Of a stretch of 64,000 nt of DNA, positions 1 to 64,000 are shown one piece after another. The position numbers were made by a program, and so were the translations under genes. A model generated the notes under the pieces. It did not search any database and was not told the origin of the DNA. It saw only the letters and a list, made by a program, of their open reading frames with translations. Positions within the stretch are counted from its first letter, which is position 1, and each line of letters opens with the position of its first letter. This DNA comes from Halocalculus aciditolerans (GTDB lineage: Archaea; Halobacteriota; Halobacteria; Halobacteriales; Halobacteriaceae): contig NZ_BMPG01000003.1 of assembly GCF_014647475.1 (NCBI RefSeq), positions 248,001 through 312,000 on the forward strand. Reading direction: 5' to 3'.

Positions 1-1
1 C

Positions 2-463
2 ACCGTCGTCGTCGCCGTCGCGGAGGACACGCCCGAGCGCGTCGTCGAGAGCGCGCTCACCGTCGCCGCCGACCACGACGCCGACCTCCACGCGCTCTCC
101 GTCGTCCGCATGACCGCCGGCGTCGACCACTGGGACATGGTCGTCGAACGCCGCGAGGACGACGCCGAAACCGCCCTCGACACCGCCGCCGACGCCGCCG
201 CCACTTCCGCTCACGTCGACCTCACCAAGCACCTCCGCTACGGCGACCCGGCCGACGAAATCGCTGCGTACGCCGACGCCGTCGACGCCGACCTCGTCGT
301 CCTCGGCGACCCCGACCGCTCCGGCCTCCGCCGCCTCCTCACTCCCGCCACCGTCACCGCCCGCGTCCGCCGCCGCACCACCACCCCCGTCCTCGCCGTC
401 GCCGACGACACCGCGACCCCCATCGACGGCTCCCTCCACCTCGGCGGCGACACCCCGGCCTAA
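2..463 (+). CDS. UspA-family universal stress protein, 5' end cut off by the window
   Basis: The reading frame is open from base 2 and starts before the window, so the N-terminus is missing. The visible part has the alternating strand/helix pattern of a universal stress (Usp) nucleotide-binding fold: an opening strand of Val and Ala, then AAYADAVDADLVVLGDPDRSG and a final strand TTPVLAVADD. The GDPDRSG loop sits where ATP-binding Usp proteins have G-x2-G-x9-G(S/T), but the second and third glycines are not clear, so nucleotide binding is uncertain. The 3' end is intact. An internal ATG at 110 is not the real start, because homology-like structure continues upstream of it. Confidence 0.7.
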   Translation, partial: TVVVAVAEDTPERVVESALTVAADHDADLHALSVVRMTAGVDHWDMVVERREDDAETALDTAADAAATSAHVDLTKHLRYGDPADEIAAYADAVDADLVVLGDPDRSGLRRLLTPATVTARVRRRTTTPVLAVADDTATPIDGSLHLGGDTPA

Positions 464-895
464 TCGCAGCGACCCGTTCGTACGGCGCACTATTTCTACT
501 GTCCAGCGCCGCCCATCCTCGCGACCGCGCCGACGGCCTCCCCCAGCTCACGACATCTCGCCGCGAATTGGCGAGAATACACCATGAATATAGACATTAA
601 AACTACCAGGAAGAGAATATTTTATCGAGTTCGCTGCGTGATTCGATAGTGAGTACTCGTAGAACGCCGTAAAGCGACTGAAAGAGTACTAGCAAGGCGT
701 TCTATGGGTTGTGGTCTGCTCTTTACTCTACTTCGAGCTAGCGGTGACTTCCACTGGTGAGAATCCGGGCTTAAACCCCAGATAATCCGTCTCAAGCCCT
801 ATTCACTCGAGTACGCGAATACTCATTGGCAAAACTACTGGTAACGGTTCTTTCTGTCAAACTACCTCTAATCCATCACAATCTGGCTGTCTATG
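464..895. other. Intergenic stretch without a recognised gene
   Basis: Between the Usp gene and the aldehyde dehydrogenase promoter the DNA is AT-richer than the genes around it. Neither strand gives a convincing protein. There is a short imperfect palindrome GGGCTTAAACCC at 767-778 preceded by TGAGAATCC, which faintly recalls the 3' end hairpin of IS200/IS605-type elements, but no tnpB or tnpA is present. An open frame that extends the dehydrogenase upstream to 826 has no protein-like composition and is not used as the start. Confidence 0.5.
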
Positions 896-934
896 GATAC
901 AGTATCTGTGTACGGGGGATACAGTACCTTTATG
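896..934 (+). promoter_or_regulatory. Operator-like palindrome and repeat before the aldehyde dehydrogenase
   Basis: GATACAG-TAT-CTGTGTA at 896-912 matches the TACACAG-N3-CTGTGTA pattern seen intact at 2454-2470. GATACAGTA recurs at 918-926, 22 bases (about two helical turns) further on, and merges with CCTTTATG, a plausible TATA element about 35 bases before the ATG at 967. A self-complementary GTGTACAC lies at 951-958. The layout suggests a regulator binding two sites on one face of the helix; the regulator itself is not identified. Confidence 0.45.
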
Positions 935-966
935 CGGTGTCGTGCGGGACGTGTACACGGTTCACG

Positions 967-2346
967 ATGCGTACGGTCAATCCGACGACGAACGAGGAGT
1001 TACGGACGTACGACCTCGATAGCGCCGCCGCCGTCGAGGGGACGTTGGACAGGGCGGCCGATGGGTTCGTGGCGTGGCGTGAGACGCCGATTACCGACCG
1101 GCAGGAGCGCGTGGCCGCAATCGCCGACGTGCTCCGGGAGAACCTCGAGGAGTACGCCGCGTTGATGACGCGGGAGATGGGGAAACCGCTCGACCAGAGC
1201 CGCGGCGAGCTCGAGAAATGCGCGTGGGTCTGTGAGTTCTACGCCGAGCACGCCGCCGAGTTCCTCCAGGACGACCACGTCGGCGTCCACCCCGAGGCGA
1301 CGACGAAAGTCGCCTACGAACCGCTCGGCCCGCTGGTCGCCGTGATGCCGTGGAACTACCCGTTCTGGCAGGTGCTCCGCGTCGCCGCGCCGACGCTCGC
1401 CGCGGGCAACGTCATGCTCCTCAAGCACGCGCCGAACGTCACCGGCTGCGCGAAGACCATCGAGGCAGTTCTCGACGACGCCGGCTTCCCCGACGGCGTC
1501 TTCCAGACGCTCGTCGTCGAACCCGAGACGATTCACGACGTCATCGCGGACGACCGCGTCGCCGCCGTCACGCTCACCGGGAGCACGCGCGCCGGGAGCG
1601 CCGTCGCCGAGACCGCCGGGAAACACCTCAAACCGTCCGTCCTCGAACTCGGTGGGAGCGACCCCTTCGTCGTGCTCGACGACGCCCCCATCGACCGCGC
1701 CGTCGACGTCGGCGTGGACGCCCGCACCAAGAACAACGGGCAGGCCTGCATCGCCGCGAAACGCTTCATCGTCGTCGACGACGTCTACGACGAGTTCCGC
1801 GACGCGTTCGTCGACGCGATGGCCGACCTCACCGTCGGCGACCCGACCGACCCTGCGACCGACGTCGGGCCGATGGCTCGCGACGACCTCCTCGACGAAC
1901 TCGACCAGCAAGTCAAGGAAACCGTCGACGCCGGCGCTGACGTTGTCCTCGGCGGCGAGCCGCTCGACCGCGACGGGAACTTCTACCCGCCGACCGTCCT
2001 CGAAAACGTCCCCGGCGACGCACCCGCGGCCTGCGACGAACTCTTCGGTCCCGTCGCGAGCCTGTTCCGCGTCCCGGACGAAGCCGCCGCCGTCGCCCTC
2101 GCGAACGACACCGAGTACGGCCTCGGCGCGAGCGTCTGGACGAGCGACGACGCCCGCGCCGAACGCGTCGCCGGCGAACTCGAAGCCGGTGCCGTGTTCG
2201 CGAACGACCTCGTGCAGTCCCACCCCCGCCTCCCGTTCGGCGGCGTCAAGCGCTCCGGCTACGGCCGCGAACTCGGCGAACAGGGTATCAAGGCCTTCAC
2301 GAACGAGAAAACCGTCTGGCTCTCCCCGCCCGACGGCCTCGACTAA
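967..2346 (+). CDS. NAD(P)-dependent aldehyde dehydrogenase (succinate/aspartate-semialdehyde type, DoeC candidate)
   Basis: This 459-residue protein is an aldehyde dehydrogenase that should oxidise an aldehyde to its acid in the cytoplasm. The cofactor-binding segment [10 protein letters not shown], the general base Glu227 in LELGGSDPF and the nucleophile Cys261 in NNGQACIAA are all present. The length fits the short semialdehyde dehydrogenase group. ATG 967 is preferred over the open frame from 826 because homologous sequence begins at MRTVNP and a TATA-like element precedes it. It lies at the edge of a cluster with an ectoine hydrolase-like gene, so oxidation of aspartate semialdehyde to aspartate is a reasonable role, but that is inferred from context. 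Succinate semialdehyde is the main alternative. Confidence 0.85.
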
Positions 2347-2453
2347 CCGTCTACAGTTTCTGTCTCACGCACTCCTTCTCCCGACCGCTCACGGTCGTTT
2401 GGAGCGGTGGGCCGTCGAATTCGTGGGTTCGTCCGAACGTTTAACCCGTTTCG

Positions 2454-2470
2454 TACACAGTTCCTGTGTA
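2454..2470 (+). promoter_or_regulatory. Perfect inverted repeat TACACAG-TTC-CTGTGTA at a start codon
   Basis: The two 7-base arms are exact complements separated by 3 bases, and the last base is the A of the ATG at 2470. Related sites occur at 896-912 and 16113-16129, and a half-site at 12410-12416. A protein bound here would cover the transcription start of a leaderless message, so repression is likely. Confidence 0.5.
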
Positions 2471-3108
2471 TGGACGACGACGGCTACCCTGGCCCGACCG
2501 ACGACCCCGACCGCGCCCGCGGCATCCTCACGCCGAGCGACCGCGAGTTCCTCCTCGGCACCAAGACCGACTACACCGACCACTCGAAAAAGCAGAAACG
2601 CAACCGCATCCGCCGCCGCGTCCGCAACGCCATCCTCGACTTCACGATTCTCTTCGACCACCTCGAAGCCCGCGACCGCGAAACCGTCTTCGACCCCGAC
2701 GACGACGCCCGCGACGCCTACACGCAGGGCATCACCGACATGCTCGGCTTCCTCCACCTCGGCACGATGGGGTATTACACCCCGTTCAAGGACATGCTCT
2801 CCGAGGGCGTCAACAAGGCCGAACAGCGCCTCGCCGGCTCCGACTACCGCATGGTGAACGTCGAGTTCAACGTCGACCCCGTCGGCCGCATCGACGTCGA
2901 CGAAGTCATCGACACCCTCGAAAACGGCGAGTTCGAGCAGCTCACCGACGAGGAACTCCGCGCGTTCGTCCGCCTCTTCGCGGACTCCGACGAGTTCTCG
3001 CTCGACGCGGCCCGCGAGGAGATGCACGCCCAGATGGAAGCGTTCGCCGAACGCGTCGAAGCAGCCGACCGCGCCCGCGACGACGCCGTCGACGCCCTCG
3101 AAAAATAA
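2470..3108 (+). CDS. Haloarchaeal protein of unknown function
   Basis: I do not recognise a named family. The 212-residue product is soluble and very acidic, begins MDDDGYPGPTDDPDRARG and has no signal peptide or membrane segment. A basic patch near residues 35-50 (KKQKRNRIRRRVRN) is followed by a largely helical body, and the C-terminal third is a charged, coiled-coil-like helix rich in Glu, Asp and Ala. ATG 2470 is chosen because it follows a perfect palindrome and the acidic sequence starts there, although the frame is open to 2407. It is convergent with the Pot-type transporter genes, 24 bases away, and there is no evidence for a shared pathway apart from the operator-like motif. Confidence 0.6.
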   Translation: MDDDGYPGPTDDPDRARGILTPSDREFLLGTKTDYTDHSKKQKRNRIRRRVRNAILDFTILFDHLEARDRETVFDPDDDARDAYTQGITDMLGFLHLGTMGYYTPFKDMLSEGVNKAEQRLAGSDYRMVNVEFNVDPVGRIDVDEVIDTLENGEFEQLTDEELRAFVRLFADSDEFSLDAAREEMHAQMEAFAERVEAADRARDDAVDALEK

Positions 3109-3132
3109 CGGCAATAGCGACACTAGCGATTT

Positions 3133-4002
3133 TTACATGAAGTCACTGATGCCGAAGAAGTACTCCATGACGAGGATGACGGAGAGCACGCCCGCCATCA
3201 GGAGCGTCGCAATCGCCGCGAGCGTCGCCGGTGCGGTGTTGTAGAAGAGGCTGAAGAGGACGAGCGGCATCGTCTTCGTCTGGGCACCGGAGAGGAAGAG
3301 GGAGACGATGTACTGGTTGAAGGAGAGGATGAACGCGAAGACGAACCCGCTCATGATGCCGGGCTGGATGAGCGGGAGCGTGATGCGGAGGTAGGATTCG
3401 AGCTCCGTCGCGCCGAGGTTCTGCGCGGCCTCTTCGAGGGAGAGGTCGTAGTTCTGGAGGCTCGCCCCGATCGTCCGGATGGGGTACGGGAGCGTGAACA
3501 TGATGTGGCCGACGAGGAGCGTCCAGAACGAGAGCTGGATCGGCACGCCGAGCGCGACGCTGACGCGGTTGAAGAAGAGGAGGAGCGCGAGACCGATGAC
3601 GATCCACGGGTAGATGAGCGGGGAGATGAGAATCGTCTCCAGCGTCGTCTGGAAGCGGAAGTCGTAGCGCGTGATAGCGAACGCCGCGAGCCCGCCGATG
3701 ACGGTCGAGCAGATACCGGTCGCGACGGCGAGCTTCACGCTCGTCGCGAGCGCGCTCCCGATGTTGAGGTAGCCGAGCTGCTGCGGGAGGTCCGTGTACC
3801 AGTGCGTCGTGAACGCCTGCGGCGGCCAGGTCGCGTACGCGGACTGCTGGAAGCTGATGACGACGACGATGGCGAGCGGCGCGAGCAAGAACACCACCGT
3901 CGCGTAGACGAGCAGATTGTAGCCGACCGAGGACGCCCGCGACAGCCACTGGTCCAGCGCGAACCCGTGGTCGTCCGCATCACTCACCCCCATCTCAGAC
4001 AC
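3133..4002 (-). CDS. ABC transporter permease, PotC-type
   Basis: This 289-residue inner permease has about six membrane segments and belongs to the binding-protein-dependent transport family used for spermidine, putrescine and related cations. The cytoplasmic EAA loop, which docks onto the ATPase, reads LEEAAQNLGATELESYLRIT near residue 195. It is the last gene of a minus-strand operon (binding protein, ATPase, PotB-type permease, PotC-type permease), and its start overlaps the previous gene by 8 bases. The substrate cannot be read from the sequence. The neighbouring ureohydrolase and DoeA-like genes suggest a small nitrogenous compound such as a polyamine, a guanidino compound or ectoine. 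Confidence 0.88.
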   Translation of the reverse strand: MSEMGVSDADDHGFALDQWLSRASSVGYNLLVYATVVFLLAPLAIVVVISFQQSAYATWPPQAFTTHWYTDLPQQLGYLNIGSALATSVKLAVATGICSTVIGGLAAFAITRYDFRFQTTLETILISPLIYPWIVIGLALLLFFNRVSVALGVPIQLSFWTLLVGHIMFTLPYPIRTIGASLQNYDLSLEEAAQNLGATELESYLRITLPLIQPGIMSGFVFAFILSFNQYIVSLFLSGAQTKTMPLVLFSLFYNTAPATLAAIATLLMAGVLSVILVMEYFFGISDFM

Positions 4003-4924
4003 CCCCGACGCCGGACATGCGTTTCAGCGCGCGCTGGTAGCCGACGATGACCAGGAGCGCGATGGCGACGAGAACGATGGAGAGCGCGCTCGCGAACGGC
4101 CAGTTACTCGTGCTCGTGAACGTGTTCGTGATGACGACGGGGAGCACTTTCACGCCGCCGCCGAGCATCGCGGGCGTCACGTAGGACGCCAGCGAGACGA
4201 CGAACGTGATGAGGACGCCCGCGCTGATGCCGGGGAGCGCGAGCGGGAAGAGCACGCGCGTGAAGACCGTGAGGCGGTTCGCGCCGAGGTTCTGCGCGGC
4301 TTCTTCGAGGCTGTAGGGGATGGTGTGCATGACGTTGATGATGGGGAACACCATGAACGGGAGCATGACGTGGACGAGGCCGACGATGATGCCGATCTCG
4401 TTGAAGAGGAGTTTCGGCGGGCTCTGCTGGGAGACGAGGCCGAGCCACTGGAGCGTCGTGACGACGACGCCGGAGCCGTTGAGCAGGACGAACCAGCCAA
4501 AGGACCGGACGACGAGGTCGATGGTGAGCGGCGCGAGCGTCGCGATGACGATGAGCTTCCCCGTCAATCCGCCCTTCCGCACGGCGGCGTACGCGAGCGG
4601 GAAGCCGAGCACGAAGTCGATGACGGTCACGATGGCCGCGATCTTCAGCGTGCGGAAGAGAATCGTCTGGTAGAGCGGCGTCAAGAACGCCTTCGTGTAG
4701 TGGACGAGCGTCACGCCGGGCTGGACGCTCCCCTGCACGAACGGGTTGAGGCTGTAACTCAACAGGATGAACGTGGGGAAGACGATGAGCCCGAGGACGA
4801 CGAGGAACGCCGGGCCGATGAGCAGGAGCTTCCCGACCCAACTGTCCCCGTACTTCCGGACGACCGACGAGACGCGTTCGTTCACGGCGTCGAACGACCG
4901 ACTGGAGTAGGATGACGATGCCAT
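3995..4924 (-). CDS. ABC transporter permease, PotB-type
   Basis: This 309-residue membrane protein is the partner permease of the PotC-type subunit encoded just downstream. A polar N-terminal segment of about 30 residues precedes the first membrane helix (LLLIGPAFLVVLGLIVFPTF). The EAA loop reads LEEAAQNLGANRLTVFTRVL near residue 215. Only 3 bases separate it from the ATPase gene, so the two are surely co-transcribed. Heterodimeric permeases of this family form one channel with an ATPase dimer. Its EAA loop is nearly identical at the start to that of its partner, as expected for paralogous halves. Confidence 0.88.
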   Translation of the reverse strand: MASSSYSSRSFDAVNERVSSVVRKYGDSWVGKLLLIGPAFLVVLGLIVFPTFILLSYSLNPFVQGSVQPGVTLVHYTKAFLTPLYQTILFRTLKIAAIVTVIDFVLGFPLAYAAVRKGGLTGKLIVIATLAPLTIDLVVRSFGWFVLLNGSGVVVTTLQWLGLVSQQSPPKLLFNEIGIIVGLVHVMLPFMVFPIINVMHTIPYSLEEAAQNLGANRLTVFTRVLFPLALPGISAGVLITFVVSLASYVTPAMLGGGVKVLPVVITNTFTSTSNWPFASALSIVLVAIALLVIVGYQRALKRMSGVGGV

Positions 4925-4927
4925 GGG

Positions 4928-6007
4928 TCAGGCCTGTGCGAGGTGGGTGTCTTCGACGCTCCACGCGAGCGTAATCTCGTCGTCCGTATCGTAGAGCGTG
5001 GCGCTGTGGCGGTTCGCGTCGTCGACGGTGAGTTCGTGGTCCCCGACCGTGACGAAGTACCGTACTTTCGACCCGAGGAAGAGCCGCCGGTCCACGGTTC
5101 CCGCGACCGTGTTCACCGACCCGTCCTGGTAGCCGGGTTCCCGCACGGAAATCTTCTCCGGGCGGACGAACACCGCGCTGCCGTCCGTCGACGTCGCGTT
5201 CACCGCGACCGGCTCCCCGGCGACGTCGAGCGTCACCGAATCCTCGTCCGCGGAGAGCTCGCCGTCGAGGAAGTTCGTGTCGCCGATGAAGTCCGCGACG
5301 AACTCCGTCGCCGGCTCCTCGTAGATCTCCATCGGCGTCCCGATCTGCTCGATGTGCCCGTCGTTCATCACGGCGATTCGGTCCGCCATCGTGAGCGCTT
5401 CCTCCTGGTTGTGCGTGACGTAGAGCGTCGTGATTCCGAGGTCGGACTGGAGCTCCGTGAGCTCGACTTCGAGCTGGTCGCGGAGTTTCTTGTCGAGCGC
5501 GCCGAGCGGCTCGTCCATCAGGAGGACTTCCGGCTCGATGGCGATTGCGCGCGCCGTCGCCACCCGCTGTTGCTGGCCGCCGGAGAGGTTCGACGGCTTC
5601 CGGTCCTCGTACCCCTCTAAATCCACCATCCGCAGGACCTCCGCGATGCGCTCTTCGTTCTCCACGCCCTCGATGCCTTTGCGCTTCAGGCCGAACTCGA
5701 TGTTCTTCCCGACGGTCATGTGCGGGAAGAGCGCGTAATCCTGGAAGACCATGCCCGTGTCGCGTTTGTGCGTCGGGACGCGCGTCACGTTCTCCCCGGC
5801 GAGCGTGATGTTGCCCTCCGTCGGCTGCTCGAATCCCGCGAGCATCCGGAGCGTCGTCGTCTTCCCGGAGCCCGACGGGCCGAGGAGCGCGAGCAACTCG
5901 CCTTGCTTGACGTCGAAGGAGACGTCGTCCACAGCCGTGATGTCGCCGAACCGCTTGCTGACGTTCTCGTAGCTGATCGCGACACCTCCTGTGTTTGCCG
6001 TAGTCAT
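4928..6007 (-). CDS. ABC transporter ATP-binding protein, PotA-type
   Basis: This is the ATPase that powers the Pot-type importer. It has Walker A GPSGSGKTTTLRML, a Q-loop in DTGMVFQDYALFPHMTV, signature LSGGQQQRVATARA, Walker B VLLMDEPLGALD and the switch histidine in YVTHNQEEALTMADR. A C-terminal TOBE region (about residues 270-350) follows, as usual for the spermidine/putrescine/iron group. I use the ATG at 6007 (MTTANTGG); ATGs at 6013 and 6034 in the same frame would add 2 or 9 residues. The gene lies second in the operon, about 110 bases after the binding-protein gene. Confidence 0.9.
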   Translation of the reverse strand: MTTANTGGVAISYENVSKRFGDITAVDDVSFDVKQGELLALLGPSGSGKTTTLRMLAGFEQPTEGNITLAGENVTRVPTHKRDTGMVFQDYALFPHMTVGKNIEFGLKRKGIEGVENEERIAEVLRMVDLEGYEDRKPSNLSGGQQQRVATARAIAIEPEVLLMDEPLGALDKKLRDQLEVELTELQSDLGITTLYVTHNQEEALTMADRIAVMNDGHIEQIGTPMEIYEEPATEFVADFIGDTNFLDGELSADEDSVTLDVAGEPVAVNATSTDGSAVFVRPEKISVREPGYQDGSVNTVAGTVDRRLFLGSKVRYFVTVGDHELTVDDANRHSATLYDTDDEITLAWSVEDTHLAQA

Positions 6008-6119
6008 GGCCATGTATGGCACGGGATGGGTCAAGAAGCTTTCCTCGTCACATTCGCCGCTCGCGGCCGAGCGGGACGCTACGCGGCCGCCGTGAACGGG
6101 TGGTGGGCGGTGGAACGCG

Positions 6120-7298
6120 CTACGAGAAGGTGTTGTTCCACTGCTCCGCCCAGTCGCTCCGGTTCTCCCAGATGTAGCCGAAGTCCGGGAACGCCAGCTG
6201 GTCGAACTCGTCGGAGGTCACCGCGCCGAACTCCTTCGCCTTCGCGTTCACTGTCGCGTTCTTGTTCGTCACGCCACACCCCATCGCCGCCGACGCCTTC
6301 TCCTGGAACCACGGGGAGAGACACTCGTTCGCGTACGCGAACGCCGCTTCCTGGTTGGGCGCGTTCTTCGTCACGCCGACGGCTTCCGCGAACGCGACGC
6401 CCGCCGGTTCGAGCCGGAACAGCGGGTCGATCGACGCCCCGCGCTTCCACATGTCGAAGAGCATGTAGTCCCAGAAGAGGTTGAGCGCGTCGACGTTCCC
6501 GCTCGCGAGCTGCTGTTTCGCCGACGCCACCCCCTGGTAGGTCGTCGTCACGTTCGGCTTCAGGTTCGTCTCCAGCCAGTCGAACCCGGCCTGCACGTCG
6601 AGCTCGGAGTTGAAGCTGTTCCCGGTCGCGATCGCGGACGCCATCAACAGGAGGTACGGGCCGCCGGACCACGAGAACGGAACGAGCGCCGTCGAGTTCG
6701 AGTTCTTCATCACGTCCGCGTGTGACTGCGGCGTGTTGTCCCAGAGGCTCGTGTTGATGACGGGGAGCACTTCCCCGACCTCCCAGGAGACGCCCGCGCC
6801 GTCGTAGTGAACGAACTTATCGTAGATGTTGTCCACTTCGGGGACGGCGTCCGGGTGGTCGGTCAGCGGCTCGAGCCACCCCTTCCGCGACGCCTTCTCG
6901 ATCCCGATGACGTCCGGGACGACGACGTCCGGTGGACTGTCTTGGTTCGCCTGAAGCTTCGTGAGCTGCGTCGTCGTGACCGCGGTCTGCGTGTTGATAT
7001 TGAGGTTGTACTTCTCCTCGACGCGGGGGATCAGGTACTTCTTGTGAATCGTCGAAATCGCCCCGACGTTCAACATGACGCTGATCTCCTTCCCGCCGAA
7101 GTCCTTCGCGCCACTACTCGTCGTCCCGCTCCCCGAACTCGTCTCGTCGGAGCTCGTGTCGCCGGAGCTCGTCGACGTCGCCGAGCTGCCGCCACCACCG
7201 GTGAGGCAGCCGGCGAGGCCGGTTATTCCGAGCGTTCCCGCACCACTGAGCTTGAGGAAGCGACGGCGGTCTTGATTGCCGCGGTCATTGCTTGGCAT
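6120..7298 (-). CDS. Tat-exported lipoprotein binding component of a Pot-type ABC importer
   Basis: The 392-residue protein captures substrate outside the membrane. Residues 10-35 form a twin-arginine signal (DRRRFLKLSGAGTLGITG) ending in the lipobox LAGC, followed by a Ser/Thr/Gly-rich linker typical of haloarchaeal lipoproteins. The remainder resembles family 1 or PotD-like extracellular solute-binding proteins. It leads the minus-strand operon with the ATPase and two permeases. A TATA-like run lies at 7327-7340. The next gene upstream is the ureohydrolase on the same strand, which fits import of a guanidino, amidine or polyamine compound, but the ligand is not determined. Confidence 0.87.
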   Translation of the reverse strand: MPSNDRGNQDRRRFLKLSGAGTLGITGLAGCLTGGGGSSATSTSSGDTSSDETSSGSGTTSSGAKDFGGKEISVMLNVGAISTIHKKYLIPRVEEKYNLNINTQTAVTTTQLTKLQANQDSPPDVVVPDVIGIEKASRKGWLEPLTDHPDAVPEVDNIYDKFVHYDGAGVSWEVGEVLPVINTSLWDNTPQSHADVMKNSNSTALVPFSWSGGPYLLLMASAIATGNSFNSELDVQAGFDWLETNLKPNVTTTYQGVASAKQQLASGNVDALNLFWDYMLFDMWKRGASIDPLFRLEPAGVAFAEAVGVTKNAPNQEAAFAYANECLSPWFQEKASAAMGCGVTNKNATVNAKAKEFGAVTSDEFDQLAFPDFGYIWENRSDWAEQWNNTFS

Positions 7299-7326
7299 TC
7301 TCTCTCACCTCGGGGTAAAGTCAACC

Positions 7327-7340
7327 ATTCATATATATCT
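7327..7340 (-). promoter_or_regulatory. TATA-like element of the Pot-type operon
   Basis: Read on the minus strand this is GATATATATGAATGG, about 30-40 bases before the ATG at 7298, in an otherwise AT-rich gap. It is a good candidate for the promoter of the binding-protein gene and the transporter genes behind it. No clear palindrome is attached. Confidence 0.45.
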
Positions 7341-7482
7341 TTGTGTCCTACAGATTCTTCGTACGGACGAATATCGTTAAATCATCCACTATTTTGTCGA
7401 ATCACTCGTGGTCGGGTCGACGGATGGTCGATTCTCCGCCAATTCGTTCGTCAGTTGGGAGTCGCCGCTCCCGGGCGACTCG

Positions 7483-8490
7483 TCACTGTGACGCTCGGCG
7501 AGCGCCGAGGAACTGGGTGACGACGGCCGCCCCGGCTTTCGCGGTCACGCCGTCGGCGTCGAGCGGCGGGGCGACCTCGTGGAGGTCGAACCCCCGAATC
7601 AGGTCGTGCCGGCCGAGCTGGTAGACGAGTTCGAGGAGCTGGTGGGTGTGGAGTCCGCCGGGGCTCGGCGCGCACGTCCCCGGCGCGCTTCCCGCGTCCA
7701 GCACGTCGATGTCGACGGAGACGAAGACGGCCGCCGTTCCGTCCGTCGCGGCGTCCAGCGCGCGCTCCACCGCGTGCTCCGTCCCGTCTTGGTGGACGTC
7801 CCGCGCGGTCACGATCTCCGCGCCGATGTCCCGCACCCAGTCGACGTAGTACTTCGAGTTGTGCCAGCCGGAGAGGCCGAGCTCGACGAAGTTCTCCCCC
7901 GCGAGCTGGTCGGCGTCGTCCTCCAGCAGCCGGCGGAACGGCGTCCCCGAGGAGAGCTCGCCGCCGTGCGAGTGGCGGACGTCGTGGTGCGCGTCGATAT
8001 TGATGACGCCGACGTCGCCGTCGACCGCGTTCATCATCGCCTTCGCCGTCGGATAGGTGAGCGAGTGGTCGCCCCCGATACTCACCGGCACCACGCCGTC
8101 CGCCGTAATCGCGGTCAGCGCCTGCTCGACGCGGCCGTGCGCGGCGAGCACGTCCGTCTGGTCGACGTCGACGTCGCCGTAATCCACGACGTCGATGCCG
8201 CGACTGATGTCGACGTCGAGGCCGGGATTGTAGCAGGTCCCGTGCGTCAGTTCGTCGCGGACCGCTTTCGGGCCGAGCCGCGAGCCCCGCGGCCCCGCGA
8301 CGCACGCCGTGTCGAACGGGATGCCCACGATTCCGACGTCCGCCTCGGCGGCGTCACGCGCGTCCGTGATAATCTCTCCGACGTTCGTGTCGTACTCGTC
8401 CGCGACGCCGACGTCGTAGCCGGCGTACGGCGTGAGCAACGGCTCGATACCACTACACAACCCTGGCTGTGGCTCGCTCACCATACACAT
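7483..8490 (-). CDS. Agmatinase/formimidoylglutamase-family ureohydrolase
   Basis: This 335-residue enzyme belongs to the Mn-dependent ureohydrolase fold (arginase, agmatinase, formimidoylglutamase, guanidino-acid hydrolases). The metal-binding motifs are visible: GGDHS, NIDAHHDVR and SVDIDVLDAGSAPGT. The segment GGELSSGTPFRRLLEDD followed by NSKYYVDW is more like formimidoylglutamases (HutG) than classical agmatinases. It releases urea or formamide from a guanidine or amidine. An in-frame ATG at 8484 is an alternative start. It is divergent from the DoeA-like gene with a strong palindrome between them, so both may be co-regulated. The natural substrate is unknown; agmatine, guanidinobutyrate and formimino compounds are all possible. 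Confidence 0.85.
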   Translation of the reverse strand: MCMVSEPQPGLCSGIEPLLTPYAGYDVGVADEYDTNVGEIITDARDAAEADVGIVGIPFDTACVAGPRGSRLGPKAVRDELTHGTCYNPGLDVDISRGIDVVDYGDVDVDQTDVLAAHGRVEQALTAITADGVVPVSIGGDHSLTYPTAKAMMNAVDGDVGVINIDAHHDVRHSHGGELSSGTPFRRLLEDDADQLAGENFVELGLSGWHNSKYYVDWVRDIGAEIVTARDVHQDGTEHAVERALDAATDGTAAVFVSVDIDVLDAGSAPGTCAPSPGGLHTHQLLELVYQLGRHDLIRGFDLHEVAPPLDADGVTAKAGAAVVTQFLGARRASQ

Positions 8491-8495
8491 CCGCG

Positions 8496-8514
8496 TTTCA
8501 CGTCATCCGTGAAA
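8496..8514 (-). promoter_or_regulatory. Inverted repeat TTTCACG-N5-CGTGAAA next to the ureohydrolase start
   Basis: Two exact 7-base complementary arms with a 5-base spacer lie 5 bases before the ATG at 8490, in the divergent gap shared with the DoeA-like gene (start 8597). The location is right for an operator, possibly of the nearby IclR-family regulator. A TATA-like CTTATCA for the plus-strand gene lies at 8561-8567. Confidence 0.5.
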
Positions 8515-8596
8515 GAAGTATCCCCGAAAACCGTGTCGAATGCTGTCACGGCACGGAACACTTATCAGAACCGTGGGAGAGAGTTAGCGTACCGGC

Positions 8597-9775
8597 ATGA
8601 GCGAGCGAACCCCCTTCCAGACGAGTGAGTACCGACGCCGACTCGACCGGACGCGCGAGCGGATGCGGGACGCGGGCCTCGACGCGCTCGTCGTCACCGA
8701 CCCCGCGAACATGAACTACCTCACGGGCTACGAGTCCTGGTCGTTCTACGTCCACCAGTGCGTCGTCGTGACGCTCGACCACGACCCGGTCTGGGTCGGC
8801 CGAGAGATGGACGCGAAATCCGCGGAGGTGACGACGTGGCTTCCGCGCGACCACGTCAAGTCGTACACGGACGACTACGTGCAGTCCCCGCACGACAAAC
8901 ACCCGATGGATTACGTCGCGCGGGTCGTCGCGGACCTCGGGTACGCCGACCGCACGCTCGGCGTCGAGATGGACGCCTACTACTACACGGCGCGCTCGCA
9001 CGCCCGGCTCACCGGGAACCTCGACGACGCGACTATCGAGGACGCGACGCTCCTCGTGAACTGGGTGCGACTGAAGAAGTCCGACGCCGAACTCGAACGG
9101 ATGGAGCAGGCCGCCGAACTCGCCGAATCGGGGATGCGCGCCGCCGTCGACACCATCCGGGAAGGCGTTCGCGAGTCCGACGCCGCCGCCGCCATCTACG
9201 ACGGCCTCATCAGTGGAACAGATGCGTTCGGCGGCGATTACCCCGCCATCGTCCCGCTGATGCCGTCCGGCGACCACACGGGCACACCGCATCTCTCCTG
9301 GAGCGACCGCGAGTTCGACGACGGCGACCCCGTCATCATCGAGCTCGCCGGCTGCAAACACCGGTACCACTGCCCGATGGCGCGGACGCTGAACGTCGGC
9401 GAGCCCACGGACGCGATGCAGGAGACCGCGGACGTCGTGATGGAGGGCTTGCAGGCCGCGCTCGACGCCGTCGAACCGGGCGTCACCGCGGAGTCCGTCG
9501 AACGCGTCTGGCGCGAGACGATTGCGAAACACGGCATCGAGAAGGAGTCGCGACTGGGCTACGCCACCGGCCTCGGCTACCCGCCGGACTGGGGCGAGCA
9601 CACGGTGAGTCTCCGTCCGGGCGACGAGACCGTTCTCGAACCCGGGATGGCCTTCCACATGATTCCCGGCATCTGGTTCGACGACTTCGGCGTCGAGATC
9701 AGCGAGACGTTCCGGGTCACGAACTCCGGCGCGGAGACGCTCGCGGACTTCGACCGCGACGTCTTCCGCGTCTAA
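8597..9775 (+). CDS. doeA: Ectoine hydrolase-like protein (DoeA/EutD, M24 creatinase-type fold)
   Basis: The 392-residue protein has an N-terminal creatinase-like domain (to about residue 150) and a C-terminal pita-bread M24 domain. Segments such as SWSFYVHQCVV, FGGDYPAIVPLMPSG and GYPPDWGEHTVSLRPGD look like those I remember for DoeA, which opens the ectoine ring to N-acetyl-diaminobutyrate. The metal-binding Asp pair of prolidases is not conserved; instead His in GTPHLSW, Glu in IELAG and Glu in GVEISET are kept, as in the metal-free creatinase group. The next gene is an IclR regulator, and aminotransferase, M20 and aldehyde dehydrogenase genes are nearby. Creatinase or a related amidine hydrolase is the alternative. 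Confidence 0.82.
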   Translation: MSERTPFQTSEYRRRLDRTRERMRDAGLDALVVTDPANMNYLTGYESWSFYVHQCVVVTLDHDPVWVGREMDAKSAEVTTWLPRDHVKSYTDDYVQSPHDKHPMDYVARVVADLGYADRTLGVEMDAYYYTARSHARLTGNLDDATIEDATLLVNWVRLKKSDAELERMEQAAELAESGMRAAVDTIREGVRESDAAAAIYDGLISGTDAFGGDYPAIVPLMPSGDHTGTPHLSWSDREFDDGDPVIIELAGCKHRYHCPMARTLNVGEPTDAMQETADVVMEGLQAALDAVEPGVTAESVERVWRETIAKHGIEKESRLGYATGLGYPPDWGEHTVSLRPGDETVLEPGMAFHMIPGIWFDDFGVEISETFRVTNSGAETLADFDRDVFRV

Positions 9776-9784
9776 CCACCGAGT

Positions 9785-9797
9785 TTGGTAATACCAA
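9785..9797 (+). promoter_or_regulatory. Palindrome TTGGTA-A-TACCAA before the IclR gene
   Basis: The 6-base arms are exact complements around one base, 33 bases before the ATG at 9830. The half ATACCAA(A/C)C recurs twice downstream of the gene, near 10639 and 10748. This fits autoregulation by the IclR protein, whose family binds short palindromes at its own promoter. Confidence 0.5.
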
Positions 9798-9829
9798 CCA
9801 CTATTACGCTGTAGGTACAGAGGTGGTGT

Positions 9830-10618
9830 ATGCGAACAGGCAACGAGGACGGCCGGAAGATCGGGGCGGTGGCGCGGTCACTAGAGATTCTCGAGATACT
9901 GCGGCGGCGCGGCGGCGCGACGCTCGCCGAACTGGAAGCGGAGAGCGACCTGTCGAAGGGCTCGGTCTTCGTTCACCTGGAGACGCTCGCCGACGGCGGC
10001 TTCGTCACGCGGCGCGGCGACCAGTACGTCCTCGGCCGCCGATTCATCTCGTTCGGCGAGCGCGTCCGGAACAGCGCGCCGCTGTTCAGAGCGGGGAAAG
10101 ACCAGGTCGACGCGCTCGCCCGCGAATCCGAGGAGTGCGTCCACCTCATCGTCGAGGACAACGGTCTGGAGACCATCCTCTACGAGGCGTTCGGCTCGCG
10201 CGCCGTCGGCCAGGAGTTCTTCGTGAAGAACCGCGAGGAGACGAGCCGCCACCTCCACTACTCCGCCGCCGGGAAGAGCATTCTCGCGGGGCTCGACCGC
10301 GAGGACGTCGAGGATATCATCGACTGCCGCGGGCTCCCCGAGCGGACGACGGAGACCATCACTGACGCCGACGAGCTGTTCGCGGAACTCGACGACGTCC
10401 GCGAGTCGGGGTACGCGACGAACGAACAGGAGGACATCCTCGGCATTCAGGCGGTCGGCGTGCCGATTCGGGACGCCGAAGGAACGACGCTCGGCGGGCT
10501 CAGTATCTCCGCGCCGACGAGCCGCCTCCAGGGCGACCAGCTCACGGAGGAGATGCCGACGCTCCTCCGCGAGCACGCGAACATCATCGAAGTCAACCTC
10601 CAGACCATCGACATCTAG
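9830..10618 (+). CDS. IclR-family transcriptional regulator
   Basis: This 262-residue protein has an N-terminal winged helix (about residues 15-75; recognition region ESDLSKGSVFVHLETLADGG) and a C-terminal IclR effector-binding domain from about residue 85, including HYSAAGKSILAGL and the C-terminal GLSISAPTSRL. Such proteins sense small organic acids or amino-acid-like inducers. It follows the DoeA-like gene by 54 bases on the same strand and has its own palindrome, so it probably controls the ectoine-like cluster. In bacteria the corresponding clusters use GntR- or Lrp-type regulators, so an IclR would be a different solution. Confidence 0.9.
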   Translation: MRTGNEDGRKIGAVARSLEILEILRRRGGATLAELEAESDLSKGSVFVHLETLADGGFVTRRGDQYVLGRRFISFGERVRNSAPLFRAGKDQVDALARESEECVHLIVEDNGLETILYEAFGSRAVGQEFFVKNREETSRHLHYSAAGKSILAGLDREDVEDIIDCRGLPERTTETITDADELFAELDDVRESGYATNEQEDILGIQAVGVPIRDAEGTTLGGLSISAPTSRLQGDQLTEEMPTLLREHANIIEVNLQTIDI

Positions 10619-10969
10619 TGACCCCATCCGCTTTGTCGATACCAAACGACACCTCCCCACACCCCACACTCCACCGACCAAATTACACCAGTAGAACTGT
10701 AAAATTCGGCGTCTGTTCTAAAAGAACGACCAGTTCGACTTTGCTCATACCAACCGACGACTAATCGCCACGAAACCGACTCTCGCACCGAATCTCTACA
10801 TGGCCGGCCGGTCGTGCCGCCGAGACGCACCGCTCGAACGCCGTGACGAACGCGGCGAAACGGCGGGACGGGAGAACGAGTCGAACGGAGAAGCGATGGA
10901 ACGGAAGGGCTGACGAGACGGGAGAAGCGGTAGGACGAGAGAAGCGACGCGGGGGTCGCGCCGGACGCG
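10619..10969. other. Intergenic stretch with ATACCAA repeats, no gene
   Basis: No convincing protein is seen on either strand. The left half carries two copies of ATACCAA (about 10639 and 10748), like half of the palindrome before the IclR gene. The right half is a purine-rich, low-complexity run of GACGGGAGAA-like words. The stretch lies between the convergent ends of the IclR gene and an aminotransferase gene. Confidence 0.5.
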
Positions 10970-12352
10970 TCAGCGTGACGCGCTTGATGCGGCGTGCTCG
11001 ACGTCGACGCGCTCGATGGCGTCGCAGAGGACGTCGAGCCCGGCTTCCGCCTGGGCGTCGGTGAGGACGAGCGGCGGGAGGAGTCGGAGGACGTTCCCGT
11101 GCTGGCCGGCCTTCCAGACGAGCACGCCGTTCTCGTAGCAGTGCTCTTGGACGCGTTTCACCGCGTCCGGCGCGGGGTCGCCGTCGCCGTCGACGAACTC
11201 CACGCCGACGAAGAGGCCTTTCCCCCTGACGTCGCCGACTGCGGGCGCGTCGACGTCGCGGAGACGGCTACGCATATCGTCGCCGAGCCGGCGGGCGTGC
11301 GCGAGGAGGTCGTGCTCTTCGACGTACTCGAGGGCCCGGAGGCCGGCGCGCATCGCCACCACGTGCCCCCGGTACGTCCCGGCGTGGTCCCCGGGCCCCC
11401 AGGTGTCGAGGTCCTCGTGGTAGATCGTCGCGGAGAGCGGGAAGCCGACGCCGCCGAGCGCCTTCGCCGTCGTCACGATGTCCGGCGTGACGTCGTAGTG
11501 GTCGCTCGCCCACCACTCTCCCGTCCGCCCGAGCCCCGCTTGAATCTCGTCGACGACGAGCGGGAGGTCGTTGTCGTCCGCGATTTCGCGCAGCCCCGAG
11601 AGGAACCCCTCCGGCGGCGTCACCACGCCGCCTTCGCCCTGGATGGGTTCGACGAAGATGCCCGCGGGGTTCGTCATCCCGCCGTACGGCTCCTCGATGA
11701 TCGCTCGGACCTCGCGGAGGCTGTCCGCGACCGCGCGCTCCGGGGTCTTCCCCTGCTCGAACGGGTGCGGGTACGGCGCGAACTGCACGTTCGGCAGGAG
11801 TGGCGCGTACGGTTCCTTGAAGTCCTTCTTCCCCGTGATGCTCATCGCGCCGCTCGTCGCCCCGTGGTAGGAGCCTCTGAACGCGACCAGGCCGCTCCCG
11901 CCCGTGTTGTACTTCGCGAGCTTGATCGCGGCCTCGATGGCGTCGCTCCCGGTCGGCCCGCCGAAGACGACCTTGCTGTTCCCCGCGAGCCCGCCGGGCG
12001 CGATGGCTTCGAGCTTCTCGATGAGGTCGAGGCGCGGCTCGCTCGGGAAGTCGACCGTGTGAACGAGCTTGTCCGCTTGCTCGTGCACGGCGTCCATCAC
12101 GTAGGGGTTCGCGTGCCCGACGTTCAGCACGCCGATGCCCGCGAAGAAGTCGAGGAAGACGTTCCCGTCCACGTCCCGAATCGTCGCGCCCTTCGCCTCG
12201 TCGGGGACGAGCGGGATGTGGTCCGGGTACGCGACCGCGTTCGAGTCGATTTCTTTCTGTCTGTCGAGGAGCTCTCGCGCCTTCGGTCCGGGGAACTCGT
12301 CGACGGCCGGTGCCTCGTCGAAGTGAATCTCGTCGATCGGTGGCCCACGCAT
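10970..12352 (-). CDS. Class III PLP aminotransferase (GABA/diaminobutyrate type, DoeD candidate)
   Basis: The 460-residue enzyme is a fold-type I, class III transaminase acting on a terminal amino group. The PLP lysine is Lys297 in TTAKALGG, and the phosphate-binding Asp lies in LVVDEIQAGLGRTGEWW. GPTGSDAIEAAIKLAK is the GSEA-like PLP-phosphate motif. ATG 12352 (MRGPPIDEIHF) is preferred; an upstream ATG at 12379 adds nine unlikely residues. A TACACAG half-site lies 58 bases upstream. In an ectoine pathway it would convert diaminobutyrate to aspartate semialdehyde. GABA or another omega-amino acid is an equally valid substrate on sequence alone. It lies downstream of a hydroxyacid dehydrogenase gene on the same strand. 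Confidence 0.87.
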   Translation of the reverse strand: MRGPPIDEIHFDEAPAVDEFPGPKARELLDRQKEIDSNAVAYPDHIPLVPDEAKGATIRDVDGNVFLDFFAGIGVLNVGHANPYVMDAVHEQADKLVHTVDFPSEPRLDLIEKLEAIAPGGLAGNSKVVFGGPTGSDAIEAAIKLAKYNTGGSGLVAFRGSYHGATSGAMSITGKKDFKEPYAPLLPNVQFAPYPHPFEQGKTPERAVADSLREVRAIIEEPYGGMTNPAGIFVEPIQGEGGVVTPPEGFLSGLREIADDNDLPLVVDEIQAGLGRTGEWWASDHYDVTPDIVTTAKALGGVGFPLSATIYHEDLDTWGPGDHAGTYRGHVVAMRAGLRALEYVEEHDLLAHARRLGDDMRSRLRDVDAPAVGDVRGKGLFVGVEFVDGDGDPAPDAVKRVQEHCYENGVLVWKAGQHGNVLRLLPPLVLTDAQAEAGLDVLCDAIERVDVEHAASSASR

Positions 12353-12409
12353 ACCCCCACCCACGTGACACCACACCAAATATCTTATCCACGGATTCCA
12401 TAGATACGA

Positions 12410-12416
12410 TACACAG
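12410..12416 (-). promoter_or_regulatory. TACACAG half-site before the aminotransferase
   Basis: TACACAG here is one exact arm of the motif at 2454-2470; the second arm is poorly kept (CCGACTA at 12420-12426). It lies in the 80-base gap between the two minus-strand genes and may be a weak or single-arm binding site. Confidence 0.25.
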
Positions 12417-12432
12417 AAACCGACTACGCCGG

Positions 12433-13392
12433 TCAGGCGACGCGGTTGGCGAACTCGTCGTCACCGTCGTCGAGCCGGCGGACGTTCCCGGCGACGATGT
12501 CGGCGAGGCGCTCCCAGTGCTTCGGCGTGTGCCCACCAGTATGCGGCGTGATGAGCGCGTTCTCCAGCGTCCAGAGCGGGTGGTCCTCCGGCAGCGGCTC
12601 CGGGTCGGTCACGTCGAGCGCCGCCCCCCGAATGGACTCCGTCCGGAGCGCGCTCACGAGCGCGTCGGTGTCGACGAGCCCGCCGCGCGCGGCGTTCACC
12701 ACGACGCTCTCCGGTTCGAGCGTCGCGAGCGCCTCCGCGTCGACGAGGTGGCGTGTCGCGTCAGTGAGCGGGCACGCGAGGACGAGGTAGTCCGTCCGCG
12801 AGAGCGCGTCGTGGACGTCCTCCTCGTCGAACCCGAGCACCTCGTCCGTCGGTCCGCCCTTCTCCGGCGTGTATCGGATTCCGACTGTCTCGACGCCGAA
12901 CCCGCCCAGTCGGTCCGCGAGCGCCGTGCCGATTGAGCCGAGACCGACGATGGTGATTGTCTTCTCCGCGAGCTCGTCCGACTGGAAGTGCCGCCACTCC
13001 CGGTTCCCCTGCCGCCGCCATCCCTCGTGGAGCCGCCGGTTGAAGACGAGGATGTTCCCGAGGGCTTGCTCGGCGATGCCCGGCGCGTGGATTCCGCCGG
13101 CGTTCGTCACCGCGACGCCGCGCTCCGCGAGCTCGCCCGTCGGCACGTGGTCCGTCCCGGCGAACGTGCACGCGAACAGCTCCAGCTCCGCCGCGGCGTT
13201 CAGGAGCGTGTCGTCGATGCCGTTCCCGGTAATCACGCGCGCGTCCGCCGCCAGTTTTCGTTCCGCCTGTGGCGTGTCGGCGCGTCGGACGACGTGGTTC
13301 GGGAGCCGGTCGGCGAGTTCGTCGGCGTACGCGGCTGTCGAGAGCCCTTCGGTCCCCTCCCTGCGCACGAGGACGTCGATAGTCGTCGTCAT
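12433..13392 (-). CDS. D-isomer-specific 2-hydroxyacid dehydrogenase
   Basis: This 319-residue NAD(P)-dependent oxidoreductase interconverts a 2-oxo acid and a D-2-hydroxy acid. The Rossmann motif is VGLGSIGTALADRLGGFG. The catalytic triad is visible: Arg in VVNAARGGLVDTDAL, Glu in VTDPEPLPEDHPLW and His in ALITPHTGGHTP. No extra ACT or serine-binding domain follows, so it is more like glyoxylate/hydroxypyruvate or phosphonate-type enzymes than SerA. It precedes the aminotransferase on the same strand by 80 bases and is divergent from the M20 gene. Its link to the neighbouring amine pathway is unclear; it may reduce a 2-oxo acid made by transamination. Confidence 0.88.
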   Translation of the reverse strand: MTTTIDVLVRREGTEGLSTAAYADELADRLPNHVVRRADTPQAERKLAADARVITGNGIDDTLLNAAAELELFACTFAGTDHVPTGELAERGVAVTNAGGIHAPGIAEQALGNILVFNRRLHEGWRRQGNREWRHFQSDELAEKTITIVGLGSIGTALADRLGGFGVETVGIRYTPEKGGPTDEVLGFDEEDVHDALSRTDYLVLACPLTDATRHLVDAEALATLEPESVVVNAARGGLVDTDALVSALRTESIRGAALDVTDPEPLPEDHPLWTLENALITPHTGGHTPKHWERLADIVAGNVRRLDDGDDEFANRVA

Positions 13393-13459
13393 CGGCTGGT
13401 CTCACTCGCCCCCGGTGGTTAACCTTTTCTCGTGTCCGTCTGGCTGCCGCCGCGTGGAT

Positions 13460-13469
13460 TTATAACCTC
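13460..13469 (+). promoter_or_regulatory. TATA-like element of the M20 amidohydrolase gene
   Basis: ATTTATAACC lies about 25-30 bases before the ATG at 13492, the spacing expected for a leaderless haloarchaeal message. The same divergent gap also holds a self-complementary GGTTAACC at 13417-13424, near the start of the minus-strand dehydrogenase gene. Confidence 0.45.
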
Positions 13470-13491
13470 CCTCCTCGTCACACGACACCAC

Positions 13492-14769
13492 ATGGCTTAC
13501 AGCTCCAGCGACCTCCGCGCGCTCCGGCGAGCGTTCCACCGCCATCCCGAACCGGCGTGGCGGGAGTTCCGGACGACCTGCCGACTCGTCGACGAACTCG
13601 ATCGGTTCGACCTCGACGCGCTCCACGTCGGCCGCGACGCGCACGCGACCGACGCGCGCATGGCGCTCCCCGACCCCGACGACCTCGACCCCTGGCTCGA
13701 ACGCGTCCGCGAAACCGCCGCCACCCCCGGTCTCGTCGACGAACTCGCCGGCGGCTACACCGGCGCAGTCGCCGTCCTCGATCGCGGCGACGGCCCCGTC
13801 GTCGCGCTCCGCGTGGACATCGACGCCCTCCCCATCACGGAAACCGACGCCGACGACCACGAGCCCGCGACCGAAGACTTTCGTTCCGAGCACGAGGGCT
13901 ACATGCACGCCTGCGGGCACGACGCCCACGTGACCATCGGCCTCGGCGTCCTCGACGCCATCGCGGAGAGCGACTTCGAGGGGACGTTCAAGGTCTTCTT
14001 CCAGCCCGCCGAGGAGGAGTCCGGCGGCGGGAAGTCGATGGCGGAGAGCGGCCACCTCGACGACGTCGACTACCTCTTCTCCGTCCACGTCGGCCTCGAC
14101 CACCCGACCGGCGACGTCGTCGCCGGCATGGTCAAACCCCTCGCGATGGCGCACCTCACCGCGACCTTCCACGGGGAGTCCGCACACGCCGGCAACGCGC
14201 CGAACGACGGGCGGAACACCATTCAGGCCGCGGCGGACGCAATCAGTTCTCTCTACGGGATTCCCCGGCACGCCGACGGCATGACGCGCGTGAACGTCGG
14301 CCGCATCGAAGGCGGCACGGCGAGCAACGTCGTCGCCGAAGAGACGCGACTCTGGGGCGAAGCGCGCGGGGAGACGACCGAACTCATGCGGTACGTCCAG
14401 TCGGCGTTCGAACAGCGCGTTCACGCCGCCGCGGACGCCCACGGCTGTACGGCCGACGTCGAACTCGTCAGTGAATCACCGCGCGCGGACAGCGACCCGG
14501 AACTCGCCGCGTTCGTCGCCGACGCCGCCCGCGACCGCGTCGACGTCGACCGCGTCCTCGACGCCGCGGAGTTCGGCGCGAGCGAAGACGCCACGTTCCT
14601 CATGCGCCGCGTCCAGAACGACGGCGGACTCGCCTGCTACAGCATCGTCGGCACCGACCACCCCGGCGACCACCACACGCCCGCGTTCGACGTCGACGAG
14701 ACGACGCTCGACACCGCCGTCGGCACGCTCACCGATGCAATCCTCGACACGGCGCGAGAACAGCCCTGA
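13492..14769 (+). CDS. M20-family metallo-amidohydrolase (possible N-acetyl-diaminobutyrate deacetylase)
   Basis: The 425-residue protein is an M20 amidohydrolase of the group that removes acyl or aminobenzoyl groups from amino acids. Visible motifs are DIDALPITE, HACGHDAHVTIGLG (metal His and Asp) and PAEEESGGGKSMAESG (catalytic and metal Glu pair), with a dimerisation domain inserted around residues 220-330. ATG 13492 (MAYSSSDLR) is chosen because it follows a TATA-like box; the frame is open to 13432. In the ectoine pathway the second step is deacetylation, normally by DoeB of another family, which is absent here. This M20 enzyme is a candidate replacement, by inference from position. Confidence 0.83.
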   Translation: MAYSSSDLRALRRAFHRHPEPAWREFRTTCRLVDELDRFDLDALHVGRDAHATDARMALPDPDDLDPWLERVRETAATPGLVDELAGGYTGAVAVLDRGDGPVVALRVDIDALPITETDADDHEPATEDFRSEHEGYMHACGHDAHVTIGLGVLDAIAESDFEGTFKVFFQPAEEESGGGKSMAESGHLDDVDYLFSVHVGLDHPTGDVVAGMVKPLAMAHLTATFHGESAHAGNAPNDGRNTIQAAADAISSLYGIPRHADGMTRVNVGRIEGGTASNVVAEETRLWGEARGETTELMRYVQSAFEQRVHAAADAHGCTADVELVSESPRADSDPELAAFVADAARDRVDVDRVLDAAEFGASEDATFLMRRVQNDGGLACYSIVGTDHPGDHHTPAFDVDETTLDTAVGTLTDAILDTAREQP

Positions 14770-14787
14770 CCAGTATCTACGCCGTGA

Positions 14788-16113
14788 TTACGCCGCGTCC
14801 ACGGCCTCGCTGAGGATGCTCGCGCCGAGTTCGATCTCTCGCTCCGTCGCGTCCAGCGGCGGGAGGAGGCGGAGCGTCGAATGCCCACACCCGATCGTCA
14901 ACATCCCGCGCTCCAGACACGCCTTGACGACGGCGTCCCGCCGCTCCGGCGTGTCGAACTCGACGGCGAGCATCAGGCCGCGCCCACGGACGTCGGCGAC
15001 CGCGTCGCGCTCGGCGTCGAACGTCTCGATGAACTGCCGACCGCGCTCGGTCGCGTTGTCGAGCAACCCGTGTTCCTCGATGGCGTCGAGCGTGAACGCC
15101 CCCTGCATCGACGCGAGGATGTCACCCGCACCCCACGTCGACCCGATGCGGTTCGGCTCGCTCGGGAAGACGTCCGAACGCGAAATCGTCGCGCCGACGC
15201 GCAGGGCCTTCGCCGACGCGATGACGTCCGGCGCGAGCGACGTGTGGTCGACCGCCCACATCTCCCCCGTCCGCCCGACGCCGCTCTGAATCTCGTCCAC
15301 GACCACGTGGAGGCCGTACTCCTCCGCGACGGCGTCCACCTCCCTGAGGAAGCGGTCGCTCGCGAAGTGATAGCCGCCGACGCCCTGCACGGGTTCCAAC
15401 ACCACGAACGCCACCTCCGACGGGTCGAGATGCTTCGCCGGCCCCTCGAAGAGGTCACGCAGCGCCGACGATCCATCCCGGAAGAACCCGCAGTGACAGT
15501 CACCCTCGCACGCGCAGTACGGGAGCGTCCGCGTCCCCGCCACCTCCGGATACTTCCGCGTGTACGTATCGCCGCTCCGCGTGAACGACAGCGTCCCCAG
15601 CGTCCGCCCGTGGAACGCCCCCGTGAACGTCACCGCGTACTTCGGATTCGCCGTGTTCGCGTACGAGATCTTCATCGCGTTCTCGATCGCTTCCGCCCCC
15701 GAATTCGACAGGAAGACCGTATCCATCCCGTACTGCGCCGAGACGTCCCGCAACCGATGCATCAGCTGACTCGACCCCGGCAGCTCCGTCGCCTCCGGGT
15801 CGTCCCCCGTCCCGAAGTAGAGGTCTTGCCCCGCGATCTTCATCGGATCGACGAGGTCGAACGCGTCGAGTTTGTCGAGTATTTTCGGGTTGTTGTAGCC
15901 GAGCGGTGCCGCCCCGATATGACACGTGAAATCGAGGAAGACGTTGCCGTCGACGTCCGTCACGAACGGCCCAGCCGCCTCGGCCGTCACGTCCCAGACG
16001 AACTCGTGTGAGTACTCACTCGGAGCCGCGACCTCGTGGTGGTAGTCGACCCAGCGTCTCGCGTTCGAATCAGAGAGCGCAGCCACGGATGGCTCTATGC
16101 TACCGCGATCCAT
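14788..16113 (-). CDS. Class III PLP aminotransferase with a Cys-rich loop
   Basis: This 441-residue transaminase has the class III motifs SNSGAEAIENAMKISY, VVVDEIQSGVGRTGEMW and PLP lysine Lys302 in ASAKALRVGAT. It differs from its relative at 10970 by an inserted Cys cluster near residue 215 (YCACEGDCHCGFF, spacing CxCx3CxC) that could hold a metal ion. ATG 16113 (MDRGSIEPS) is selected; the frame is open to 16305 with unlikely sequence, and an operator-like palindrome overlaps the start. It is convergent with the M20 gene. Possible substrates are diaminobutyrate, GABA, ornithine or lysine; the sequence does not decide. Confidence 0.85.
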   Translation of the reverse strand: MDRGSIEPSVAALSDSNARRWVDYHHEVAAPSEYSHEFVWDVTAEAAGPFVTDVDGNVFLDFTCHIGAAPLGYNNPKILDKLDAFDLVDPMKIAGQDLYFGTGDDPEATELPGSSQLMHRLRDVSAQYGMDTVFLSNSGAEAIENAMKISYANTANPKYAVTFTGAFHGRTLGTLSFTRSGDTYTRKYPEVAGTRTLPYCACEGDCHCGFFRDGSSALRDLFEGPAKHLDPSEVAFVVLEPVQGVGGYHFASDRFLREVDAVAEEYGLHVVVDEIQSGVGRTGEMWAVDHTSLAPDVIASAKALRVGATISRSDVFPSEPNRIGSTWGAGDILASMQGAFTLDAIEEHGLLDNATERGRQFIETFDAERDAVADVRGRGLMLAVEFDTPERRDAVVKACLERGMLTIGCGHSTLRLLPPLDATEREIELGASILSEAVDAA

Positions 16114-16129
16114 ACATGGTATCTGTGTA
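16113..16129 (-). promoter_or_regulatory. Operator-like site TACATGG-TAT-CTGTGTA at the aminotransferase start
   Basis: One arm is an exact copy of the CTGTGTA arm found at 896-912 and 2454-2470, and the other arm matches at 5 of 7 positions. It overlaps the ATG at 16113, as the site at 2454-2470 overlaps its start codon. Confidence 0.4.
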
Positions 16130-16428
16130 GGATGGTAATTAATTTTGTTGTCGAGTCGCCCGCCGCCGACGCCCAGACGTCGACGCAGCACACGCTGCCC
16201 GACACTCTCCACCGTCGACGCCGGGACGCCGCGACCTCGCCACCCCCCGAGACCGACTTTTGATCGCAGACAGAACAATCGGAACACATGTGAAATAGAG
16301 ATCATTAGATATTGGCACTGTCTAGTTAAGTCAGTTTTGAGCTGTTCGTTGTTTCGGTGTCTATGATAACCGAAGAATCACCGGAGAGACGTTAGAAACG
16401 GTGAATATTGGTTGTTTGGTGCGTGATC

Positions 16429-17128
16429 GGGGTAGTGTTCAGATTATCTACTTCCACGCGAAGGCGAACGGTCATAGCCACTCGTTGTTAAGTTCTGTGT
16501 CGGCGTGGCTGAAAATATTTGAGAGAAAATAGGTATGGGCTTTTATTCCTTTGAAGACACGTTTGGCACCATTTCGACTTCCATGACGTTTGAAGTGGAG
16601 ATCGAGGCCGTGGCGACGGCACGCTTCATCCAACGGAGTTGCGCCATCGACGAGAAACACAGCATCATCGACGTCGCGTTTCTCACGGGAGCCACTGAAG
16701 AACGTGTAAGCGATAACGTTCTCTCTGGTCGGCTCAAGCTTTGTGTGGAGAAATTCGTCGAGGGTCTGTATCTACGGCGGCGTACAGCCAGTACTTTTCG
16801 TCGTCGAGTTAGATCACAGTCTCGTCTACTGCAACGTGATCGGGACTTCGTCGGTCCTCGGGCTGTAGACCATCTTTGTGAACCCAGTTGTGGACGGTTG
16901 ATCTTGCCTATTCAACACTAAATATGTGGCCAGTAAATATATTATATAAAAATGATAGCTTAGAAAGATGGAGCTGAATATTGAACTTCATCAGCAGCCG
17001 TAGTGTTGTTTCTCGCTGGATAAACCAAAGCCGATCTCGTTCAAACAACTGCTGAAGCGAGTGGTTTCTGGCATAGACACTCAGTAAATCACTTCGTGTC
17101 ACCTTTCAAGCCCATTTGAACACCGCCC
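16429..17128 (-). mobile_element. Decayed ISH-type (IS6-like) element nested in the first
   Basis: GGTAGTGTTCA (16431-16441) and TGAACACCGCC (17117-17127) form inverted ends matching at 9 of 11 positions. The flanks GTGATCGG (16423-16430) and CTGAGCGG (17128-17135) agree at 6 of 8 bases and look like an aged 8-base target duplication, the size IS6 elements make. The only gene is a broken minus-strand transposase. The insertion therefore happened after the outer element arrived, and both have since decayed. Confidence 0.72.
16439..17102 (-). pseudogene. Broken transposase of the inner IS6-like element
   Basis: Read on the minus strand across stops and at least one frameshift, the pieces join into a haloarchaeal IS6-type DDE transposase: an N-terminal part with RETTLRLLMKFNIQLHL, then ARSTVHNWVHKDGLQPE, DHVAVDETVI, LHTKLEPTRENVIAYTFF, DDAVFLVDGATPLDEACRRH and a C-terminal PFAFAW. 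The first two catalytic Asp residues are kept, but the expected Glu near NGAKRVFKG is lost. In-frame stops interrupt it near 16472 and 16448 and upstream of ARSTVHNW. Confidence 0.78.
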
Positions 17129-17149
17129 TGAGCGGATGGCAACGTTGAC

Positions 17150-17780
17150 GAGACGTGAAATGTCTCGTTATCACGCCAGAAGTCGGACATTTCTAGGGAC
17201 GCCTGTCAGGGTGCTCGTTGTCCGCTTCCACGCGACCGGTTGTCCACCTAGGAAACAAAAGCGCTTGGACTATTAGAAGCATATCTCTACCACCATGTCA
17301 TATGCATTGGGTATGTGGTTGTATTGGCGACCGCCTGAGGCGCAGCCGTTGAGAGTCGCGATTGACAAAACCGCTATCTCGGTTAACGGCGAGTGCCCTT
17401 GATTGTCTGGTGCAATTGACCTCGACAGAAAACTGATTCTCGACGTCGATTTGTTCGGACGGAATGGTACCGGTCCGGCGGCTGCGCTTCCGTATGGGAT
17501 GTGTGAAAAACACGATCTCTCCGACACAGTGTTTCTCGTCGATCAGATTGGCTAACGGATTGCCACTACTCAATTAGAATGAACAGTCAGGTAAACTATA
17601 CCAACCCAATCTTCATCAAAAGTGGTTCCACACTTTTAAGATATTCCTCAGGTGCTTTACGATTTGTGGGTGGGAGTTGGTCGAGCGTACGCGGATGGCT
17701 TGAACAGTTTGTTCAACAACCATCGGAGACCACACCAATCCCTCAATGGAAAAACGTCGATCATGGTGGTGCTAAACTAG
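17150..17780 (+). pseudogene. Broken transposase of the outer IS6-like element
   Basis: Plus-strand fragments TPVRVLVVRFHATGC, PPEAQPLRVAIDKTAISVNGE, DLDRKLILDVDLFGRNGT, EKHDLSDTVFLVDQ and, in another frame, NHRRPHQSLNGKTS together trace an ISH-type DDE transposase. The first two Asp residues are visible; the segment that should carry the Glu is scrambled. At least two frameshifts and several stops are present. The final TAG at 17778-17780 lies inside the terminal inverted repeat, as is common for such elements. Confidence 0.72.
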
Positions 17781-17992
17781 ACCGTGCTCCATTTCAAAGA
17801 ACAGAATGAGATCAATAGGTGGTCGCTGACAGGAACTGTTCCAGTAACTTTCAACCAATTATATCATTCACCCAGCGGCCAATATTACAGTGTTATTGGT
17901 GTAAAGAGCTGCTGGTTCGGGACTTGGTACTACTCCAGTGCCAGAATTAAGGCCTGGAGAAGAATCATGTCATTCGACATCACGGAATATGA

Positions 17993-18766
17993 CTATGCGT
18001 AGGCCGTGTTGAGCTCAAGTTCGTTTGCGGTTCCGAGGAGTAGCGAGGGGAGGCCGTCCTCGAAGAACTCCCCGGTAAGACGATGACTCGGCCCGGAAAC
18101 GCTCAGTGCACCGAGGACGTCCCCGTCGGGCCCGGTAACCGCGACTCCAACTGCGTGAAGACCTTGTAAGTTCTCCTGGCGGTTGAACGCGTAGCCACGC
18201 TCTCTGATCTGCTCCAGTTCCGAATGGAGATCATCTGCATCGGTTATCGTCTCGTCAGTAATGTCATCGAACGACGTCCGTTCGACGACGCGGGACACTT
18301 CATCCGGAGACATTGCAGCGAGTATTGCTTTCCCAGCTGAGGTCGCGTGTAGCGGGATTCTGTTCCCGATTCCCGGGTCGGTTCGGACTGCGTGCTCTCC
18401 GTGTGCACGGTGAATGTAGACCGCTTCTGCGTGTTCTTCGACGATAAATTGAGCTCGCTCGTCTGTTTCGGCGGCAAGCTCGTCGACTTTCTCTTTGGCT
18501 AGCTGGTAGGCTCGATGGCGGTTGCGTGCTTGTTCTCCGAGTTCGAGAAACCGTAGTCCCACGTAGTAACCGCCTTCCTGAACGATGTATCCGTGGGTTT
18601 CGAGTGTCTGTAGGTGCCGGTGAATGGTGCTTTTTGCGTACGGGAGGTCGGTGGCGGCCGTTGAGAGGGTTGCGCCGTCTTCTTCGCGGAGGTATTCGAC
18701 GATGTCGAACATCGTGTCAATGGCTTTCACTGTGTCCGTGTTGTCTGTTCTCATGGGTTCCGTCAT
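17993..18766 (-). CDS. IclR-family transcriptional regulator
   Basis: This 257-residue protein has an N-terminal winged helix (TAATDLPYAKSTIHRHLQTL, about residues 40-60) and an IclR sensor domain with the conserved HATSAGKAILAAM and, near the end, ALSVSGPSHRL. It is the first gene of the less GC-rich island and is transcribed away from the acyl-CoA gene cluster that starts at 19385, so it probably controls that cluster in response to the imported acid or its CoA ester. Start ATG 18766 and a second ATG four codons later are both possible. No clear palindrome was found in the 618-base gap ahead of it. Confidence 0.9.
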   Translation of the reverse strand: MTEPMRTDNTDTVKAIDTMFDIVEYLREEDGATLSTAATDLPYAKSTIHRHLQTLETHGYIVQEGGYYVGLRFLELGEQARNRHRAYQLAKEKVDELAAETDERAQFIVEEHAEAVYIHRAHGEHAVRTDPGIGNRIPLHATSAGKAILAAMSPDEVSRVVERTSFDDITDETITDADDLHSELEQIRERGYAFNRQENLQGLHAVGVAVTGPDGDVLGALSVSGPSHRLTGEFFEDGLPSLLLGTANELELNTAYA

Positions 18767-19384
18767 GGTTGATGGTCATCGTTGGTCGTATTGAATGTTC
18801 TGCATCGTCGAATCGCATCGTGAGACGAACCCCCGCACAGACTGCGCTTACACTCGTAGAAGCCCACGATATTGGTCCGACCGACACCGAGGAAACCGTG
18901 GCTCAGGCATCACGGGGCGCAGCAGCTGCGCTCCACCACGAGACCCCATCGACGGGACTGGAAGCGGAACTCTCTACGGAATATCCGGTCACGAGCGAGG
19001 GGTCGTGACCGCGTTGATCTGGCTGCATTCGCCGTTGCAGCGGTCAAAGCTCCGCTCGTGGAATCCCTCCGAGAGACCGTCTCGTTCTCGGTCGATAGAG
19101 GTCTGGAGTACGACTCTCACGAAGCCATAGCTCGCATAAAACGGGTGCAAGGACGGTTGAACGGCGGCAGGAGAACTCTCCTGGAACGCACGAGAATCCG
19201 GTAACGGAGGCGGAACGAAGATCGAAGCGGAGAGAGCGTGTGAGCCGTGTGCTGTCTGATTCGACTGGCGACGAATATACCCGGGGTTCGATTCTCTGGA
19301 CGCGGTGAGTCGTGTCCCGAAAGCGGTTCGAGGTGCGACTGACCCATAGTTTTAACAGGCTGGTTCACCCAGCAGCGGGTGCCA
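18767..19384. other. Long divergent gap with possible gene debris
   Basis: The gap between the IclR gene and the acyl-CoA dehydrogenase gene holds two short protein-like plus-strand stretches in different frames, about 18834-19008 (ending TEYPVTSEGS) and about 19010-19204 (VDLAAFAVAAVKAPLVESL). They might be parts of one frameshifted gene, but I do not recognise the family. The promoter of the acyl-CoA operon probably lies at TTTTAACAGG near 19350, about 30 bases before the start. Confidence 0.4.
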
Positions 19385-20587
19385 ATGGTAGACAGAGACA
19401 CCGTCGAGTTGACGGACCAGCAGCGGCTGGTACGAGATTCGATACGCGACATCTGCTCAGATTTCGAAGCAGACTACTGGCGTAAGAGAGACAGAAACGG
19501 CGAATACCCGCACGAGTTCGTCGACGAACTCGCAGCACACGGCTGGTTCGGTGCCTTGCTTCCCGAAGAATACGGGGGCGCAGGTATGGACACTGAGGAG
19601 GTTGCAGTGATGATGGAAGAAATCGCAGCCTCCGGTGGAGGGTTCAGCGCTGCACAGGCAGTTCACGGGGCGATCTATAACTCAGTTCCGCTCGTCAAAT
19701 ATGGGAGCGAGGAGATGAAAGAAGCGCTCCTCCCGAAAGTCGCTCGTGGTGAAGCCTCGATCCAAGCCTTCGGCCTGACGGAGCCTAACGCTGGATCCGA
19801 CTCCACATCGATAGAGACGCGCGCAGTCCGTGACGACGACCACTACGTCATCAACGGACAGAAGATCTGGATCTCTCGCGTGGACGCAAGCGACTATCTC
19901 GTCCTAATGGCACGCACGACCCCGAGAGAAGACGTCGAGAAACGAACCCGCGGGCTGTCGATGTTCCTCATCGACCTCCGGGATGCCTACGATCAGGGTG
20001 GCTTGGAGATCGAGCAGATCGACAAGACGGCGAGTAATATCGTGCACTCGTACGAGCTCTTCTTCGAAGACCTCCGCGTTCCTGCGGAGAACGTTATCGG
20101 CGAAGAAGGGCAGGGGTTCTACCAGATGCTCGACGGGCTCAATGAAGAGCGCCTAGCGATCGCTGCGGAATGCATCGGTCTTGCAGAAGCCGCGATTGAA
20201 GCCGGCGTCGAGTATGCAAACGAGCGGACCGTGTTCGACGAGCAGATCGGGTCGAACCAGGCAATTCAGCATCCACTGGCAGAAGCGCACGCGCAGACAC
20301 AAGCGGCGAAGGGCATGGTTTACAGCGCGGCGAGTGCCGCTAACGACTCGGCGAACGCAAAAGACGTAGGAGCACGTGCGAACATGTCGAAGTTCCTCGC
20401 AGCTAAAGCCGCCTTCGAAGCCGCCGACGCAGCCGTGCAAACCCACGGTGGGTTCGGGATCGCACGTGAGTACGACGTCGAACGGTACTTCCGCGAAGCA
20501 CGTCTCACGCGTCTCGTCCCCATCACGCAGCAGCTCGCACTGAACTATATCGGCGAGAACGTGCTGGGTCTCCCGAGGTCGTATTGA
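19385..20587 (+). CDS. Acyl-CoA dehydrogenase
   Basis: The 400-residue flavoprotein should introduce a 2,3 double bond into an acyl-CoA. The N-terminal helical domain, the FAD/substrate segment AFGLTEPNAGSDSTS, INGQKIWISR and the C-terminal helical domain are complete. The usual catalytic Glu segment (YEGT-like) is replaced by LTRLVPITQQLALNYIGENV, so the base must lie elsewhere or the substrate class differs. ATG 19385 is used; a GTG at 19379 would add two residues. It is the first gene of a tightly spaced operon and its stop overlaps the next start by one base (TGATG). Confidence 0.9.
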   Translation: MVDRDTVELTDQQRLVRDSIRDICSDFEADYWRKRDRNGEYPHEFVDELAAHGWFGALLPEEYGGAGMDTEEVAVMMEEIAASGGGFSAAQAVHGAIYNSVPLVKYGSEEMKEALLPKVARGEASIQAFGLTEPNAGSDSTSIETRAVRDDDHYVINGQKIWISRVDASDYLVLMARTTPREDVEKRTRGLSMFLIDLRDAYDQGGLEIEQIDKTASNIVHSYELFFEDLRVPAENVIGEEGQGFYQMLDGLNEERLAIAAECIGLAEAAIEAGVEYANERTVFDEQIGSNQAIQHPLAEAHAQTQAAKGMVYSAASAANDSANAKDVGARANMSKFLAAKAAFEAADAAVQTHGGFGIAREYDVERYFREARLTRLVPITQQLALNYIGENVLGLPRSY

Positions 20588-21129
20588 TGCCGGACGACGT
20601 CAAAGCGGGATGGCATGGCCGATACTACGAGGACTTCGCTGTCGGTGATGTCTACAAACACCCGTTCGGACGGACGGTGACTGAGACTGATGACGTCTGG
20701 TTCACGAACGTCACGATGAACGCAAACCCGATGCATTTCAACGAGGCGTACGCAGCCGAGACGGAGTTCGGCGAGCGCCTCGTCAATGGGACGTTTGTTA
20801 TCGCACTCGCCGTCGGAATGAGCGTCGTCGACGTCTCGATGAACGCAACGGCGAACCTCGGCTACGACGACATCCGGCACCACGGACCCGTCTTCCACGG
20901 AGATACGATCTTCTCAGAGTCAGAAGTCCTCGAGAAGCGGGAATCAGACAGCCGGGAGCACGTTGGCCTCGTCACCACAGAGCTGCGCGCGTACAACCAA
21001 GACGGTGATCTCGTACTGTCCCTCGAGCGCACGCCGATGGTCCTGAAGAAGAGTCACGCCGACCCGACCGCGGAACAACCGCCCGGTTGGCCAGCCGGTA
21101 TCGGGGCGCAGCCGGAGAATGAACAATGA
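20587..21129 (+). CDS. MaoC-family enoyl-CoA hydratase-like protein
   Basis: The 180-residue protein has a single hot-dog MaoC domain. The segment MNANPMHFNEAYAAETEFGERLVNGTF holds the N-x-x-H hydratase motif (its Asp replaced by Met), with the catalytic His in NPMHFNEAYA. It would add water to an unsaturated acyl-CoA, following the dehydrogenase. The overall look is close to mesaconyl-CoA hydratase-type proteins. It overlaps the dehydrogenase by one base and the next gene by four, so translation is coupled. The C-terminal 25 residues are Pro- and Gly-rich and probably disordered. Confidence 0.85.
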   Translation: MPDDVKAGWHGRYYEDFAVGDVYKHPFGRTVTETDDVWFTNVTMNANPMHFNEAYAAETEFGERLVNGTFVIALAVGMSVVDVSMNATANLGYDDIRHHGPVFHGDTIFSESEVLEKRESDSREHVGLVTTELRAYNQDGDLVLSLERTPMVLKKSHADPTAEQPPGWPAGIGAQPENEQ

Positions 21130-22580
21130 CTGCGGAGCGGATCCAAGACGGAATTCCGATTCACGCTGCAACCGACGTCGTTCGTGAGATCAGCGCGGAC
21201 GACACGCTGCTTATCAGTGGCTTTGGGAGCGTCGGGTATCCCAAAGCAGTCCCTCTCGCACTTGCCGACGACGAGGCGGACTACTCGCTGACGGTCGTCA
21301 GCGGAGGGAGCGTCGGAGCGGAAATAGACGTCAGCCTGGTCGAAGCTGATGCCGTTGACCGCCGATTCCCGTACCAAGCGCGACCGCCGATCCGAGAATC
21401 GATCAACGATGGGGCGGTCGCGTTCCACGACCGGAACATTAGCACACTTGGCGACGAGGTCCGGTACGGTGGTCTCCCAGACGGCGGTGTAGCAGTCGTC
21501 GAAGCACTGGCTGCGGGTTCAGATTGGTTCATCCCCACGACCAGCATCGGACAAACACCGGCATTCGTCAGATCTGCCGATAAGCTGATCATCGAGGTTA
21601 ATCAGTCCGTACCGGAGGAAGTCCGCCGGTTCCACGACATCTATCGGTTAGGGACGCCGCCGAACCGTGGTCCAGTGCCACTCACAGACCCCGGTGGTCG
21701 GATCGGGAAGAACTCGGTTTCCTTCGACCCGGAGAAGCTGATCGGGGTCGTTCAGACTGACCGACGTGACCAACCCTATGCGTTCCGAGACCCCACGGAG
21801 GCCGACCGATCGATCGCCGCACATCTTCGATCATTTCTGGAGCGTGAAGTCGAGCGATCACCGCTTTTCGAGGAGTCCGTCCGAATTCAATTCGGCGTGG
21901 GAAGCCTCGGAAATGCCCTTATGGGTGCTCTCGGCGACGCCGATTTCGATGACCGAGAGCTCATCTACTTCGGCGAAGTCATTCAGGATGGCCTCCTCGA
22001 CCTCCTGGACGACGGAAAGCTCGCGAGCGCAAGCGCGACCTCGCTCGCATTATCGAGCGAGGGTCACGAACGGCTGTTCGAAGACGTCGACCGGTATGCC
22101 GAGGACATCGTTCTTCGACCTGCTGATCTTTCGAATAGTCCGGCGCTCATCGATCGGTTCGGGGTCATTGCTGTTAACAGCGCCTTGGAGGTCGACCTCT
22201 TCGGCCACGTCAACTCGACCCATCTGAACGGTACGCGTGTGATGAATGGAGTCGGTGGCAGTGGTGACTTCAACCGCCACTCGCCACTGGCCGTCCTTGC
22301 CTTGCCTTCCGTTGCCGCAGACGGCGACATATCGCGGATCACTCCGATGGTCCCCCATGTCGATCACACAGAACACGATATCGATGTGGTGGTGACTGAG
22401 CAGGGCGTCGCCGATCTCCGCGGCAATGAGCCGAGAGAGACGGCGAGAGACCTCATCGAAAGTTGCGCTCACCCGGACTACCGAGAACCCCTCGAAGACT
22501 ACCTCGCCAGAGGCATCGAATCGAACGGACACATCCCCCACGACCTGGACACAGCCCTTAGCTGGCACGCAAACCGATAA
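21126..22580 (+). CDS. Acetyl-CoA hydrolase/CoA-transferase family protein
   Basis: The 484-residue protein is a single-chain family I-type CoA-transferase of the acetyl-CoA hydrolase/transferase (Cat1-like) group with two related halves. The catalytic Glu is most likely in IYFGEVIQDG, and the C-terminal half carries VNGVGGSGDF-like (VMNGVGGSGDFNRHS) and VVVTEQGVADLRG, both typical of the family. It moves CoA between an acyl-CoA and a free acid, which could activate the imported substrate or release a product. It overlaps its upstream neighbour by four bases and its downstream neighbour by one. Acyl-CoA hydrolysis is the alternative activity. Confidence 0.88.
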   Translation: MTAERIQDGIPIHAATDVVREISADDTLLISGFGSVGYPKAVPLALADDEADYSLTVVSGGSVGAEIDVSLVEADAVDRRFPYQARPPIRESINDGAVAFHDRNISTLGDEVRYGGLPDGGVAVVEALAAGSDWFIPTTSIGQTPAFVRSADKLIIEVNQSVPEEVRRFHDIYRLGTPPNRGPVPLTDPGGRIGKNSVSFDPEKLIGVVQTDRRDQPYAFRDPTEADRSIAAHLRSFLEREVERSPLFEESVRIQFGVGSLGNALMGALGDADFDDRELIYFGEVIQDGLLDLLDDGKLASASATSLALSSEGHERLFEDVDRYAEDIVLRPADLSNSPALIDRFGVIAVNSALEVDLFGHVNSTHLNGTRVMNGVGGSGDFNRHSPLAVLALPSVAADGDISRITPMVPHVDHTEHDIDVVVTEQGVADLRGNEPRETARDLIESCAHPDYREPLEDYLARGIESNGHIPHDLDTALSWHANR

Positions 22581-23479
22581 TGACCGACTTACTCACCTCG
22601 AAGACTTGCATCGTTACCGGCGCTGGCCACGGTATCGGCCGCGCTACAGCAATCGAACTCGGTTCGCTCGGCGCGAACGTCGTCGTCAATGACCTCGGCT
22701 CTGACGTGCACGGCGAAGGCACGAGCCAAGAGCCGGCGGAAGAAACAGTCGCTGCAGTCGAAGATGCCGGTGGAACAGCGATCGCGCACTTCGGAGACGT
22801 AACCGACCTGGACTACACAGAGCGACTCATCGCAGACACTGTCGATGAGTTCGGCCGAGTCGACGGCGTCGCGAACTTCGCGGGAATACTCCGTGACGCG
22901 TTGGCTGAGAATATGACCGGTGACGAGTGGGACGCAGTGATCAATGTGCACCTCCGTGGGCACTTCTCGCTACTACGGAACGCAGCTGCTCATTGGGCCG
23001 ATTCCGCTCCGGACGGTGGCTTTGAGACGTCACGGTCGTTCGTCGCGCTAACGAGCCGGTCCGCGCTTGGGAACGTCGGCCAGGTGAATTACTCGACCGC
23101 AAAGGCGGGCATCCTCGGGATGATTAGAACGACGTCGACGGAGCTCGATCGATATAACGTTCGGGTGAATGCGGTTATGCCGACCGCGTACACCCGAATG
23201 ATCGAGGATATCCCAGAGGAGAAACAGCCCTTCACTCGGGAAGACATGCCGCCTGAACGCGTTGCGTCGATGATCGGGTATCTGTTGAGTGACGCGGCCG
23301 ATGGAATCACCGGCAGCACGCTTCGAGTTGCTGGTGAGCAGGTCGGTGTCGTGTCTCACCCGGAACTCGTTCGGTCTGGATACCGGGATGGCGGCTGGTC
23401 CGCTGAAGACCTGGCCGACGGGTTCACCGACGACGTCGCAGAAGGCGTCGACCTCGATAATTCAGGGGGTGCGTTCTGA
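22580..23479 (+). CDS. Short-chain dehydrogenase (3-hydroxyacyl-CoA dehydrogenase type)
   Basis: This 299-residue oxidoreductase has the NAD-binding TGAGHGIGRA motif, the NFAGIL structural motif, and the catalytic Ser in SFVALTSRSALG with Tyr171 and Lys175 in YSTAK. A Gly- and Glu-rich loop after VVNDLGSDVHGEG resembles the dehydrogenase domain of peroxisomal multifunctional enzyme type 2. It should oxidise a 3-hydroxyacyl-CoA made by the MaoC-type hydratase. The C-terminal 60 residues extend beyond a minimal SDR. It is placed between the CoA-transferase and the thiolase-like gene, with one-base overlaps on both sides, which supports a beta-oxidation order. Confidence 0.88.
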   Translation: MTDLLTSKTCIVTGAGHGIGRATAIELGSLGANVVVNDLGSDVHGEGTSQEPAEETVAAVEDAGGTAIAHFGDVTDLDYTERLIADTVDEFGRVDGVANFAGILRDALAENMTGDEWDAVINVHLRGHFSLLRNAAAHWADSAPDGGFETSRSFVALTSRSALGNVGQVNYSTAKAGILGMIRTTSTELDRYNVRVNAVMPTAYTRMIEDIPEEKQPFTREDMPPERVASMIGYLLSDAADGITGSTLRVAGEQVGVVSHPELVRSGYRDGGWSAEDLADGFTDDVAEGVDLDNSGGAF

Positions 23480-24648
23480 TGAGTGAACCGGTCTATATCG
23501 CGGGTGCGTTTGAACACCCCACGAGGGAAGCTCCCGAGAAGTCGACGATGCAGATCCATGCAGAGGTGGCTGCCGGTGCCCTCGACGATGCGGGCGTTTC
23601 GAAAGACGCAGTCGACGCGTACTTCACCGCTGGTGTTCCCGAGATGGAGCACGCGCTCACTCCACTCATGGCCACAGATTATCTCGGCTTAGATGTTGAC
23701 TACGCCGATACAACGGACTACGGCGGCTCTTCGTACGTGTCTCACGTCGGCCATGCCGCAAGCGCGATCCGGGACGGCAAGTGCGATGTCGCCCTGATCA
23801 CGCTTGCCGGTCGCCCTCGGTCACGCGGGCAGGCGACTGGATCTGGCACGCGCGAGCTTCGAACTGTGCAGGACAGTTTCGAGCGGATCTATGGCGCGAC
23901 CAACGTGACGATGTACGGGATGGCTGCACGTCGGCACATGCATGAACACGGGACGACGTCGGAGCAGCTGGCGGAGATTCGCGCTGCGGCATCACATCAC
24001 GCCCAATACAACGAGAATGCGATGTACCAAGACCCGGTGTCGGTAGAAGAGGTTGTGGACTCACCGGTGGTCGCGGACCCGCTCCACCTCTTGGATTGCT
24101 GCGTCATCTCTGACGGCGGTGGTGCACTTCTCGTAGTCAGTGAGGACGTCCGCGCCGAGCTGAGTCGTGACTGTGTGGAAGTGCTCGGGCACGGAGAATC
24201 GCCGAAACATCACGATGCGGGCCGAATAGACATCACGGCCACGGGAGCCGTTGAGTCGGGGAAGCAGGCTTTTGCGGAAGCCGGTCTCGGTCCGGAGCAC
24301 GTCGAGTATGCGTCGATCTATGACTCATTCACGATCACCGTTCTTGAAGCGATTGAGGATCTCGGGTTCTGTGCGAAAGGAGAGGGCGGAAAGTTCGTAG
24401 AGGGCGGAACACTCCGCGCGGACGGTGATCTCCCCTTTAACACGGATGGTGGTGGCCTGTGTTCAAACCATCCCGGGAACCGCGGCGGGATGACGAAGGT
24501 AATCGAAGCGGTACGTCAACTCCGGGGGGAGGCGAATCCGGAAGTCCAAACTGACGCTGACGTCGCGCTCGCTCACGGAACGGGAGGGAGCATCGCGACT
24601 CGACATGGCGCTGCAACGCTTCTCCTGGGAACGGAGGGGTCAGCATGA
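23479..24648 (+). CDS. Thiolase-superfamily protein lacking the usual catalytic cysteines
   Basis: This 389-residue protein has the two-domain thiolase fold in its SCP-x-like form. The conserved His segment is present as NTDGGGLCSNHPGNRGG, and the C-terminal loop reads AHGTGGSIATRHGAATL. The position of the N-terminal nucleophilic Cys reads GGSSYVSHVGHAA, with Tyr instead of Cys, and the C-terminal Cys is absent too. Such proteins, together with a DUF35 partner as here, can act as acyl-CoA aldolases rather than thiolases (steroid side-chain Ltp2-type systems are the known example). Either role would end the chain-shortening cycle. It overlaps the DUF35 gene by four bases. Confidence 0.82.
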   Translation: MSEPVYIAGAFEHPTREAPEKSTMQIHAEVAAGALDDAGVSKDAVDAYFTAGVPEMEHALTPLMATDYLGLDVDYADTTDYGGSSYVSHVGHAASAIRDGKCDVALITLAGRPRSRGQATGSGTRELRTVQDSFERIYGATNVTMYGMAARRHMHEHGTTSEQLAEIRAAASHHAQYNENAMYQDPVSVEEVVDSPVVADPLHLLDCCVISDGGGALLVVSEDVRAELSRDCVEVLGHGESPKHHDAGRIDITATGAVESGKQAFAEAGLGPEHVEYASIYDSFTITVLEAIEDLGFCAKGEGGKFVEGGTLRADGDLPFNTDGGGLCSNHPGNRGGMTKVIEAVRQLRGEANPEVQTDADVALAHGTGGSIATRHGAATLLLGTEGSA

Positions 24649-25061
24649 CGGACGAAGAGACGTGGGGGCCTCGCCCACTGCCAGATGTGTCACCAGAGAC
24701 GGAACGATACTGGGCGGCTGCCAGTGAGGGGACGTTACTCCTGTCGTACTGCTCTGCGTGCGACCTCTACATCTATCACCCACGTGCACGGTGTCCAGAC
24801 TGTTTCGAGGAGACGGAATGGGCGGAGTCGAGCGGCGATGGAACGGTCTACTCGTTCTCCGTTGCAGAGCGTATGGAGGGGTGGCCTGAGGAGGACCTGC
24901 CGCTCGTGGTCGCGTACGTGGAGTTAGACGAGGGGCCGCGAGTGATGACGAATATTGTCGGCTGCGATCCTGACGAGATTGCCATCGATGATTCCGTCTC
25001 CGCTGTATTTCGCCAAACCGAGGAGGACGACGTCGCCGTGCCGGTTTTCCAGCCGAGCTAA
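24645..25061 (+). CDS. DUF35 zinc-ribbon/OB-fold protein
   Basis: The 138-residue protein has an N-terminal zinc ribbon with the spacing CxxC-x10-CxxC (YCSAC ... RCPDCF, residues about 37-55) and an OB-fold after it (SSGDGTVYSFSVAERM onward). DUF35 proteins form complexes with thiolase-like enzymes and can bind acyl-CoA, channel substrate or stabilise the partner. The 4-base overlap with the thiolase-like gene strongly suggests a stoichiometric complex. Zinc binding is expected from the motif, not proven. The protein ends 48 bases before the CoA ligase gene. Confidence 0.88.
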   Translation: MTDEETWGPRPLPDVSPETERYWAAASEGTLLLSYCSACDLYIYHPRARCPDCFEETEWAESSGDGTVYSFSVAERMEGWPEEDLPLVVAYVELDEGPRVMTNIVGCDPDEIAIDDSVSAVFRQTEEDDVAVPVFQPS

Positions 25062-25108
25062 GCCGGAACCCGAACTCTTTTGCCGCATGACAGTGTGTCT
25101 CACGATGC

Positions 25109-26743
25109 ATGCTCCGCTGGCCAGACGCAACTATCTACGACGGGATTGCAGACGTCGCAAGCACCAAACCAGACGCCGATGCCCTCCGGTTTAAGGGGGA
25201 ATCAACGTCATACTCCGAACTCGTCGAGGAAAGCAAAGCACTCGCCCATGGCCTCGCTGACTTAGGCGTCGGCGGCGACGATAAGATCGCAGTCTGGTTG
25301 AGCAACCGTCCGGAATGGATCAAAGCACAGCTGGCCGCCTCCTACCTCGGCGCAGCAGTCGTCGCAGTGAACACGCGATACCGAACCCACGAGCTGGAGT
25401 ATATGATGTCGGACTCCTCGTGCACTGTGTTGCTCACAGAGGAGTCCTTCCTCGGAAATCAATATCTCGAGATGGTCGCGGAAGTCGTACCAGAGATCGA
25501 ATCTCAGTCACCCTCGGACTTTGCCCCGAAGTCGATGCCGGCTCTGGAACACGTGATCGCTCTCGAAAAACACGAGGACTATCCCGCCGTTCGTGGGTAT
25601 GATGCCGTCGAAGCTTCGGGGAGGGGAAGAGGCGATGTCGACCCTGCCACCGACGCTGACGCGACTGCCTGCGTCTTCTATACAAGCGGGACGACAAGTG
25701 ACCCGAAAGGGGTTCTCCAGTCGAATCAATCGATGCTGAATCACTCCTACCAGGTGGGAGTGCATTTCTCCGTCGGTGAGGGAGACGTCGCACTCGGTAT
25801 CCTTCCGTTCTGTGGCGTCTGGGGGTATAATATGTTCTTGAGCGCGCTCACGCATGGGATTCCTCAAGTGGTGCAGACTCATTTCGATGCTGAGCGGACG
25901 ATAGCGAACGTCGAGGGTCACGATGTGACCTACATGTCTGGCTTAGCAACGATGTATCAGCGTCTTCTCGAAGCAGACGGATTCAGTGAAGAGCGGGTTG
26001 AATCGCTCGAGAAAGGGTCGATCGGCTTCGTCAGTATCGGTTATGATGAGGACCTCTTCGAAGAAATCGAGTCAAAAACGGGCGTCCCCGTCTGTCAACC
26101 CTACGGGCTCTCAGAAGCGAATAGCCAGGTTTTCGTCGGTGATCCTGAGGACCCTCCTTCAGTCAGGAAGCGTGTCGGTGGCCCGATGATCTTTCCTGAA
26201 GAGGAGGAAGCGCGTATTGTGGACCCAGAAACCGGTGAAGAACTGGAAGAAGGGAACGCCGGAGAGCTCTGTCTCCGTGGATGCAACGTCATGAACGGAT
26301 ATCTGGGGAAGCCCGAGAAAACGGAAGAGGTCATCGACGAAGAAGGGTGGTTCCATACGGGCGACCTTGCACTCCGTGACCCGGAGACGGGTTCTCTGTT
26401 CTACCAGTCTCGGATGGACGATGCACTCCGTATCCGGGGGTTCCTAGTCGCACCGCGGGACATTGAAACCGTCCTTAACGACCACCCAGGAGTTGAGCTG
26501 TCACAGGTAGTGGGGGTTTCGCATCCACGGCACGGGCAGGTCGCCATAGCGTTCGTTAAGAGGTCGAATGGGTCACTGACCGCGTCTGCTCTCTACGAGT
26601 ACCTTGACGACCACGTTGCGGATTACAAGGAACCGGAGGATATCGAGTTTATCGACGAATTCCCGCGTTCTTCGGGTCCACATGGGGAGAAGATCCAGAA
26701 AACCGATCTCCGGGACCGCGTTTCGGGTCGGTATTCTGATTGA
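25109..26743 (+). CDS. AMP-forming acyl-CoA synthetase
   Basis: The 544-residue ligase activates a carboxylic acid to its CoA thioester through an acyl-adenylate. The AMP-binding P-loop-like motif is YTSGTTSDPKG (about residue 190), followed by YGLSEANSQVF, the hinge region GWFHTGDLALRDPETG and a C-terminal domain with the core Arg in SRMDDALRIRG. The usual late catalytic Lys lies near the segment RSSGPHGEKIQK. The substrate is probably the acid brought in by the Liv-type importer just downstream. ATG 25109 is preferred over ATG 25105, which is in another frame. It ends 69 bases before the binding-protein gene. Confidence 0.9.
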   Translation: MLRWPDATIYDGIADVASTKPDADALRFKGESTSYSELVEESKALAHGLADLGVGGDDKIAVWLSNRPEWIKAQLAASYLGAAVVAVNTRYRTHELEYMMSDSSCTVLLTEESFLGNQYLEMVAEVVPEIESQSPSDFAPKSMPALEHVIALEKHEDYPAVRGYDAVEASGRGRGDVDPATDADATACVFYTSGTTSDPKGVLQSNQSMLNHSYQVGVHFSVGEGDVALGILPFCGVWGYNMFLSALTHGIPQVVQTHFDAERTIANVEGHDVTYMSGLATMYQRLLEADGFSEERVESLEKGSIGFVSIGYDEDLFEEIESKTGVPVCQPYGLSEANSQVFVGDPEDPPSVRKRVGGPMIFPEEEEARIVDPETGEELEEGNAGELCLRGCNVMNGYLGKPEKTEEVIDEEGWFHTGDLALRDPETGSLFYQSRMDDALRIRGFLVAPRDIETVLNDHPGVELSQVVGVSHPRHGQVAIAFVKRSNGSLTASALYEYLDDHVADYKEPEDIEFIDEFPRSSGPHGEKIQKTDLRDRVSGRYSD

Positions 26744-26812
26744 CGTGTGAGAACACACCCCACCGATAGATTTAACAAATAATGATGTGTGTTTCAGTCC
26801 GGAGCCTCGAAT

Positions 26813-28078
26813 ATGGACAGCACACGACGCAGCCTCCTGAAACGGAGTGGTATTGCAGCGGCAGCGATAAGTACAACTGGCCTGGCAGGGTGCAGTAGCT
26901 TCGGTGGCGGCGGTGGGGGGACAATCAAACTCGGAGCGATCAATCCACTCTCGGGATCAGCAGCATTCTACGGAGAACTCGCAACAAAAGCACAAACTGC
27001 CTGGAAAGAGCAAGTCAACGAGAACGGAGGTATCGAAGTCGACGGTTCAACACGACAAGTCGAACTCGTCGAATACGACGACGAATCGAAGAACAGTGCT
27101 GCGCGATCAGCCGCGAAACGCCTCGCGACAGTCGACGATGTGTCGATGATCCTCTCGTCCTGGCGTAGTACGGGAGCAATCGCTGTCGCTCCAATTGCAA
27201 ATCAGAACGAGGTCCCGACGTTCACTCACGGGTTCACTCCACAAGTCAACGACCCGGGAACCTACATGATGCGATTGACCGTGAGCACGGTTATGGATGC
27301 ATATCCTGCGCTCCAGCAGGTAGAGAAGAGCGACGAAATCCAGAACATCGGCGTTATCGCAGAAACGGGAGACTGGGGTGATGACACGCTCGCGTTAATG
27401 GACTGGTGGTTCAACGAATCAGGTCACGAGGGGGACTACAAGAACCTCGGTCGATTCTCCTTCAGCCAACAAGATTTCTCGTCATACCTCACCAAGGCGA
27501 AACAGGCCTACAACAATGGGGAAATCGATGCTCTCTACGTCCAGACGTGGGCATCTGCGATGCAGCGGTTCCTCGCACAGCAGCACCGTGAAGGCCTCCA
27601 CGAGATGATGCCGATCCTGACCGGACTCGGTGGTGCAGACTTCAACAGCGTCGACGACGTCGGAGAAGCAATGGAGAACGTGTACGCACTCGGGGTGTAT
27701 ACCCGACTCTCGTACGCGGACAACGACGCAATCGCAGAAACGATCTCTGACGAAGCGCTCACACAGTTCGACCAATACAAGCAACTCGACGCCCCAATGC
27801 ATCCCGTCGCGTTCAACGTATATGCGGACGCTCAAATCTCGCAACGGGGTATTGAGGAGGCCGGCAGTACCGAGGGAGCAGAAATCCGGAACGCGCTCGT
27901 CGGCACCGAATTCACGACCCTTATCGGTGATGCGACAATCAACGATCGGGGACAGCCCGCGATTCCGGGTGCACTAATCAAGTTCGGCACAGATGGTGAT
28001 ACACCGGTCGTCGATGAAGTCCCGTGGAGCGGACAGCTGCCGCCGATAACCAGTATCCCGCCCGAAACCGATCTATGA
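26813..28078 (+). CDS. Liv-type ABC substrate-binding lipoprotein (Tat)
   Basis: The 421-residue protein starts with a twin-arginine signal (RRSLLKRSGIAAAAIS) and a lipobox LAGCSS followed by a Gly run. The mature part is a family 6 periplasmic binding fold (GAINPLSGSAAFYGELA opening), as in branched-chain amino acid, amide and aromatic-acid importers. ATG 26813 (MDSTRR) is used; upstream in-frame sequence to 26789 would precede the signal and is unlikely. A TATA-like TTTAACAAA lies at 26771-26779. Gene order with permeases and ATPases and the acyl-CoA context suggest that the ligand is a carboxylic acid and not leucine. Confidence 0.88.
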   Translation: MDSTRRSLLKRSGIAAAAISTTGLAGCSSFGGGGGGTIKLGAINPLSGSAAFYGELATKAQTAWKEQVNENGGIEVDGSTRQVELVEYDDESKNSAARSAAKRLATVDDVSMILSSWRSTGAIAVAPIANQNEVPTFTHGFTPQVNDPGTYMMRLTVSTVMDAYPALQQVEKSDEIQNIGVIAETGDWGDDTLALMDWWFNESGHEGDYKNLGRFSFSQQDFSSYLTKAKQAYNNGEIDALYVQTWASAMQRFLAQQHREGLHEMMPILTGLGGADFNSVDDVGEAMENVYALGVYTRLSYADNDAIAETISDEALTQFDQYKQLDAPMHPVAFNVYADAQISQRGIEEAGSTEGAEIRNALVGTEFTTLIGDATINDRGQPAIPGALIKFGTDGDTPVVDEVPWSGQLPPITSIPPETDL

Positions 28079-28115
28079 TCACGCGACCACCTTCACACAC
28101 TCTACACAGAGACCA

Positions 28116-29045
28116 ATGGTACTGTTAGAGACACTCGTCAACGGCCTGATTCAAGGCAGTATCTACGCGTTGTTCGCCGCCAGTTTCACCATCATCTTCG
28201 GTGTGATGGACATCCCAAACATGGCTCACGCTGCCCTGTTCGCCGGTGGAGCATACGTGTTCTACCAGGCAACGATTCTGACCGGCCTCCCCTGGCCGGT
28301 CGGAATCGTGGTCGCGGTCATCGCGATCGGGCTACTCGGCGCGATCCTCGAACGCGGGATATTCGCTCGGTTATACGACCGTACAGAATCGGAATACGTG
28401 TTCGCGATTATCCTTGCCACGCTCGGCCTTGCACGTATCTTCGAACGTGCATTCGCGCAAGTATGGGGCCACGAGCCCAAAGAAGTCCCACTCGCCGGCC
28501 TTCAATCGGGAAGCCTACACGCCGCAGGCGTGACCGTGACGTCGCTTGAGCTACTGGTGTTCATCTTCTCGATCGCCAGCTTCGCGTTCCTCTACTGGGT
28601 CATCAACCACACCGAGACCGGCCTCGGGCTTCAGGCAATCGTTCAAGACCGCGATCTCGCCCGCCTAAAAGGCGTGAACGTCGGCCGTACCTTCTTAATC
28701 GCGTTCGTGCTCGGAAGTTCCATGGCGGGAGTTGCAGGCGTCCTCAACGCCGCGATGTTCTCCCTCACGCCCGACATGGGCTCATCACTGCTCATCAAGG
28801 CGTTCATCGTGGTCATCCTCGGAGGAATCGGACGCGTCGTCGGTGCAGCAGTCGCCGGCTACGCACTCGGCATCTACGAGGCCTTCGCGATCCTCTACCT
28901 CTCATCGTACTACATCTACGCGACAGAGTTCGCAGTCCTCATCCTCTTCTTCCTGCTCAAGGCAGTCGTCTTGAGTGAAGGTGAGGACGACCTCGGAGCT
29001 GCTATCGCTGACCGCGTTCGCGGCCTTACGGAGGTTACCCGATGA
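28116..29045 (+). CDS. livH: Liv-type ABC permease LivH
   Basis: The 309-residue membrane protein has about eight hydrophobic helices and begins VNGLIQGSIYALFAASFTII, the characteristic LivH opening. The cytoplasmic loop that contacts the ATPase is seen near RDRDLARLKGVNVGRTFLIAF (written with the true residues DRDLARLKGVNVGRTFL). It follows the binding-protein gene by 37 bases and overlaps livM by four. It forms the membrane channel together with LivM. Codon use is less GC-rich than in the genes left and right of the island. Confidence 0.9.
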   Translation: MVLLETLVNGLIQGSIYALFAASFTIIFGVMDIPNMAHAALFAGGAYVFYQATILTGLPWPVGIVVAVIAIGLLGAILERGIFARLYDRTESEYVFAIILATLGLARIFERAFAQVWGHEPKEVPLAGLQSGSLHAAGVTVTSLELLVFIFSIASFAFLYWVINHTETGLGLQAIVQDRDLARLKGVNVGRTFLIAFVLGSSMAGVAGVLNAAMFSLTPDMGSSLLIKAFIVVILGGIGRVVGAAVAGYALGIYEAFAILYLSSYYIYATEFAVLILFFLLKAVVLSEGEDDLGAAIADRVRGLTEVTR

Positions 29046-30070
29046 GCGCCGATACAGAATCAGGATTCGCGAACCGTAATCTAGCCGTCGACATGCCAGG
29101 TGTGGAGTGGCGTGCAGTCGCGAAGTCTGTGGGCATTACGCTCCTCCTCGGACTGCTCGCAGCCCCACTCGTCGCGGGATCGAGCTATATCGGGTACGTG
29201 GCGCTAACCGTGGTGATATTCGCCGTGATGGCCTCCGGGTATAACCTCATGCTCGGTTGGCCGAACTTGCTCGTGTTCTGTCCTGCAGCACTGGCGATCA
29301 TTGGCGGAGTGACTTCCGCGCTCCTCGTCAACGTCTTCGGGGTTCCATACCTCGTCGCAATGGTCTCCGGCGGAGTCGTTGCGGCGGTTATCGGAGGGTT
29401 CATCGCCTTTTCCGCGATCGCGATTGGCTCATCATTCGAGATAATCATCGCAACGCTCGCCTTCGAGGAGATCGTCTACTACGTCTTCACAAACTGGCAT
29501 GCCGTCGGGCCGACTGGGATTAGTAACGTCCCTGCGCCAACAGCGGGGCCACTCACATTCCAAACTCAACTGGAACAGTACCTGTTCCTCTTAGTGATGT
29601 TAACGATCTCGATCGGTATCGTAGCGGTATTCGACCGGTCGCTGACGGGAACGCTAACTGTTGCAACCAGTGAGAACGAAGACCTACTACGGTCGATCGG
29701 ATACAACCCGAAAAAGTACAAATTCATCGCCGTCGTCGTCGGTGCCCTTCTCTTGGGTATCGGTGGATCGCTGTACGCGCACGTGAACGGGCTCATCACG
29801 CCTGGTGGGTTCACGCTCGACCAGACCGTCTTCCTACTCGTTATCGCCGTCGTTGGTGGCATTCGAACGGTTCACGGCCCAATCGTCGGTGCAATCGTCC
29901 TCGTCGGCCTCCCAGAGGTCGTCCGAATGTTCGGCTTATCGAACATGAAGCCCTACATTATCGGTGGAATGCTCGTCGTCGTCGTGCTCTTCTTCCCACG
30001 CGGTATCCTGGGAGGTCTCTACGACGCAATCGATAACAGAGGTGATCTCTCGTGGCAATTCTGGAAGTAA
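29042..30070 (+). CDS. livM: Liv-type ABC permease LivM
   Basis: The 342-residue membrane protein has a polar N-terminus of about 35 residues and then eight to ten membrane segments. NLMLGWPNLLVFCPAALAIIG resembles the conserved LivM helix pair, and the ATPase-contact loop is ATSENEDLLRSIGYNPKKYK. It overlaps livG by 19 bases, an unusually long overlap that points to coupled translation. It partners LivH. Confidence 0.9.
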   Translation: MSADTESGFANRNLAVDMPGVEWRAVAKSVGITLLLGLLAAPLVAGSSYIGYVALTVVIFAVMASGYNLMLGWPNLLVFCPAALAIIGGVTSALLVNVFGVPYLVAMVSGGVVAAVIGGFIAFSAIAIGSSFEIIIATLAFEEIVYYVFTNWHAVGPTGISNVPAPTAGPLTFQTQLEQYLFLLVMLTISIGIVAVFDRSLTGTLTVATSENEDLLRSIGYNPKKYKFIAVVVGALLLGIGGSLYAHVNGLITPGGFTLDQTVFLLVIAVVGGIRTVHGPIVGAIVLVGLPEVVRMFGLSNMKPYIIGGMLVVVVLFFPRGILGGLYDAIDNRGDLSWQFWK

Positions 30071-30735
30071 CCGAACTCAACCGTAGTTTCGGTGGCATCG
30101 TCGCGCTTGACGGCGTTACGTTCACGCTCGAGCGTGGGACTACGAACGCGATAATCGGTCCGAACGGTGCTGGGAAGACAACACTGTTCAACTGCATCAC
30201 CGGGTATCATATCCCGGATGGTGGAACGGTCGAGTTTGACGGAGAAGACATCACGACCGTCCCGGACTATAAGACGGCGCGGCAGGGGGTCCGTCGTACG
30301 TTCCAGGAGGTTGATGTCTTCGACGAGCTTACTGTTGCAGAGAACATCAGTCTTGCATCGTTCGAGTCGGACCCAGAAGAGCTAATGGAGCTACTGGACC
30401 TCATCGAAATCCACGATAAAGAGGGGAGTGAACTCACCCTCTTCGAACGAAAGCGCGTGTCGCTCGCACTCGCAAGTGAGGGAGACCTCCTCTTACTTGA
30501 CGAGGTGTTCTCCGGACTAAACCCGACGGAGAAGCCCGAGATGATCGACTATATCGATGCGCTCGCAGAGCGAAAGACCATCATGCTCATCGAACACGAC
30601 ATCGAGACAGCGTTCAACCTCGCGGATACAGTTACCGTCCTCGCGCAAGGTCAGGTGATGCATACCGGAACGCCCGAAGAGATGCTCGAGGACGAGCAAG
30701 TCCGCGAAGAATACATCGGAGAGATGGCGATATGA
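30052..30735 (+). CDS. livG: Liv-type ABC ATPase LivG with an atypical signature
   Basis: This 227-residue ATPase has a normal Walker A (GPNGAGKTTLFNCITG), a Q-loop in GVRRTFQEVDVF, Walker B LLLLDEVFSGLNP and the switch His in IEHDIETAFN. The signature region is not LSGGQ-like; it reads LTLFERKRVSLALA, close to the position of the LPYGQQRRLEIARA motif usual in LivG. The protein is also about 25 residues shorter than typical LivG. It can still be active in a dimer with LivF, whose signature is canonical. Overlaps: 19 bases with livM and four with livF. Confidence 0.88.
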   Translation: MAILEVTELNRSFGGIVALDGVTFTLERGTTNAIIGPNGAGKTTLFNCITGYHIPDGGTVEFDGEDITTVPDYKTARQGVRRTFQEVDVFDELTVAENISLASFESDPEELMELLDLIEIHDKEGSELTLFERKRVSLALASEGDLLLLDEVFSGLNPTEKPEMIDYIDALAERKTIMLIEHDIETAFNLADTVTVLAQGQVMHTGTPEEMLEDEQVREEYIGEMAI

Positions 30736-31442
30736 CGGACTTACTCACCGTCGACGACGTTCATGTCTCGTACGGCGATATGGAAGTCATTCGCGACGCC
30801 AACCTCAGCGTCCCGGAGGGAGAAGTCGTCTCCATCGTCGGTGCGAACGGAGCCGGAAAAACGACGCTCCTCGATACGGTTTCCGGCGTCAAAGACATCG
30901 ATAGTGGAGACATCGAGTTCGAAGGCGAATCTGTCGTGGGTTACGAGCCGTACGAGCGGATTGACAAAGGGCTCGCGTACGTCCCAGAACGACACCGTGT
31001 ATTTCCGGAGATGACCGTTGCGGAGAACCTCCGGACAGCGATGATACCCGCGTCGGACGTCGACGAGAGCGCGCAGTTAGACCGCGTCTTTGACCTCTTC
31101 CCGATACTCAGCGAGCGTCAATCGCAAGTCGCGAGCACGATGAGCGGGGGTCAACAACAGATGCTCGCGATCGCCCAGGGGCTGGTCATCGACCCGGACC
31201 TCATAATGTTCGACGAGCCAACGCTCGGACTGGCACCGAAGATCGTCGAGGACATTCGAGACACCATCAGCGAGATCAGTGAATCCGGCGTCACTGTGCT
31301 CGTCGCCGACGAGCAAATCGAATTTGCAAAACACGTCTCTGACCGGATGTACCTCATGCGGAAGAACACGCTCAACTACCTCGGTGAGCGCGGAGAGTTC
31401 GAGGATGCGTATCAAGAGACCGTGGATAACGTCTTTGCATGA
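30732..31442 (+). CDS. livF: Liv-type ABC ATPase LivF
   Basis: The 236-residue ATPase has a canonical Walker A (GANGAGKTTLLDTVSG), signature MSGGQQQMLAIAQ, Walker B LIMFDEPTLGLAP and the typical LivF C-terminus. The usual LivF switch His appears as Asp-Glu in VLVADEQIEFAK, as in other LivF proteins where ADQN/EQN replaces a strict His. It closes the importer gene set and overlaps both neighbours by four bases, so importer and catabolic enzymes form one transcript. Confidence 0.9.
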   Translation: MTDLLTVDDVHVSYGDMEVIRDANLSVPEGEVVSIVGANGAGKTTLLDTVSGVKDIDSGDIEFEGESVVGYEPYERIDKGLAYVPERHRVFPEMTVAENLRTAMIPASDVDESAQLDRVFDLFPILSERQSQVASTMSGGQQQMLAIAQGLVIDPDLIMFDEPTLGLAPKIVEDIRDTISEISESGVTVLVADEQIEFAKHVSDRMYLMRKNTLNYLGERGEFEDAYQETVDNVFA

Positions 31443-32191
31443 CCTCCGAACACTATACGGTAACGCGGGCGAACGACCGGCTATCGATCACGCTGGATAG
31501 ACCATCGGTTTCCAACGCGTTTCCGGAAGCATCTGTCGTCTCACTCACCGAAACGATACGCGACATCGAACAGGGGGACGCGACTACCGTCGTAATCGAT
31601 GCGCGCGGGGATCAGTTCTCCGTCGGGGCCGACATCCACGACCTGAATCCCGACACACCAGACGACGCTCGGTCCCTCTCAGACACGTACGCTGACCTCG
31701 TTGCGTCGATCCGTGAGTGCCCGTTACCGGTCATCGTCTCGGTTCAGGGTCGTGCGTTCGGGTTCGGATTCCTCCTCGCACTCGGCGGGGACTTCGTGGT
31801 CGCCGACTCACGAGCGACGTTCGCCGTGCCCGAAGCGCGACTTGGAATCCCGATCTCCGGATACGCGATCGAGCTACTCCCCCAGCTGATCGGAGAACGA
31901 CGAGCGCGCGATTGGCTCTTCACCGGGCGAGATATTCCCGCAACAGAAGCACATAACGCAGGTTTCGTTACTCGGCTCGCGGACAAGGCGGACCTCACCG
32001 AGGTAACAGCGAAACTCGTGACGGCAGTAGAACGATCAAGCAGCGATACGCTCGCGATTCTCAAAGACCGTCTCAGTGACCCCGCGATTGGAGCGGAAAC
32101 ACAGTCACTCCGCACAGCCGCCGCTGACGCCATGGAGTATGCCTTCACCGACGGCGACGCTCGTGAAAGGCTCGAAGAACTCAGACAATGA
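31439..32191 (+). CDS. Enoyl-CoA hydratase/isomerase family protein
   Basis: The 250-residue crotonase-fold protein has the oxyanion-hole segments GDQFSVGADIHDL and GRAFGFGFLLALGGDFVVA. The first catalytic Glu is in TFAVPEARLGI; the second Glu position is occupied by a Gly in the following GYAIELLPQLIG region, so it might be an isomerase, thioesterase or lyase rather than a plain hydratase. It overlaps livF and the next gene by four bases. With a MaoC-type hydratase already in the operon, a second crotonase hints at a substrate with an extra double bond, ring or branch. Confidence 0.86.
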   Translation: MTSEHYTVTRANDRLSITLDRPSVSNAFPEASVVSLTETIRDIEQGDATTVVIDARGDQFSVGADIHDLNPDTPDDARSLSDTYADLVASIRECPLPVIVSVQGRAFGFGFLLALGGDFVVADSRATFAVPEARLGIPISGYAIELLPQLIGERRARDWLFTGRDIPATEAHNAGFVTRLADKADLTEVTAKLVTAVERSSSDTLAILKDRLSDPAIGAETQSLRTAAADAMEYAFTDGDARERLEELRQ

Positions 32192-32568
32192 CCTCAATAC
32201 TCGACACCCAAGACTGGCCGCAAGAACTCGCTAACGCAGCATCATCAGACGAATTCCGACGGTCCGCGACTGAGTTCGACGGCTCTCTTGCCCTCGAAGT
32301 CGGCAGCGACACCGCTTGGTTCAAGATTTACCGAGGTCACGTCATCGACACCGAGCCGTACGTCCCGTCGTTTGGCGCGACGTTCCGCGTGATTGGGGAC
32401 GACAAAGCCTGGAGGCGCGTCGCTAGCGGCGATCAATCGCTATCGGGAGCGATCCACACAGGCTCCCTCAAAACTGCCGGGAACAAGCTCGAAGCAAACC
32501 GAATGCGGGAAATGCTCGAACTGCTCATCCGGACGCTACAAGACCTCGACGAGGCCATTGATGACTGA
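32188..32568 (+). CDS. SCP2-like (sterol carrier fold) protein
   Basis: The small 126-residue protein resembles the SCP2 lipid-binding domain: an N-terminal helix, a beta-sheet core (SLALEVGSDTAWFKIY, FRVIGDDKAWRRV) and a C-terminal segment GNKLEANRMREMLELLIRTL in which the conserved Gly-Asn turn precedes the helix that closes the cavity. It probably carries a hydrophobic acid or acyl-CoA for the neighbouring enzymes. It overlaps both neighbours, four bases upstream and eight downstream. No signal peptide or membrane segment is present. The match is structural in feel, so the exact family is moderately sure. Confidence 0.7.
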   Translation: MTSILDTQDWPQELANAASSDEFRRSATEFDGSLALEVGSDTAWFKIYRGHVIDTEPYVPSFGATFRVIGDDKAWRRVASGDQSLSGAIHTGSLKTAGNKLEANRMREMLELLIRTLQDLDEAIDD

Positions 32569-33352
32569 GCTAACTGGCCATTACACGACCGTCAGCGGAA
32601 CCCGGACGTACTATGAATCAGTCGGTGATGCAAGTGACCCCACCCTCATTGCGATCCATACCGCGGGAGCAGATGGGAGACAATGGCGGCACGTCGCTCC
32701 CCTCCTGAAAGAGGAGGGATACCGGGTCATCGTTCCGGACCTTCCGGGTCATGGAAAATCGTACCCTGTAGATTGGGAGCCTCATGATTCGATCCATCGA
32801 CACGCTGAATTCGTATTCGATTTTATGTCGAAGCTCGCCCTCGATAACCCTGCAGTCACTGGGTGTTCTATCGGAGGCGATATCGTTCTGGACCTTGCCG
32901 TAAACCACCCCGAAAGCTTCCGTGCCGCCCTCGCGTTCGAGGGAGCAGGGCGAACACGTGGCGCGCAGCTCGGTCGCCTCTCACACCCCCACGCACTACC
33001 GGGCTGGCAAAGCGTTCTCGAGTACTCCGTTACTGATTCGACTGCGGACTCCGTTCCCGAGGAGGCACGCCGCGAGCTCGTGTGGCAACACCGCAGCGCA
33101 CACGAAGTCGGCACAAATGACCTGCAGGGTTGGGCAGATCACGACGTAACCGACCGACTGAGCGAGGCGACTCTGCCAGTGTTGCTCGTGAGGGGAAGCG
33201 AGGACTTCTATATCCAAGACGACGTCTTCCAGGAGACGATAGACGGCCTTCCGGATTGTACGCCTGTGACGATGGACGAGACGGGACATTACCCGATGAT
33301 GGAACACCCGTCTCGGACTACGACGCTCATCCGCGATTTCCTCACTGATTAA
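32561..33352 (+). CDS. Alpha/beta hydrolase
   Basis: The 263-residue protein has the catalytic triad of the fold: nucleophile Ser in TGCSIGGDIVLDL, Asp in LLVRGSEDFYI and His in DETGHYPMMEHP. The lid region is short. It may hydrolyse an ester, a lactone or a C-C bond in the pathway substrate, for example an enol-lactone in ring degradation. ATG 32561 is chosen because the sequence MTELTGHYTTVSG fits hydrolase N-termini and overlaps the previous gene by eight bases; the frame is open to 32393 only as a shadow of the SCP2-like gene. It ends the operon. Confidence 0.87.
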   Translation: MTELTGHYTTVSGTRTYYESVGDASDPTLIAIHTAGADGRQWRHVAPLLKEEGYRVIVPDLPGHGKSYPVDWEPHDSIHRHAEFVFDFMSKLALDNPAVTGCSIGGDIVLDLAVNHPESFRAALAFEGAGRTRGAQLGRLSHPHALPGWQSVLEYSVTDSTADSVPEEARRELVWQHRSAHEVGTNDLQGWADHDVTDRLSEATLPVLLVRGSEDFYIQDDVFQETIDGLPDCTPVTMDETGHYPMMEHPSRTTTLIRDFLTD

Positions 33353-34264
33353 CGCCCCGGAACCGTCCCCGTTCACCTCTCTAGCCGGTGCCCTCCGTCG
33401 AGAACGCGGTAGTTCTGTCCTCCGATACCGTCGTCCTCCCGTCGAGTTGTCGTAGTCCCTCTCTCGGCCGTCGGAGTCACTAAGCCGTCCGCGCCACTCG
33501 TAGCGCTTGACCGACTGCCTCCCTGTGAGCTATTCGACCGGTCGATCGGTACCTTGAGAAGATCGAACACCGTGGTGTTCCCGTGTAGTCGACTCGCCGA
33601 TTCAATCGGCTCTGTTCAACCGCTTTACGGGACGTATATAGTCAGCAGATCGTGGGGTAGGGCTCGAATGACGTCTCGGTTGCTCCGATCTGTCGAGGGA
33701 GTATCGCAGATCGCACGACGCACGAGGTCCGCTACTGCTCGAAGCCCTCGAGACACCACTACACGCTCCGTCAGTACGTTGTCCTCCGGTGCCTCAAAGT
33801 TCGGAACAGGCCCAACCTACCGAACGCTTCTCGACGAACTCATCGATATGTCTCGTGTTCGAGACACGATCAGTCTCACCGAACTTCTCCTCCGTCCATC
33901 CTGTATAATCTGTTCGACACACATTATATGTCCGTACGGTGAGTGGTCTTCCGCTCGCTCTGTTTCACTGCTAGCCGATGCGGAGTGGAGCGTGATCTCT
34001 CGGTCTACACGTGACAACGACGCGAAAACGCGGCCGTCAGACCGCCTCGTCCTCGGTAAAGCGCTATGTTCATCTTCATACACTTGTCTCGGTGACAAAG
34101 GGTACGACGACCGTTCCGGTCAGTTCGCGAGCCTCCTCACCGTCCTCTGACCGCGTAGCTGGCTATCCGACTGGGACAGTCGCAGAGCCCGTTCGGTCTG
34201 TGCTAGGGGGGTTTCACTCGAACGCTGGGCTTAACTGGTGGAGAGTCGAACCGAGAGGTAATCA
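33353..34264. other. 912-base stretch at the right edge of the island, no recognised gene
   Basis: Several open frames exist (the longest is plus strand 33554-34150), but all are rich in Ser and Arg with no domain pattern, and none has neighbours that overlap it. The base composition is intermediate between island and core. TATA-like ACATATAAT appears on the minus strand near 33925. The gap ends with GGGCTTAACTGG just before the ABC-2 ATPase start, a plausible promoter. It may hold decayed genes; I cannot name one. Confidence 0.45.
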
Positions 34265-35326
34265 ATGTCGAACGGTCCACTCGACGCCGGTCAACGCCCC
34301 TCCAACGGACCGTCGGTGGAGACGAACGCGGCGTCCCCGTCGTTCACGCGGGAGGACGCCGCGATATACGTCGACGGGCTCGCGAAGACGTTCGGCGGCG
34401 GCGAGGACGCCGTGACCGCCGTCGACGACGTCTCCTTCACCGTCGCGCCCGGCGAGGTCGTGGGGTTGCTCGGCCCGAACGGCGCGGGGAAGACCACGAC
34501 GATCAAGTCGATTCTCGGCCTCGTGCTCCCCGACGCGGGCGAGGTCCGCGTCCACGGCATCGACGTGCACGCGAATCCGCGAGCGGCCTACGAGCACGTC
34601 GACGCCATGCTGGAGGGTGCACGAAACGACTACTGGCGGCTGACGGTCCGGGAGAACCTCCGGTACTTCGCCGCGATTCGCGGCCAGAACCCCGACGCCG
34701 TCGCCGACCGCCACGAGGAGGTACTCGACCACCTCGACCTCACGGATAAAGCGGACACGGCGGTCCGCGACCTCTCGCGCGGGATGAAGCAGAAGGTGTC
34801 GCTCGCGAGCGTGCTCGCCGGCGACGTCTCCGTCGCCTTCCTCGACGAACCCACGCTCGGCCTCGACGTCGAGAGCTCGCTGAAACTCCGGAGCGAACTC
34901 CGCCGCCTCGCCGAGGAACGCGGCCTGACGCTCGTCCTCTCGAGTCACGACATGGACGTCATCGAGGACGTCTGCGACCGCGTCGTCATCATGAACGACG
35001 GCCGAGTGATCGTCGACGACACCGTCGAAGACCTGCTCGCGGGCTTCGAGACGAGAGGCTACCGCATCACCGCTCGCGGCGTCGACGACCCGACGCTCGC
35101 CGACCTGCAAGACCACTTCGAGCTGTCCGACGTCCAGCGTAGCGGTGATCGAGTGCGTTTCGAGGTCGCTGCGAACACGGAGACGTTCTACCGGCTGACC
35201 GACGCGATGGAAACCCACGGTCTCGACATCGCGAGCGTCGAGACGGTCCAGCCGGACCTCGCGGAGGTGTTCGTCGAGATGACGAGCGGGGATTCGGCAG
35301 GCGGTAACGGCGGTGGCGGACGATGA
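34265..35326 (+). CDS. ABC-2 type exporter ATP-binding protein
   Basis: The 353-residue ATPase belongs to the drug/polysaccharide exporter (CcmA/DrrA-like) group. It has Walker A GPNGAGKTTTIKSILG, signature LSRGMKQKVSLASVL, Walker B VAFLDEPTLGLD and switch His in SSHDMDVIEDVC. The N-terminal 35 residues are a disordered Ser/Pro/Asn extension, and the C-terminal domain (from about residue 240) and Gly-rich tail are typical. It is coupled to the permease gene by a 4-base overlap. It lies outside the AT-richer island and has normal haloarchaeal codon use. The transported compound is unknown. Confidence 0.9.
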   Translation: MSNGPLDAGQRPSNGPSVETNAASPSFTREDAAIYVDGLAKTFGGGEDAVTAVDDVSFTVAPGEVVGLLGPNGAGKTTTIKSILGLVLPDAGEVRVHGIDVHANPRAAYEHVDAMLEGARNDYWRLTVRENLRYFAAIRGQNPDAVADRHEEVLDHLDLTDKADTAVRDLSRGMKQKVSLASVLAGDVSVAFLDEPTLGLDVESSLKLRSELRRLAEERGLTLVLSSHDMDVIEDVCDRVVIMNDGRVIVDDTVEDLLAGFETRGYRITARGVDDPTLADLQDHFELSDVQRSGDRVRFEVAANTETFYRLTDAMETHGLDIASVETVQPDLAEVFVEMTSGDSAGGNGGGGR

Positions 35327-36183
35327 CGGACGCCGAGGAGCGAGCGTCCGAAGTGCGGGAGGAGCGCAGTGAGACCGACGGGTCGGCGCACGCCCGGACG
35401 CCCGAGCGAACCGGCGGCTACTCCCACCTCCTGAAGGCCGTCATCTACCGCGACCTCCTCATCTGGGTTCGGTATCCGCTGAACGCGGCGCTCGGGCTCT
35501 TCATGGGCGTCTTCTTCTTCGCGCTGATGTTCTACGGCGGGACGCTCGTCGCCGGGCAGGCCTTCTCGGACTCCATCGAGGGGTTGATCGTCGGCTACTT
35601 CCTGTGGACGCTCTCGCTGGGCGCGTATTCGGGAATCATGAACGACATCCAGTCGGAGGCGAGCTGGGGGACGCTGGAGCGGCACTTCATGACGCCGTTC
35701 GGCTTCGGGCCGGTGGTGCTCGCGAAATCCATCGCCATCGTCTTCCGGACGTTCGTGACCTCCGCGGTGGTCCTCGCCGTCATGTTGCTCGTCACCGGGA
35801 CGGCCCTCGACCTCAACCTCGTGACGGTGCTCCCGGTCGCGACCCTCACCCTCGCCGGCGCGCTCGGCCTCGGCCTCGTGATGGGCGGATTGAGCGTCCT
35901 CTACAAGCGCATCTCGAACGTCGCCAACCTCCTCCAGTTCGCGTTCATCGGCCTCATCTCCGCGCCCGTCTTCGACCTCCCGTGGACGCGGATTCTCCCG
36001 CTGGTCCAGGGGAGCGCGATGCTCCAGCGCGCGATGGTCGACGGCACCCGCCTCTGGGAGTTCGACCCACTCGCCCTCGCGGTTCTCGTCGGTACGTCCG
36101 GCGGCTACCTCGCGCTCGGGTACGTCGCGTTCAGTCTCACAGCGCGGCGCGCGCGCCGACTCGGCGTCCTCGGCGACTACTGA
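35323..36183 (+). CDS. ABC-2 type permease
   Basis: The 286-residue protein has a charged N-terminal segment of about 35 residues and six membrane helices in the ABC-2 pattern (LIWVRYPLNAALGLFMGVFF first). It should form an exporter with the ATPase encoded just upstream. The conserved amphipathic segment before the first helix and the loop EASWGTLERHFMTPFGF are visible. Start ATG 35323 overlaps the ATPase stop by four bases. Substrates of such pairs include drugs, lipids and ions; nothing here decides. Confidence 0.88.
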   Translation: MTDAEERASEVREERSETDGSAHARTPERTGGYSHLLKAVIYRDLLIWVRYPLNAALGLFMGVFFFALMFYGGTLVAGQAFSDSIEGLIVGYFLWTLSLGAYSGIMNDIQSEASWGTLERHFMTPFGFGPVVLAKSIAIVFRTFVTSAVVLAVMLLVTGTALDLNLVTVLPVATLTLAGALGLGLVMGGLSVLYKRISNVANLLQFAFIGLISAPVFDLPWTRILPLVQGSAMLQRAMVDGTRLWEFDPLALAVLVGTSGGYLALGYVAFSLTARRARRLGVLGDY

Positions 36184-36418
36184 GCCGAGCACCCGAGAGG
36201 AACGCTTTCAACGACTGGAGCACCTACAAAGACGGCGAGGACCTGATGCGCGGCCACCTGTACGACCGACTCACCGAGACGAAGGAGTACCGCGCGGGCG
36301 ACCACGTCCACGGCCGGTCCTCGCTTCGGGGAGAACTCCGAACCGAGTCAACGAGCGGGTGCCCCCCGTGATTTTACAGCCCTACCGTTCTGCAACACAG
36401 GCCGCGATATCGGGCAGT

Positions 36419-36652
36419 GATCTCATTTCGAGGACGTTGTAGAGCGCCCCACATCAGCGGCGACTCGCTCAAACTCGGGAAGCGGGTCGTGGTCGTCGGC
36501 CGTCCCGTCGTTGTCGTGGAGATGCACGACGCGGATTCGGTCACCGAACCTGTCGACAAAGCGTTCGTACGGGATGCCACTCGCCTTCGCGTGGCCGATG
36601 TCGAGTGAGGCGTCGAAGCGCGGGGACTCTCTCGCTGACCTGAGATAGCCAT
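36419..36652 (-). pseudogene. Remnant of a sugar phosphate isomerase/epimerase (TIM barrel)
   Basis: Read on the minus strand, the stretch gives FDASLDIGHAKASGIPYERF, then GDRIRVVHLHDNDGTADDHD and PLPEFERV. That is the metal-binding core of the xylose isomerase-like TIM barrel family (SLDIGH and VHLHDNDG motifs). No start codon and no complete barrel exist; the fragment covers only about 75 residues. It is therefore a deletion remnant. Confidence 0.65.
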
Positions 36653-36820
36653 CACACGGTAGTGGCCCATCGAGCGGGGATTTTTCGAGACCTGAACCGG
36701 CTGGCCAGCGCGTTTTCTTTTTCCCGTCGCCGGGCGGTCACCTGCCCGTGAGGAGGCAACTGATCTCGGGAGGGCGACGAATCGGCACTCGGCGGCGGGG
36801 CTCGCACGTGATGCTTACCC

Positions 36821-36880
36821 GTCGACGGGCGTGAATCGTGAGCCGCCTGTGTCGACGGGCGTGAATCGTGAGCCGCCTGT
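36821..36880 (+). repeat. 30-base tandem repeat, two copies
   Basis: The unit starting GTCGACGGGCGTGAATCGTG occupies 36821-36850 and again 36851-36880 without a mismatch, followed by a partial third copy (GTCGACGGG). The unit length of 30 keeps reading frames, but no gene is evident there. Two copies without spacers do not make a CRISPR array. Confidence 0.85.
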
Positions 36881-37032
36881 GTCGACGGGGGAGAAAATCG
36901 CTCCGTTCGCGTGCGTCTCCGTCGCGACCGGTTCGTTCGTCGTCGAGTTCACGACGTCTGCGCCGTCCGCTCCGCTGCCGGTCCGCCACTCCCCGCCCGC
37001 GAAGTGTTCGACGTAGCTTTGGAGTTCCCGCC

Positions 37033-38457
37033 TCAGTAGTCACCGTAGTTCAGCATGACGGCCTTCGTCTGCGTCATCGCCTCAAGGTGCCACTTGCTGC
37101 CGTAGCGGCCGCCGGCACCGGAGTCCTTGTAGCCGCCGAAGGGGAGGAGGCGCTCCCAGTAGTTGTCCGTCTCGTTCACGAACACGCCGCCCGCTTCGAT
37201 TCGGTTCGCGGCGTCGTGGGCGTGCTCGAGGTCCTGCGTGAAGACCGCGGCCTGCAGCCCGTAGCGCGAGTCGTTCGCGATACGGACCGCGTCGTCGTAG
37301 TCGTCGGCGGCGATAACGGGGGTTACCGGCGCGAACGTCTCTTCGCGCGCGATCGCCGTGTCGGGGTCGACGTCTGCGAGGACTGCGGGTTCGTAGAAGA
37401 GGCCGTCGGTGTCGCCGCCGACGAGGAGGTCCGCGCCGTCCGCGATGGCTTCGCTCACTTGTTCGACGGCTTTCGCCTGAATGCGCTCGGAGATCATCGG
37501 GCCGACGTCGGTGTCGTCGTCGAACGGGTCGCCGAGTGTGATCGCCTTCGTGCGCTCCACGACGGCGTCGACGAGGGCGTCGTGAACACCAGGGGTCGTG
37601 ATGACGCGCTCGGTCCCACAGCACACCTGACCGGCGTTGAACGTCGAACCACCGACGATTGCCTCGGCCGCGGCGTCCACGTCGGCGTCGTCGAGGACGA
37701 GAATCGGGTCCTTCCCGCCCATCTCGAGGAGGCACTGGGCGTTCCGCTCGGCGGCGACCTTCCCGATCTCCCGGCCGACCTCAGTGCTCCCCGTGAACGC
37801 GATGAGGCGGACGTCCTCGTTTTCGACGAGGCTCGCACCGGTCTCTCCCTGGCCGGTGACGAGATTGAACGCGCCGTCGGGGAGAGAGGACTGCGCGAAC
37901 GCCTTCGTGATGTGGTAGGCGGTGAGCGGCGTTTCCTCCGCGGGCTTGAAGACCACGGGATTACCAGCCGCGATGGCGGCGTAGATGGATCCACCGGGGA
38001 CTTCGAGCGGGAAGTTCCACGGGCTGATGACGGCGGCGACCCCGTAGGGCTCGCGCGTCGTGTACGCGAAGCGGTCCCGGTGCTCGGACGGGACGACGTC
38101 GCCGAACAGCCGGATCCCGTCATGCGCGTAGTCCTCACTGGACGCGATGACGTACTCGGTCTCGTCGTAGGACTCGTGGAGTGGTTTCCCCTCCTCGCGA
38201 GAGATACACTCGGCGATCTCGTCCTCGTTGGCCTCGAAGTACTCCGTCACTTCTTCGAGGATTGCCGCGCGCTCGAAGGGCGTCATCTCCTTCAGCTCTT
38301 GACGCGCGTCACGCGCGGCTCGGACGGCGCGAGCGACGTCTGTTGCGTCGCCATCCGGAACGGTGTCGAGGACGCTGCCGTCGATCGGCGAGACGACATC
38401 GATGCCGTCGTCGGTGTGCGCGTCGACCCACTCCCCGTCGATGTAGAGTGTTCTCAT
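37033..38457 (-). CDS. NAD(P)-dependent aldehyde dehydrogenase
   Basis: The 474-residue enzyme has the cofactor motif IAFTGSTEVGREIG, the general base Glu in LLEMGGKDPIL and the nucleophile Cys279 in NAGQVCCGTE (with a second Cys next to it). The group includes semialdehyde, lactaldehyde and aminoaldehyde dehydrogenases. ATG 38457 (MRTLYIDGEW) is preferred; the frame is open to 38493. It is the last gene of a minus-strand run: Pot-type importer, aldehyde dehydrogenase, aldehyde dehydrogenase. A role in oxidising aldehydes formed from imported amines fits, but the substrate is not read from the sequence. Confidence 0.88.
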   Translation of the reverse strand: MRTLYIDGEWVDAHTDDGIDVVSPIDGSVLDTVPDGDATDVARAVRAARDARQELKEMTPFERAAILEEVTEYFEANEDEIAECISREEGKPLHESYDETEYVIASSEDYAHDGIRLFGDVVPSEHRDRFAYTTREPYGVAAVISPWNFPLEVPGGSIYAAIAAGNPVVFKPAEETPLTAYHITKAFAQSSLPDGAFNLVTGQGETGASLVENEDVRLIAFTGSTEVGREIGKVAAERNAQCLLEMGGKDPILVLDDADVDAAAEAIVGGSTFNAGQVCCGTERVITTPGVHDALVDAVVERTKAITLGDPFDDDTDVGPMISERIQAKAVEQVSEAIADGADLLVGGDTDGLFYEPAVLADVDPDTAIAREETFAPVTPVIAADDYDDAVRIANDSRYGLQAAVFTQDLEHAHDAANRIEAGGVFVNETDNYWERLLPFGGYKDSGAGGRYGSKWHLEAMTQTKAVMLNYGDY

Positions 38458-38535
38458 GGGTGACTCACTCTCCCAAAGCCCGGACGTGGCCAAAAAGTTT
38501 TCGCGAAAAACCCAGACTGGCCGACGATAACTCAG

Positions 38536-40044
38536 TCAGAGAGCGGGGTCGTCGAGAGCCAAATGGACCGACTTGTCCTGCGTGTACTCCTCGAGCGCGT
38601 CTTTCCCGCACTCTCGTCCGATACCGGAGTTTTTGAACCCACCGAACGGCGTCCCCGGCACCGTCCCGAAGTACTGGTTCACCCAGATGCTCCCCGCCTG
38701 GATGTCCGCAGCCGCACGGTGTGCGCGGGACGCGTTCTCCGTGAACACGCCCGCGGTTAACCCGTACTCCGTCCCGTTCGCGATTTCGACGGCTTCCTCG
38801 TAGCTCTCGAACGTCATTACGAACTGCACCGGTCCGAAGACCTCCTCGTTCGCGATCCGCATGTCCGGCGTGACGTCCCCGAAGACGGTCGGCTCGAAGT
38901 AGTAGCCAGCCGAGAGGTCGCCCTCGGGACGCTCACCGCCCGCGAGCACCGTCGCCCCCTCCTCTCTCCCGAGCTCGACGTACTCCTCGACTTTCTCCAG
39001 GTGTTCGCGGTAGCAGAGCGGCCCCTGGTTCGCGTCCTGGAGCGGGTCGCCGACCGAACGGTCTGCGACGGCGTCGAGGTAGTGGTCGAGGAACTCCGTC
39101 TCGATATCCTCGTGAATGAGGAGTCGCGTTCCCGAATCGCAGGACTGACCGTTGTTGTAGAGGCCGGCGACGGCCGCCGTCTCCGCGGCCTCCTCGACGT
39201 CGGCGTCCGGGAACACGACAAAGGGGTTCTTCCCGCCGAGTTCGAGCGTCACCGGCGTCACGTCGTCGGCCGCCGACCGCATGACCTCCCGGCCAACCGG
39301 TACCGAGCCAGTGAAGGAGAGTTTGTTCAGCCCGTCGTGGCTGCTCACGGCCGCGCCGGCCTCGTCACCATAGCCGTTCACGACGTTGAACACGCCGTCC
39401 GGCAGGATGCCCTTCGAGAGCTGGGCCGCGCGGACGATGGCGAGGGGAGCCTGCTCCGGCGGCTTCGTCACCGACGTGTTCCCCGCCGCGAGCGCCGCGC
39501 CGACCTTCCAACCGAGGAGGAGAATTGGATAGTTCCAGGGGAGAATCTGCCCTGTCGCCCCGTACGGCTCCTCCCGGACGTACGCGAAGGAGTCGTCACC
39601 GACGTCGGGGACGCGGCCCTCCTGTGCGGCCGCGACCGACGCGTAGTACTCGATGAACGCGATGCCCGTCTCCGCGTCAGCTCGCGCCGCGTACAGCGGC
39701 TTCCCGACTTCGAGCGTCCCGAGAAGCGCGAGCTCGTCGAGGTTGTCACGGAGCGCGGCCGCCCACTCGCGGAGCGCGTCTCCGCGCTCCATCGCCGTCA
39801 GGTCGCCCCACTCGCCGTCGAAGGCGTTCCGGGCGGCTGACACCCCCCGGTCGACGTCCGCCTCGTCGCCACGCGCGACGTCCGCGAGCGCGACACCCAC
39901 AGCCGGGTCTTCGGGGCTGAACGTCTCACCGGACGCCGCGTCAACCGTTTCGCCGTCGATGTAGTTCCCGAAGTCGACGCCGTCCGTCGCCTCCGCGATC
40001 GCTGCTTCGTGGTTCTCCTGTAGCGTGCCATCGTAGTCAGTCAT
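38536..40044 (-). CDS. Betaine/aminoaldehyde-type aldehyde dehydrogenase
   Basis: The 502-residue enzyme has ATGQILPWNYPILLLGWK, the NAD-binding SFTGSVPVGREV, the general base in LELGGKNPFVV and nucleophile Cys302 in NNGQSCDSGTR. It looks most like the betaine-aldehyde/gamma-aminobutyraldehyde branch. The gene follows the Pot-type ATPase by 38 bases on the same strand and precedes another aldehyde dehydrogenase by 78. Two such enzymes in one operon suggest two successive aldehyde oxidations, as in putrescine to succinate, or one each for two substrates. Confidence 0.88.
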   Translation of the reverse strand: MTDYDGTLQENHEAAIAEATDGVDFGNYIDGETVDAASGETFSPEDPAVGVALADVARGDEADVDRGVSAARNAFDGEWGDLTAMERGDALREWAAALRDNLDELALLGTLEVGKPLYAARADAETGIAFIEYYASVAAAQEGRVPDVGDDSFAYVREEPYGATGQILPWNYPILLLGWKVGAALAAGNTSVTKPPEQAPLAIVRAAQLSKGILPDGVFNVVNGYGDEAGAAVSSHDGLNKLSFTGSVPVGREVMRSAADDVTPVTLELGGKNPFVVFPDADVEEAAETAAVAGLYNNGQSCDSGTRLLIHEDIETEFLDHYLDAVADRSVGDPLQDANQGPLCYREHLEKVEEYVELGREEGATVLAGGERPEGDLSAGYYFEPTVFGDVTPDMRIANEEVFGPVQFVMTFESYEEAVEIANGTEYGLTAGVFTENASRAHRAAADIQAGSIWVNQYFGTVPGTPFGGFKNSGIGRECGKDALEEYTQDKSVHLALDDPAL

Positions 40045-40082
40045 GAGTGGTTGTCGTCAGTGTCGTAGTCGCGTCCCGATAC

Positions 40083-41201
40083 TTACCGCGTGAGGACGAC
40101 CGCGTTCTCCGGCCGCCACCCGACCTCAACGGATTCTCCCACCGAGAGATACTCCCCCTGGTCGGTGATCTGGAGGTCGACCGTGAGGTCTTGACCGTTC
40201 GCCAGGCGCACCTCGAACTTCCCGAGGTTCCCCTTGTAAATCTCGTCGACGACCTCCGCCTCGAAGCGGTTCGGAAGCCCCTCCGCCTCCTCGCCGAGGC
40301 GTATCTTCTCCGGGCGAATCGCGAACGCGACGCGGCCCTCGGCGTCCGCTTCTTCCGGGACTCGGTACGTGACGCCGTTCGACTCAAGGACTGCGCCGTC
40401 GTCGACCGTTGCGTAGTCGCCGTGCACGAGGTTCGTTTCGCCGATGAAGTCGGCGACGAACTCGGACGCCGGCTGCTCGTATATCTCAGTCGCTGTCCCA
40501 AGCTGTTCGAGGTGTCCGTCGTTCATCACCGCGATTTCGTCGCTCATCGTGAGCGCCTCCTCTTGGTCGTGCGTGACGTAGACGAAGGTGATGCCGAGCT
40601 CCTCCTGGAGGTTCTTCAGCTCGACCTGCATGTTCTTCCGGAGCTTGAGGTCGAGTGCCCCCAGCGGCTCGTCCAACAGCAACACCGTCGGCTCCGTCAC
40701 GAGCGCGCGAGCGAGCGCGACTCGCTGCTGTTGCCCGCCAGAGAGCTGGTCGATATCGCGGTCTTCCATCCCGGGCAGTTCGACGAGTTCGAGCGTGCGC
40801 GACACGCGCTCTCGGATCTCCTCGGAGTTGTCGCGCCGGAGCAGCCGATCGAGTGCACCCTTATTCGGCTCCTCCCCCGGAAGCCCCTGCATCTGCAGGC
40901 CGAACGCGACGTTCTCCCCGACCGTCATGTGGGGGAAGAGTGCGTACGACTGGAACACCATCGACGTGTCCCGCTCGAACGCCTGTCGGTCGTTCACCTG
41001 TTCACCGTCGATGTGGACGGCCCCCTCAGAAGGCTCCTCGAAGCCCGCGATCATCCGGAGCGTCGTCGTTTTCCCGCAGCCCGACGGGCCGAGGAGCGTC
41101 AGGAACTTCCCGGACTCGATCTCGAAGTCCACGTCGTCAACGGCGAGGACGTCGCCGAACCGCTTTGTCACACCGTCCATCCGGACGTCGTACTCGGTCA
41201 T
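40083..41201 (-). CDS. ABC transporter ATP-binding protein, PotA-type (second system)
   Basis: The 372-residue ATPase has Walker A GPSGCGKTTTLRMIAG, Q-loop STSMVFQSYALFPHMTV, signature LSGGQQQRVALARAL, Walker B VLLLDEPLGALD and switch His in YVTHDQEEALTM. A TOBE domain follows (about residues 290-370). A loop of about 12 residues between the Q-loop and the signature (GLPGEEPNKGALDRLLRRDN) is longer than in the first Pot system. It lies 57 bases behind the binding-protein gene. The paralogue at 4928 has the same architecture but a different operon order. Confidence 0.9.
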   Translation of the reverse strand: MTEYDVRMDGVTKRFGDVLAVDDVDFEIESGKFLTLLGPSGCGKTTTLRMIAGFEEPSEGAVHIDGEQVNDRQAFERDTSMVFQSYALFPHMTVGENVAFGLQMQGLPGEEPNKGALDRLLRRDNSEEIRERVSRTLELVELPGMEDRDIDQLSGGQQQRVALARALVTEPTVLLLDEPLGALDLKLRKNMQVELKNLQEELGITFVYVTHDQEEALTMSDEIAVMNDGHLEQLGTATEIYEQPASEFVADFIGETNLVHGDYATVDDGAVLESNGVTYRVPEEADAEGRVAFAIRPEKIRLGEEAEGLPNRFEAEVVDEIYKGNLGKFEVRLANGQDLTVDLQITDQGEYLSVGESVEVGWRPENAVVLTR

Positions 41202-41258
41202 CAGTCGCTCTCACCCCCGATAGTACGTCGGTCAATCATCGGATTCGTTATCAGTCAT

Positions 41259-42482
41259 TCAGGCGTTCTGGATTTCGGTCCACGCTTCACTGTACAGCTG
41301 TGTCGCCTGCCCGATATTCCGGATGAACTCGAGGTTTTGCATGACCTCGTCGGGCGGGTAAATCGCCGGGTTGTTCAGCGCGGCGTCGTCGATGTACTCT
41401 TTCGCTGCCGCGTTCGGCGTCGGGTAGTAGACGTAGTTCGAAATCTTCGCATTGATCTCTGCGTTCAGGAAGAACGTGATGAAGGCGTGCGCGGCGTTCA
41501 CGTTCGCGGCCTCCTTCGTGACAGCCGCAGTGTCGACCCAAACGACGCCGCCCTCCTTGGGCACCCGGTATCCGATTGGTGACTCGCCGTCGGTGTACGT
41601 CGCCCAGTACGCGGAGAACGCGTCGCCGGACCACAGGTGGACGGGGCTCGCCTGCTCGTTTTGGAGCGCGGCGTCCCGACTCACCGAGGAGTACGTAGTC
41701 AGGAGCGGCTTCTGCTCGATGAGCGCCTCTTTCGCCTCCTGAATCTCGCTCTCCTTCGTGGAATTGAGCGAATAGCCGAGGCGCTTTAGGGAGGCCCCGA
41801 TGGTCTCCCGCATGTCGTTCAGCATCGTCATCTGCCCCCCGTACTCGTCGCTCCACATGAGATCCCAGGAGAAGGGATATTCGATATCTGGGGTCATGTT
41901 CGTGTTCCACCCGCAGCCGCTCGTCCCCCACTGGTAGGGGACGGACCATCGGCCGGGGTCGGGGTCGTACGGCGCTTGGTCGATCCACCTCCGCTCGAGG
42001 TTATCGAAGTTCGAGAGTTTGTCGAGGTTGACCTGTTGAATCATCCCCTGGCTCGCGAGGATGTTCACCATGTAGTCCGACGGAAAAATGAGGTCGAACT
42101 GGCCGGTGCCGCCGGCCTTGAGCTTGTTGAACATCTCCTCGTTGGACGCGTAGTTCGAGACGTTGACGTTCACGCCGTACGCCTTCTCGAAGATTTCGAC
42201 TGTCCCCGATGGCCAGTAGTCCGTCCACTGGAAGACGTTCAGCGAATCCCCGACGTCGTAGTCGAGGTCGGGCAGCCCCCACTCGGCGCGGACGTCCGCG
42301 CTTCCCTGTGCGGACCCACCACCCCCCGTCGTCCCCGTCGTCGTGCCGCTAGTCGTCGTCCCGCCGGTTCCGTCGCCGCCGTCTCCCCCCGAGCAGCCCG
42401 CTAGCCCGGCCATGGCGCCGGCTCCGAGTGCACCGGTCGTTTTCAGGAACAGCCGCCGATTCGAAGTGTTCTCTCTTTTCAT
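41259..42482 (-). CDS. Tat lipoprotein binding component, PotD-type (second system)
   Basis: The 407-residue protein has a twin-arginine signal (NRRLFLKTTGALGAGAMAG) and lipobox LAGCSG, then a Gly/Thr linker and a spermidine/putrescine-binding protein body. Segments such as LNVFQWTDYWPSGTVEIFEK, FDLIFPSDYMVNIL and AYWATYTDGESPIGYRVPKE are typical of PotD/PotF proteins, where an Asp/Glu and Trp-rich pocket binds amines. This match is better than that of the protein at 6120. The gene lies between two permease genes and the ATPase on the minus strand. Confidence 0.9.
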   Translation of the reverse strand: MKRENTSNRRLFLKTTGALGAGAMAGLAGCSGGDGGDGTGGTTTSGTTTGTTGGGGSAQGSADVRAEWGLPDLDYDVGDSLNVFQWTDYWPSGTVEIFEKAYGVNVNVSNYASNEEMFNKLKAGGTGQFDLIFPSDYMVNILASQGMIQQVNLDKLSNFDNLERRWIDQAPYDPDPGRWSVPYQWGTSGCGWNTNMTPDIEYPFSWDLMWSDEYGGQMTMLNDMRETIGASLKRLGYSLNSTKESEIQEAKEALIEQKPLLTTYSSVSRDAALQNEQASPVHLWSGDAFSAYWATYTDGESPIGYRVPKEGGVVWVDTAAVTKEAANVNAAHAFITFFLNAEINAKISNYVYYPTPNAAAKEYIDDAALNNPAIYPPDEVMQNLEFIRNIGQATQLYSEAWTEIQNA

Positions 42483-42547
42483 GGGTATTGGTACCGTTCT
42501 TCTTGGTTATTGTCCACCGTTGCCATAAATATTATGGATGGGTGGGG

Positions 42548-43393
42548 CTACCAGGTGAGCCCGGCGACCTTCTGGGCGAGTGCGATGAGGGCGAACGTCG
42601 CGAGCAGGATGACGGTCGCGATAACGTTCACGCCCGGCGAGATACCCTGTCGGACCATCCCGAAGAAGAAGATCGGGAGCGTGTTCTGGTTCCCGATGAT
42701 GAAGAACGTCACGACGAAATCGTCGAAGGACATCGCGAACGCGAGAAGTGCTCCGGCGATGACGCCCGGTTTGATGATGGGGAACGTCACCCAGCGGAAG
42801 GTTTCGAGCTCGCGCGCCCCTAAGTCCATCGCGGCCTCCTCAAGCGTCCGGTCGAAGGAGGAGAGCCTTGCGAGGACGATGACTGTCACGTAAGAGATAT
42901 CGAAGGCGACGTGGCCGATGATGGCCGTGCCAATGCCCTGCGTCAACCCGACGAAGTTGAAGAAGAGCAGGAGGCTGATACCCATCACGATGCTGGGGAT
43001 GATGAGCGGCATGAAGGTGACGCCCTGCAAGAGACTGCGACCCGGGAAGTCGTAGCGGTCGAGGGCGAGAGCGAGCATCGTCCCGAGAGTCGTCGACACA
43101 ACGACGGTGACCGCGGCGATGTACAGCGAGTTCTTCAGCGCGATCCATGCGGCCTGCGGGTCGACGCGAGCGATGGCACGCCCGTCGAGGAGCGCGCTGT
43201 ACCACTCTGTGGTGAACCCCTTCCAAACGATCGCGGTCTGTGAGTCGTTGAAGGAGAGAGCGATCATTACCACGATCGGGATGTAGAGGAACAGATAGAG
43301 TGCGATGGCCTCGAGACCGAGTGCAACGCCACCGAACCGCTGGATAAACCGGGAGCGTGTCCGCTTGAACCAAGAGACGGTCACGGAGCTCAC
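42548..43393 (-). CDS. ABC transporter permease, PotC-type (second system)
   Basis: The 281-residue membrane protein has six predicted helices; the first follows a basic N-terminus (SWFKRTRSRFIQRF). The EAA loop is DRTLEEAAMDLGARELETFR near residue 185. It overlaps the upstream permease gene by four bases. The segment MSFDDFVVTFFI near the end is characteristic of PotC/PotI permeases. It works with the PotB-type subunit encoded just upstream. Confidence 0.9.
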   Translation of the reverse strand: MSSVTVSWFKRTRSRFIQRFGGVALGLEAIALYLFLYIPIVVMIALSFNDSQTAIVWKGFTTEWYSALLDGRAIARVDPQAAWIALKNSLYIAAVTVVVSTTLGTMLALALDRYDFPGRSLLQGVTFMPLIIPSIVMGISLLLFFNFVGLTQGIGTAIIGHVAFDISYVTVIVLARLSSFDRTLEEAAMDLGARELETFRWVTFPIIKPGVIAGALLAFAMSFDDFVVTFFIIGNQNTLPIFFFGMVRQGISPGVNVIATVILLATFALIALAQKVAGLTW

Positions 43394-44388
43394 AGAATGT
43401 CACCTCCCGTACGCGACTGGTAGATCCAGATGCCGAGGAACATAATCACCATGAGGATGAACGCCGCGGCGGCACCGAGCGGCCAGTTCCCGGCCGAGCC
43501 GAACTGAGAGGCGATGAATTCGCCGACGGTCGCAGTGTCCGTCCCGCCGAGGAGCTCTGGGATGACGTACGCCCCGACTGCGGGGATAAAGACGAGGAAG
43601 CTCCCGGCGATGACGCCCGGCATCGAGAGCGGGAGAGTCACTCTCCGGAAGGCGTCCCAGCGGTCCGCACCCAGGTCCATCGCCGCTTCTTCGAGCGTGG
43701 TGTCAAGCTGTTCGAGGCTGGCGTAGACGGGCAGAATCATGAACGGGACGTAGATGTAGACGAGGCCGAAGCCGACGGCGAAGTTCGAGTAGAGGAGGCT
43801 GACGTTGTCCGCGATGTTCAGGGTCGTGAGGAGATTGTCGAGGAGCCCGTTCTTCGCGAGCATGATCTTGATGGCGTAGACGCGCACCAGGTAGGACGCC
43901 CAGTAGGGGAGGACGACGAGGGCGACGAGGATATTCCGGTAGTTCGCGGGGGCTTTCCGCGCGACGAAGTACGCCATCGGATAGCCGATGGCGAACGCGA
44001 AGACGGTGGTGACGACGCCGAAGTAGATGCTCTTGAAGAGCAATTGGACGTACGCTGTCGGTTCGCCGCCGGCGACGTTCGGGACGAACGGGACGAAGTG
44101 GCCGAGCGCCCAGCCGAGCGTCCACCAGATTGTCTGCGGTATCGACGCACCGTCGGGGACGAAGAAGTATGCGTACTGCTGGATGCCGAGATGCTCTGGG
44201 TCGAGGAGGACGGTCCCGAAGGCTCCCCGGGTCCCGAAACTGTAGTAGAGCATGACGGCGAGCGGCGCGACGAAGAACACGCCGAGCCAGAATGTCGCTG
44301 GCGCGGCGTTGAACACGAGGCCGACGTATCTGTGGCGGCGAACGCGAGTGACCAACCCGCTCCCTCCGCTCGTGCGTTCAGTTGCCAT
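43390..44388 (-). CDS. ABC transporter permease, PotB-type (second system)
   Basis: The 332-residue permease has a first helix AAPATFWLGVFFVAPLAVML, a long extracellular loop after it, and the EAA loop DTTLEEAAMDLGADRWDAFR near residue 230. ATG 44388 (MATERTSGG) is used; an ATG at 44403 would add five residues. It opens the minus-strand operon and is divergent from the Lrp/AsnC regulator gene, with an operator-like palindrome between them. The order (permeases, binding protein, ATPase, dehydrogenases) is unlike the first Pot system. Confidence 0.88.
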   Translation of the reverse strand: MATERTSGGSGLVTRVRRHRYVGLVFNAAPATFWLGVFFVAPLAVMLYYSFGTRGAFGTVLLDPEHLGIQQYAYFFVPDGASIPQTIWWTLGWALGHFVPFVPNVAGGEPTAYVQLLFKSIYFGVVTTVFAFAIGYPMAYFVARKAPANYRNILVALVVLPYWASYLVRVYAIKIMLAKNGLLDNLLTTLNIADNVSLLYSNFAVGFGLVYIYVPFMILPVYASLEQLDTTLEEAAMDLGADRWDAFRRVTLPLSMPGVIAGSFLVFIPAVGAYVIPELLGGTDTATVGEFIASQFGSAGNWPLGAAAAFILMVIMFLGIWIYQSRTGGDIL

Positions 44389-44441
44389 ACGTGAGTTTCT
44401 CACTCACACTGGACCCCGTGGGGAGTAATAGTTTTCCCCAT

Positions 44442-44457
44442 TCGGTGGGATCACCGA
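44442..44457. promoter_or_regulatory. Palindrome TCGGTG-GGAT-CACCGA between transporter and Lrp-type regulator
   Basis: The 6-base arms are exact complements. The site lies in the 152-base divergent gap, 54 bases before the permease start and 84 before the regulator start. Lrp/AsnC proteins often bind such palindromes in the gap next to their own gene. Confidence 0.45.
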
Positions 44458-44540
44458 TGATTCGACACCTATTACGAGTTAAACCCAAAAATACCTCCTC
44501 ATCCGGGTTGTTTTTGACGGAGGGCGTATAACGTACGTGC

Positions 44541-45023
44541 GTGTCAGAGCCCACCCATCCAGCAGCGGACATTGACGATGTCGACCGGAGTATCCTGAAG
44601 ATACTCCAGTCGGACGGTCGGACCGCCCTCTCCGAGATCGCGCGCCGCCTCGACATGGGTAGCGCGACAATCCACGAGCGCGTTCGTACCCTCGAAGAGC
44701 ACGGGTTCATCCGCGAATACCGTGCCGTTCTCGACCCCGAGCTCCTCGGCATCGACGAAGTCGCGTTCGTCAACGTGGAAGCCAATCCCGGTCGGTTCGC
44801 CGAAGTCGGCGAACGCATCGCGGAACACCGCTCCGTCCAGGAGGTCCACGAGCTCACCGGTGCCGCCGACCTCCTCGTGAAAGTCCGCGTCCGTGGACGC
44901 GAAGGCCTCTCCGACTTCCTCTCGACGCTCGGTGAGTACGACGGCGTGCAGAAGACGTCGACGAACGTCGCACTCCGAACCGTCAAGGAGGAGAGCCGCC
45001 TCGACTTGAACGGCGATGACTGA
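44541..45023 (+). CDS. Lrp/AsnC-family transcriptional regulator
   Basis: The 160-residue protein has an N-terminal helix-turn-helix (DRSILKILQSDGRTALSEIA ... MGSATIHERVRTLEEHG, residues 12-60) and a C-terminal RAM sensor domain, in the order usual for Lrp/AsnC proteins. These sense amino acids or related amines. Translation starts at GTG 44541; no ATG fits before the helix-turn-helix. Its stop overlaps the next gene by eight bases, so it is co-transcribed with the amidinotransferase-fold gene. It probably controls both this operon and the divergent Pot-type importer. Confidence 0.92.
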   Translation: MSEPTHPAADIDDVDRSILKILQSDGRTALSEIARRLDMGSATIHERVRTLEEHGFIREYRAVLDPELLGIDEVAFVNVEANPGRFAEVGERIAEHRSVQEVHELTGAADLLVKVRVRGREGLSDFLSTLGEYDGVQKTSTNVALRTVKEESRLDLNGDD

Positions 45024-45879
45024 CCCTTCGGTCCGCTCGGAAGTCGGGTCGCTCGACCGCGTCATCGTCCACGAACCCGGTGACGAGTTCACGAGCGTCG
45101 TCGACCCGGACGCTTGCGGGTGGGACGGGCTCCCGCGGCGGAAGCGCGCCGCGAAGGAGCACGCCGAACTCGTCGATACCCTCGAGTCTCACGACGTCGA
45201 CGTTGTCGAGCTTGGAGAAACCGGTGGCGACCTCGCGGAGTCACTGTTCGTGCGGGACGTCGCGTTCTGCATCGAAGGCGGTGCCGTTGTCGGGCGGATG
45301 CACGAACCGATCCGGCACGGAGAAGAGCTCCGGATGACGAAGCGACTCGTTGACCTCGACATCCCAGTCTACCACAGCGTCCACGGCGACGGTGGGTTTG
45401 AGGTCGGAAACGGTGTCTGGCTGGACGAGGACACCTTGGCGGTCGGCCGGTCGAAGACGACGAATGCGGAAGGCATCCGGCAGGTTCGCGGGGTCCTCGA
45501 CACCTACGGTATCGACATCGTCGAAGTCCCGATCTTCGGAAGCACGGAAAGCACGGGCCAAACGCACCTCGCACTCGTCTTCTCGATGGTCGCCGACGAC
45601 CTCGCGCTCGTCTACTCGCCGGCTGTCCCCTCGGAGTTCCGTGACCTCCTCCACGACCGCGGCATCGAGACGATCGACGTGCCGACGCGCGAACAGCGGA
45701 ACATGGCGACGTCCACCATCGTCGTTGACGAAGACGTCGTGATTCTCTCTGCGGGGAACCCCGAGACGCAGGCCGCGCTCGAAGCCGAAGGCCTCGATGT
45801 GATCGAACTGGATGCCCGAGAGATCCGGAAGACAGGCGGCGGACTGAAGGGGCTCGTCCTTCCCCTGGCACGTTCGTAG
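45016..45879 (+). CDS. Amidinotransferase/arginine deiminase-fold protein lacking the catalytic Cys
   Basis: The 287-residue protein has the beta/alpha propeller fold of arginine deiminase, dimethylarginine hydrolase and amidinotransferases. FVRDVAFCIEGGAVVGRMHEPIRHGEE and GGFEVGNGVWLDEDTLAVG fit the family. His184 in QTHLALVF aligns with the catalytic His, but the Asp that normally follows in HLD is Ala. The C-terminal motif, usually GGG(I/P)xC, reads TGGGLKGLVLPL, with Gly for the nucleophilic Cys. The canonical covalent mechanism is thus impossible; the protein may bind a ligand, use another nucleophile or act as a regulator. It follows the Lrp-type gene with an 8-base overlap. Confidence 0.72.
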   Translation: MTDPSVRSEVGSLDRVIVHEPGDEFTSVVDPDACGWDGLPRRKRAAKEHAELVDTLESHDVDVVELGETGGDLAESLFVRDVAFCIEGGAVVGRMHEPIRHGEELRMTKRLVDLDIPVYHSVHGDGGFEVGNGVWLDEDTLAVGRSKTTNAEGIRQVRGVLDTYGIDIVEVPIFGSTESTGQTHLALVFSMVADDLALVYSPAVPSEFRDLLHDRGIETIDVPTREQRNMATSTIVVDEDVVILSAGNPETQAALEAEGLDVIELDAREIRKTGGGLKGLVLPLARS

Positions 45880-46020
45880 GCCAGAAAACTGGTTAGTGTA
45901 CGGGACACGCATCGCCACGCAGAACAAGTCTCTCTCCCACCCTGATTCCGCCGAATTATTTACGACGAAAACCGGGAGAGGGGGTAAATATTTATCTGTA
46001 GTCGGGGTGAGAGAGCGGGT

Positions 46021-47136
46021 ATGCAGGAGTCCGCTGACGTCGTGGTCGTCGGGGCAGGTGTCACCGGCTGTGGGGTGGCGCGACAGCTCGCGACCGACAG
46101 GGACGTGCTCGTCGTCGACCGCAGCGGTGTCGCCGCGGAAGCGACCGGCCGGGCCGCGGGTCTCGTCGCTCCGACGCTCTTCTACAAGGACGCACCCGAC
46201 GTCGCACGGCACGCGAACGCCTTCTTCCGCGAGTTCGACGGCACCCGGCACTTCGAGTTCACCGAGCGGGACCGCTACGACCTCGTCACCGAGGACGGCG
46301 TTTCAGACGCCAGCGCGGACGCGGAGCGCCTCGCAGATCTCGGTTTCCCCGTGGAATTCTTGGACGCCGAGGAAATCGAGCGACGCGTCCCCCGGTTCGT
46401 CGTCGACAACTACGCCGCTGGCGTCCACTACGGTGATACGGGCTGGGTGGACCCCTACTCGTATACGGTCGCGCTGAAGCGGGACGCCGAAGCGCGTGGC
46501 GCAACGTTCGCGGTCGGCGTCGAGGTCACGGGCGTCGAACCCGGCCGGGTCGAGACAACCGACGGAATCGTGGAGTGTGCGGACGTCGTTGTCGCGGCCG
46601 GCTGGCGAACACGCGATCTCGTCGACGCCGACCTCCCGCTCGCCGCCTACCGCACGCAGTGTGTCGTTCTCGAACCCGAGGAACCCCTCGGAGACGACTT
46701 CCCGCTCGGCCGGCTTGGCGACCGCGGGCTCTACTTCCGTCCGGAGCACAACGGCGACCTCCTTATCGGGGGGAGCCACCAGCGGATGGCTGACCCGACC
46801 GGGGCTTCGACACAGGCTGACGAGTCCTTCGAGCGCGAGATCGCACTCACCGTGCCAGAAATCCTCCGGGGGTTCGACCACGCCGGCCTCGTGAACGGCT
46901 GGGCTGGCGTCGACTCCGCCACGCCGGACGCCCGCCCCGTCGTCGACCGCGTCGACGGGGTCGTTGTCGCCGCCGGGTTCAACGGCCTCGGGATCATGAT
47001 TTCGCCCGCCGCACACGCTGCCGTCACCGAACTCGTCGCTGAGGAGGAGGAGGCGCCGTTCGACCGGTCGGTCTTCGCGCTCGACCGCTTCGAGGGCGGC
47101 GGGGATTTCGAACTGACGACGACGAGCGACCTCTGA
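46021..47136 (+). CDS. FAD-dependent amine/amino-acid oxidoreductase (DAO family)
   Basis: The 371-residue flavoprotein has the dinucleotide-binding motif VVVGAGVTGCGVARQLA at the N-terminus, a second VVVAAGWRTRDLVDADLP and a C-terminal FAD contact VVAAGFNGLGIMISPAAH. It belongs to the D-amino acid oxidase/sarcosine oxidase/glycine oxidase group, which oxidises a C-N bond to an imine. Substrate and electron acceptor are unknown. A TATA-like AAATATTTATC lies near 45987-45997, about 28 bases before the ATG, so it may start its own transcript. A close paralogue lies at 48656, after the aminotransferase. Confidence 0.88.
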   Translation: MQESADVVVVGAGVTGCGVARQLATDRDVLVVDRSGVAAEATGRAAGLVAPTLFYKDAPDVARHANAFFREFDGTRHFEFTERDRYDLVTEDGVSDASADAERLADLGFPVEFLDAEEIERRVPRFVVDNYAAGVHYGDTGWVDPYSYTVALKRDAEARGATFAVGVEVTGVEPGRVETTDGIVECADVVVAAGWRTRDLVDADLPLAAYRTQCVVLEPEEPLGDDFPLGRLGDRGLYFRPEHNGDLLIGGSHQRMADPTGASTQADESFEREIALTVPEILRGFDHAGLVNGWAGVDSATPDARPVVDRVDGVVVAAGFNGLGIMISPAAHAAVTELVAEEEEAPFDRSVFALDRFEGGGDFELTTTSDL

Positions 47137-47182
47137 CGGTACTGGCCGCTCGGCTCCGACCCGACCAGAGCGTACTTACGGT

Positions 47183-47203
47183 ATTCTGCCCAAATCGCAG
47201 AAT
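47183..47203 (+). promoter_or_regulatory. Inverted repeat ATTCTGC-N7-GCAGAAT before the aminotransferase
   Basis: The two 7-base arms are exact complements with a 7-base spacer. The site lies 65 bases before the ATG at 47268 and just upstream of a TATA-like CTATAATTGG (about 47219-47228). ATTC-CGCC-GAAT at 45945-45956, before the first FAD gene, may be a shorter relative. An Lrp/AsnC site is the natural guess. Confidence 0.5.
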
Positions 47204-47267
47204 CTATTTTGGTAGGATGCTATAATTGGCGAAAGTTTATTGGCACTTTCGGTCGATAGTGGAAGTG

Positions 47268-48656
47268 ATGAGTCACGGTGACAACACCCAAGAGCACGAT
47301 CACGCAGCTCGCTTCCGAGAGCAGACCCCAAAGAGCCGTAAGTTCCACGACCGAGCCGCGAGCGTCACACCGCTCGGCGTCGAGTCGAACGTCCGCGCCT
47401 TCGACCCGTACCCGTTCTATACGGAGTCCGCCGATGGATCCTACATCACGGACATCGACGGGAACGAATACCTGGATTTCCTCCTCGCCCTCGGCCCCAT
47501 CATCCTCGGCCACAATCACCCGGAGGTGACGTCGGCGGTACAGGAGATGGCGGAGACCTGCGACATCACGGCGACGCCGACGCGGACGGCCGTCCAGTTC
47601 ATGGAGAAGGTGAAGGAGATGACGCCGTCCATCGAGCGCGTCCGCATGGCGAACTCGGGGACGGAGGCGACGATGCACGCCATCCGAGTCGCGCGCTCCT
47701 ACACGGGGAAGTCGATGATCGCGAAACCCGAAGGCGGCTACGCGGGCGCACACGACTACGCGCTCCAGTCCGTCTGGGCGTCCGAAGAAGCGCTCGGCCC
47801 CGCCGAAGAGCCGAACGCCGTCCCCTACGGGACCGGCATCCCCGAACAGGTCTCGGAGACCGTCGCCCCCATCCCCTTCAACGACAAGGAGAACACGGAG
47901 AAGATCCTCCGAAAGCACGCCGACGACATGGCGGCCGTCATCATCGAGCCCATCATGTTCTCGTGCGGCTGCCTGAAACCGCGCGACGGCTACCACGAGT
48001 TCCTCCGCGACCTCACCGAAGAGTTGGGAATCGTCCTCATCTGGGACGAGGTTATGACGGGCTTCCGACTCGGCCCGCAGTCCGCACAGGGCCGCCTCGG
48101 CGTCACGCCCGACATGACGACGTTCGCGAAAGCCGCCGGTGGTGGCTACCAAGTGGCCGGCTTCGGCGGGCGGAGAGAGATCATGGAGGAGATCGTTCCC
48201 CCCGGAAAAGGCGAGGGGGAGAAGTGGAACTCCTCGGCGTTCCACGGCGGCACCTACAACGGCCACCCGCTCGCGGCGGCCGCGGGGCTCGCCACCCTCG
48301 AAGTCCTCGACAGCGGCGACGTCTACGACCACATCGACCGCCTCGGCGACCGACTCTTCAACGGTCTGCAGGACGCCGCGGACGACGTCGGCATCGACGT
48401 GAACGTCCAGCACATCGGCTCGATGGGCCAGGTCTACATGACCGACGCCGACATCCACCGCTACCGCGACACCTGGCAGGCGAACGAAGAGCAGTTCGCC
48501 GACTGGTGGCTGGAGGCCGCCGCCGACAACGTCCTCTTCGGGAACCCGATGCAGGGCGAGCGGTTCTTCACCACCTACACGCACACGGACGAGCAGGTCG
48601 ACCACGCCATCGAGGTCGCGGAGGACGCCTTCCGCGCCGTCAACCACGACTACTGA
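47268..48656 (+). CDS. Class III aminotransferase (glutamate-1-semialdehyde aminomutase-like)
   Basis: The 462-residue PLP enzyme has RMANSGTEATMHAIRVARS, the Asp segment LIWDEVMTGFRLG and PLP lysine Lys288 in TFAKAAGGGYQVAG. These are closest to glutamate-1-semialdehyde 2,1-aminomutases, but the context (FAD oxidoreductases, importer, aldehyde dehydrogenases) argues for catabolic transamination. ATG 47268 (MSHGDN) is used; the frame is open to 47226. Its stop overlaps the next start by one base. If it were a true aminomutase it would be a second copy of a haem-pathway gene, which is unlikely here. Confidence 0.87.
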   Translation: MSHGDNTQEHDHAARFREQTPKSRKFHDRAASVTPLGVESNVRAFDPYPFYTESADGSYITDIDGNEYLDFLLALGPIILGHNHPEVTSAVQEMAETCDITATPTRTAVQFMEKVKEMTPSIERVRMANSGTEATMHAIRVARSYTGKSMIAKPEGGYAGAHDYALQSVWASEEALGPAEEPNAVPYGTGIPEQVSETVAPIPFNDKENTEKILRKHADDMAAVIIEPIMFSCGCLKPRDGYHEFLRDLTEELGIVLIWDEVMTGFRLGPQSAQGRLGVTPDMTTFAKAAGGGYQVAGFGGRREIMEEIVPPGKGEGEKWNSSAFHGGTYNGHPLAAAAGLATLEVLDSGDVYDHIDRLGDRLFNGLQDAADDVGIDVNVQHIGSMGQVYMTDADIHRYRDTWQANEEQFADWWLEAAADNVLFGNPMQGERFFTTYTHTDEQVDHAIEVAEDAFRAVNHDY

Positions 48657-49846
48657 TGGTGGGGCGCGCTGACGAGCCGCTCCCCGACGCCGCGGACGCC
48701 GTCATCGTCGGTGGCGGCGTCGTCGGCGTCGCCGCGGCGCGCGACCTCGCCCCCGACTACGACGTCGTCGTCGTGGAGAAGGGAGCGGTCGCGGGCGAAG
48801 CGTCCGCCCTCGCGGCCGGCGAGGTGACGCTCGCGACGACCTACATCGGTGAGCGGGAAGGAATCGCGGAGTACGGCACGTCGTTCTTCCGCGACTACTC
48901 CGGCACGGGCGACTTCCACTACGAGGAGCGCAACGGCGTCGAACTCGTCCCGCAGGGGAGAGGCGGGGAGGCGAGAGAGTACGCCGCGGGCCTCCGCGAC
49001 ACGGGCGCGAACGTCGAGTACATCGACCCACCGACGGGGAGAGAGCGATACCCCCGCATCGACTTCGACCGGTTCGACGGCGGCATCGAGTTCCGCGACA
49101 CGGGCTTCCTCGACCCGTACACGTTCGCGACCACGCTCGCCGACGACGCCGAAGACCGCGGCGCGACCATCTGCACTGAACGCGCCGTCACAGGTCTCGT
49201 CGTCGAGAACGGCACCGTGACCGGCGTGGAGACCGAAGGCGGACGCATCGACGCTGACCACGTCGTCGCGGCCGCCGGTTGGCGGACGACGTCCTTCCTC
49301 GCGGAGCATCTGGAGATCCCCGTGCAGCCATACCGGACCCAGTGCATCGTCCTCGAACCCGACGACCCCGTCGGCGAGGACTTCCCGATGGGGTGGCTGC
49401 CCGGCGAGCACGTCTACTTCCGTCCGGAGCTAAACGGGGACGTCCTCGTCGGCGGTTTCTCCTTCGCCGAAGACGACCCGGAGCGCGCGAGCGGGCAGGC
49501 CGATGAGGCGTTCAGACAGCACGTCGCCGAACTCCTCCCGCGGTTCGTCGAAGGCGGGGACCGCGCGCGGTTCGTGAACGGGTGGGCCGGCGTCGACGGC
49601 GCTACTCCGGACACGCTCCCCATCATCGACGCGCCCGATGCGGCTCCCGACGGTCTCGTGGTCGCCGCGGGGTTTCACGGCCGCGGCGTCATGACCGCCC
49701 CCATCGCGGCCGCCATCGTCAACGCCCTCGTCCGTGACACGACTCCCCCGTTCACCCGGGACCCGTTCCGTCTCGACCGCTTCGAGGACACCTCGCCCGA
49801 CTTCGAATTCACCTCCATCAGCGCGGGCGACGACGACTACGACTGA
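48656..49846 (+). CDS. FAD-dependent amine/amino-acid oxidoreductase (DAO family), second copy
   Basis: The 396-residue flavoprotein parallels the one at 46021: VIVGGGVVGVAAARDLA at the start, VVAAAGWRTTSFLAEHLE in the middle and VVAAGFHGRGVMTAPIAA at the end. Shared segments such as YRTQCIVLEPDDPVGEDFP show that the two are paralogues with a matching substrate domain. ATG 48656 overlaps the aminotransferase stop by one base; the much longer open frame upstream is antisense-like noise. The two copies could form a heteromeric oxidase or act on two related substrates. Confidence 0.88.
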   Translation: MVGRADEPLPDAADAVIVGGGVVGVAAARDLAPDYDVVVVEKGAVAGEASALAAGEVTLATTYIGEREGIAEYGTSFFRDYSGTGDFHYEERNGVELVPQGRGGEAREYAAGLRDTGANVEYIDPPTGRERYPRIDFDRFDGGIEFRDTGFLDPYTFATTLADDAEDRGATICTERAVTGLVVENGTVTGVETEGGRIDADHVVAAAGWRTTSFLAEHLEIPVQPYRTQCIVLEPDDPVGEDFPMGWLPGEHVYFRPELNGDVLVGGFSFAEDDPERASGQADEAFRQHVAELLPRFVEGGDRARFVNGWAGVDGATPDTLPIIDAPDAAPDGLVVAAGFHGRGVMTAPIAAAIVNALVRDTTPPFTRDPFRLDRFEDTSPDFEFTSISAGDDDYD

Positions 49847-50021
49847 TCGTACCGCTTGAGAGCTCTCGCTCTCGCACACCCGGACCGACGACTCGGTTTG
49901 ATTCGACGACCACGGCATCGCACTCCGTGCACCGCTCTTGGTCGGCGAGTACGGGAGTGCCAGTCAGTGTCCGCTCCCCCCATGCGGTGATGCGCTGCCC
50001 CGCGCCGCTCTCTACGCACAT
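49818..50021 (-). CDS. Possible small protein with a CxxC motif
   Basis: A 67-codon minus-strand frame from ATG 50021 gives MCVESGAGQRITAWGERTL and later RCTECDAVVVESN, after which the composition turns Arg/Ser-rich. The first 45 residues look protein-like, with one CTEC pair that could bind metal in a dimer. It overlaps the 3' end of the FAD gene on the other strand, which argues against it. I list it as tentative. Confidence 0.25.
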   Translation of the reverse strand: MCVESGAGQRITAWGERTLTGTPVLADQERCTECDAVVVESNRVVGPGVRERELSSGTISRSRRRPR

Positions 50022-50477
50022 TTCGTCGCGGCGGGCGGTGTGCACACGCGAACTCCTCGCGACCGCCGCCTGCGGTCGTACACACGGACGTGCTCGCCGA
50101 TCCAGCGAACCCGCGTGTGCCCATCGCCGACGCCGTGTCGGTATCGCTCCACGGACACGCAACCGTTGCGTCCCGTCTCGAAAGCCCCACCGCGACCAGT
50201 GCGCTCGACGGCCCCGCCGCGCCGTTGACTTCGTGGACGGCGGGTCGGAAGGGTCGGGAGCGCTGACGCGGATTCTCGTCGCCCGCTTCCGCCATCAAGG
50301 ACGACGCGAGACGCGGCCGGAAGCCGGCGACCGGGGCGTCGCTCACGCCATCCCCGACTCCGTCCGGGTGGCCCCGGTCCCCGACGTCGACGACCCGTTC
50401 GACATTCGCGCATCGAAACCACCCAGCGCTCGACCCCGGCGTTCCCCGAGGCCTTCAGCGGGACTGTCTCGAACAGC
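49847..50477. other. 631-base gap between convergent genes
   Basis: Apart from the tentative small protein at 49818-50021, nothing convincing is seen. Long open frames on both strands are rich in Arg, Pro and Ser without domain patterns. On the minus strand, a peptide GCVSVERYRHGVGDGHTRVR and onward (about 50020-50180) has a hint of protein character but no recognised family. Confidence 0.4.
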
Positions 50478-52079
50478 TCAACGCGACTCGGTCTTCCCGT
50501 CGCGGCGGTCCCGCTCACGAGCGTCGGGGTCGCGGCTCTCGGGACTCCCGTGGCCGCCACCGCCGGGCGTTCGGACGGTGACGGTCGAGCCCGCGTCGAC
50601 GTCGACCGTCGTCTTCGCCGGCACGGCCTCGCCGTCGACGAGGTTCTCGCCGGTCGCGCCGTCCGCACCGCCCGAGACGCCTTTCGGCTGGGTGCGTCGC
50701 CGCTCGGTGAGCAGTGAGACGGTAGCGTCACGCTCGACGGTTAGCGAGCGTTCGAGGCCGAGTCCGCCCCGGTGCTCGCCGTCACCGCCGGTTCCCGGTC
50801 GGAAGGCGTAGCGCTCGACGCGGAGCGGGTACTCGGCCTCCAGCACTTCGGCGGGCGTGTTCAGCGTGTTCGTCATCCCGACCTGGACGCCGTCCATCCC
50901 GTCGACGTCACTGGTCGCGCCGGCCCCACCGCCGATGGTCTCGTAGTAGGCGAAGTCACCCTCTCGAGAGCCGATGATGAGGTTGTTCATCGTCCCCTGC
51001 CCGTGAGCGGGCGCGCGTTCCGGGACGGCCTGTGCGAGCGCCGCGAATACGACGTCGGTGACGCGCTGACTCGTCTCGACGTTCCCGCCGACGACGGCCG
51101 CCGGCGACGCGGGGTTCAGGAGAGAGCCTTCTGGCGTCGTCACCGAAACCGGGTCGTAGCAGCCCTGGTTCGGCGGGATCTCCGAGTCAGTCAGGCAGCG
51201 AACGACGAAGTAGACCGCGCTCTTCGCGACGGCGAGCGGGGCGTTGAGGTTTCCGGCGACCTGGTCGGCGGTGCCCGTGAAATCCACGTCCAGCGTCGCG
51301 CCGTCGACGGTGACTGACACTTCGATGGGGACGTCGTCGTCGGTCACGCCGTCGCCCTCTAGCACGTCGTGAGCCTCGTACGTCCCGTCGGGGATTTCGG
51401 CGAGTTCGCTCTCCATGCGGCTGCGTGAGTAGTCGATGACGGCGTCGAAGGCGTCGCGGACCGTGTTGCCGTGCTCCTCGAACAGGTCGCCGAGTCGCTC
51501 CTCGGCGCGGTCGTGGGCGGCGAGCTGCGCGCGAATGTCGGCGCGTCGCTCGCCGGGGGTGCGGACGTTCGCGAGGAAGAGGTTCATGACGTCCTCGACG
51601 ATGTCGCCGTCGCGGACGAGCCGAACGCCGGGGAGGCGGACGCCTTCCTCGTAGATTTCGCGAGCTCCCGCCGGCATGCTGCCGGGCGTGGACCCACCGA
51701 CGTCCGCGTGGTGCGCGCGCGAGACGGCGTACCCGACGATTCCCTCGTCGCCGACCGGTGCGAGCGGCGAGACGAGCGTCACGTCCGGGAGGTGGGTGCC
51801 GCCCTCGAAGGGGTCGTTGAGCGCCCAGACCTCACCCGGCTCGGGGTCCTTCGCCATCACCGCCTCGACGGCCTCGGGCATCGCGCCGAGGTGGACCGGG
51901 ATGTGTTCGGCCTGCGCGACCGTCCGGCCCTCGGCGTCGAAGAGGGCGGTCGAGCAGTCCTGTCGCTCCTTGATGTTCGGGGAGTACGCGCCGCGGATGA
52001 GCACCTGACCCATCTCCTCGGCCACTCCTTCGAGTTGGTTCCGCAGGATTTCGAGCGTGATCGGATCGACGTCACTCAT
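50478..52079 (-). CDS. hyuB: Hydantoinase B/oxoprolinase family protein (HyuB)
   Basis: The 533-residue subunit begins DPITLEILRNQLEGVAEEMG, the standard opening of HyuB-type proteins, followed by RQDCSTALFD and GGTHLPDVTLVSP. The Gly-rich C-terminus (RTPGGGGHGSP) is also conserved. With HyuA it forms an ATP-dependent hydantoinase, 5-oxoprolinase or acetone/acetophenone-carboxylase-like enzyme. ATG 52079 is used because it precedes the conserved opening and overlaps hyuA by four bases; the frame is open to 52148. The C-terminal 20 residues are charged and probably disordered. Confidence 0.9.
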   Translation of the reverse strand: MSDVDPITLEILRNQLEGVAEEMGQVLIRGAYSPNIKERQDCSTALFDAEGRTVAQAEHIPVHLGAMPEAVEAVMAKDPEPGEVWALNDPFEGGTHLPDVTLVSPLAPVGDEGIVGYAVSRAHHADVGGSTPGSMPAGAREIYEEGVRLPGVRLVRDGDIVEDVMNLFLANVRTPGERRADIRAQLAAHDRAEERLGDLFEEHGNTVRDAFDAVIDYSRSRMESELAEIPDGTYEAHDVLEGDGVTDDDVPIEVSVTVDGATLDVDFTGTADQVAGNLNAPLAVAKSAVYFVVRCLTDSEIPPNQGCYDPVSVTTPEGSLLNPASPAAVVGGNVETSQRVTDVVFAALAQAVPERAPAHGQGTMNNLIIGSREGDFAYYETIGGGAGATSDVDGMDGVQVGMTNTLNTPAEVLEAEYPLRVERYAFRPGTGGDGEHRGGLGLERSLTVERDATVSLLTERRRTQPKGVSGGADGATGENLVDGEAVPAKTTVDVDAGSTVTVRTPGGGGHGSPESRDPDARERDRRDGKTESR

Positions 52080-54115
52080 CGTTCTCCCTCCGCGCTGTGG
52101 TCGCTCGTGAGGACGAGCGCGCCGTCCTCGCGTACTCCGGCGTCCCACGCGGGCGGGACGACGACCGTGCTCTCTGCCTGTTCGATAACCGCGGGCCCGC
52201 CCACGGTCCGGCTGGGCGGGAGCCCTGCCCGCTCGTAGACCGGTGTTTCGTACACGTGACCGTCGGTGCCGAAGCGTGCCTCACGGAGGCCGGTCTGTGC
52301 CTCGCCGCTCGCTTCGTGCGTGGCTGCGGGTTCGCCGCGCTCGGCCGTCGCGGTCACGCGGAGGTTCACGAGGTCGACTGGCTCTTCCATTCGGTAGCCG
52401 TAGGTCGACTCGTGGGTGTCGTGGAAGCGCTCGGCGACCACACCGGGGTCGAAGGGCGACCCGGTCGGGATTGTCAGCTCGAAGCTCTGTCCGGCGTAGC
52501 GCAGGTCGGCGTGACGTTCGACGACGGCTGTCTCGGGGTTCCGCACGTCCGCGAGCGCGTCCGCCTCCAACTCGTCGTACAGGGCGTCGACGTGCTCGGG
52601 GTCGACGTCGTCGAGCGCCGTCCGGTAGGTTCGGACGGCGTCGTGCTTCTCGTCGGCGGCGAGCAGACCGTAGGCGGAGAGGACGCCGCAGGCCGGTGGG
52701 ACGACGACCGTGCCGACGTTGAGGTCCGCGGCGAGCGCGGCCGCGTGCATCGGGCCGGCACCGCCGAACGCGACGAGACCGAACTGCCGGGGGTCGTGGC
52801 CTCGCTCGACCGTCGCCGAGCGGATGGCCCGAGCCATGTTCGCGTTCGCGACGCGGTAGACGCCGCGAGCCGCCTCGACGGCGCTCTCCAGCCCCGCCTC
52901 GTCGGCGAGGCCTTCGAGGGCGTCGTGGGCTGCCTCGACGTCGAGTGAGAGCTCACCGCCGAGTTCCGTGCTCTCGCCGATGTAGCCGAGGACGAGGTTC
53001 GCGTCCGTGACGGTCGGCTCGGTCCCGCCCTTCCCGTAGCAGGCGGGACCGGGCTCCGCACCGGCGGACCGCGGGCCGACACGGAGCGCGCCGCCGTCGT
53101 CGACCCACGCGATAGAGCCGCCGCCGGCACCGACCGTCGTCACGTCGACCATCGGCGTGCGGACGGGCCGGCCGTTGATTTCCGCGTCGGTCGTGCGCTC
53201 CGCCTCGCCGTCACGGACGAGGCTCACGTCGCTCGACGTCCCGCCCATGTCGAAGGTGACGAGGCCGCGCAGGCCGCGCTCGTCGGCGGTTGCGCCCGCC
53301 GCGGTGCTCGCGCCGACGACGCCAGCGGCCGGCCCGGACATCGAGGTCGTGACCGCGTGCTCGCGGACGGTATCGGCGTCGGCGATACCACCGTTGGACT
53401 GCATCACGAGCGGTTCGGGGAGCCCCGACTCGACGGCTTCGCTCGTGAGACGGCCGAGGTAGCTGTCGATTTTCGGCGTGACGTAGGCGTCGACGACCGT
53501 CGTCGACGTGCGTTCGTACTCGCGGAACTCCGCGAGCACCTCGTGGGAGACCGATATCGGAACGTCGAGCTCCGCGTCCAGAATCTCGGCGACGCGCCGC
53601 TCGTTCGCCGGGTCGGCGTAGGCGTGGAGCAAGCAGACGGCGACGCTCTCGGCGTCGCTCTCACGAATCCGCGCGGCGACGTCGCGGACCGCGTCCTCGC
53701 CGACCGCGGCTTCGACACCGTCGGGCGACGCGCGCTCCGGGAGCTCGAAGCGGCGGCGACGCGGCACGAGCGGGTCGGGTCGCTGCGCGGAGAGGTCGTA
53801 GAGGTCCGGACGGTCCTGCCGGCCGATTTCGAGGACGTCACGGAACCCCTCGGTCGTGACGAGCGCCGTCTTCGCGCCGGTCTCTTCGAGCAGCGCGTTG
53901 ACCGAGACGGTCATCGCGTGCGTGAACTCGTCGACGTCGCTCGGAGCGATGCCCGCGGTCGCACAGGCCTCGTGGATGCCGTCGAGCACGCCGACGCTCT
54001 GATCGGCGGTGCTCGGAACTTTGGCGGTGACGAGGTCGTCGCCGGTCGAGAGCACCACGTCGGTGAACGTGCCGCCGACGTCAGCGCCGATTCGGATGGA
54101 GCTGTCACCCGTCAT
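52076..54115 (-). CDS. hyuA: Hydantoinase A/oxoprolinase family protein (HyuA)
   Basis: The 679-residue subunit has the sugar-kinase-like N-terminal IGADVGGTFTDVVL, the second phosphate-binding motif VTFDMGGTSSDVSLVRDG and VGAGGGSIAWVDDGG, and the C-terminal domain PTGSPFDPGVVAERFHDTHE. It uses ATP to activate an amide or carbonyl. It is translationally coupled with hyuB and follows an Nramp-like transporter gene directly, with no gap (stop codon at 54116-54118, start at 54115). The substrate (hydantoin, 5-oxoproline, N-methylhydantoin or a ketone) cannot be decided from the sequence. N-methylhydantoin would connect to creatinine-type metabolism. Confidence 0.9.
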   Translation of the reverse strand: MTGDSSIRIGADVGGTFTDVVLSTGDDLVTAKVPSTADQSVGVLDGIHEACATAGIAPSDVDEFTHAMTVSVNALLEETGAKTALVTTEGFRDVLEIGRQDRPDLYDLSAQRPDPLVPRRRRFELPERASPDGVEAAVGEDAVRDVAARIRESDAESVAVCLLHAYADPANERRVAEILDAELDVPISVSHEVLAEFREYERTSTTVVDAYVTPKIDSYLGRLTSEAVESGLPEPLVMQSNGGIADADTVREHAVTTSMSGPAAGVVGASTAAGATADERGLRGLVTFDMGGTSSDVSLVRDGEAERTTDAEINGRPVRTPMVDVTTVGAGGGSIAWVDDGGALRVGPRSAGAEPGPACYGKGGTEPTVTDANLVLGYIGESTELGGELSLDVEAAHDALEGLADEAGLESAVEAARGVYRVANANMARAIRSATVERGHDPRQFGLVAFGGAGPMHAAALAADLNVGTVVVPPACGVLSAYGLLAADEKHDAVRTYRTALDDVDPEHVDALYDELEADALADVRNPETAVVERHADLRYAGQSFELTIPTGSPFDPGVVAERFHDTHESTYGYRMEEPVDLVNLRVTATAERGEPAATHEASGEAQTGLREARFGTDGHVYETPVYERAGLPPSRTVGGPAVIEQAESTVVVPPAWDAGVREDGALVLTSDHSAEGER

Positions 54116-55330
54116 CTACACCACCCCGGCGATGGAGAGGAGCGTTCGAATGCCGAGCCAGACGACGACCAGCGTGACGATGGCTCCGAGAACGTTCGAC
54201 CACGTCCCGTTCGTGTGGTCGCCCAGGGTGTCGTCGTCGTTCATCACGTAGATGAGGAAGATGGCGACGATCGGCAGGAGGACGCCGTTCGCCACCTGCG
54301 CGAAGACGATGACCCGGACGGGACTGTAGCCGAGGCCGGAGAAGACGATACCCACGAGGAGAATGGTCCCCCAGACGGCGCGGAAGCGCGTCGAGGTGAG
54401 GTCGTCGTCCCAGCCGAGAGCGCCCGCAGTCGCGTAGGCCCCGGCCAGCGGCGCGGTCGTCGCAGAGGTGAAGCCGGCGGCGAAGATACCGACGCTGAAC
54501 AGCCACTTCGCGTAGGTCCCCGCGAGCGGCTCGAGCTGCTCGGCCATGCGCCCGACGTTCTCGATACTCGTCCCGTTCGGGAACGCCGCTGCCGCGGTCA
54601 CGAGAACGGCGATCGTGATGAGGCCGCCGATAGCGATCGAGAGGACGGTGTCGGTGCGACACTCCGCCAAACCCGCAGGGCCGCTCCAGCGGTCGCTCAC
54701 GCTGGACGCGTGCAGGAAGAGATTATACCCGACGACGGTCGTGCCGACGAGCCCGGTCACGAGGTAGAGCGACCCCCGGGGGATGCCGGGCACGAACCCT
54801 GTCGCGAGCGCGCCCCAGTCCGGGCCGATGAGGATGGCGTCGAGGACGAACGAGACCGCCATCACGATGACGAGACCGACGAGCGTCTTCTCGATATACT
54901 CGTACTTCCCCGTCCAGAGCAGCGCGCCGGCGATGACGCCCATCACCGGCCCCCAGACGTTGGAGCTAACGCCGGTGATGACTTCGAGGCCGGCCGCGCC
55001 GCCGAGGATATTCCCCGCCTCGTAGGCGGCCGTTCCGACACCGATCGCCGAGATGACGAGCGCGATACTCACCCACTGCGCGACGTCGCTATCGAACCGG
55101 TCTCGCAGGCCCTCACCGAGTCCCTTGCCGGTGACGAGACCGAGTCGAGCGCTCATCTCCTGAAGGACGATCGTCGCGACGATGGAGAACGCAATCGTCC
55201 ACGCTAACGCGTAGCCGAACGACGCCCCGGTGACGCTCGCCGTCGTCACAGTCCCGGGGCCGATGAACGCCGCGGCCACCATCGCGCCGGGACCGATGCT
55301 CTTCAACCGTTCAATGACAGCCGTGCCCAT
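54116..55330 (-). CDS. Nramp-superfamily transporter without the metal-binding motif
   Basis: The 404-residue membrane protein has about 11 helices in the Nramp (LeuT-fold) pattern. The first helix reads AAAFIGPGTVTTASVTGAS where metal-transporting Nramps have the DPGN metal site, so the Asp is Gly and the Asn is Thr. The sixth-helix region is VGYNLFLHASSVS instead of the MPH motif. It is therefore unlikely to carry Mn or Fe in the usual way and may import an organic solute. Direct contact with hyuA suggests uptake of the hydantoinase substrate or a partner ion. ATG 55330 is used; 55345 is possible. Confidence 0.82.
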   Translation of the reverse strand: MGTAVIERLKSIGPGAMVAAAFIGPGTVTTASVTGASFGYALAWTIAFSIVATIVLQEMSARLGLVTGKGLGEGLRDRFDSDVAQWVSIALVISAIGVGTAAYEAGNILGGAAGLEVITGVSSNVWGPVMGVIAGALLWTGKYEYIEKTLVGLVIVMAVSFVLDAILIGPDWGALATGFVPGIPRGSLYLVTGLVGTTVVGYNLFLHASSVSDRWSGPAGLAECRTDTVLSIAIGGLITIAVLVTAAAAFPNGTSIENVGRMAEQLEPLAGTYAKWLFSVGIFAAGFTSATTAPLAGAYATAGALGWDDDLTSTRFRAVWGTILLVGIVFSGLGYSPVRVIVFAQVANGVLLPIVAIFLIYVMNDDDTLGDHTNGTWSNVLGAIVTLVVVWLGIRTLLSIAGVV

Positions 55331-55435
55331 GAGGGAATCTACCACTACTCGTGAGAGAGAGATTGAAAAGGATTGTTAAGATTCGGATATGAATCGTTCA
55401 TACGACTTCACACGCTCTGTGGCCACTGCTCGTGC

Positions 55436-55987
55436 CTACGGCCGACGCTCCCTGACGAGCACCTTCGAAACGCCTTCCTCGACCTCGACGCCGAAGGAGA
55501 CCTCGGTCGTGCTCTTGCGGATGAAACGCATCATGAACCAGCGCATCTCCTCCGACGGGAAGACGATGTGGTACGTATCTCCCTCTGCGCGTCGGACGGT
55601 GAGGAACCCACAGAGCGCGAGCCAATCGAGGAGTTCACCGACGTCGTCGAAGCGCTCAGCGTACTCGTGTGCGTGGTACTCCGAAACGCGATCAACCGTC
55701 TCGATGAACGCCTCCTCGGGGTCGTCGACGTCGACAGTGTCGAGGAAGGCGTGGAGGAAGTCCACGTCGAGGAGGACGTGCTCGCCGCCCGCCAGCATCC
55801 GATGATACTCCGAGAGGTTCTCGTCGCTCTCGGTCTCGGCCGCCGTCGCCGCCTCGAAGTTCGTCGCATAGAACGACAGCGCCCGTCTGACGACCTCGCT
55901 CTGGGCGGCGTCAGTCCGTTCGACGAGGTCGGTAAGCGCCGCCTTCGCATCGGCGTCGAGTGAGACCGTCACCCGCTCCTGTGGCAT
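55436..55987 (-). CDS. Ribbon-helix-helix (CopG/Arc) regulator-like protein
   Basis: The 183-residue protein begins MPQERVTVSLDADAKAALTD and continues QSEVVRRALSFY, the beta-strand and two helices of a ribbon-helix-helix DNA-binding domain (residues 1-45). The remaining 140 residues are an unknown domain rich in Asp and Glu with SEYHRMLAGGEHVLLDVDFL; similar two-part proteins occur in haloarchaea. ATG 55987 is selected because the RHH strand starts there; the frame is open to 56023. It lies 105 bases before the Nramp-like gene and may control the hydantoinase operon. Confidence 0.75.
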   Translation of the reverse strand: MPQERVTVSLDADAKAALTDLVERTDAAQSEVVRRALSFYATNFEAATAAETESDENLSEYHRMLAGGEHVLLDVDFLHAFLDTVDVDDPEEAFIETVDRVSEYHAHEYAERFDDVGELLDWLALCGFLTVRRAEGDTYHIVFPSEEMRWFMMRFIRKSTTEVSFGVEVEEGVSKVLVRERRP

Positions 55988-56369
55988 GCCTCTCCGAAGC
56001 ACGCCGGTGTGCCTATACCTCACGGTTCCTGTGCAGGGCCTGCGTCGTTGGCTGTGACACCGGCGAGCTCCCCCCCACAGGAGTCCCCCGCCCCCTCATC
56101 GGAGTCCGAACCACGGACGGCGAAGCAGCAACGATTCACGCGGACGCGGTCGGCGTCGAGAGTTCGACCGCCGCCGTCGACACTGTCGAATCCGCCGCTC
56201 GCCTCACCGACACCCCGCCACCGACGGGACACCCTTCCCCGCCAAACACCTCCTCGAGCATCGACGAAACACACCCCGTGACTCCGTCGACCCGGGGGCT
56301 CCGTGGGTCGGTAACCGACCCCCAACGTGAGGACGTCCCGCGCGTTAGCCGGAAGAGGACGTCGATCGC
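55988..56369. other. 382-base gap, no recognised gene
   Basis: The gap between the RHH gene and the convergent end of the next IclR gene is C-rich on the plus strand and gives no protein pattern. The first 50 bases hold CTATACCTCA, which read on the minus strand (TGAGGTATAG) is a weak TATA-like element for the RHH gene. Confidence 0.45.
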
Positions 56370-57131
56370 TCACGAGAGGGACACGCGGAGTTCGTATTCG
56401 TTCGTGATTCCGAGGAGTATCTGAGGGAGCTCATCGGTGAAGCGGTCACCGCGTAGTCGATTCGACGGGCCCGAGACACTGAATGCGCCGATAACGTCAC
56501 CGCCGTCGCTCATAACCGGTGCCCCGACGGCGTTAACGCCGTCAATCTGTTCCTCTCGGTTGAACGCATAGCCGCGTTCTCTGATGGTCTCGATGGTTTC
56601 ACGGAGTCGCTGCGGCGACGTTATCGTCTCAGCTGTCTGGCGTTCGAGGCCAGTCTTGATGATCCGGTCGACTTTTTCCTGTGGGAGGAAGGCGAGGAGC
56701 GCTTTCCCCCCCGCGGTGGCGTGCAGCGGGATTCGCTTACCGATGGTTGAGCGTGTCCAGACGCTATGTTTTCCGGGAGCGGTGTAGAGGTAGATCCCTC
56801 GACCGCCTTCCTCAACGATGAAGGTGGAGCGACACCCGCTCTCCTCCGCGAGCATGTGTGTGTATTCTTCCGCACTCACGTACGTCTCCTTTCGCGTGCG
56901 GGCTTGCTCACCGAGTGCGAGGAATTTCAGTGCGAGGTAGTAGGTCCGGTCCTCTCGAACGAGATATCCTTCTTCGGAGAGGGTGTTCAGATATCGATGT
57001 GCGGTGCTCGTGCTGACATCCAGCTGATTTGCGATTTGTGCAGGAGTGGCGCCGCTATTAGAGAGAACCCATTCTAATATCTCGAATGCGTTCTCAATCG
57101 TGGTCAGCGTCTCTGAATTCTCTCCCGGCAT
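56370..57131 (-). CDS. IclR-family transcriptional regulator
   Basis: The 253-residue protein has a winged helix (PAQIANQLDVSTSTAHRYLN, about residues 30-50) and the IclR sensor domain with HATAGGKALLAFL and, near the end, FSVSGPSNRLRGD. ATG 57131 (MPGENSET) fits IclR N-termini; the upstream in-frame sequence to 57209 is hydrophobic and unlikely. It is transcribed divergently from the peptide-importer operon that starts at 57448, with a palindrome in the gap, so it probably controls that operon. It is the third IclR gene in the window and is clearly a different protein from the one at 17993. Confidence 0.9.
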   Translation of the reverse strand: MPGENSETLTTIENAFEILEWVLSNSGATPAQIANQLDVSTSTAHRYLNTLSEEGYLVREDRTYYLALKFLALGEQARTRKETYVSAEEYTHMLAEESGCRSTFIVEEGGRGIYLYTAPGKHSVWTRSTIGKRIPLHATAGGKALLAFLPQEKVDRIIKTGLERQTAETITSPQRLRETIETIRERGYAFNREEQIDGVNAVGAPVMSDGGDVIGAFSVSGPSNRLRGDRFTDELPQILLGITNEYELRVSLS

Positions 57132-57447
57132 CCCGTCTTCACTCTCGATGACCACCAGAATAAGAGTACCGCATACTGGGATTAATAAATCTAGGACAGT
57201 ACTCGCCACTCAATTCTAAACCGGTACGAGAGCAGTATCTTCGTGAACATACCTCGACTTCGAGTAGATCTAATCGCAGTTGAGTCAATAGATACTTCCC
57301 ACGTAATGTGGCGATTTAGTATAATTCCCAGAATGTGAATTATTGGGTGTTGTCTGGGGAGAAATCAAACCGATATAGTCGCATAACACGGGTGATATTA
57401 ATGGTAACATACTTGTTATTAGAGGTGGTGGGTGGTACCACGACACA
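57132..57447. other. AT-rich divergent promoter region
   Basis: The gap between the IclR gene and the Dpp operon has no gene. It holds the palindrome at 57321-57343 and a TATA-like ATACTTGTTATTA at about 57409-57421, 27-40 bases before the dppA-type start. A minus-strand TATTAATCCCAG-like stretch near 57180 may serve the IclR gene. Confidence 0.45.
57321..57343. promoter_or_regulatory. Inverted repeat ATAATTC-N9-GAATTAT in the divergent gap
   Basis: Exact 7-base arms with a 9-base spacer, 105 bases before the binding-protein start at 57448 and 190 bases before the IclR start. It is the best palindrome in the gap and a candidate IclR operator. Confidence 0.4.
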
Positions 57448-59079
57448 ATGGACGACCAAGCAATTACACGTCGCGAAGTCCTCGCGGCGACCGGCGCGGC
57501 AGTTCCTATCGGGCTCGCCGGTTGTTCCAGTAATGGCGGCGAAACGACGACGGGCGATGGGACGAGCACCGGCGACGGAACGACAGAGACTACCACTTCG
57601 ACAACAGCAACGCTGAACGTCGGGCAGTCCCTCCAGCCGACACGGTTTGACCCGATACTTCAGTTCTCGAATCCCGATGCACTAGTCGGAAATCGGATTT
57701 TCAGCAATCTCTACACCTACACGGAGGGAACTGACACGACGACCGACATCGCGAAATCGGCTCCTGAGATTACGCGGGATAACACGCGCTATGTCATTCC
57801 GCTCCGGGAAGACGTCTCCTTCCACAATGGAGACCCACTGACTGCCGAAGACGTCACGTATTCTTTCCTCGCACCTATCGAGGAGGAGACACCACTCGCC
57901 GGCATCTTCTCGGTCATCGATAGCGCCACCGCGGTTGACGAACACACTGTCCAGTTCGACCTCGAGTATCCGTTCGCGATGTTTGACGACCTCCTCACCC
58001 ACCAGATCGTTCCGAAGGAGGTGCGCGAAGAAGACCCTCAGGCGTTCAACACCGAACAACCGATCGGCTCCGGACCGTTCCGGTTCGTCGATTGGGAGGA
58101 GAGTTCCTACGTCCAACTCGAACGCTGGGATGACTACTGGGGTGATCCAAATCCGAACCTCTCGGAGGTTCGCTTCGTTCCGATCACCGAATCGACGACG
58201 CGCGTAACCGAACTCAACACGGGGAGTCAGGACATCATCGAGACGATTCCCCCAAAACTGTGGACAACCGTCGAGGGGATGGAGAACGCGAGTATCGCTT
58301 CCGTCGAGAGCATCGGTTACTTCTACGCCGCGTTCAACATGAACGAGGGGCCGACGACCGACCTCAAAGTCCGCGAAGCCATCGACTACAGCTTCTCGAT
58401 GGACGATGCGGTTCAGCGCTTCATCGAACCGACCGGGCTCCGCCAGTACAGCCCGATGCCTGGCCCGATTAACGAGGATTGGGATTTCCCCGTCGACCAG
58501 TGGACCGATATTCCCAATGACAAAGATATCGCGGAGGCGGAACGGCTCTTCTCGGAGGCCGGCGTCCCCTCCGATTGGAATTGCAAGATCATCGTTCCCC
58601 CCGACGACAACCGCGAGAACATCGGGGTCTCCATCGCGAACGGCATCAAGGAGGCGGGTTACAATGCGAACGTCCAACGTCTCGACTGGGGGACGTTACT
58701 CAGCCAGGCGTACACCGGGAACGCAGACGACTACAACATGTACATCCTCGGCTGGGTCCGCTACCCGGACCCGGACGATTTCATGTACAACCTCTTCCAC
58801 ACTGACGCGGCCGGCGTCAACCAAGGGGTCTACTACGAGAACGAGGAAGTCATGAACCAGATCGAGCAAGCGCGTCGCTCCGTCGACCGCGCAGAACGCA
58901 AGGAACTCTACACGAACGCGATCACGACGATCCTCGAAGACAAAGTTCACCTCCCCTCGTTCAACTACAAGAACGCCTACGGTGTCCGTTCGAGCGTGTC
59001 GGATTTCTCTATCCATCCCGTCTCACCGATTAACCCGCGTCTGGTTACTGACTACAGCAACGTCTCGACGTCGAATTAG
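57448..59079 (+). CDS. Family 5 ABC substrate-binding lipoprotein (DppA/OppA-like, Tat)
   Basis: The 543-residue protein carries a twin-arginine signal (ITRREVLAATGAAVPIG) and lipobox LAGCSS, a Thr/Gly linker and a family 5 peptide-binding body. Conserved segments are VGNRIFSNLYTYTEG, VTYSFLAP, IGSGPFRFVDWE and the C-terminal LYTNAITTILEDKVHLPSFNYKNAYGV. These proteins bind peptides, and also nickel, glutathione, opines or hydantoin-like compounds. It leads a five-gene importer operon that is followed by an M20 peptidase gene, which suggests import of an N-acyl amino acid or a small peptide. Confidence 0.9.
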   Translation: MDDQAITRREVLAATGAAVPIGLAGCSSNGGETTTGDGTSTGDGTTETTTSTTATLNVGQSLQPTRFDPILQFSNPDALVGNRIFSNLYTYTEGTDTTTDIAKSAPEITRDNTRYVIPLREDVSFHNGDPLTAEDVTYSFLAPIEEETPLAGIFSVIDSATAVDEHTVQFDLEYPFAMFDDLLTHQIVPKEVREEDPQAFNTEQPIGSGPFRFVDWEESSYVQLERWDDYWGDPNPNLSEVRFVPITESTTRVTELNTGSQDIIETIPPKLWTTVEGMENASIASVESIGYFYAAFNMNEGPTTDLKVREAIDYSFSMDDAVQRFIEPTGLRQYSPMPGPINEDWDFPVDQWTDIPNDKDIAEAERLFSEAGVPSDWNCKIIVPPDDNRENIGVSIANGIKEAGYNANVQRLDWGTLLSQAYTGNADDYNMYILGWVRYPDPDDFMYNLFHTDAAGVNQGVYYENEEVMNQIEQARRSVDRAERKELYTNAITTILEDKVHLPSFNYKNAYGVRSSVSDFSIHPVSPINPRLVTDYSNVSTSN

Positions 59080-59099
59080 GACGACGATACCCGCCAACT

Positions 59100-60101
59100 A
59101 TGAGCTTAGCCAGGTATATCACGCGACGTCTCGGGCAGTCCGTCTTCACGCTGCTCGGCGTCGTCACTCTCACGTTCCTCCTTGTCAACGCTGCCCCGGG
59201 CGACCCCGTCCGAATCTTCATCGGACCGAGCGCTGATGCCTCGACGGTCGCCGCGATCAGAGCGAAGTTCGGGCTCAACCAGCCCTTGCACATTCGCTAC
59301 GTGAAATACCTCATCAGCGTCGTCCAAGGGGACCTCGGTCAGAGTATCAACTACCGGGTTCCGGTCACACAGAAAATCCTCGAGCGACTCCCTGCGACAC
59401 TCTTAGTCGTTGCGTCCAGTTTCACGTTCGCGATCGTGACTGCCGTTCCGATCGGTGTTCTCTCCGCGAAACGCCGCAATCACTTCTCCGATCACGTGTT
59501 TCGCGTCTTCGGTCTCATCGGGGTCAGCACGCCGAGTTTCTGGATCGGACTCCTGCTCATCATCCTCTTCACCTACCACCTCGGTCTCCTTCCGGCGACC
59601 GGGCTCGTGATGCCGTGGGCATCACCAGCCGAGGTCGATCATGCGGCGTCTCAACTCGACGTCCTGTATCAGTGTGCGTTGCATCTCATCATGCCGACGC
59701 TGACACTCGGGACGCTCCAGATGGCCGCCATAATGCGAATCGAGCGATCCTCGATGCTCGAGGAGCTCAACCAGGAGTACATGACACTCGCTCGCGCGTT
59801 CGGCGTCTCCGAGTGGAAGATGCTCTGGCGACACGCGTTCCAGAACGCCCAGCTTCCGGTGCTGACGGTGATCGGGCTACAGCTGACGACCGCTCTCGGC
59901 GGTTCCGTCCTCACGGAGACAGTCTTCAGCATCAACGGGATGGGGACACTCATCATTACGGGCGTGAACGCACGCGACTACCCGCTCATCCTCGGGTCGA
60001 CGCTCTTCTACGCGACGATGTTCGTGGTCGGCGTCCTGATTACGGACATCCTCTACGCGTATCTCGACCCCCGTATCTCCTACGGAGGTGAGGGGCAGTG
60101 A
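59100..60101 (+). CDS. dppB: Peptide-type ABC permease DppB
   Basis: The 333-residue membrane protein starts LARYITRRLGQSVFTLLGVV, the standard DppB/OppB opening helix, followed by the extracellular loop with GDLGQSINYRVPV and the EAA loop MLEELNQEYMTLARAFGVSE near residue 220. It follows the binding-protein gene by 20 bases and overlaps dppC by four. It forms the channel together with DppC. Confidence 0.92.
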   Translation: MSLARYITRRLGQSVFTLLGVVTLTFLLVNAAPGDPVRIFIGPSADASTVAAIRAKFGLNQPLHIRYVKYLISVVQGDLGQSINYRVPVTQKILERLPATLLVVASSFTFAIVTAVPIGVLSAKRRNHFSDHVFRVFGLIGVSTPSFWIGLLLIILFTYHLGLLPATGLVMPWASPAEVDHAASQLDVLYQCALHLIMPTLTLGTLQMAAIMRIERSSMLEELNQEYMTLARAFGVSEWKMLWRHAFQNAQLPVLTVIGLQLTTALGGSVLTETVFSINGMGTLIITGVNARDYPLILGSTLFYATMFVVGVLITDILYAYLDPRISYGGEGQ

Positions 60102-61036
60102 GCGATACGGACGACTCGACGCACGTGCCGCCCTCCAAATGGAGTGAGGCGACAGCACAACTCAAGCGGAGCTCGACGTCCCGGTGGGGACTGTACATCA
60201 TCTGTATCGTTATCGCCGTATCCGTCTGGGCGTTCATCGACGGAGTCCTCCTCAACTACTACGTCGCCAAGACGTACTGGTACAGCCCGATCACGGCTCC
60301 GACAGGCTCTCGTGCACTCCTCCCGCCGGTCGGTATCACGAACCAGTTCGGAACAGGCACGTGGGCGCACCCACTCGGAACTGACCATCGCGGTCGCGAC
60401 ATCCTCGTCCGCCTCGTCTACGGCACCCGGGTTGCGATTCAGGTCGGAATCATCGCGACCGGTATTGGAGCCGTCGCCGGCACGCTTATCGGTGCGGTAT
60501 CTGGGTACTACGGCGGCTGGATCGACGACGTCCTCCAGCGGCTCGTCGAGACGTTCTACGCGATCCCGTTCATCGTGCTGATGATCGCGATTATGGCCGC
60601 ATTCGGGCGCGATCTCTGGATCGCTATTGTCGGTGTGAGCGTCATCACAACGCCGGTGTTTGCACGGCTCATCCGCTCGGAGGTACTCAGCGTGCGCGAG
60701 AAAGAGTACATCGAGGCCGCGAAGGCCGCAGGCATCCGGGATCGGAACATCATCTGGCGACACGTCATCCCGAACAGCCTCACTCCGGTGCTGGTGCAGG
60801 CGACGCTCCAGATCGGTGTGAACATTCTCATCGTCGCGGCGCTCTCGTTCCTTGGGTTCGGCGCGCAGCCGCCGACGCCGTCCTGGGGGGCGATGCTCGC
60901 CCAGTCGCGAACGTACATGCTTCCCGACCCGTGGTTCAGCATCTGGCCCGGTCTCGCGATTCTCGTGACCGTCGTCGGATTCAACCTCATCGGTGACGGG
61001 CTCCGTGACGCGTTCGATCCGCGATTGAACGACTAA
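60098..61036 (+). CDS. dppC: Peptide-type ABC permease DppC
   Basis: The 312-residue permease has an N-terminal cytosolic tail, a first helix GLYIICIVIAVSVWAFIDG, the loop HPLGTDHRGRDILVRLVYG that is conserved in DppC/OppC, and the EAA loop VREKEYIEAAKAAGIRDRNI. The start codon at 60098 is GTG, inside the 4-base overlap with dppB. It ends 13 bases before the first ATPase gene. Confidence 0.92.
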   Translation: MSDTDDSTHVPPSKWSEATAQLKRSSTSRWGLYIICIVIAVSVWAFIDGVLLNYYVAKTYWYSPITAPTGSRALLPPVGITNQFGTGTWAHPLGTDHRGRDILVRLVYGTRVAIQVGIIATGIGAVAGTLIGAVSGYYGGWIDDVLQRLVETFYAIPFIVLMIAIMAAFGRDLWIAIVGVSVITTPVFARLIRSEVLSVREKEYIEAAKAAGIRDRNIIWRHVIPNSLTPVLVQATLQIGVNILIVAALSFLGFGAQPPTPSWGAMLAQSRTYMLPDPWFSIWPGLAILVTVVGFNLIGDGLRDAFDPRLND

Positions 61037-61049
61037 GACACGAATACAC

Positions 61050-62150
61050 ATGACTGACACTCCACTATTGACGGTAGAGAATTTACAGACACAGTTCGAG
61101 ACGGACGCAGGTACCGTGCGCGCAGTCGACGGTGTGTCGTTCACCGTCGAGCACGGCGAGATTGTCGGTCTCGTCGGCGAGTCGGGAGCCGGGAAGAGCG
61201 TCGCGATTCGGAGTCTCCTCCGACTCATCAATGCACCCGGTCGGATAGTCGGTGGTGAGGTCACCTTCGACGGCCAAACCATCATCGGGTTCGAGGACGA
61301 GCCGGACGCAGACAGCGAGCCCGTCCAGTGCGACGAGATGCTCACGGAATCCGAGATGCGCTCGCAGATCCGTGGCAACGAGATCGCACTCATCTTCCAG
61401 GATCCGATGGAGAGCCTGAACCCCGTGTTCACCATCGGCGAGCAGCTCTGCGAGGTCATCCAGATTAACCGCGGGTTCTCCGAAACGGAAGCCCGTGAGT
61501 ACGCGATCGATACTCTCCGCGAGGTCGGAATCCCGCAGCCGAAGGAGCGATTCGATGACTACCCCCACGAGTTCAGCGGCGGGATGCGTCAGCGCGTCCT
61601 CATCGCGATGGCGTTGGGTTGCCAGCCGAAGCTCATCGTTGCCGACGAACCAACGACCGCGCTCGACGTGACGGTCGAAGGCCAGATCCTCGATCTCGTC
61701 TACGACCTGCAAGAGAAGTACGACACGAGCTTCCTCTGGGTGACTCACGACATGGGGATCGTCGCGGAAATCTGCGACCGCGTCAACGTCATGTACCTCG
61801 GAGAGGTCGTCGAGCGCGCGGCCGTCGACGACCTCTTCTACGACCCGCAACACCCCTACACGAAGGCGCTCTTGAACTCGATACCGCGCCCCGACGTGGC
61901 GATGAGTGACCTCCAGCCGCTCGAAGGGACGATGCCCGAGCCGATTAACCCACCCGCTGGATGCCGATTCCACGACCGGTGTTCGGACGCACGAGAAGTC
62001 TGTACACGGGTTCATCCGGACCTGAAAGAGGTCTCGGACGACGGGCAGTGCGCCGCCTGCCTGAAGCACGACGTGTTCGACGCGGGCTACGAGGCGAGCC
62101 CGGTGTTCACTCGTGGTGCGGCGAGTACGGAGGGATCGGCCCGTGAATAG
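61050..62150 (+). CDS. dppD: Peptide-type ABC ATPase DppD
   Basis: The 366-residue ATPase has Walker [17 protein letters not shown]-loop [18 protein letters not shown], signature [15 protein letters not shown], Walker [15 protein letters not shown] and switch His in [13 protein letters not shown]. The C-terminal oligopeptide-transporter extension has [19 protein letters not shown] and QCAACLKHD, a Cys set that can carry an iron-sulphur cluster in this family. An insertion after the Walker A region ([18 protein letters not shown]) lengthens the protein relative to the usual 330. It overlaps the next gene by eight bases. Confidence 0.92.
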
Positions 62151-63450
62151 TCCGGCAGCGGATCCGCTGATTCAGGTCGCGGGGCTGACGAAGCATTTCG
62201 ATGTTTCGAGCGGCATCTTCGGCGGCTACGAGTTCTCACTGAACGGCCTACAGTTCCCGTTCAGGTACGACCCGGAGGTCGTTCGAGCGGTCGACGACGT
62301 CTCTTTCGAAATCGAACGTGGAGAGACGCTCGGCCTCGTCGGCGAGTCCGGTTGCGGGAAGTCCACGCTCGCGCGGGTTCTGCTTCAACTGCTTGAGCCG
62401 ACGGCGGGAGACATCTATTTCGAGGAGGAGAACCTCGCGGAGCTGAGCAGTGAGGCCCTCCGTCAGCGGCGGAAGGACATCCAGATAATATTCCAAGACC
62501 CTCAGTCGAGTCTCGACCCCCGGATGAAGGCCGGAGCGATTATCGAGGAACCGATGCAGGCACACGGGATGCTGGATGCAGCGGGTCGAGAGGAGCGCGC
62601 GAAGGAGCTCTTGGAGTCTGTGGGACTCGAATCCCAGTATTACGACCGGTATCCGCACGAGTTCTCGGGCGGTCAGCGCCAGCGGATTAATCTCGCGCGT
62701 GCGCTCTCCGTAGATCCGGAGTTCGTCGTGCTGGACGAGCCGACGAGCGCGCTCGACGTCTCTGTTCAGGCACAGATACTGAACACCTTGGACAGCCTCC
62801 AAGCGGAGTTCGGGTTGACGTACCTGTTTATCAGCCACGACCTCTCCGTTATTCGCCACATCAGTGATCGCGTGGCGGTGATGTACCTCGGCGAACTCGT
62901 GGAGGTTGCGCCCGTCGAGGCACTCTTCGAGGATCCGAAGCATCCATACACACGTGCACTCCTCTCCTCGATTCCGGTTCCAGACCCGCGAAACCGGGGT
63001 GAGCGAAGCGTTCTCGAAGGCGACGTTCCCAGCCCCATCAACCCGCCGTCAGGGTGTCGGTTCCGGACGCGCTGCCCCGCGCTTATCGCACCGGCCGAGC
63101 ACGACCTCTCCGAGACCGAATGGGAGAGCGTCCGGTCGTTGTTACGCGCAGTTTCCCGCCGCTCATTCGACCCTGACGACGTCGACGCAGGCACGCTTCG
63201 GGCGCGTTTCTTCGACGGACCGCTCTCAGACGCGCACTGCGAGGAAGTCATAGATCAGGCGATTAACCACGCTGTTACCGGCCGCTGGGACCAGTCGAGT
63301 AGCCTGCTAGAGCGTGAATTCTCACAGAAGAGTATCTGTGCGCAGTCTAACCCATCGCTCGAACGCATTCCGACCGACCGACGCGTCGCCTGCCACCGCC
63401 ATCACGTCGACGGCGGCGATGGAACCCGTGGAACGGGTGGAACAATGTAG
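62143..63450 (+). CDS. dppF: Peptide-type ABC ATPase DppF with a long C-terminal extension
   Basis: The 435-residue ATPase has Walker [18 protein letters not shown]-loop [16 protein letters not shown], signature [15 protein letters not shown], Walker [15 protein letters not shown] and switch His in [12 protein letters not shown]. An insert of about 25 residues before Walker A and about 100 extra residues after the usual Cys segment [12 protein letters not shown] make it far longer than typical DppF. The tail has Cys and His residues ([29 protein letters not shown]). GTG 62143 starts inside dppD with an 8-base overlap; an ATG at 62113 would extend it further into dppD and is less likely. Confidence 0.88.
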
Positions 63451-63507
63451 GCCACATCGCCCGTACGGCGGTCAGTATCGGTTACGACAACACAGGACAC
63501 GAAACTG

Positions 63508-64000
63508 ATGACGAAAGACATCATCCACGAACGAATCGAAGCACGCCGAACAGAGCTCGTCGCGCTGACGCGAAGCATCTGGGAGAATCCGGAGCTCGGT
63601 CTCGAGGAGACGGAATCCGCAGAGCTACTCGCCGATCGGCTCGCTGCAGACGGATTCTCAGTTGAGCGCGGCGTCGGTGGGATGGAGACCGCATTCGTCG
63701 CGAGCTACGGCGAGGGTGACCCGACGATCGGGATACTCGGAGAGTACGACGCACTCCCTGGCCTCTCACAGACGGTCTCGACGACGCGTGAACCAGTTGA
63801 GGAGGGCGGCCCCGGACACGGGTGCGGGCACAACCTCTTCGGCGTCGGGAGCCTCGGTGCCGCCATCGCGGTCAAGGACGCGATCGAAGCAGATGAGCTA
63901 GACGGAACGATCAGATACTACGGGTGTCCGGCCGAGGAGACGCTCGTCGGGAAAGTATACATGGCGCGAGCGGGCGTCTTCGACGATCTGGACGCCGCCC
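63508..64000 (+). CDS. M20-family peptidase/amidohydrolase, 3' end cut off by the window
   Basis: The open frame from ATG 63508 runs off the window after 164 codons. It begins MTKDIIHERIEARRTELVAL and shows GEYDALPGLSQTV, then GPGHGCGHNLFGVGSLGAA (metal-binding His) and YGCPAEETLVGKVYMARAG (catalytic Glu pair). That pattern is typical of the AbgB-like M20 group, which hydrolyses aminobenzoyl-glutamate and other N-acyl amino acids. It follows the ATPase gene by 57 bases and is probably in the same transcript, so it would cleave the imported compound. It is a different subfamily from the M20 gene at 13492. Confidence 0.85.
   Translation, partial: MTKDIIHERIEARRTELVALTRSIWENPELGLEETESAELLADRLAADGFSVERGVGGMETAFVASYGEGDPTIGILGEYDALPGLSQTVSTTREPVEEGGPGHGCGHNLFGVGSLGAAIAVKDAIEADELDGTIRYYGCPAEETLVGKVYMARAGVFDDLDAA

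Follow-up and report, generated by a model that had tools for sequence, protein, structure and literature searches.

In the literature searched for this article, thiolase-fold aldolases with a proven reaction come only from steroid side-chain degradation, and the two closest to the protein discussed here each work with a DUF35 protein: Ltp2-ChsH2(DUF35), the 17-HOPC-CoA aldolase of Thermomonospora curvata (6ok1), and Sal-Shy(DUF35), the bile-acid aldolase of Comamonas testosteroni (9myr). As set out in PMC12329534, which is also my source for the Ltp2 residues, the Tyr of a YDxx motif is the proven catalytic base in both enzymes, the Gly at the site of the thiolase nucleophilic Cys is proposed to contact the hydroxyl, and the authors hold that this Gly makes Sal incapable of thiolysis. 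Ltp2 as given there carries YDHF and the general acid Tyr344, and Sal carries YDCY, Gln352 and the essential Cys304, whose replacement in C304S inactivates the enzyme. The fold itself is shared by 7yvy, by the archaeal acetoacetyl-CoA thiolase (6esq/6et9) and by BbsAB (7pxp), and a DUF35 partner is likewise found in 6et9 and BbsAB. Another relative, the putative thiolase 4u4e of Sphaerobacter thermophilus, is an entry without a known reaction; neither it nor the YDSF motif described below is mentioned in the main text of the Sal paper (PMC12329534).

A thiolase relative without the catalytic cysteines and its DUF35 partner

Here I describe a 389-aa protein of this fold from the haloarchaeon Halocalculus aciditolerans, encoded together with a 138-aa DUF35 protein in the window, by which I mean the whole 64,000-nucleotide stretch of DNA that was analysed (Table 1). 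The two genes are joined by a four-base ATGA overlap, as the sequence-only reading had said. The larger protein matches Thiolase_C_1 (160 bits) and Thiolase_N (36 bits) in Pfam and has an HGTGG motif near its C-terminus, while its partner matches zf-ChsH2 and OB_ChsH2_C, has a zinc ribbon of the form Cys-x2-Cys-x10-Cys-x2-Cys and finds the Ltp2 partner as its best PDB match. The C4 ribbon is shared with the Ltp2 partner; in Sal the zinc site is C3H1 and the DUF35 domain is fused to the Shy hydratase, not free-standing as here.

Table 1. Features of the thiolase-like locus, in window positions
Feature	Position	Strand	Evidence
IclR-family regulator, divergent from operon	17993..18766	-	
Decayed MmgE/PrpD C-terminal remnant (stops, frame changes)	18850..19272	+	tblastn 86 bits, 3e-20
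Acyl-CoA dehydrogenase	19379..20587	+	
MaoC-type (R)-specific enoyl-CoA hydratase	20584..21129	+	
CoA-transferase, succinyl-CoA:acetate (ScpC) type	21126..22580	+	526 bits against cut-off 500
SDR dehydrogenase	22580..23479	+	best solved relative MFE-2 (3R)-hydroxyacyl-CoA dehydrogenase
Thiolase-fold protein lacking the catalytic cysteines, 389 aa, NF006010/PRK08142 subfamily	23479..24648	+	ORF intact, Pfam, NCBIfam
DUF35 partner, 138 aa, C4 Zn ribbon and OB fold	24645..25061	+	ORF intact, Pfam
Acyl-CoA ligase (AMP-binding)	25109..26743	+	
Branched-chain-amino-acid-type ABC transporter, five genes (binding protein, two permeases, two ATPases)	26789..31442	+	
Enoyl-CoA hydratase/isomerase, crotonase family	31439..32191	+	
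Small SCP2-like protein	32188..32568	+	Pfam SCP2 14 bits, below cut-off 21
Alpha/beta hydrolase, start codon inferred	32561..33352	+	

The 389-aa protein belongs to NF006010/PRK08142 (562 bits against a curated cut-off of 462, over residues 4-385), a large, mostly bacterial subfamily annotated 'thiolase domain-containing protein' that has no assigned reaction, and the literature search returned no paper giving it one. All 81 members examined have the same motif set. At the site of the nucleophilic Cys stands Gly83, a Gly in 81/81 members, in a gapless alignment with a thiolase of known structure and with Cys-bearing paralogues. The idea that a Tyr replaces this Cys was thus half right, the Cys being lost and its place taken by Gly; Tyr81, the residue that would have had to serve, is rejected as the substitute because its position, two residues ahead of Gly83, varies among the members (Thr in 48/81, Tyr in 4/81). 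The same reading had the C-terminal catalytic Cys missing and the His segment kept, and the alignment bears it out on both, with His331-Pro332, the GHP histidine of thiolases, invariant in 81/81; a haloarchaeal relative outside the 81, L114, has Gln in place of this His. The functionally telling Tyr, which the earlier reading did not name, is Tyr281 of a YDSF motif (Y281, D282, S283, F284) that is also invariant in 81/81 and stands where thiolases have HDxF (HDAF in 7yvy, which also keeps its Cys, and in BbsB, here from an alignment without the BbsB Cys site). In a superfamily set of 78 sequences, Gly at the Cys site goes with the YDxx Tyr in 65/65 cases and Cys goes with His at that position in 10/11, but each of the two changes took place no more than one or two times in the tree, too few for an independent-contrast test to be informative on whether they went together.

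On a midpoint-rooted tree, a branch with 100/100 support separates the Gly/YD proteins (the window family, 4u4e, Sal and Ltp2) from the Cys thiolases, so that the comparison with Ltp2-type aldolases called for by the sequence-only reading places the protein on their side, and it shares a Cys-less ancestor with Ltp2 and Sal while lying outside both clades. Identity to Ltp2 and Sal is about 28-32%; it is about 40% to 4u4e, which lies outside the PRK08142 clade and has the same Gly site, YDSF, HP and HGTGG. Foldseek ranks 4u4e, Sal and Ltp2 as the top three matches of the predicted model, whose loop carrying His331 has low model confidence, and VIA-align puts Sal first (Z 42.4), with 4u4e and Ltp2 at 40.9. 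Thiolases reach 41.0, almost equal to the aldolases, and the fold therefore cannot tell the two apart.

The DUF35 gene lies next to the thiolase-like gene in 71 of the 72 loci with enough flank; some loci recur in the set from which this and the other neighbour counts come, since the genomes returned by two search tools overlap (for example, L007 is L134 and L006 is G258), and L007 was left out. Recurrence on this scale, together with a motif that is invariant across bacteria and haloarchaea, shows that the pattern is not chance, and judged by gene order the pairing is near-obligate.

A proposed retro-aldol lyase

On balance, I think it probable that the two proteins make up a single enzyme and that this enzyme is a retro-aldol acyl-CoA lyase whose active site is a Tyr/His variant, a reading that draws on the conserved residues and the zinc-ribbon partner. 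An acyl-CoA would be dehydrogenated by the acyl-CoA dehydrogenase of the operon and hydrated by MaoC to a 3-hydroxyacyl-CoA, which would enter a cleft shaped by the DUF35 protein; that protein would also complete the complex, as ChsH2-DUF35 and Shy-DUF35 do. Tyr281 would take the proton of the beta-hydroxyl, held against the Gly83 backbone, the C2-C3 bond would split to give a ketone or aldehyde and the enolate of acetyl- or propionyl-CoA, and the enolate would be protonated by His331, at the position of Tyr344 in Ltp2 and Gln352 in Sal as these are numbered in PMC12329534. As for the substrate class, I can offer only a plausible guess: a 3-hydroxyacyl-CoA, either branched or dicarboxylic, with a carbinol that is not open to oxidation, such as a compound resembling citramalyl-CoA.

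In the broad sense the protein is of the Ltp2/Sal type, with Gly83 and Tyr281 (the Tyr294 equivalent of Ltp2 as given in PMC12329534), a zinc-ribbon DUF35 partner judged by gene pairing, and a common branch. It has none of the residues that define either enzyme strictly, neither the YDHF and Tyr344 reported for Ltp2 nor the YDCY and Cys304 of Sal, and the lack of the second catalytic residue of both, as these are described in PMC12329534, counts against an aldolase. If the proposal is true, Ser283 in place of the essential Sal Cys304 means a third arrangement of catalytic residues, and the protein would be a distinct variant, neither Ltp2 nor Sal. The earlier suggestion of an undescribed archaeal acyl-CoA aldolase therefore fares well as to the aldolase, favoured by the Ltp2/Sal-side branch, the catalytic Tyr and the closest structures, and fails as to the archaea: haloarchaeal occurrence is patchy and most homologues found are bacterial, which rules out an archaea-specific enzyme. 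I infer aldol cleavage rather than regard it as established, because 3-hydroxyacyl-CoA dehydrogenase genes are often adjacent.

Other readings of the pair

Those dehydrogenases bring us to the strongest competitor, a cysteine-independent retro-Claisen cleavage in which Tyr281 and His331 would activate water to release a free acid and an acyl-CoA from a 3-oxoacyl-CoA. A dehydrogenase beside the thiolase-like gene is the order expected ahead of a thiolase or another 3-oxoacyl-CoA enzyme, and in the window the MFE-2-like SDR lies directly upstream, overlapping the thiolase-like gene by one base, which also counts against the aldolase. A related SDR gene overlaps by one base in Rhodococcus DK17, and 3HCDH genes occur near the thiolase-like gene in 9 of 20 haloarchaeal loci, upstream in several. 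Peroxisomal branched-chain beta-oxidation combines MaoC, an MFE-2-type SDR and an SCP2-type thiolase, a layout that the window gene set matches. Against this, the nearest operons, L126 (G383) and L006 (G258), keep the order acyl-CoA dehydrogenase, MaoC, CoA-transferase, thiolase-like, DUF35 and ligase with no SDR, and G383 has no close SDR anywhere in its genome; most bacterial loci, at the thresholds applied, have no dehydrogenase within 4 kb; and the closest characterised relatives are aldolases. I consider retro-Claisen cleavage rather unlikely.

An ordinary thiolase, with another nucleophile or with an active Cys misplaced by the alignment, is very unlikely. The fold, the GHP-like His and the beta-oxidation neighbours would suit it, as would the conserved C207, C208, C298 and C328, but the CxS/CAS Cys and HDxF of thiolases are replaced by Gly83 and YDSF (81/81 each), the alignment that yields no Cys at the active site after all is the gapless one described above, and of the four cysteines the first three recur (LDCC, GFC) in Ltp2, an aldolase, and C328 is Ser in L106. 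The benzoylsuccinyl-CoA thiolase BbsA/BbsB was rejected as a specific candidate (27 against 250 and 151 against 750 bits, equivalog cut-offs). The loss of the catalytic Cys, and the scaffolding of other complexes by DUF35 domains (PMC12329534), would also fit an idle or regulatory relative that holds other enzymes together through DUF35, an idea made highly improbable by the strict conservation of YDSF, NTDGGG and HP across domains, which argues for active chemistry. Least probable of all is an Ltp2- or Sal-type steroid side-chain aldolase, for despite the identity to both, the same type of partner and the weak SCP2-like gene, the protein lies outside their clades, the CoA-transferase and MaoC resemble short-chain or dicarboxylate enzymes, and the genome has no KshA, the single steroid-pathway marker searched, so that a steroid role for the pair is unlikely.

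Pathway context and meaning

The itaconate/methylsuccinate degradation cluster has the same kinds of genes and ends in a C-C lyase (PMC12290011), a point in favour of the proposed lyase. Like it, the window operon has an acyl-CoA dehydrogenase, a hydratase, a CoA-transferase and an adjoining MmgE/PrpD gene, decayed here and intact at the same place in L126; unlike it, the operon adds the thiolase-DUF35 pair, a ligase and an ABC transporter. The MaoC hydratase is related to mesaconyl- and itaconyl-CoA hydratases and stays below their equivalog cut-offs (171 bits for Ich, cut-off 340); its relatives on haloarchaeal plasmids (L187, L188) have uninformative neighbours. There is no citramalyl-CoA lyase among the annotated genes of the operon, and CitE-like genes are present elsewhere in the genome. 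Loci L189 and L010, however, have a CitE-like lyase in the very cluster that holds the thiolase-like gene, so simple lyase replacement is not general. CitE queries made of the longest L146 and L147 ORFs look like wrong-frame artefacts, and their matches of 42-60 bits, one of them antisense to the start of the window MaoC gene, were set aside. Pfam family counts among bacterial neighbours point to no dominant pathway.

It is a tentative and, to my mind, doubtful extension that PRK08142 proteins, paired with DUF35, add a third and widespread class to the acyl-CoA lyases of the thiolase fold, one with a Tyr/His catalytic pair, and serve non-steroid catabolism in haloarchaea at the place of a CitE-type citramalyl-CoA lyase in clusters of the itaconate/methylsuccinate type. 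If the subfamily does consist of aldolases, a large set of 'thiolase' proteins from bacteria and archaea is misnamed, dehydrogenase-free C-C cleavage of 3-hydroxyacyl-CoA would be far commoner than is now believed, and biocatalysis would gain a new active-site variant, a Tyr base with His, and Ser for the essential Cys or His.

Operon, family and active site

The plus-strand genes around THL, a thiolase-fold protein, are a haloarchaeal catabolic operon in which the THL and DUF35 reading frames overlap by ATGA. The fold, the pairing with DUF35 and the aldolase idea are already known, and the subfamily has a curated name: NF006010/PRK08142 (NCBIfam) takes in THL at 562 bits, 100 bits above the cut-off, under merely 'thiolase domain-containing protein', and no measured reaction for it was found in the literature searched, subscription papers being mostly outside that search.

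Operon genes in order, with the low-G+C stretch
Feature	Position in window	Strand	Remarks
Low-G+C stretch	16001-32000		G+C 0.54-0.60, against 0.62-0.69 either side; matches operon extent
IclR regulator		-
MmgE/PrpD	18850-19272		decayed C-terminal remnant (tblastn, L126 copy as query)
Acyl-CoA dehydrogenase (ACAD)
MaoC hydratase
CoA-transferase (CoAT)			ScpC type
SDR
THL	23479-24648	+	389 aa; Pfam Thiolase_C_1, Thiolase_N
DUF35 protein	24645-25061	+	138 aa; Pfam zf-ChsH2, OB_ChsH2_C
Acyl-CoA ligase
Liv-type ABC transporter			five genes
Enoyl-CoA hydratase
SCP2-like protein
Alpha/beta hydrolase

THL was aligned with relatives from 80 public loci (the best 80 of at least 590 confirmed; n = 81) and with solved structures. 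The sequence-only reading had put a tyrosine in place of the nucleophilic cysteine, but the aligned residue is Gly83, a glycine in 81/81 rows, and Tyr81 lies two positions upstream at a variable site (T 48, V 11, S 6, Y 4 of the same 81). That reading was right that the His segment is retained, His331-Pro332 being kept throughout (81/81). YDSF (Tyr281 to Phe), equally constant (81/81), stands where SCP2-type and archaeal thiolases have HDxF, and HGTGG occupies the site of the thiolase C-terminal CxG or HNxGG. In a wider set the two sites vary together: where the Cys site is Gly, the motif is YDxx with Tyr (65 of 65 proteins), and where it is still Cys, His takes that place in 10 of 11. Four bacterial relatives (L148, L150, L152, L160) carry YDAF instead, so the aldolase side of the tree holds further active-site variants. 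L115 and about 20 other genomes form a second haloarchaeal group at 42-45% identity to THL; its representative, L115, combines a Cys-site Gly with YDSF and CHP-GHF and is close to the 4u4e type. Two paralogues in the Halocalculus genome itself (L001, L005), joined by a well-supported branch, have Ser at the Cys site (TSSSG, TSASG) and retain HDxF and GHP; they are possibly another non-thiolase group.

Among solved structures, the best sequence matches are 4u4e, a putative thiolase without known reaction, and 9myr, the steroid side-chain aldolase Sal with its DUF35 partner Shy, followed by the thiolase 7yvy and by 6ok1, the aldolase Ltp2 with ChsH2-DUF35. An AlphaFold2 model of THL (mean pLDDT 76, pTM 0.84; loop 327-335 below 50) has 4u4e, Sal and Ltp2 as its best Foldseek matches; in VIA-align Sal comes first (Z 42.4, rmsd 2.6 over 351 residues) with thiolases near behind (Z 41.0), so the fold does not decide the reaction, and the argument leans mainly on the residues. 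A maximum-likelihood tree of 62 proteins has a 100/100 branch with the Cys thiolases on one side; on the other are 4u4e, Sal, Ltp2 and the window family, itself a 100/100 group of 34 rows. This supports descent from a Cys-less common ancestor. With midpoint rooting, several long branches and a partly open branching order within the aldolase side, the tree does not support placing THL especially near either Sal or Ltp2.

Predicted reaction

Of the 72 loci with enough flank, 71 have a DUF35 gene no more than 4 kb from THL, and its product is the predicted partner. The window's DUF35 protein, whose best PDB match is ChsH2-DUF35, resembles the Ltp2 partner in its Cys-x2-Cys-x10-Cys-x2-Cys pattern and differs from Shy, which has a C3H1 site. 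In Ltp2 the base is the Tyr of YDHF and the acid Tyr344; Sal depends on both Tyr302 and Cys304 of its YDCY motif, a contact with the hydroxyl is proposed for the Gly that occupies the former Cys position, and the authors argue that this Gly rules out thiolysis by Sal (PMC12329534). With moderate confidence, we predict that THL-DUF35 carries out retro-aldol cleavage of a 3-hydroxyacyl-CoA, in which Tyr281 would be the base, His331 the likely acid, Gly83 would give room and contact for the substrate hydroxyl, and the DUF35 protein would complete the cleft. The weakest step is His331, because Sal has Gln there and because Sal loses all activity when Cys304 is replaced by Ser (C304S; PMC12329534), the residue THL has at that position. 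One haloarchaeal relative, L114, shares with Sal the Gln in place of His331.

Against this prediction stand dehydrogenase neighbours of the kind expected ahead of a thiolase or some other 3-oxoacyl-CoA enzyme: the window SDR overlaps THL by one base, and its best solved relative is an MFE-2 (3R)-hydroxyacyl-CoA dehydrogenase. The SDR-THL-DUF35 order and one-base overlap recur in Rhodococcus DK17 (SDR 35% identical), and 9 of 20 haloarchaeal loci carry a 3HCDH-type dehydrogenase close to THL. However, no dehydrogenase occupies the SDR position in L126 and L006, the two nearest operons, the near-complete genome carrying L126 has no close SDR relative anywhere (best 41%), and in most bacterial loci the 4 kb around THL show no dehydrogenase of these kinds, at thresholds that divergent SDRs would escape; these counts cover THL loci alone, with no baseline from Cys thiolases or Ltp2/Sal. 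On plasmid pDK3 of strain DK17 (L184), a cytochrome P450, ferredoxin and reductase adjoin SDR-THL-DUF35-MaoC-CoA-transferase, and the substrate might be guessable from the strain's known growth substrates.

Distribution and origin

Among the best 80 of at least 590 relatives, Proteobacteria and Actinobacteria are the majority and haloarchaea a minority. THL occurs at 62% identity or more in 29 of the 392 genomes of the order, the window's own counted (46 match at E 1e-60), and in no other genome of the window's family among these. In the tree, haloarchaeal sequences make up a single group next to bacterial proteins (92/84), and the low G+C suggests that the operon stretch is an acquired island. 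Together, the bacterial majority, patchy haloarchaeal presence, single haloarchaeal group and low G+C fit a possible acquisition by haloarchaea from bacteria, with later spread.

A possible haloarchaeal pathway

The MmgE/PrpD-ACAD-MaoC-CoAT set, often accompanied by the IclR gene and with small changes in gene order, recurs in several haloarchaea, some of which have THL (L126, L006, L132) while others lack it (L127, L128, L130); MmgE/PrpD is intact at the equivalent position in L126 and split over two frames in L006. The set resembles the cluster by which Pseudomonas and Cupriavidus degrade methylsuccinate and itaconate through an ACAD, MmgE/PrpD isomerase, CoA-transferase, hydratase and citramalyl-CoA lyase (PMC12290011), but the window operon has THL-DUF35 and no lyase gene, which suggests, by analogy, that THL-DUF35 may carry out C-C cleavage after the hydratase step. 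The window MaoC, however, falls below the itaconyl-CoA hydratase cut-off (171 against 340 bits), and two Natrinema clusters have a CitE-like lyase alongside THL-DUF35. A lyase gene is mostly not linked to the sets of L126-L132, and this gene set could represent a new dicarboxylate pathway of haloarchaea.
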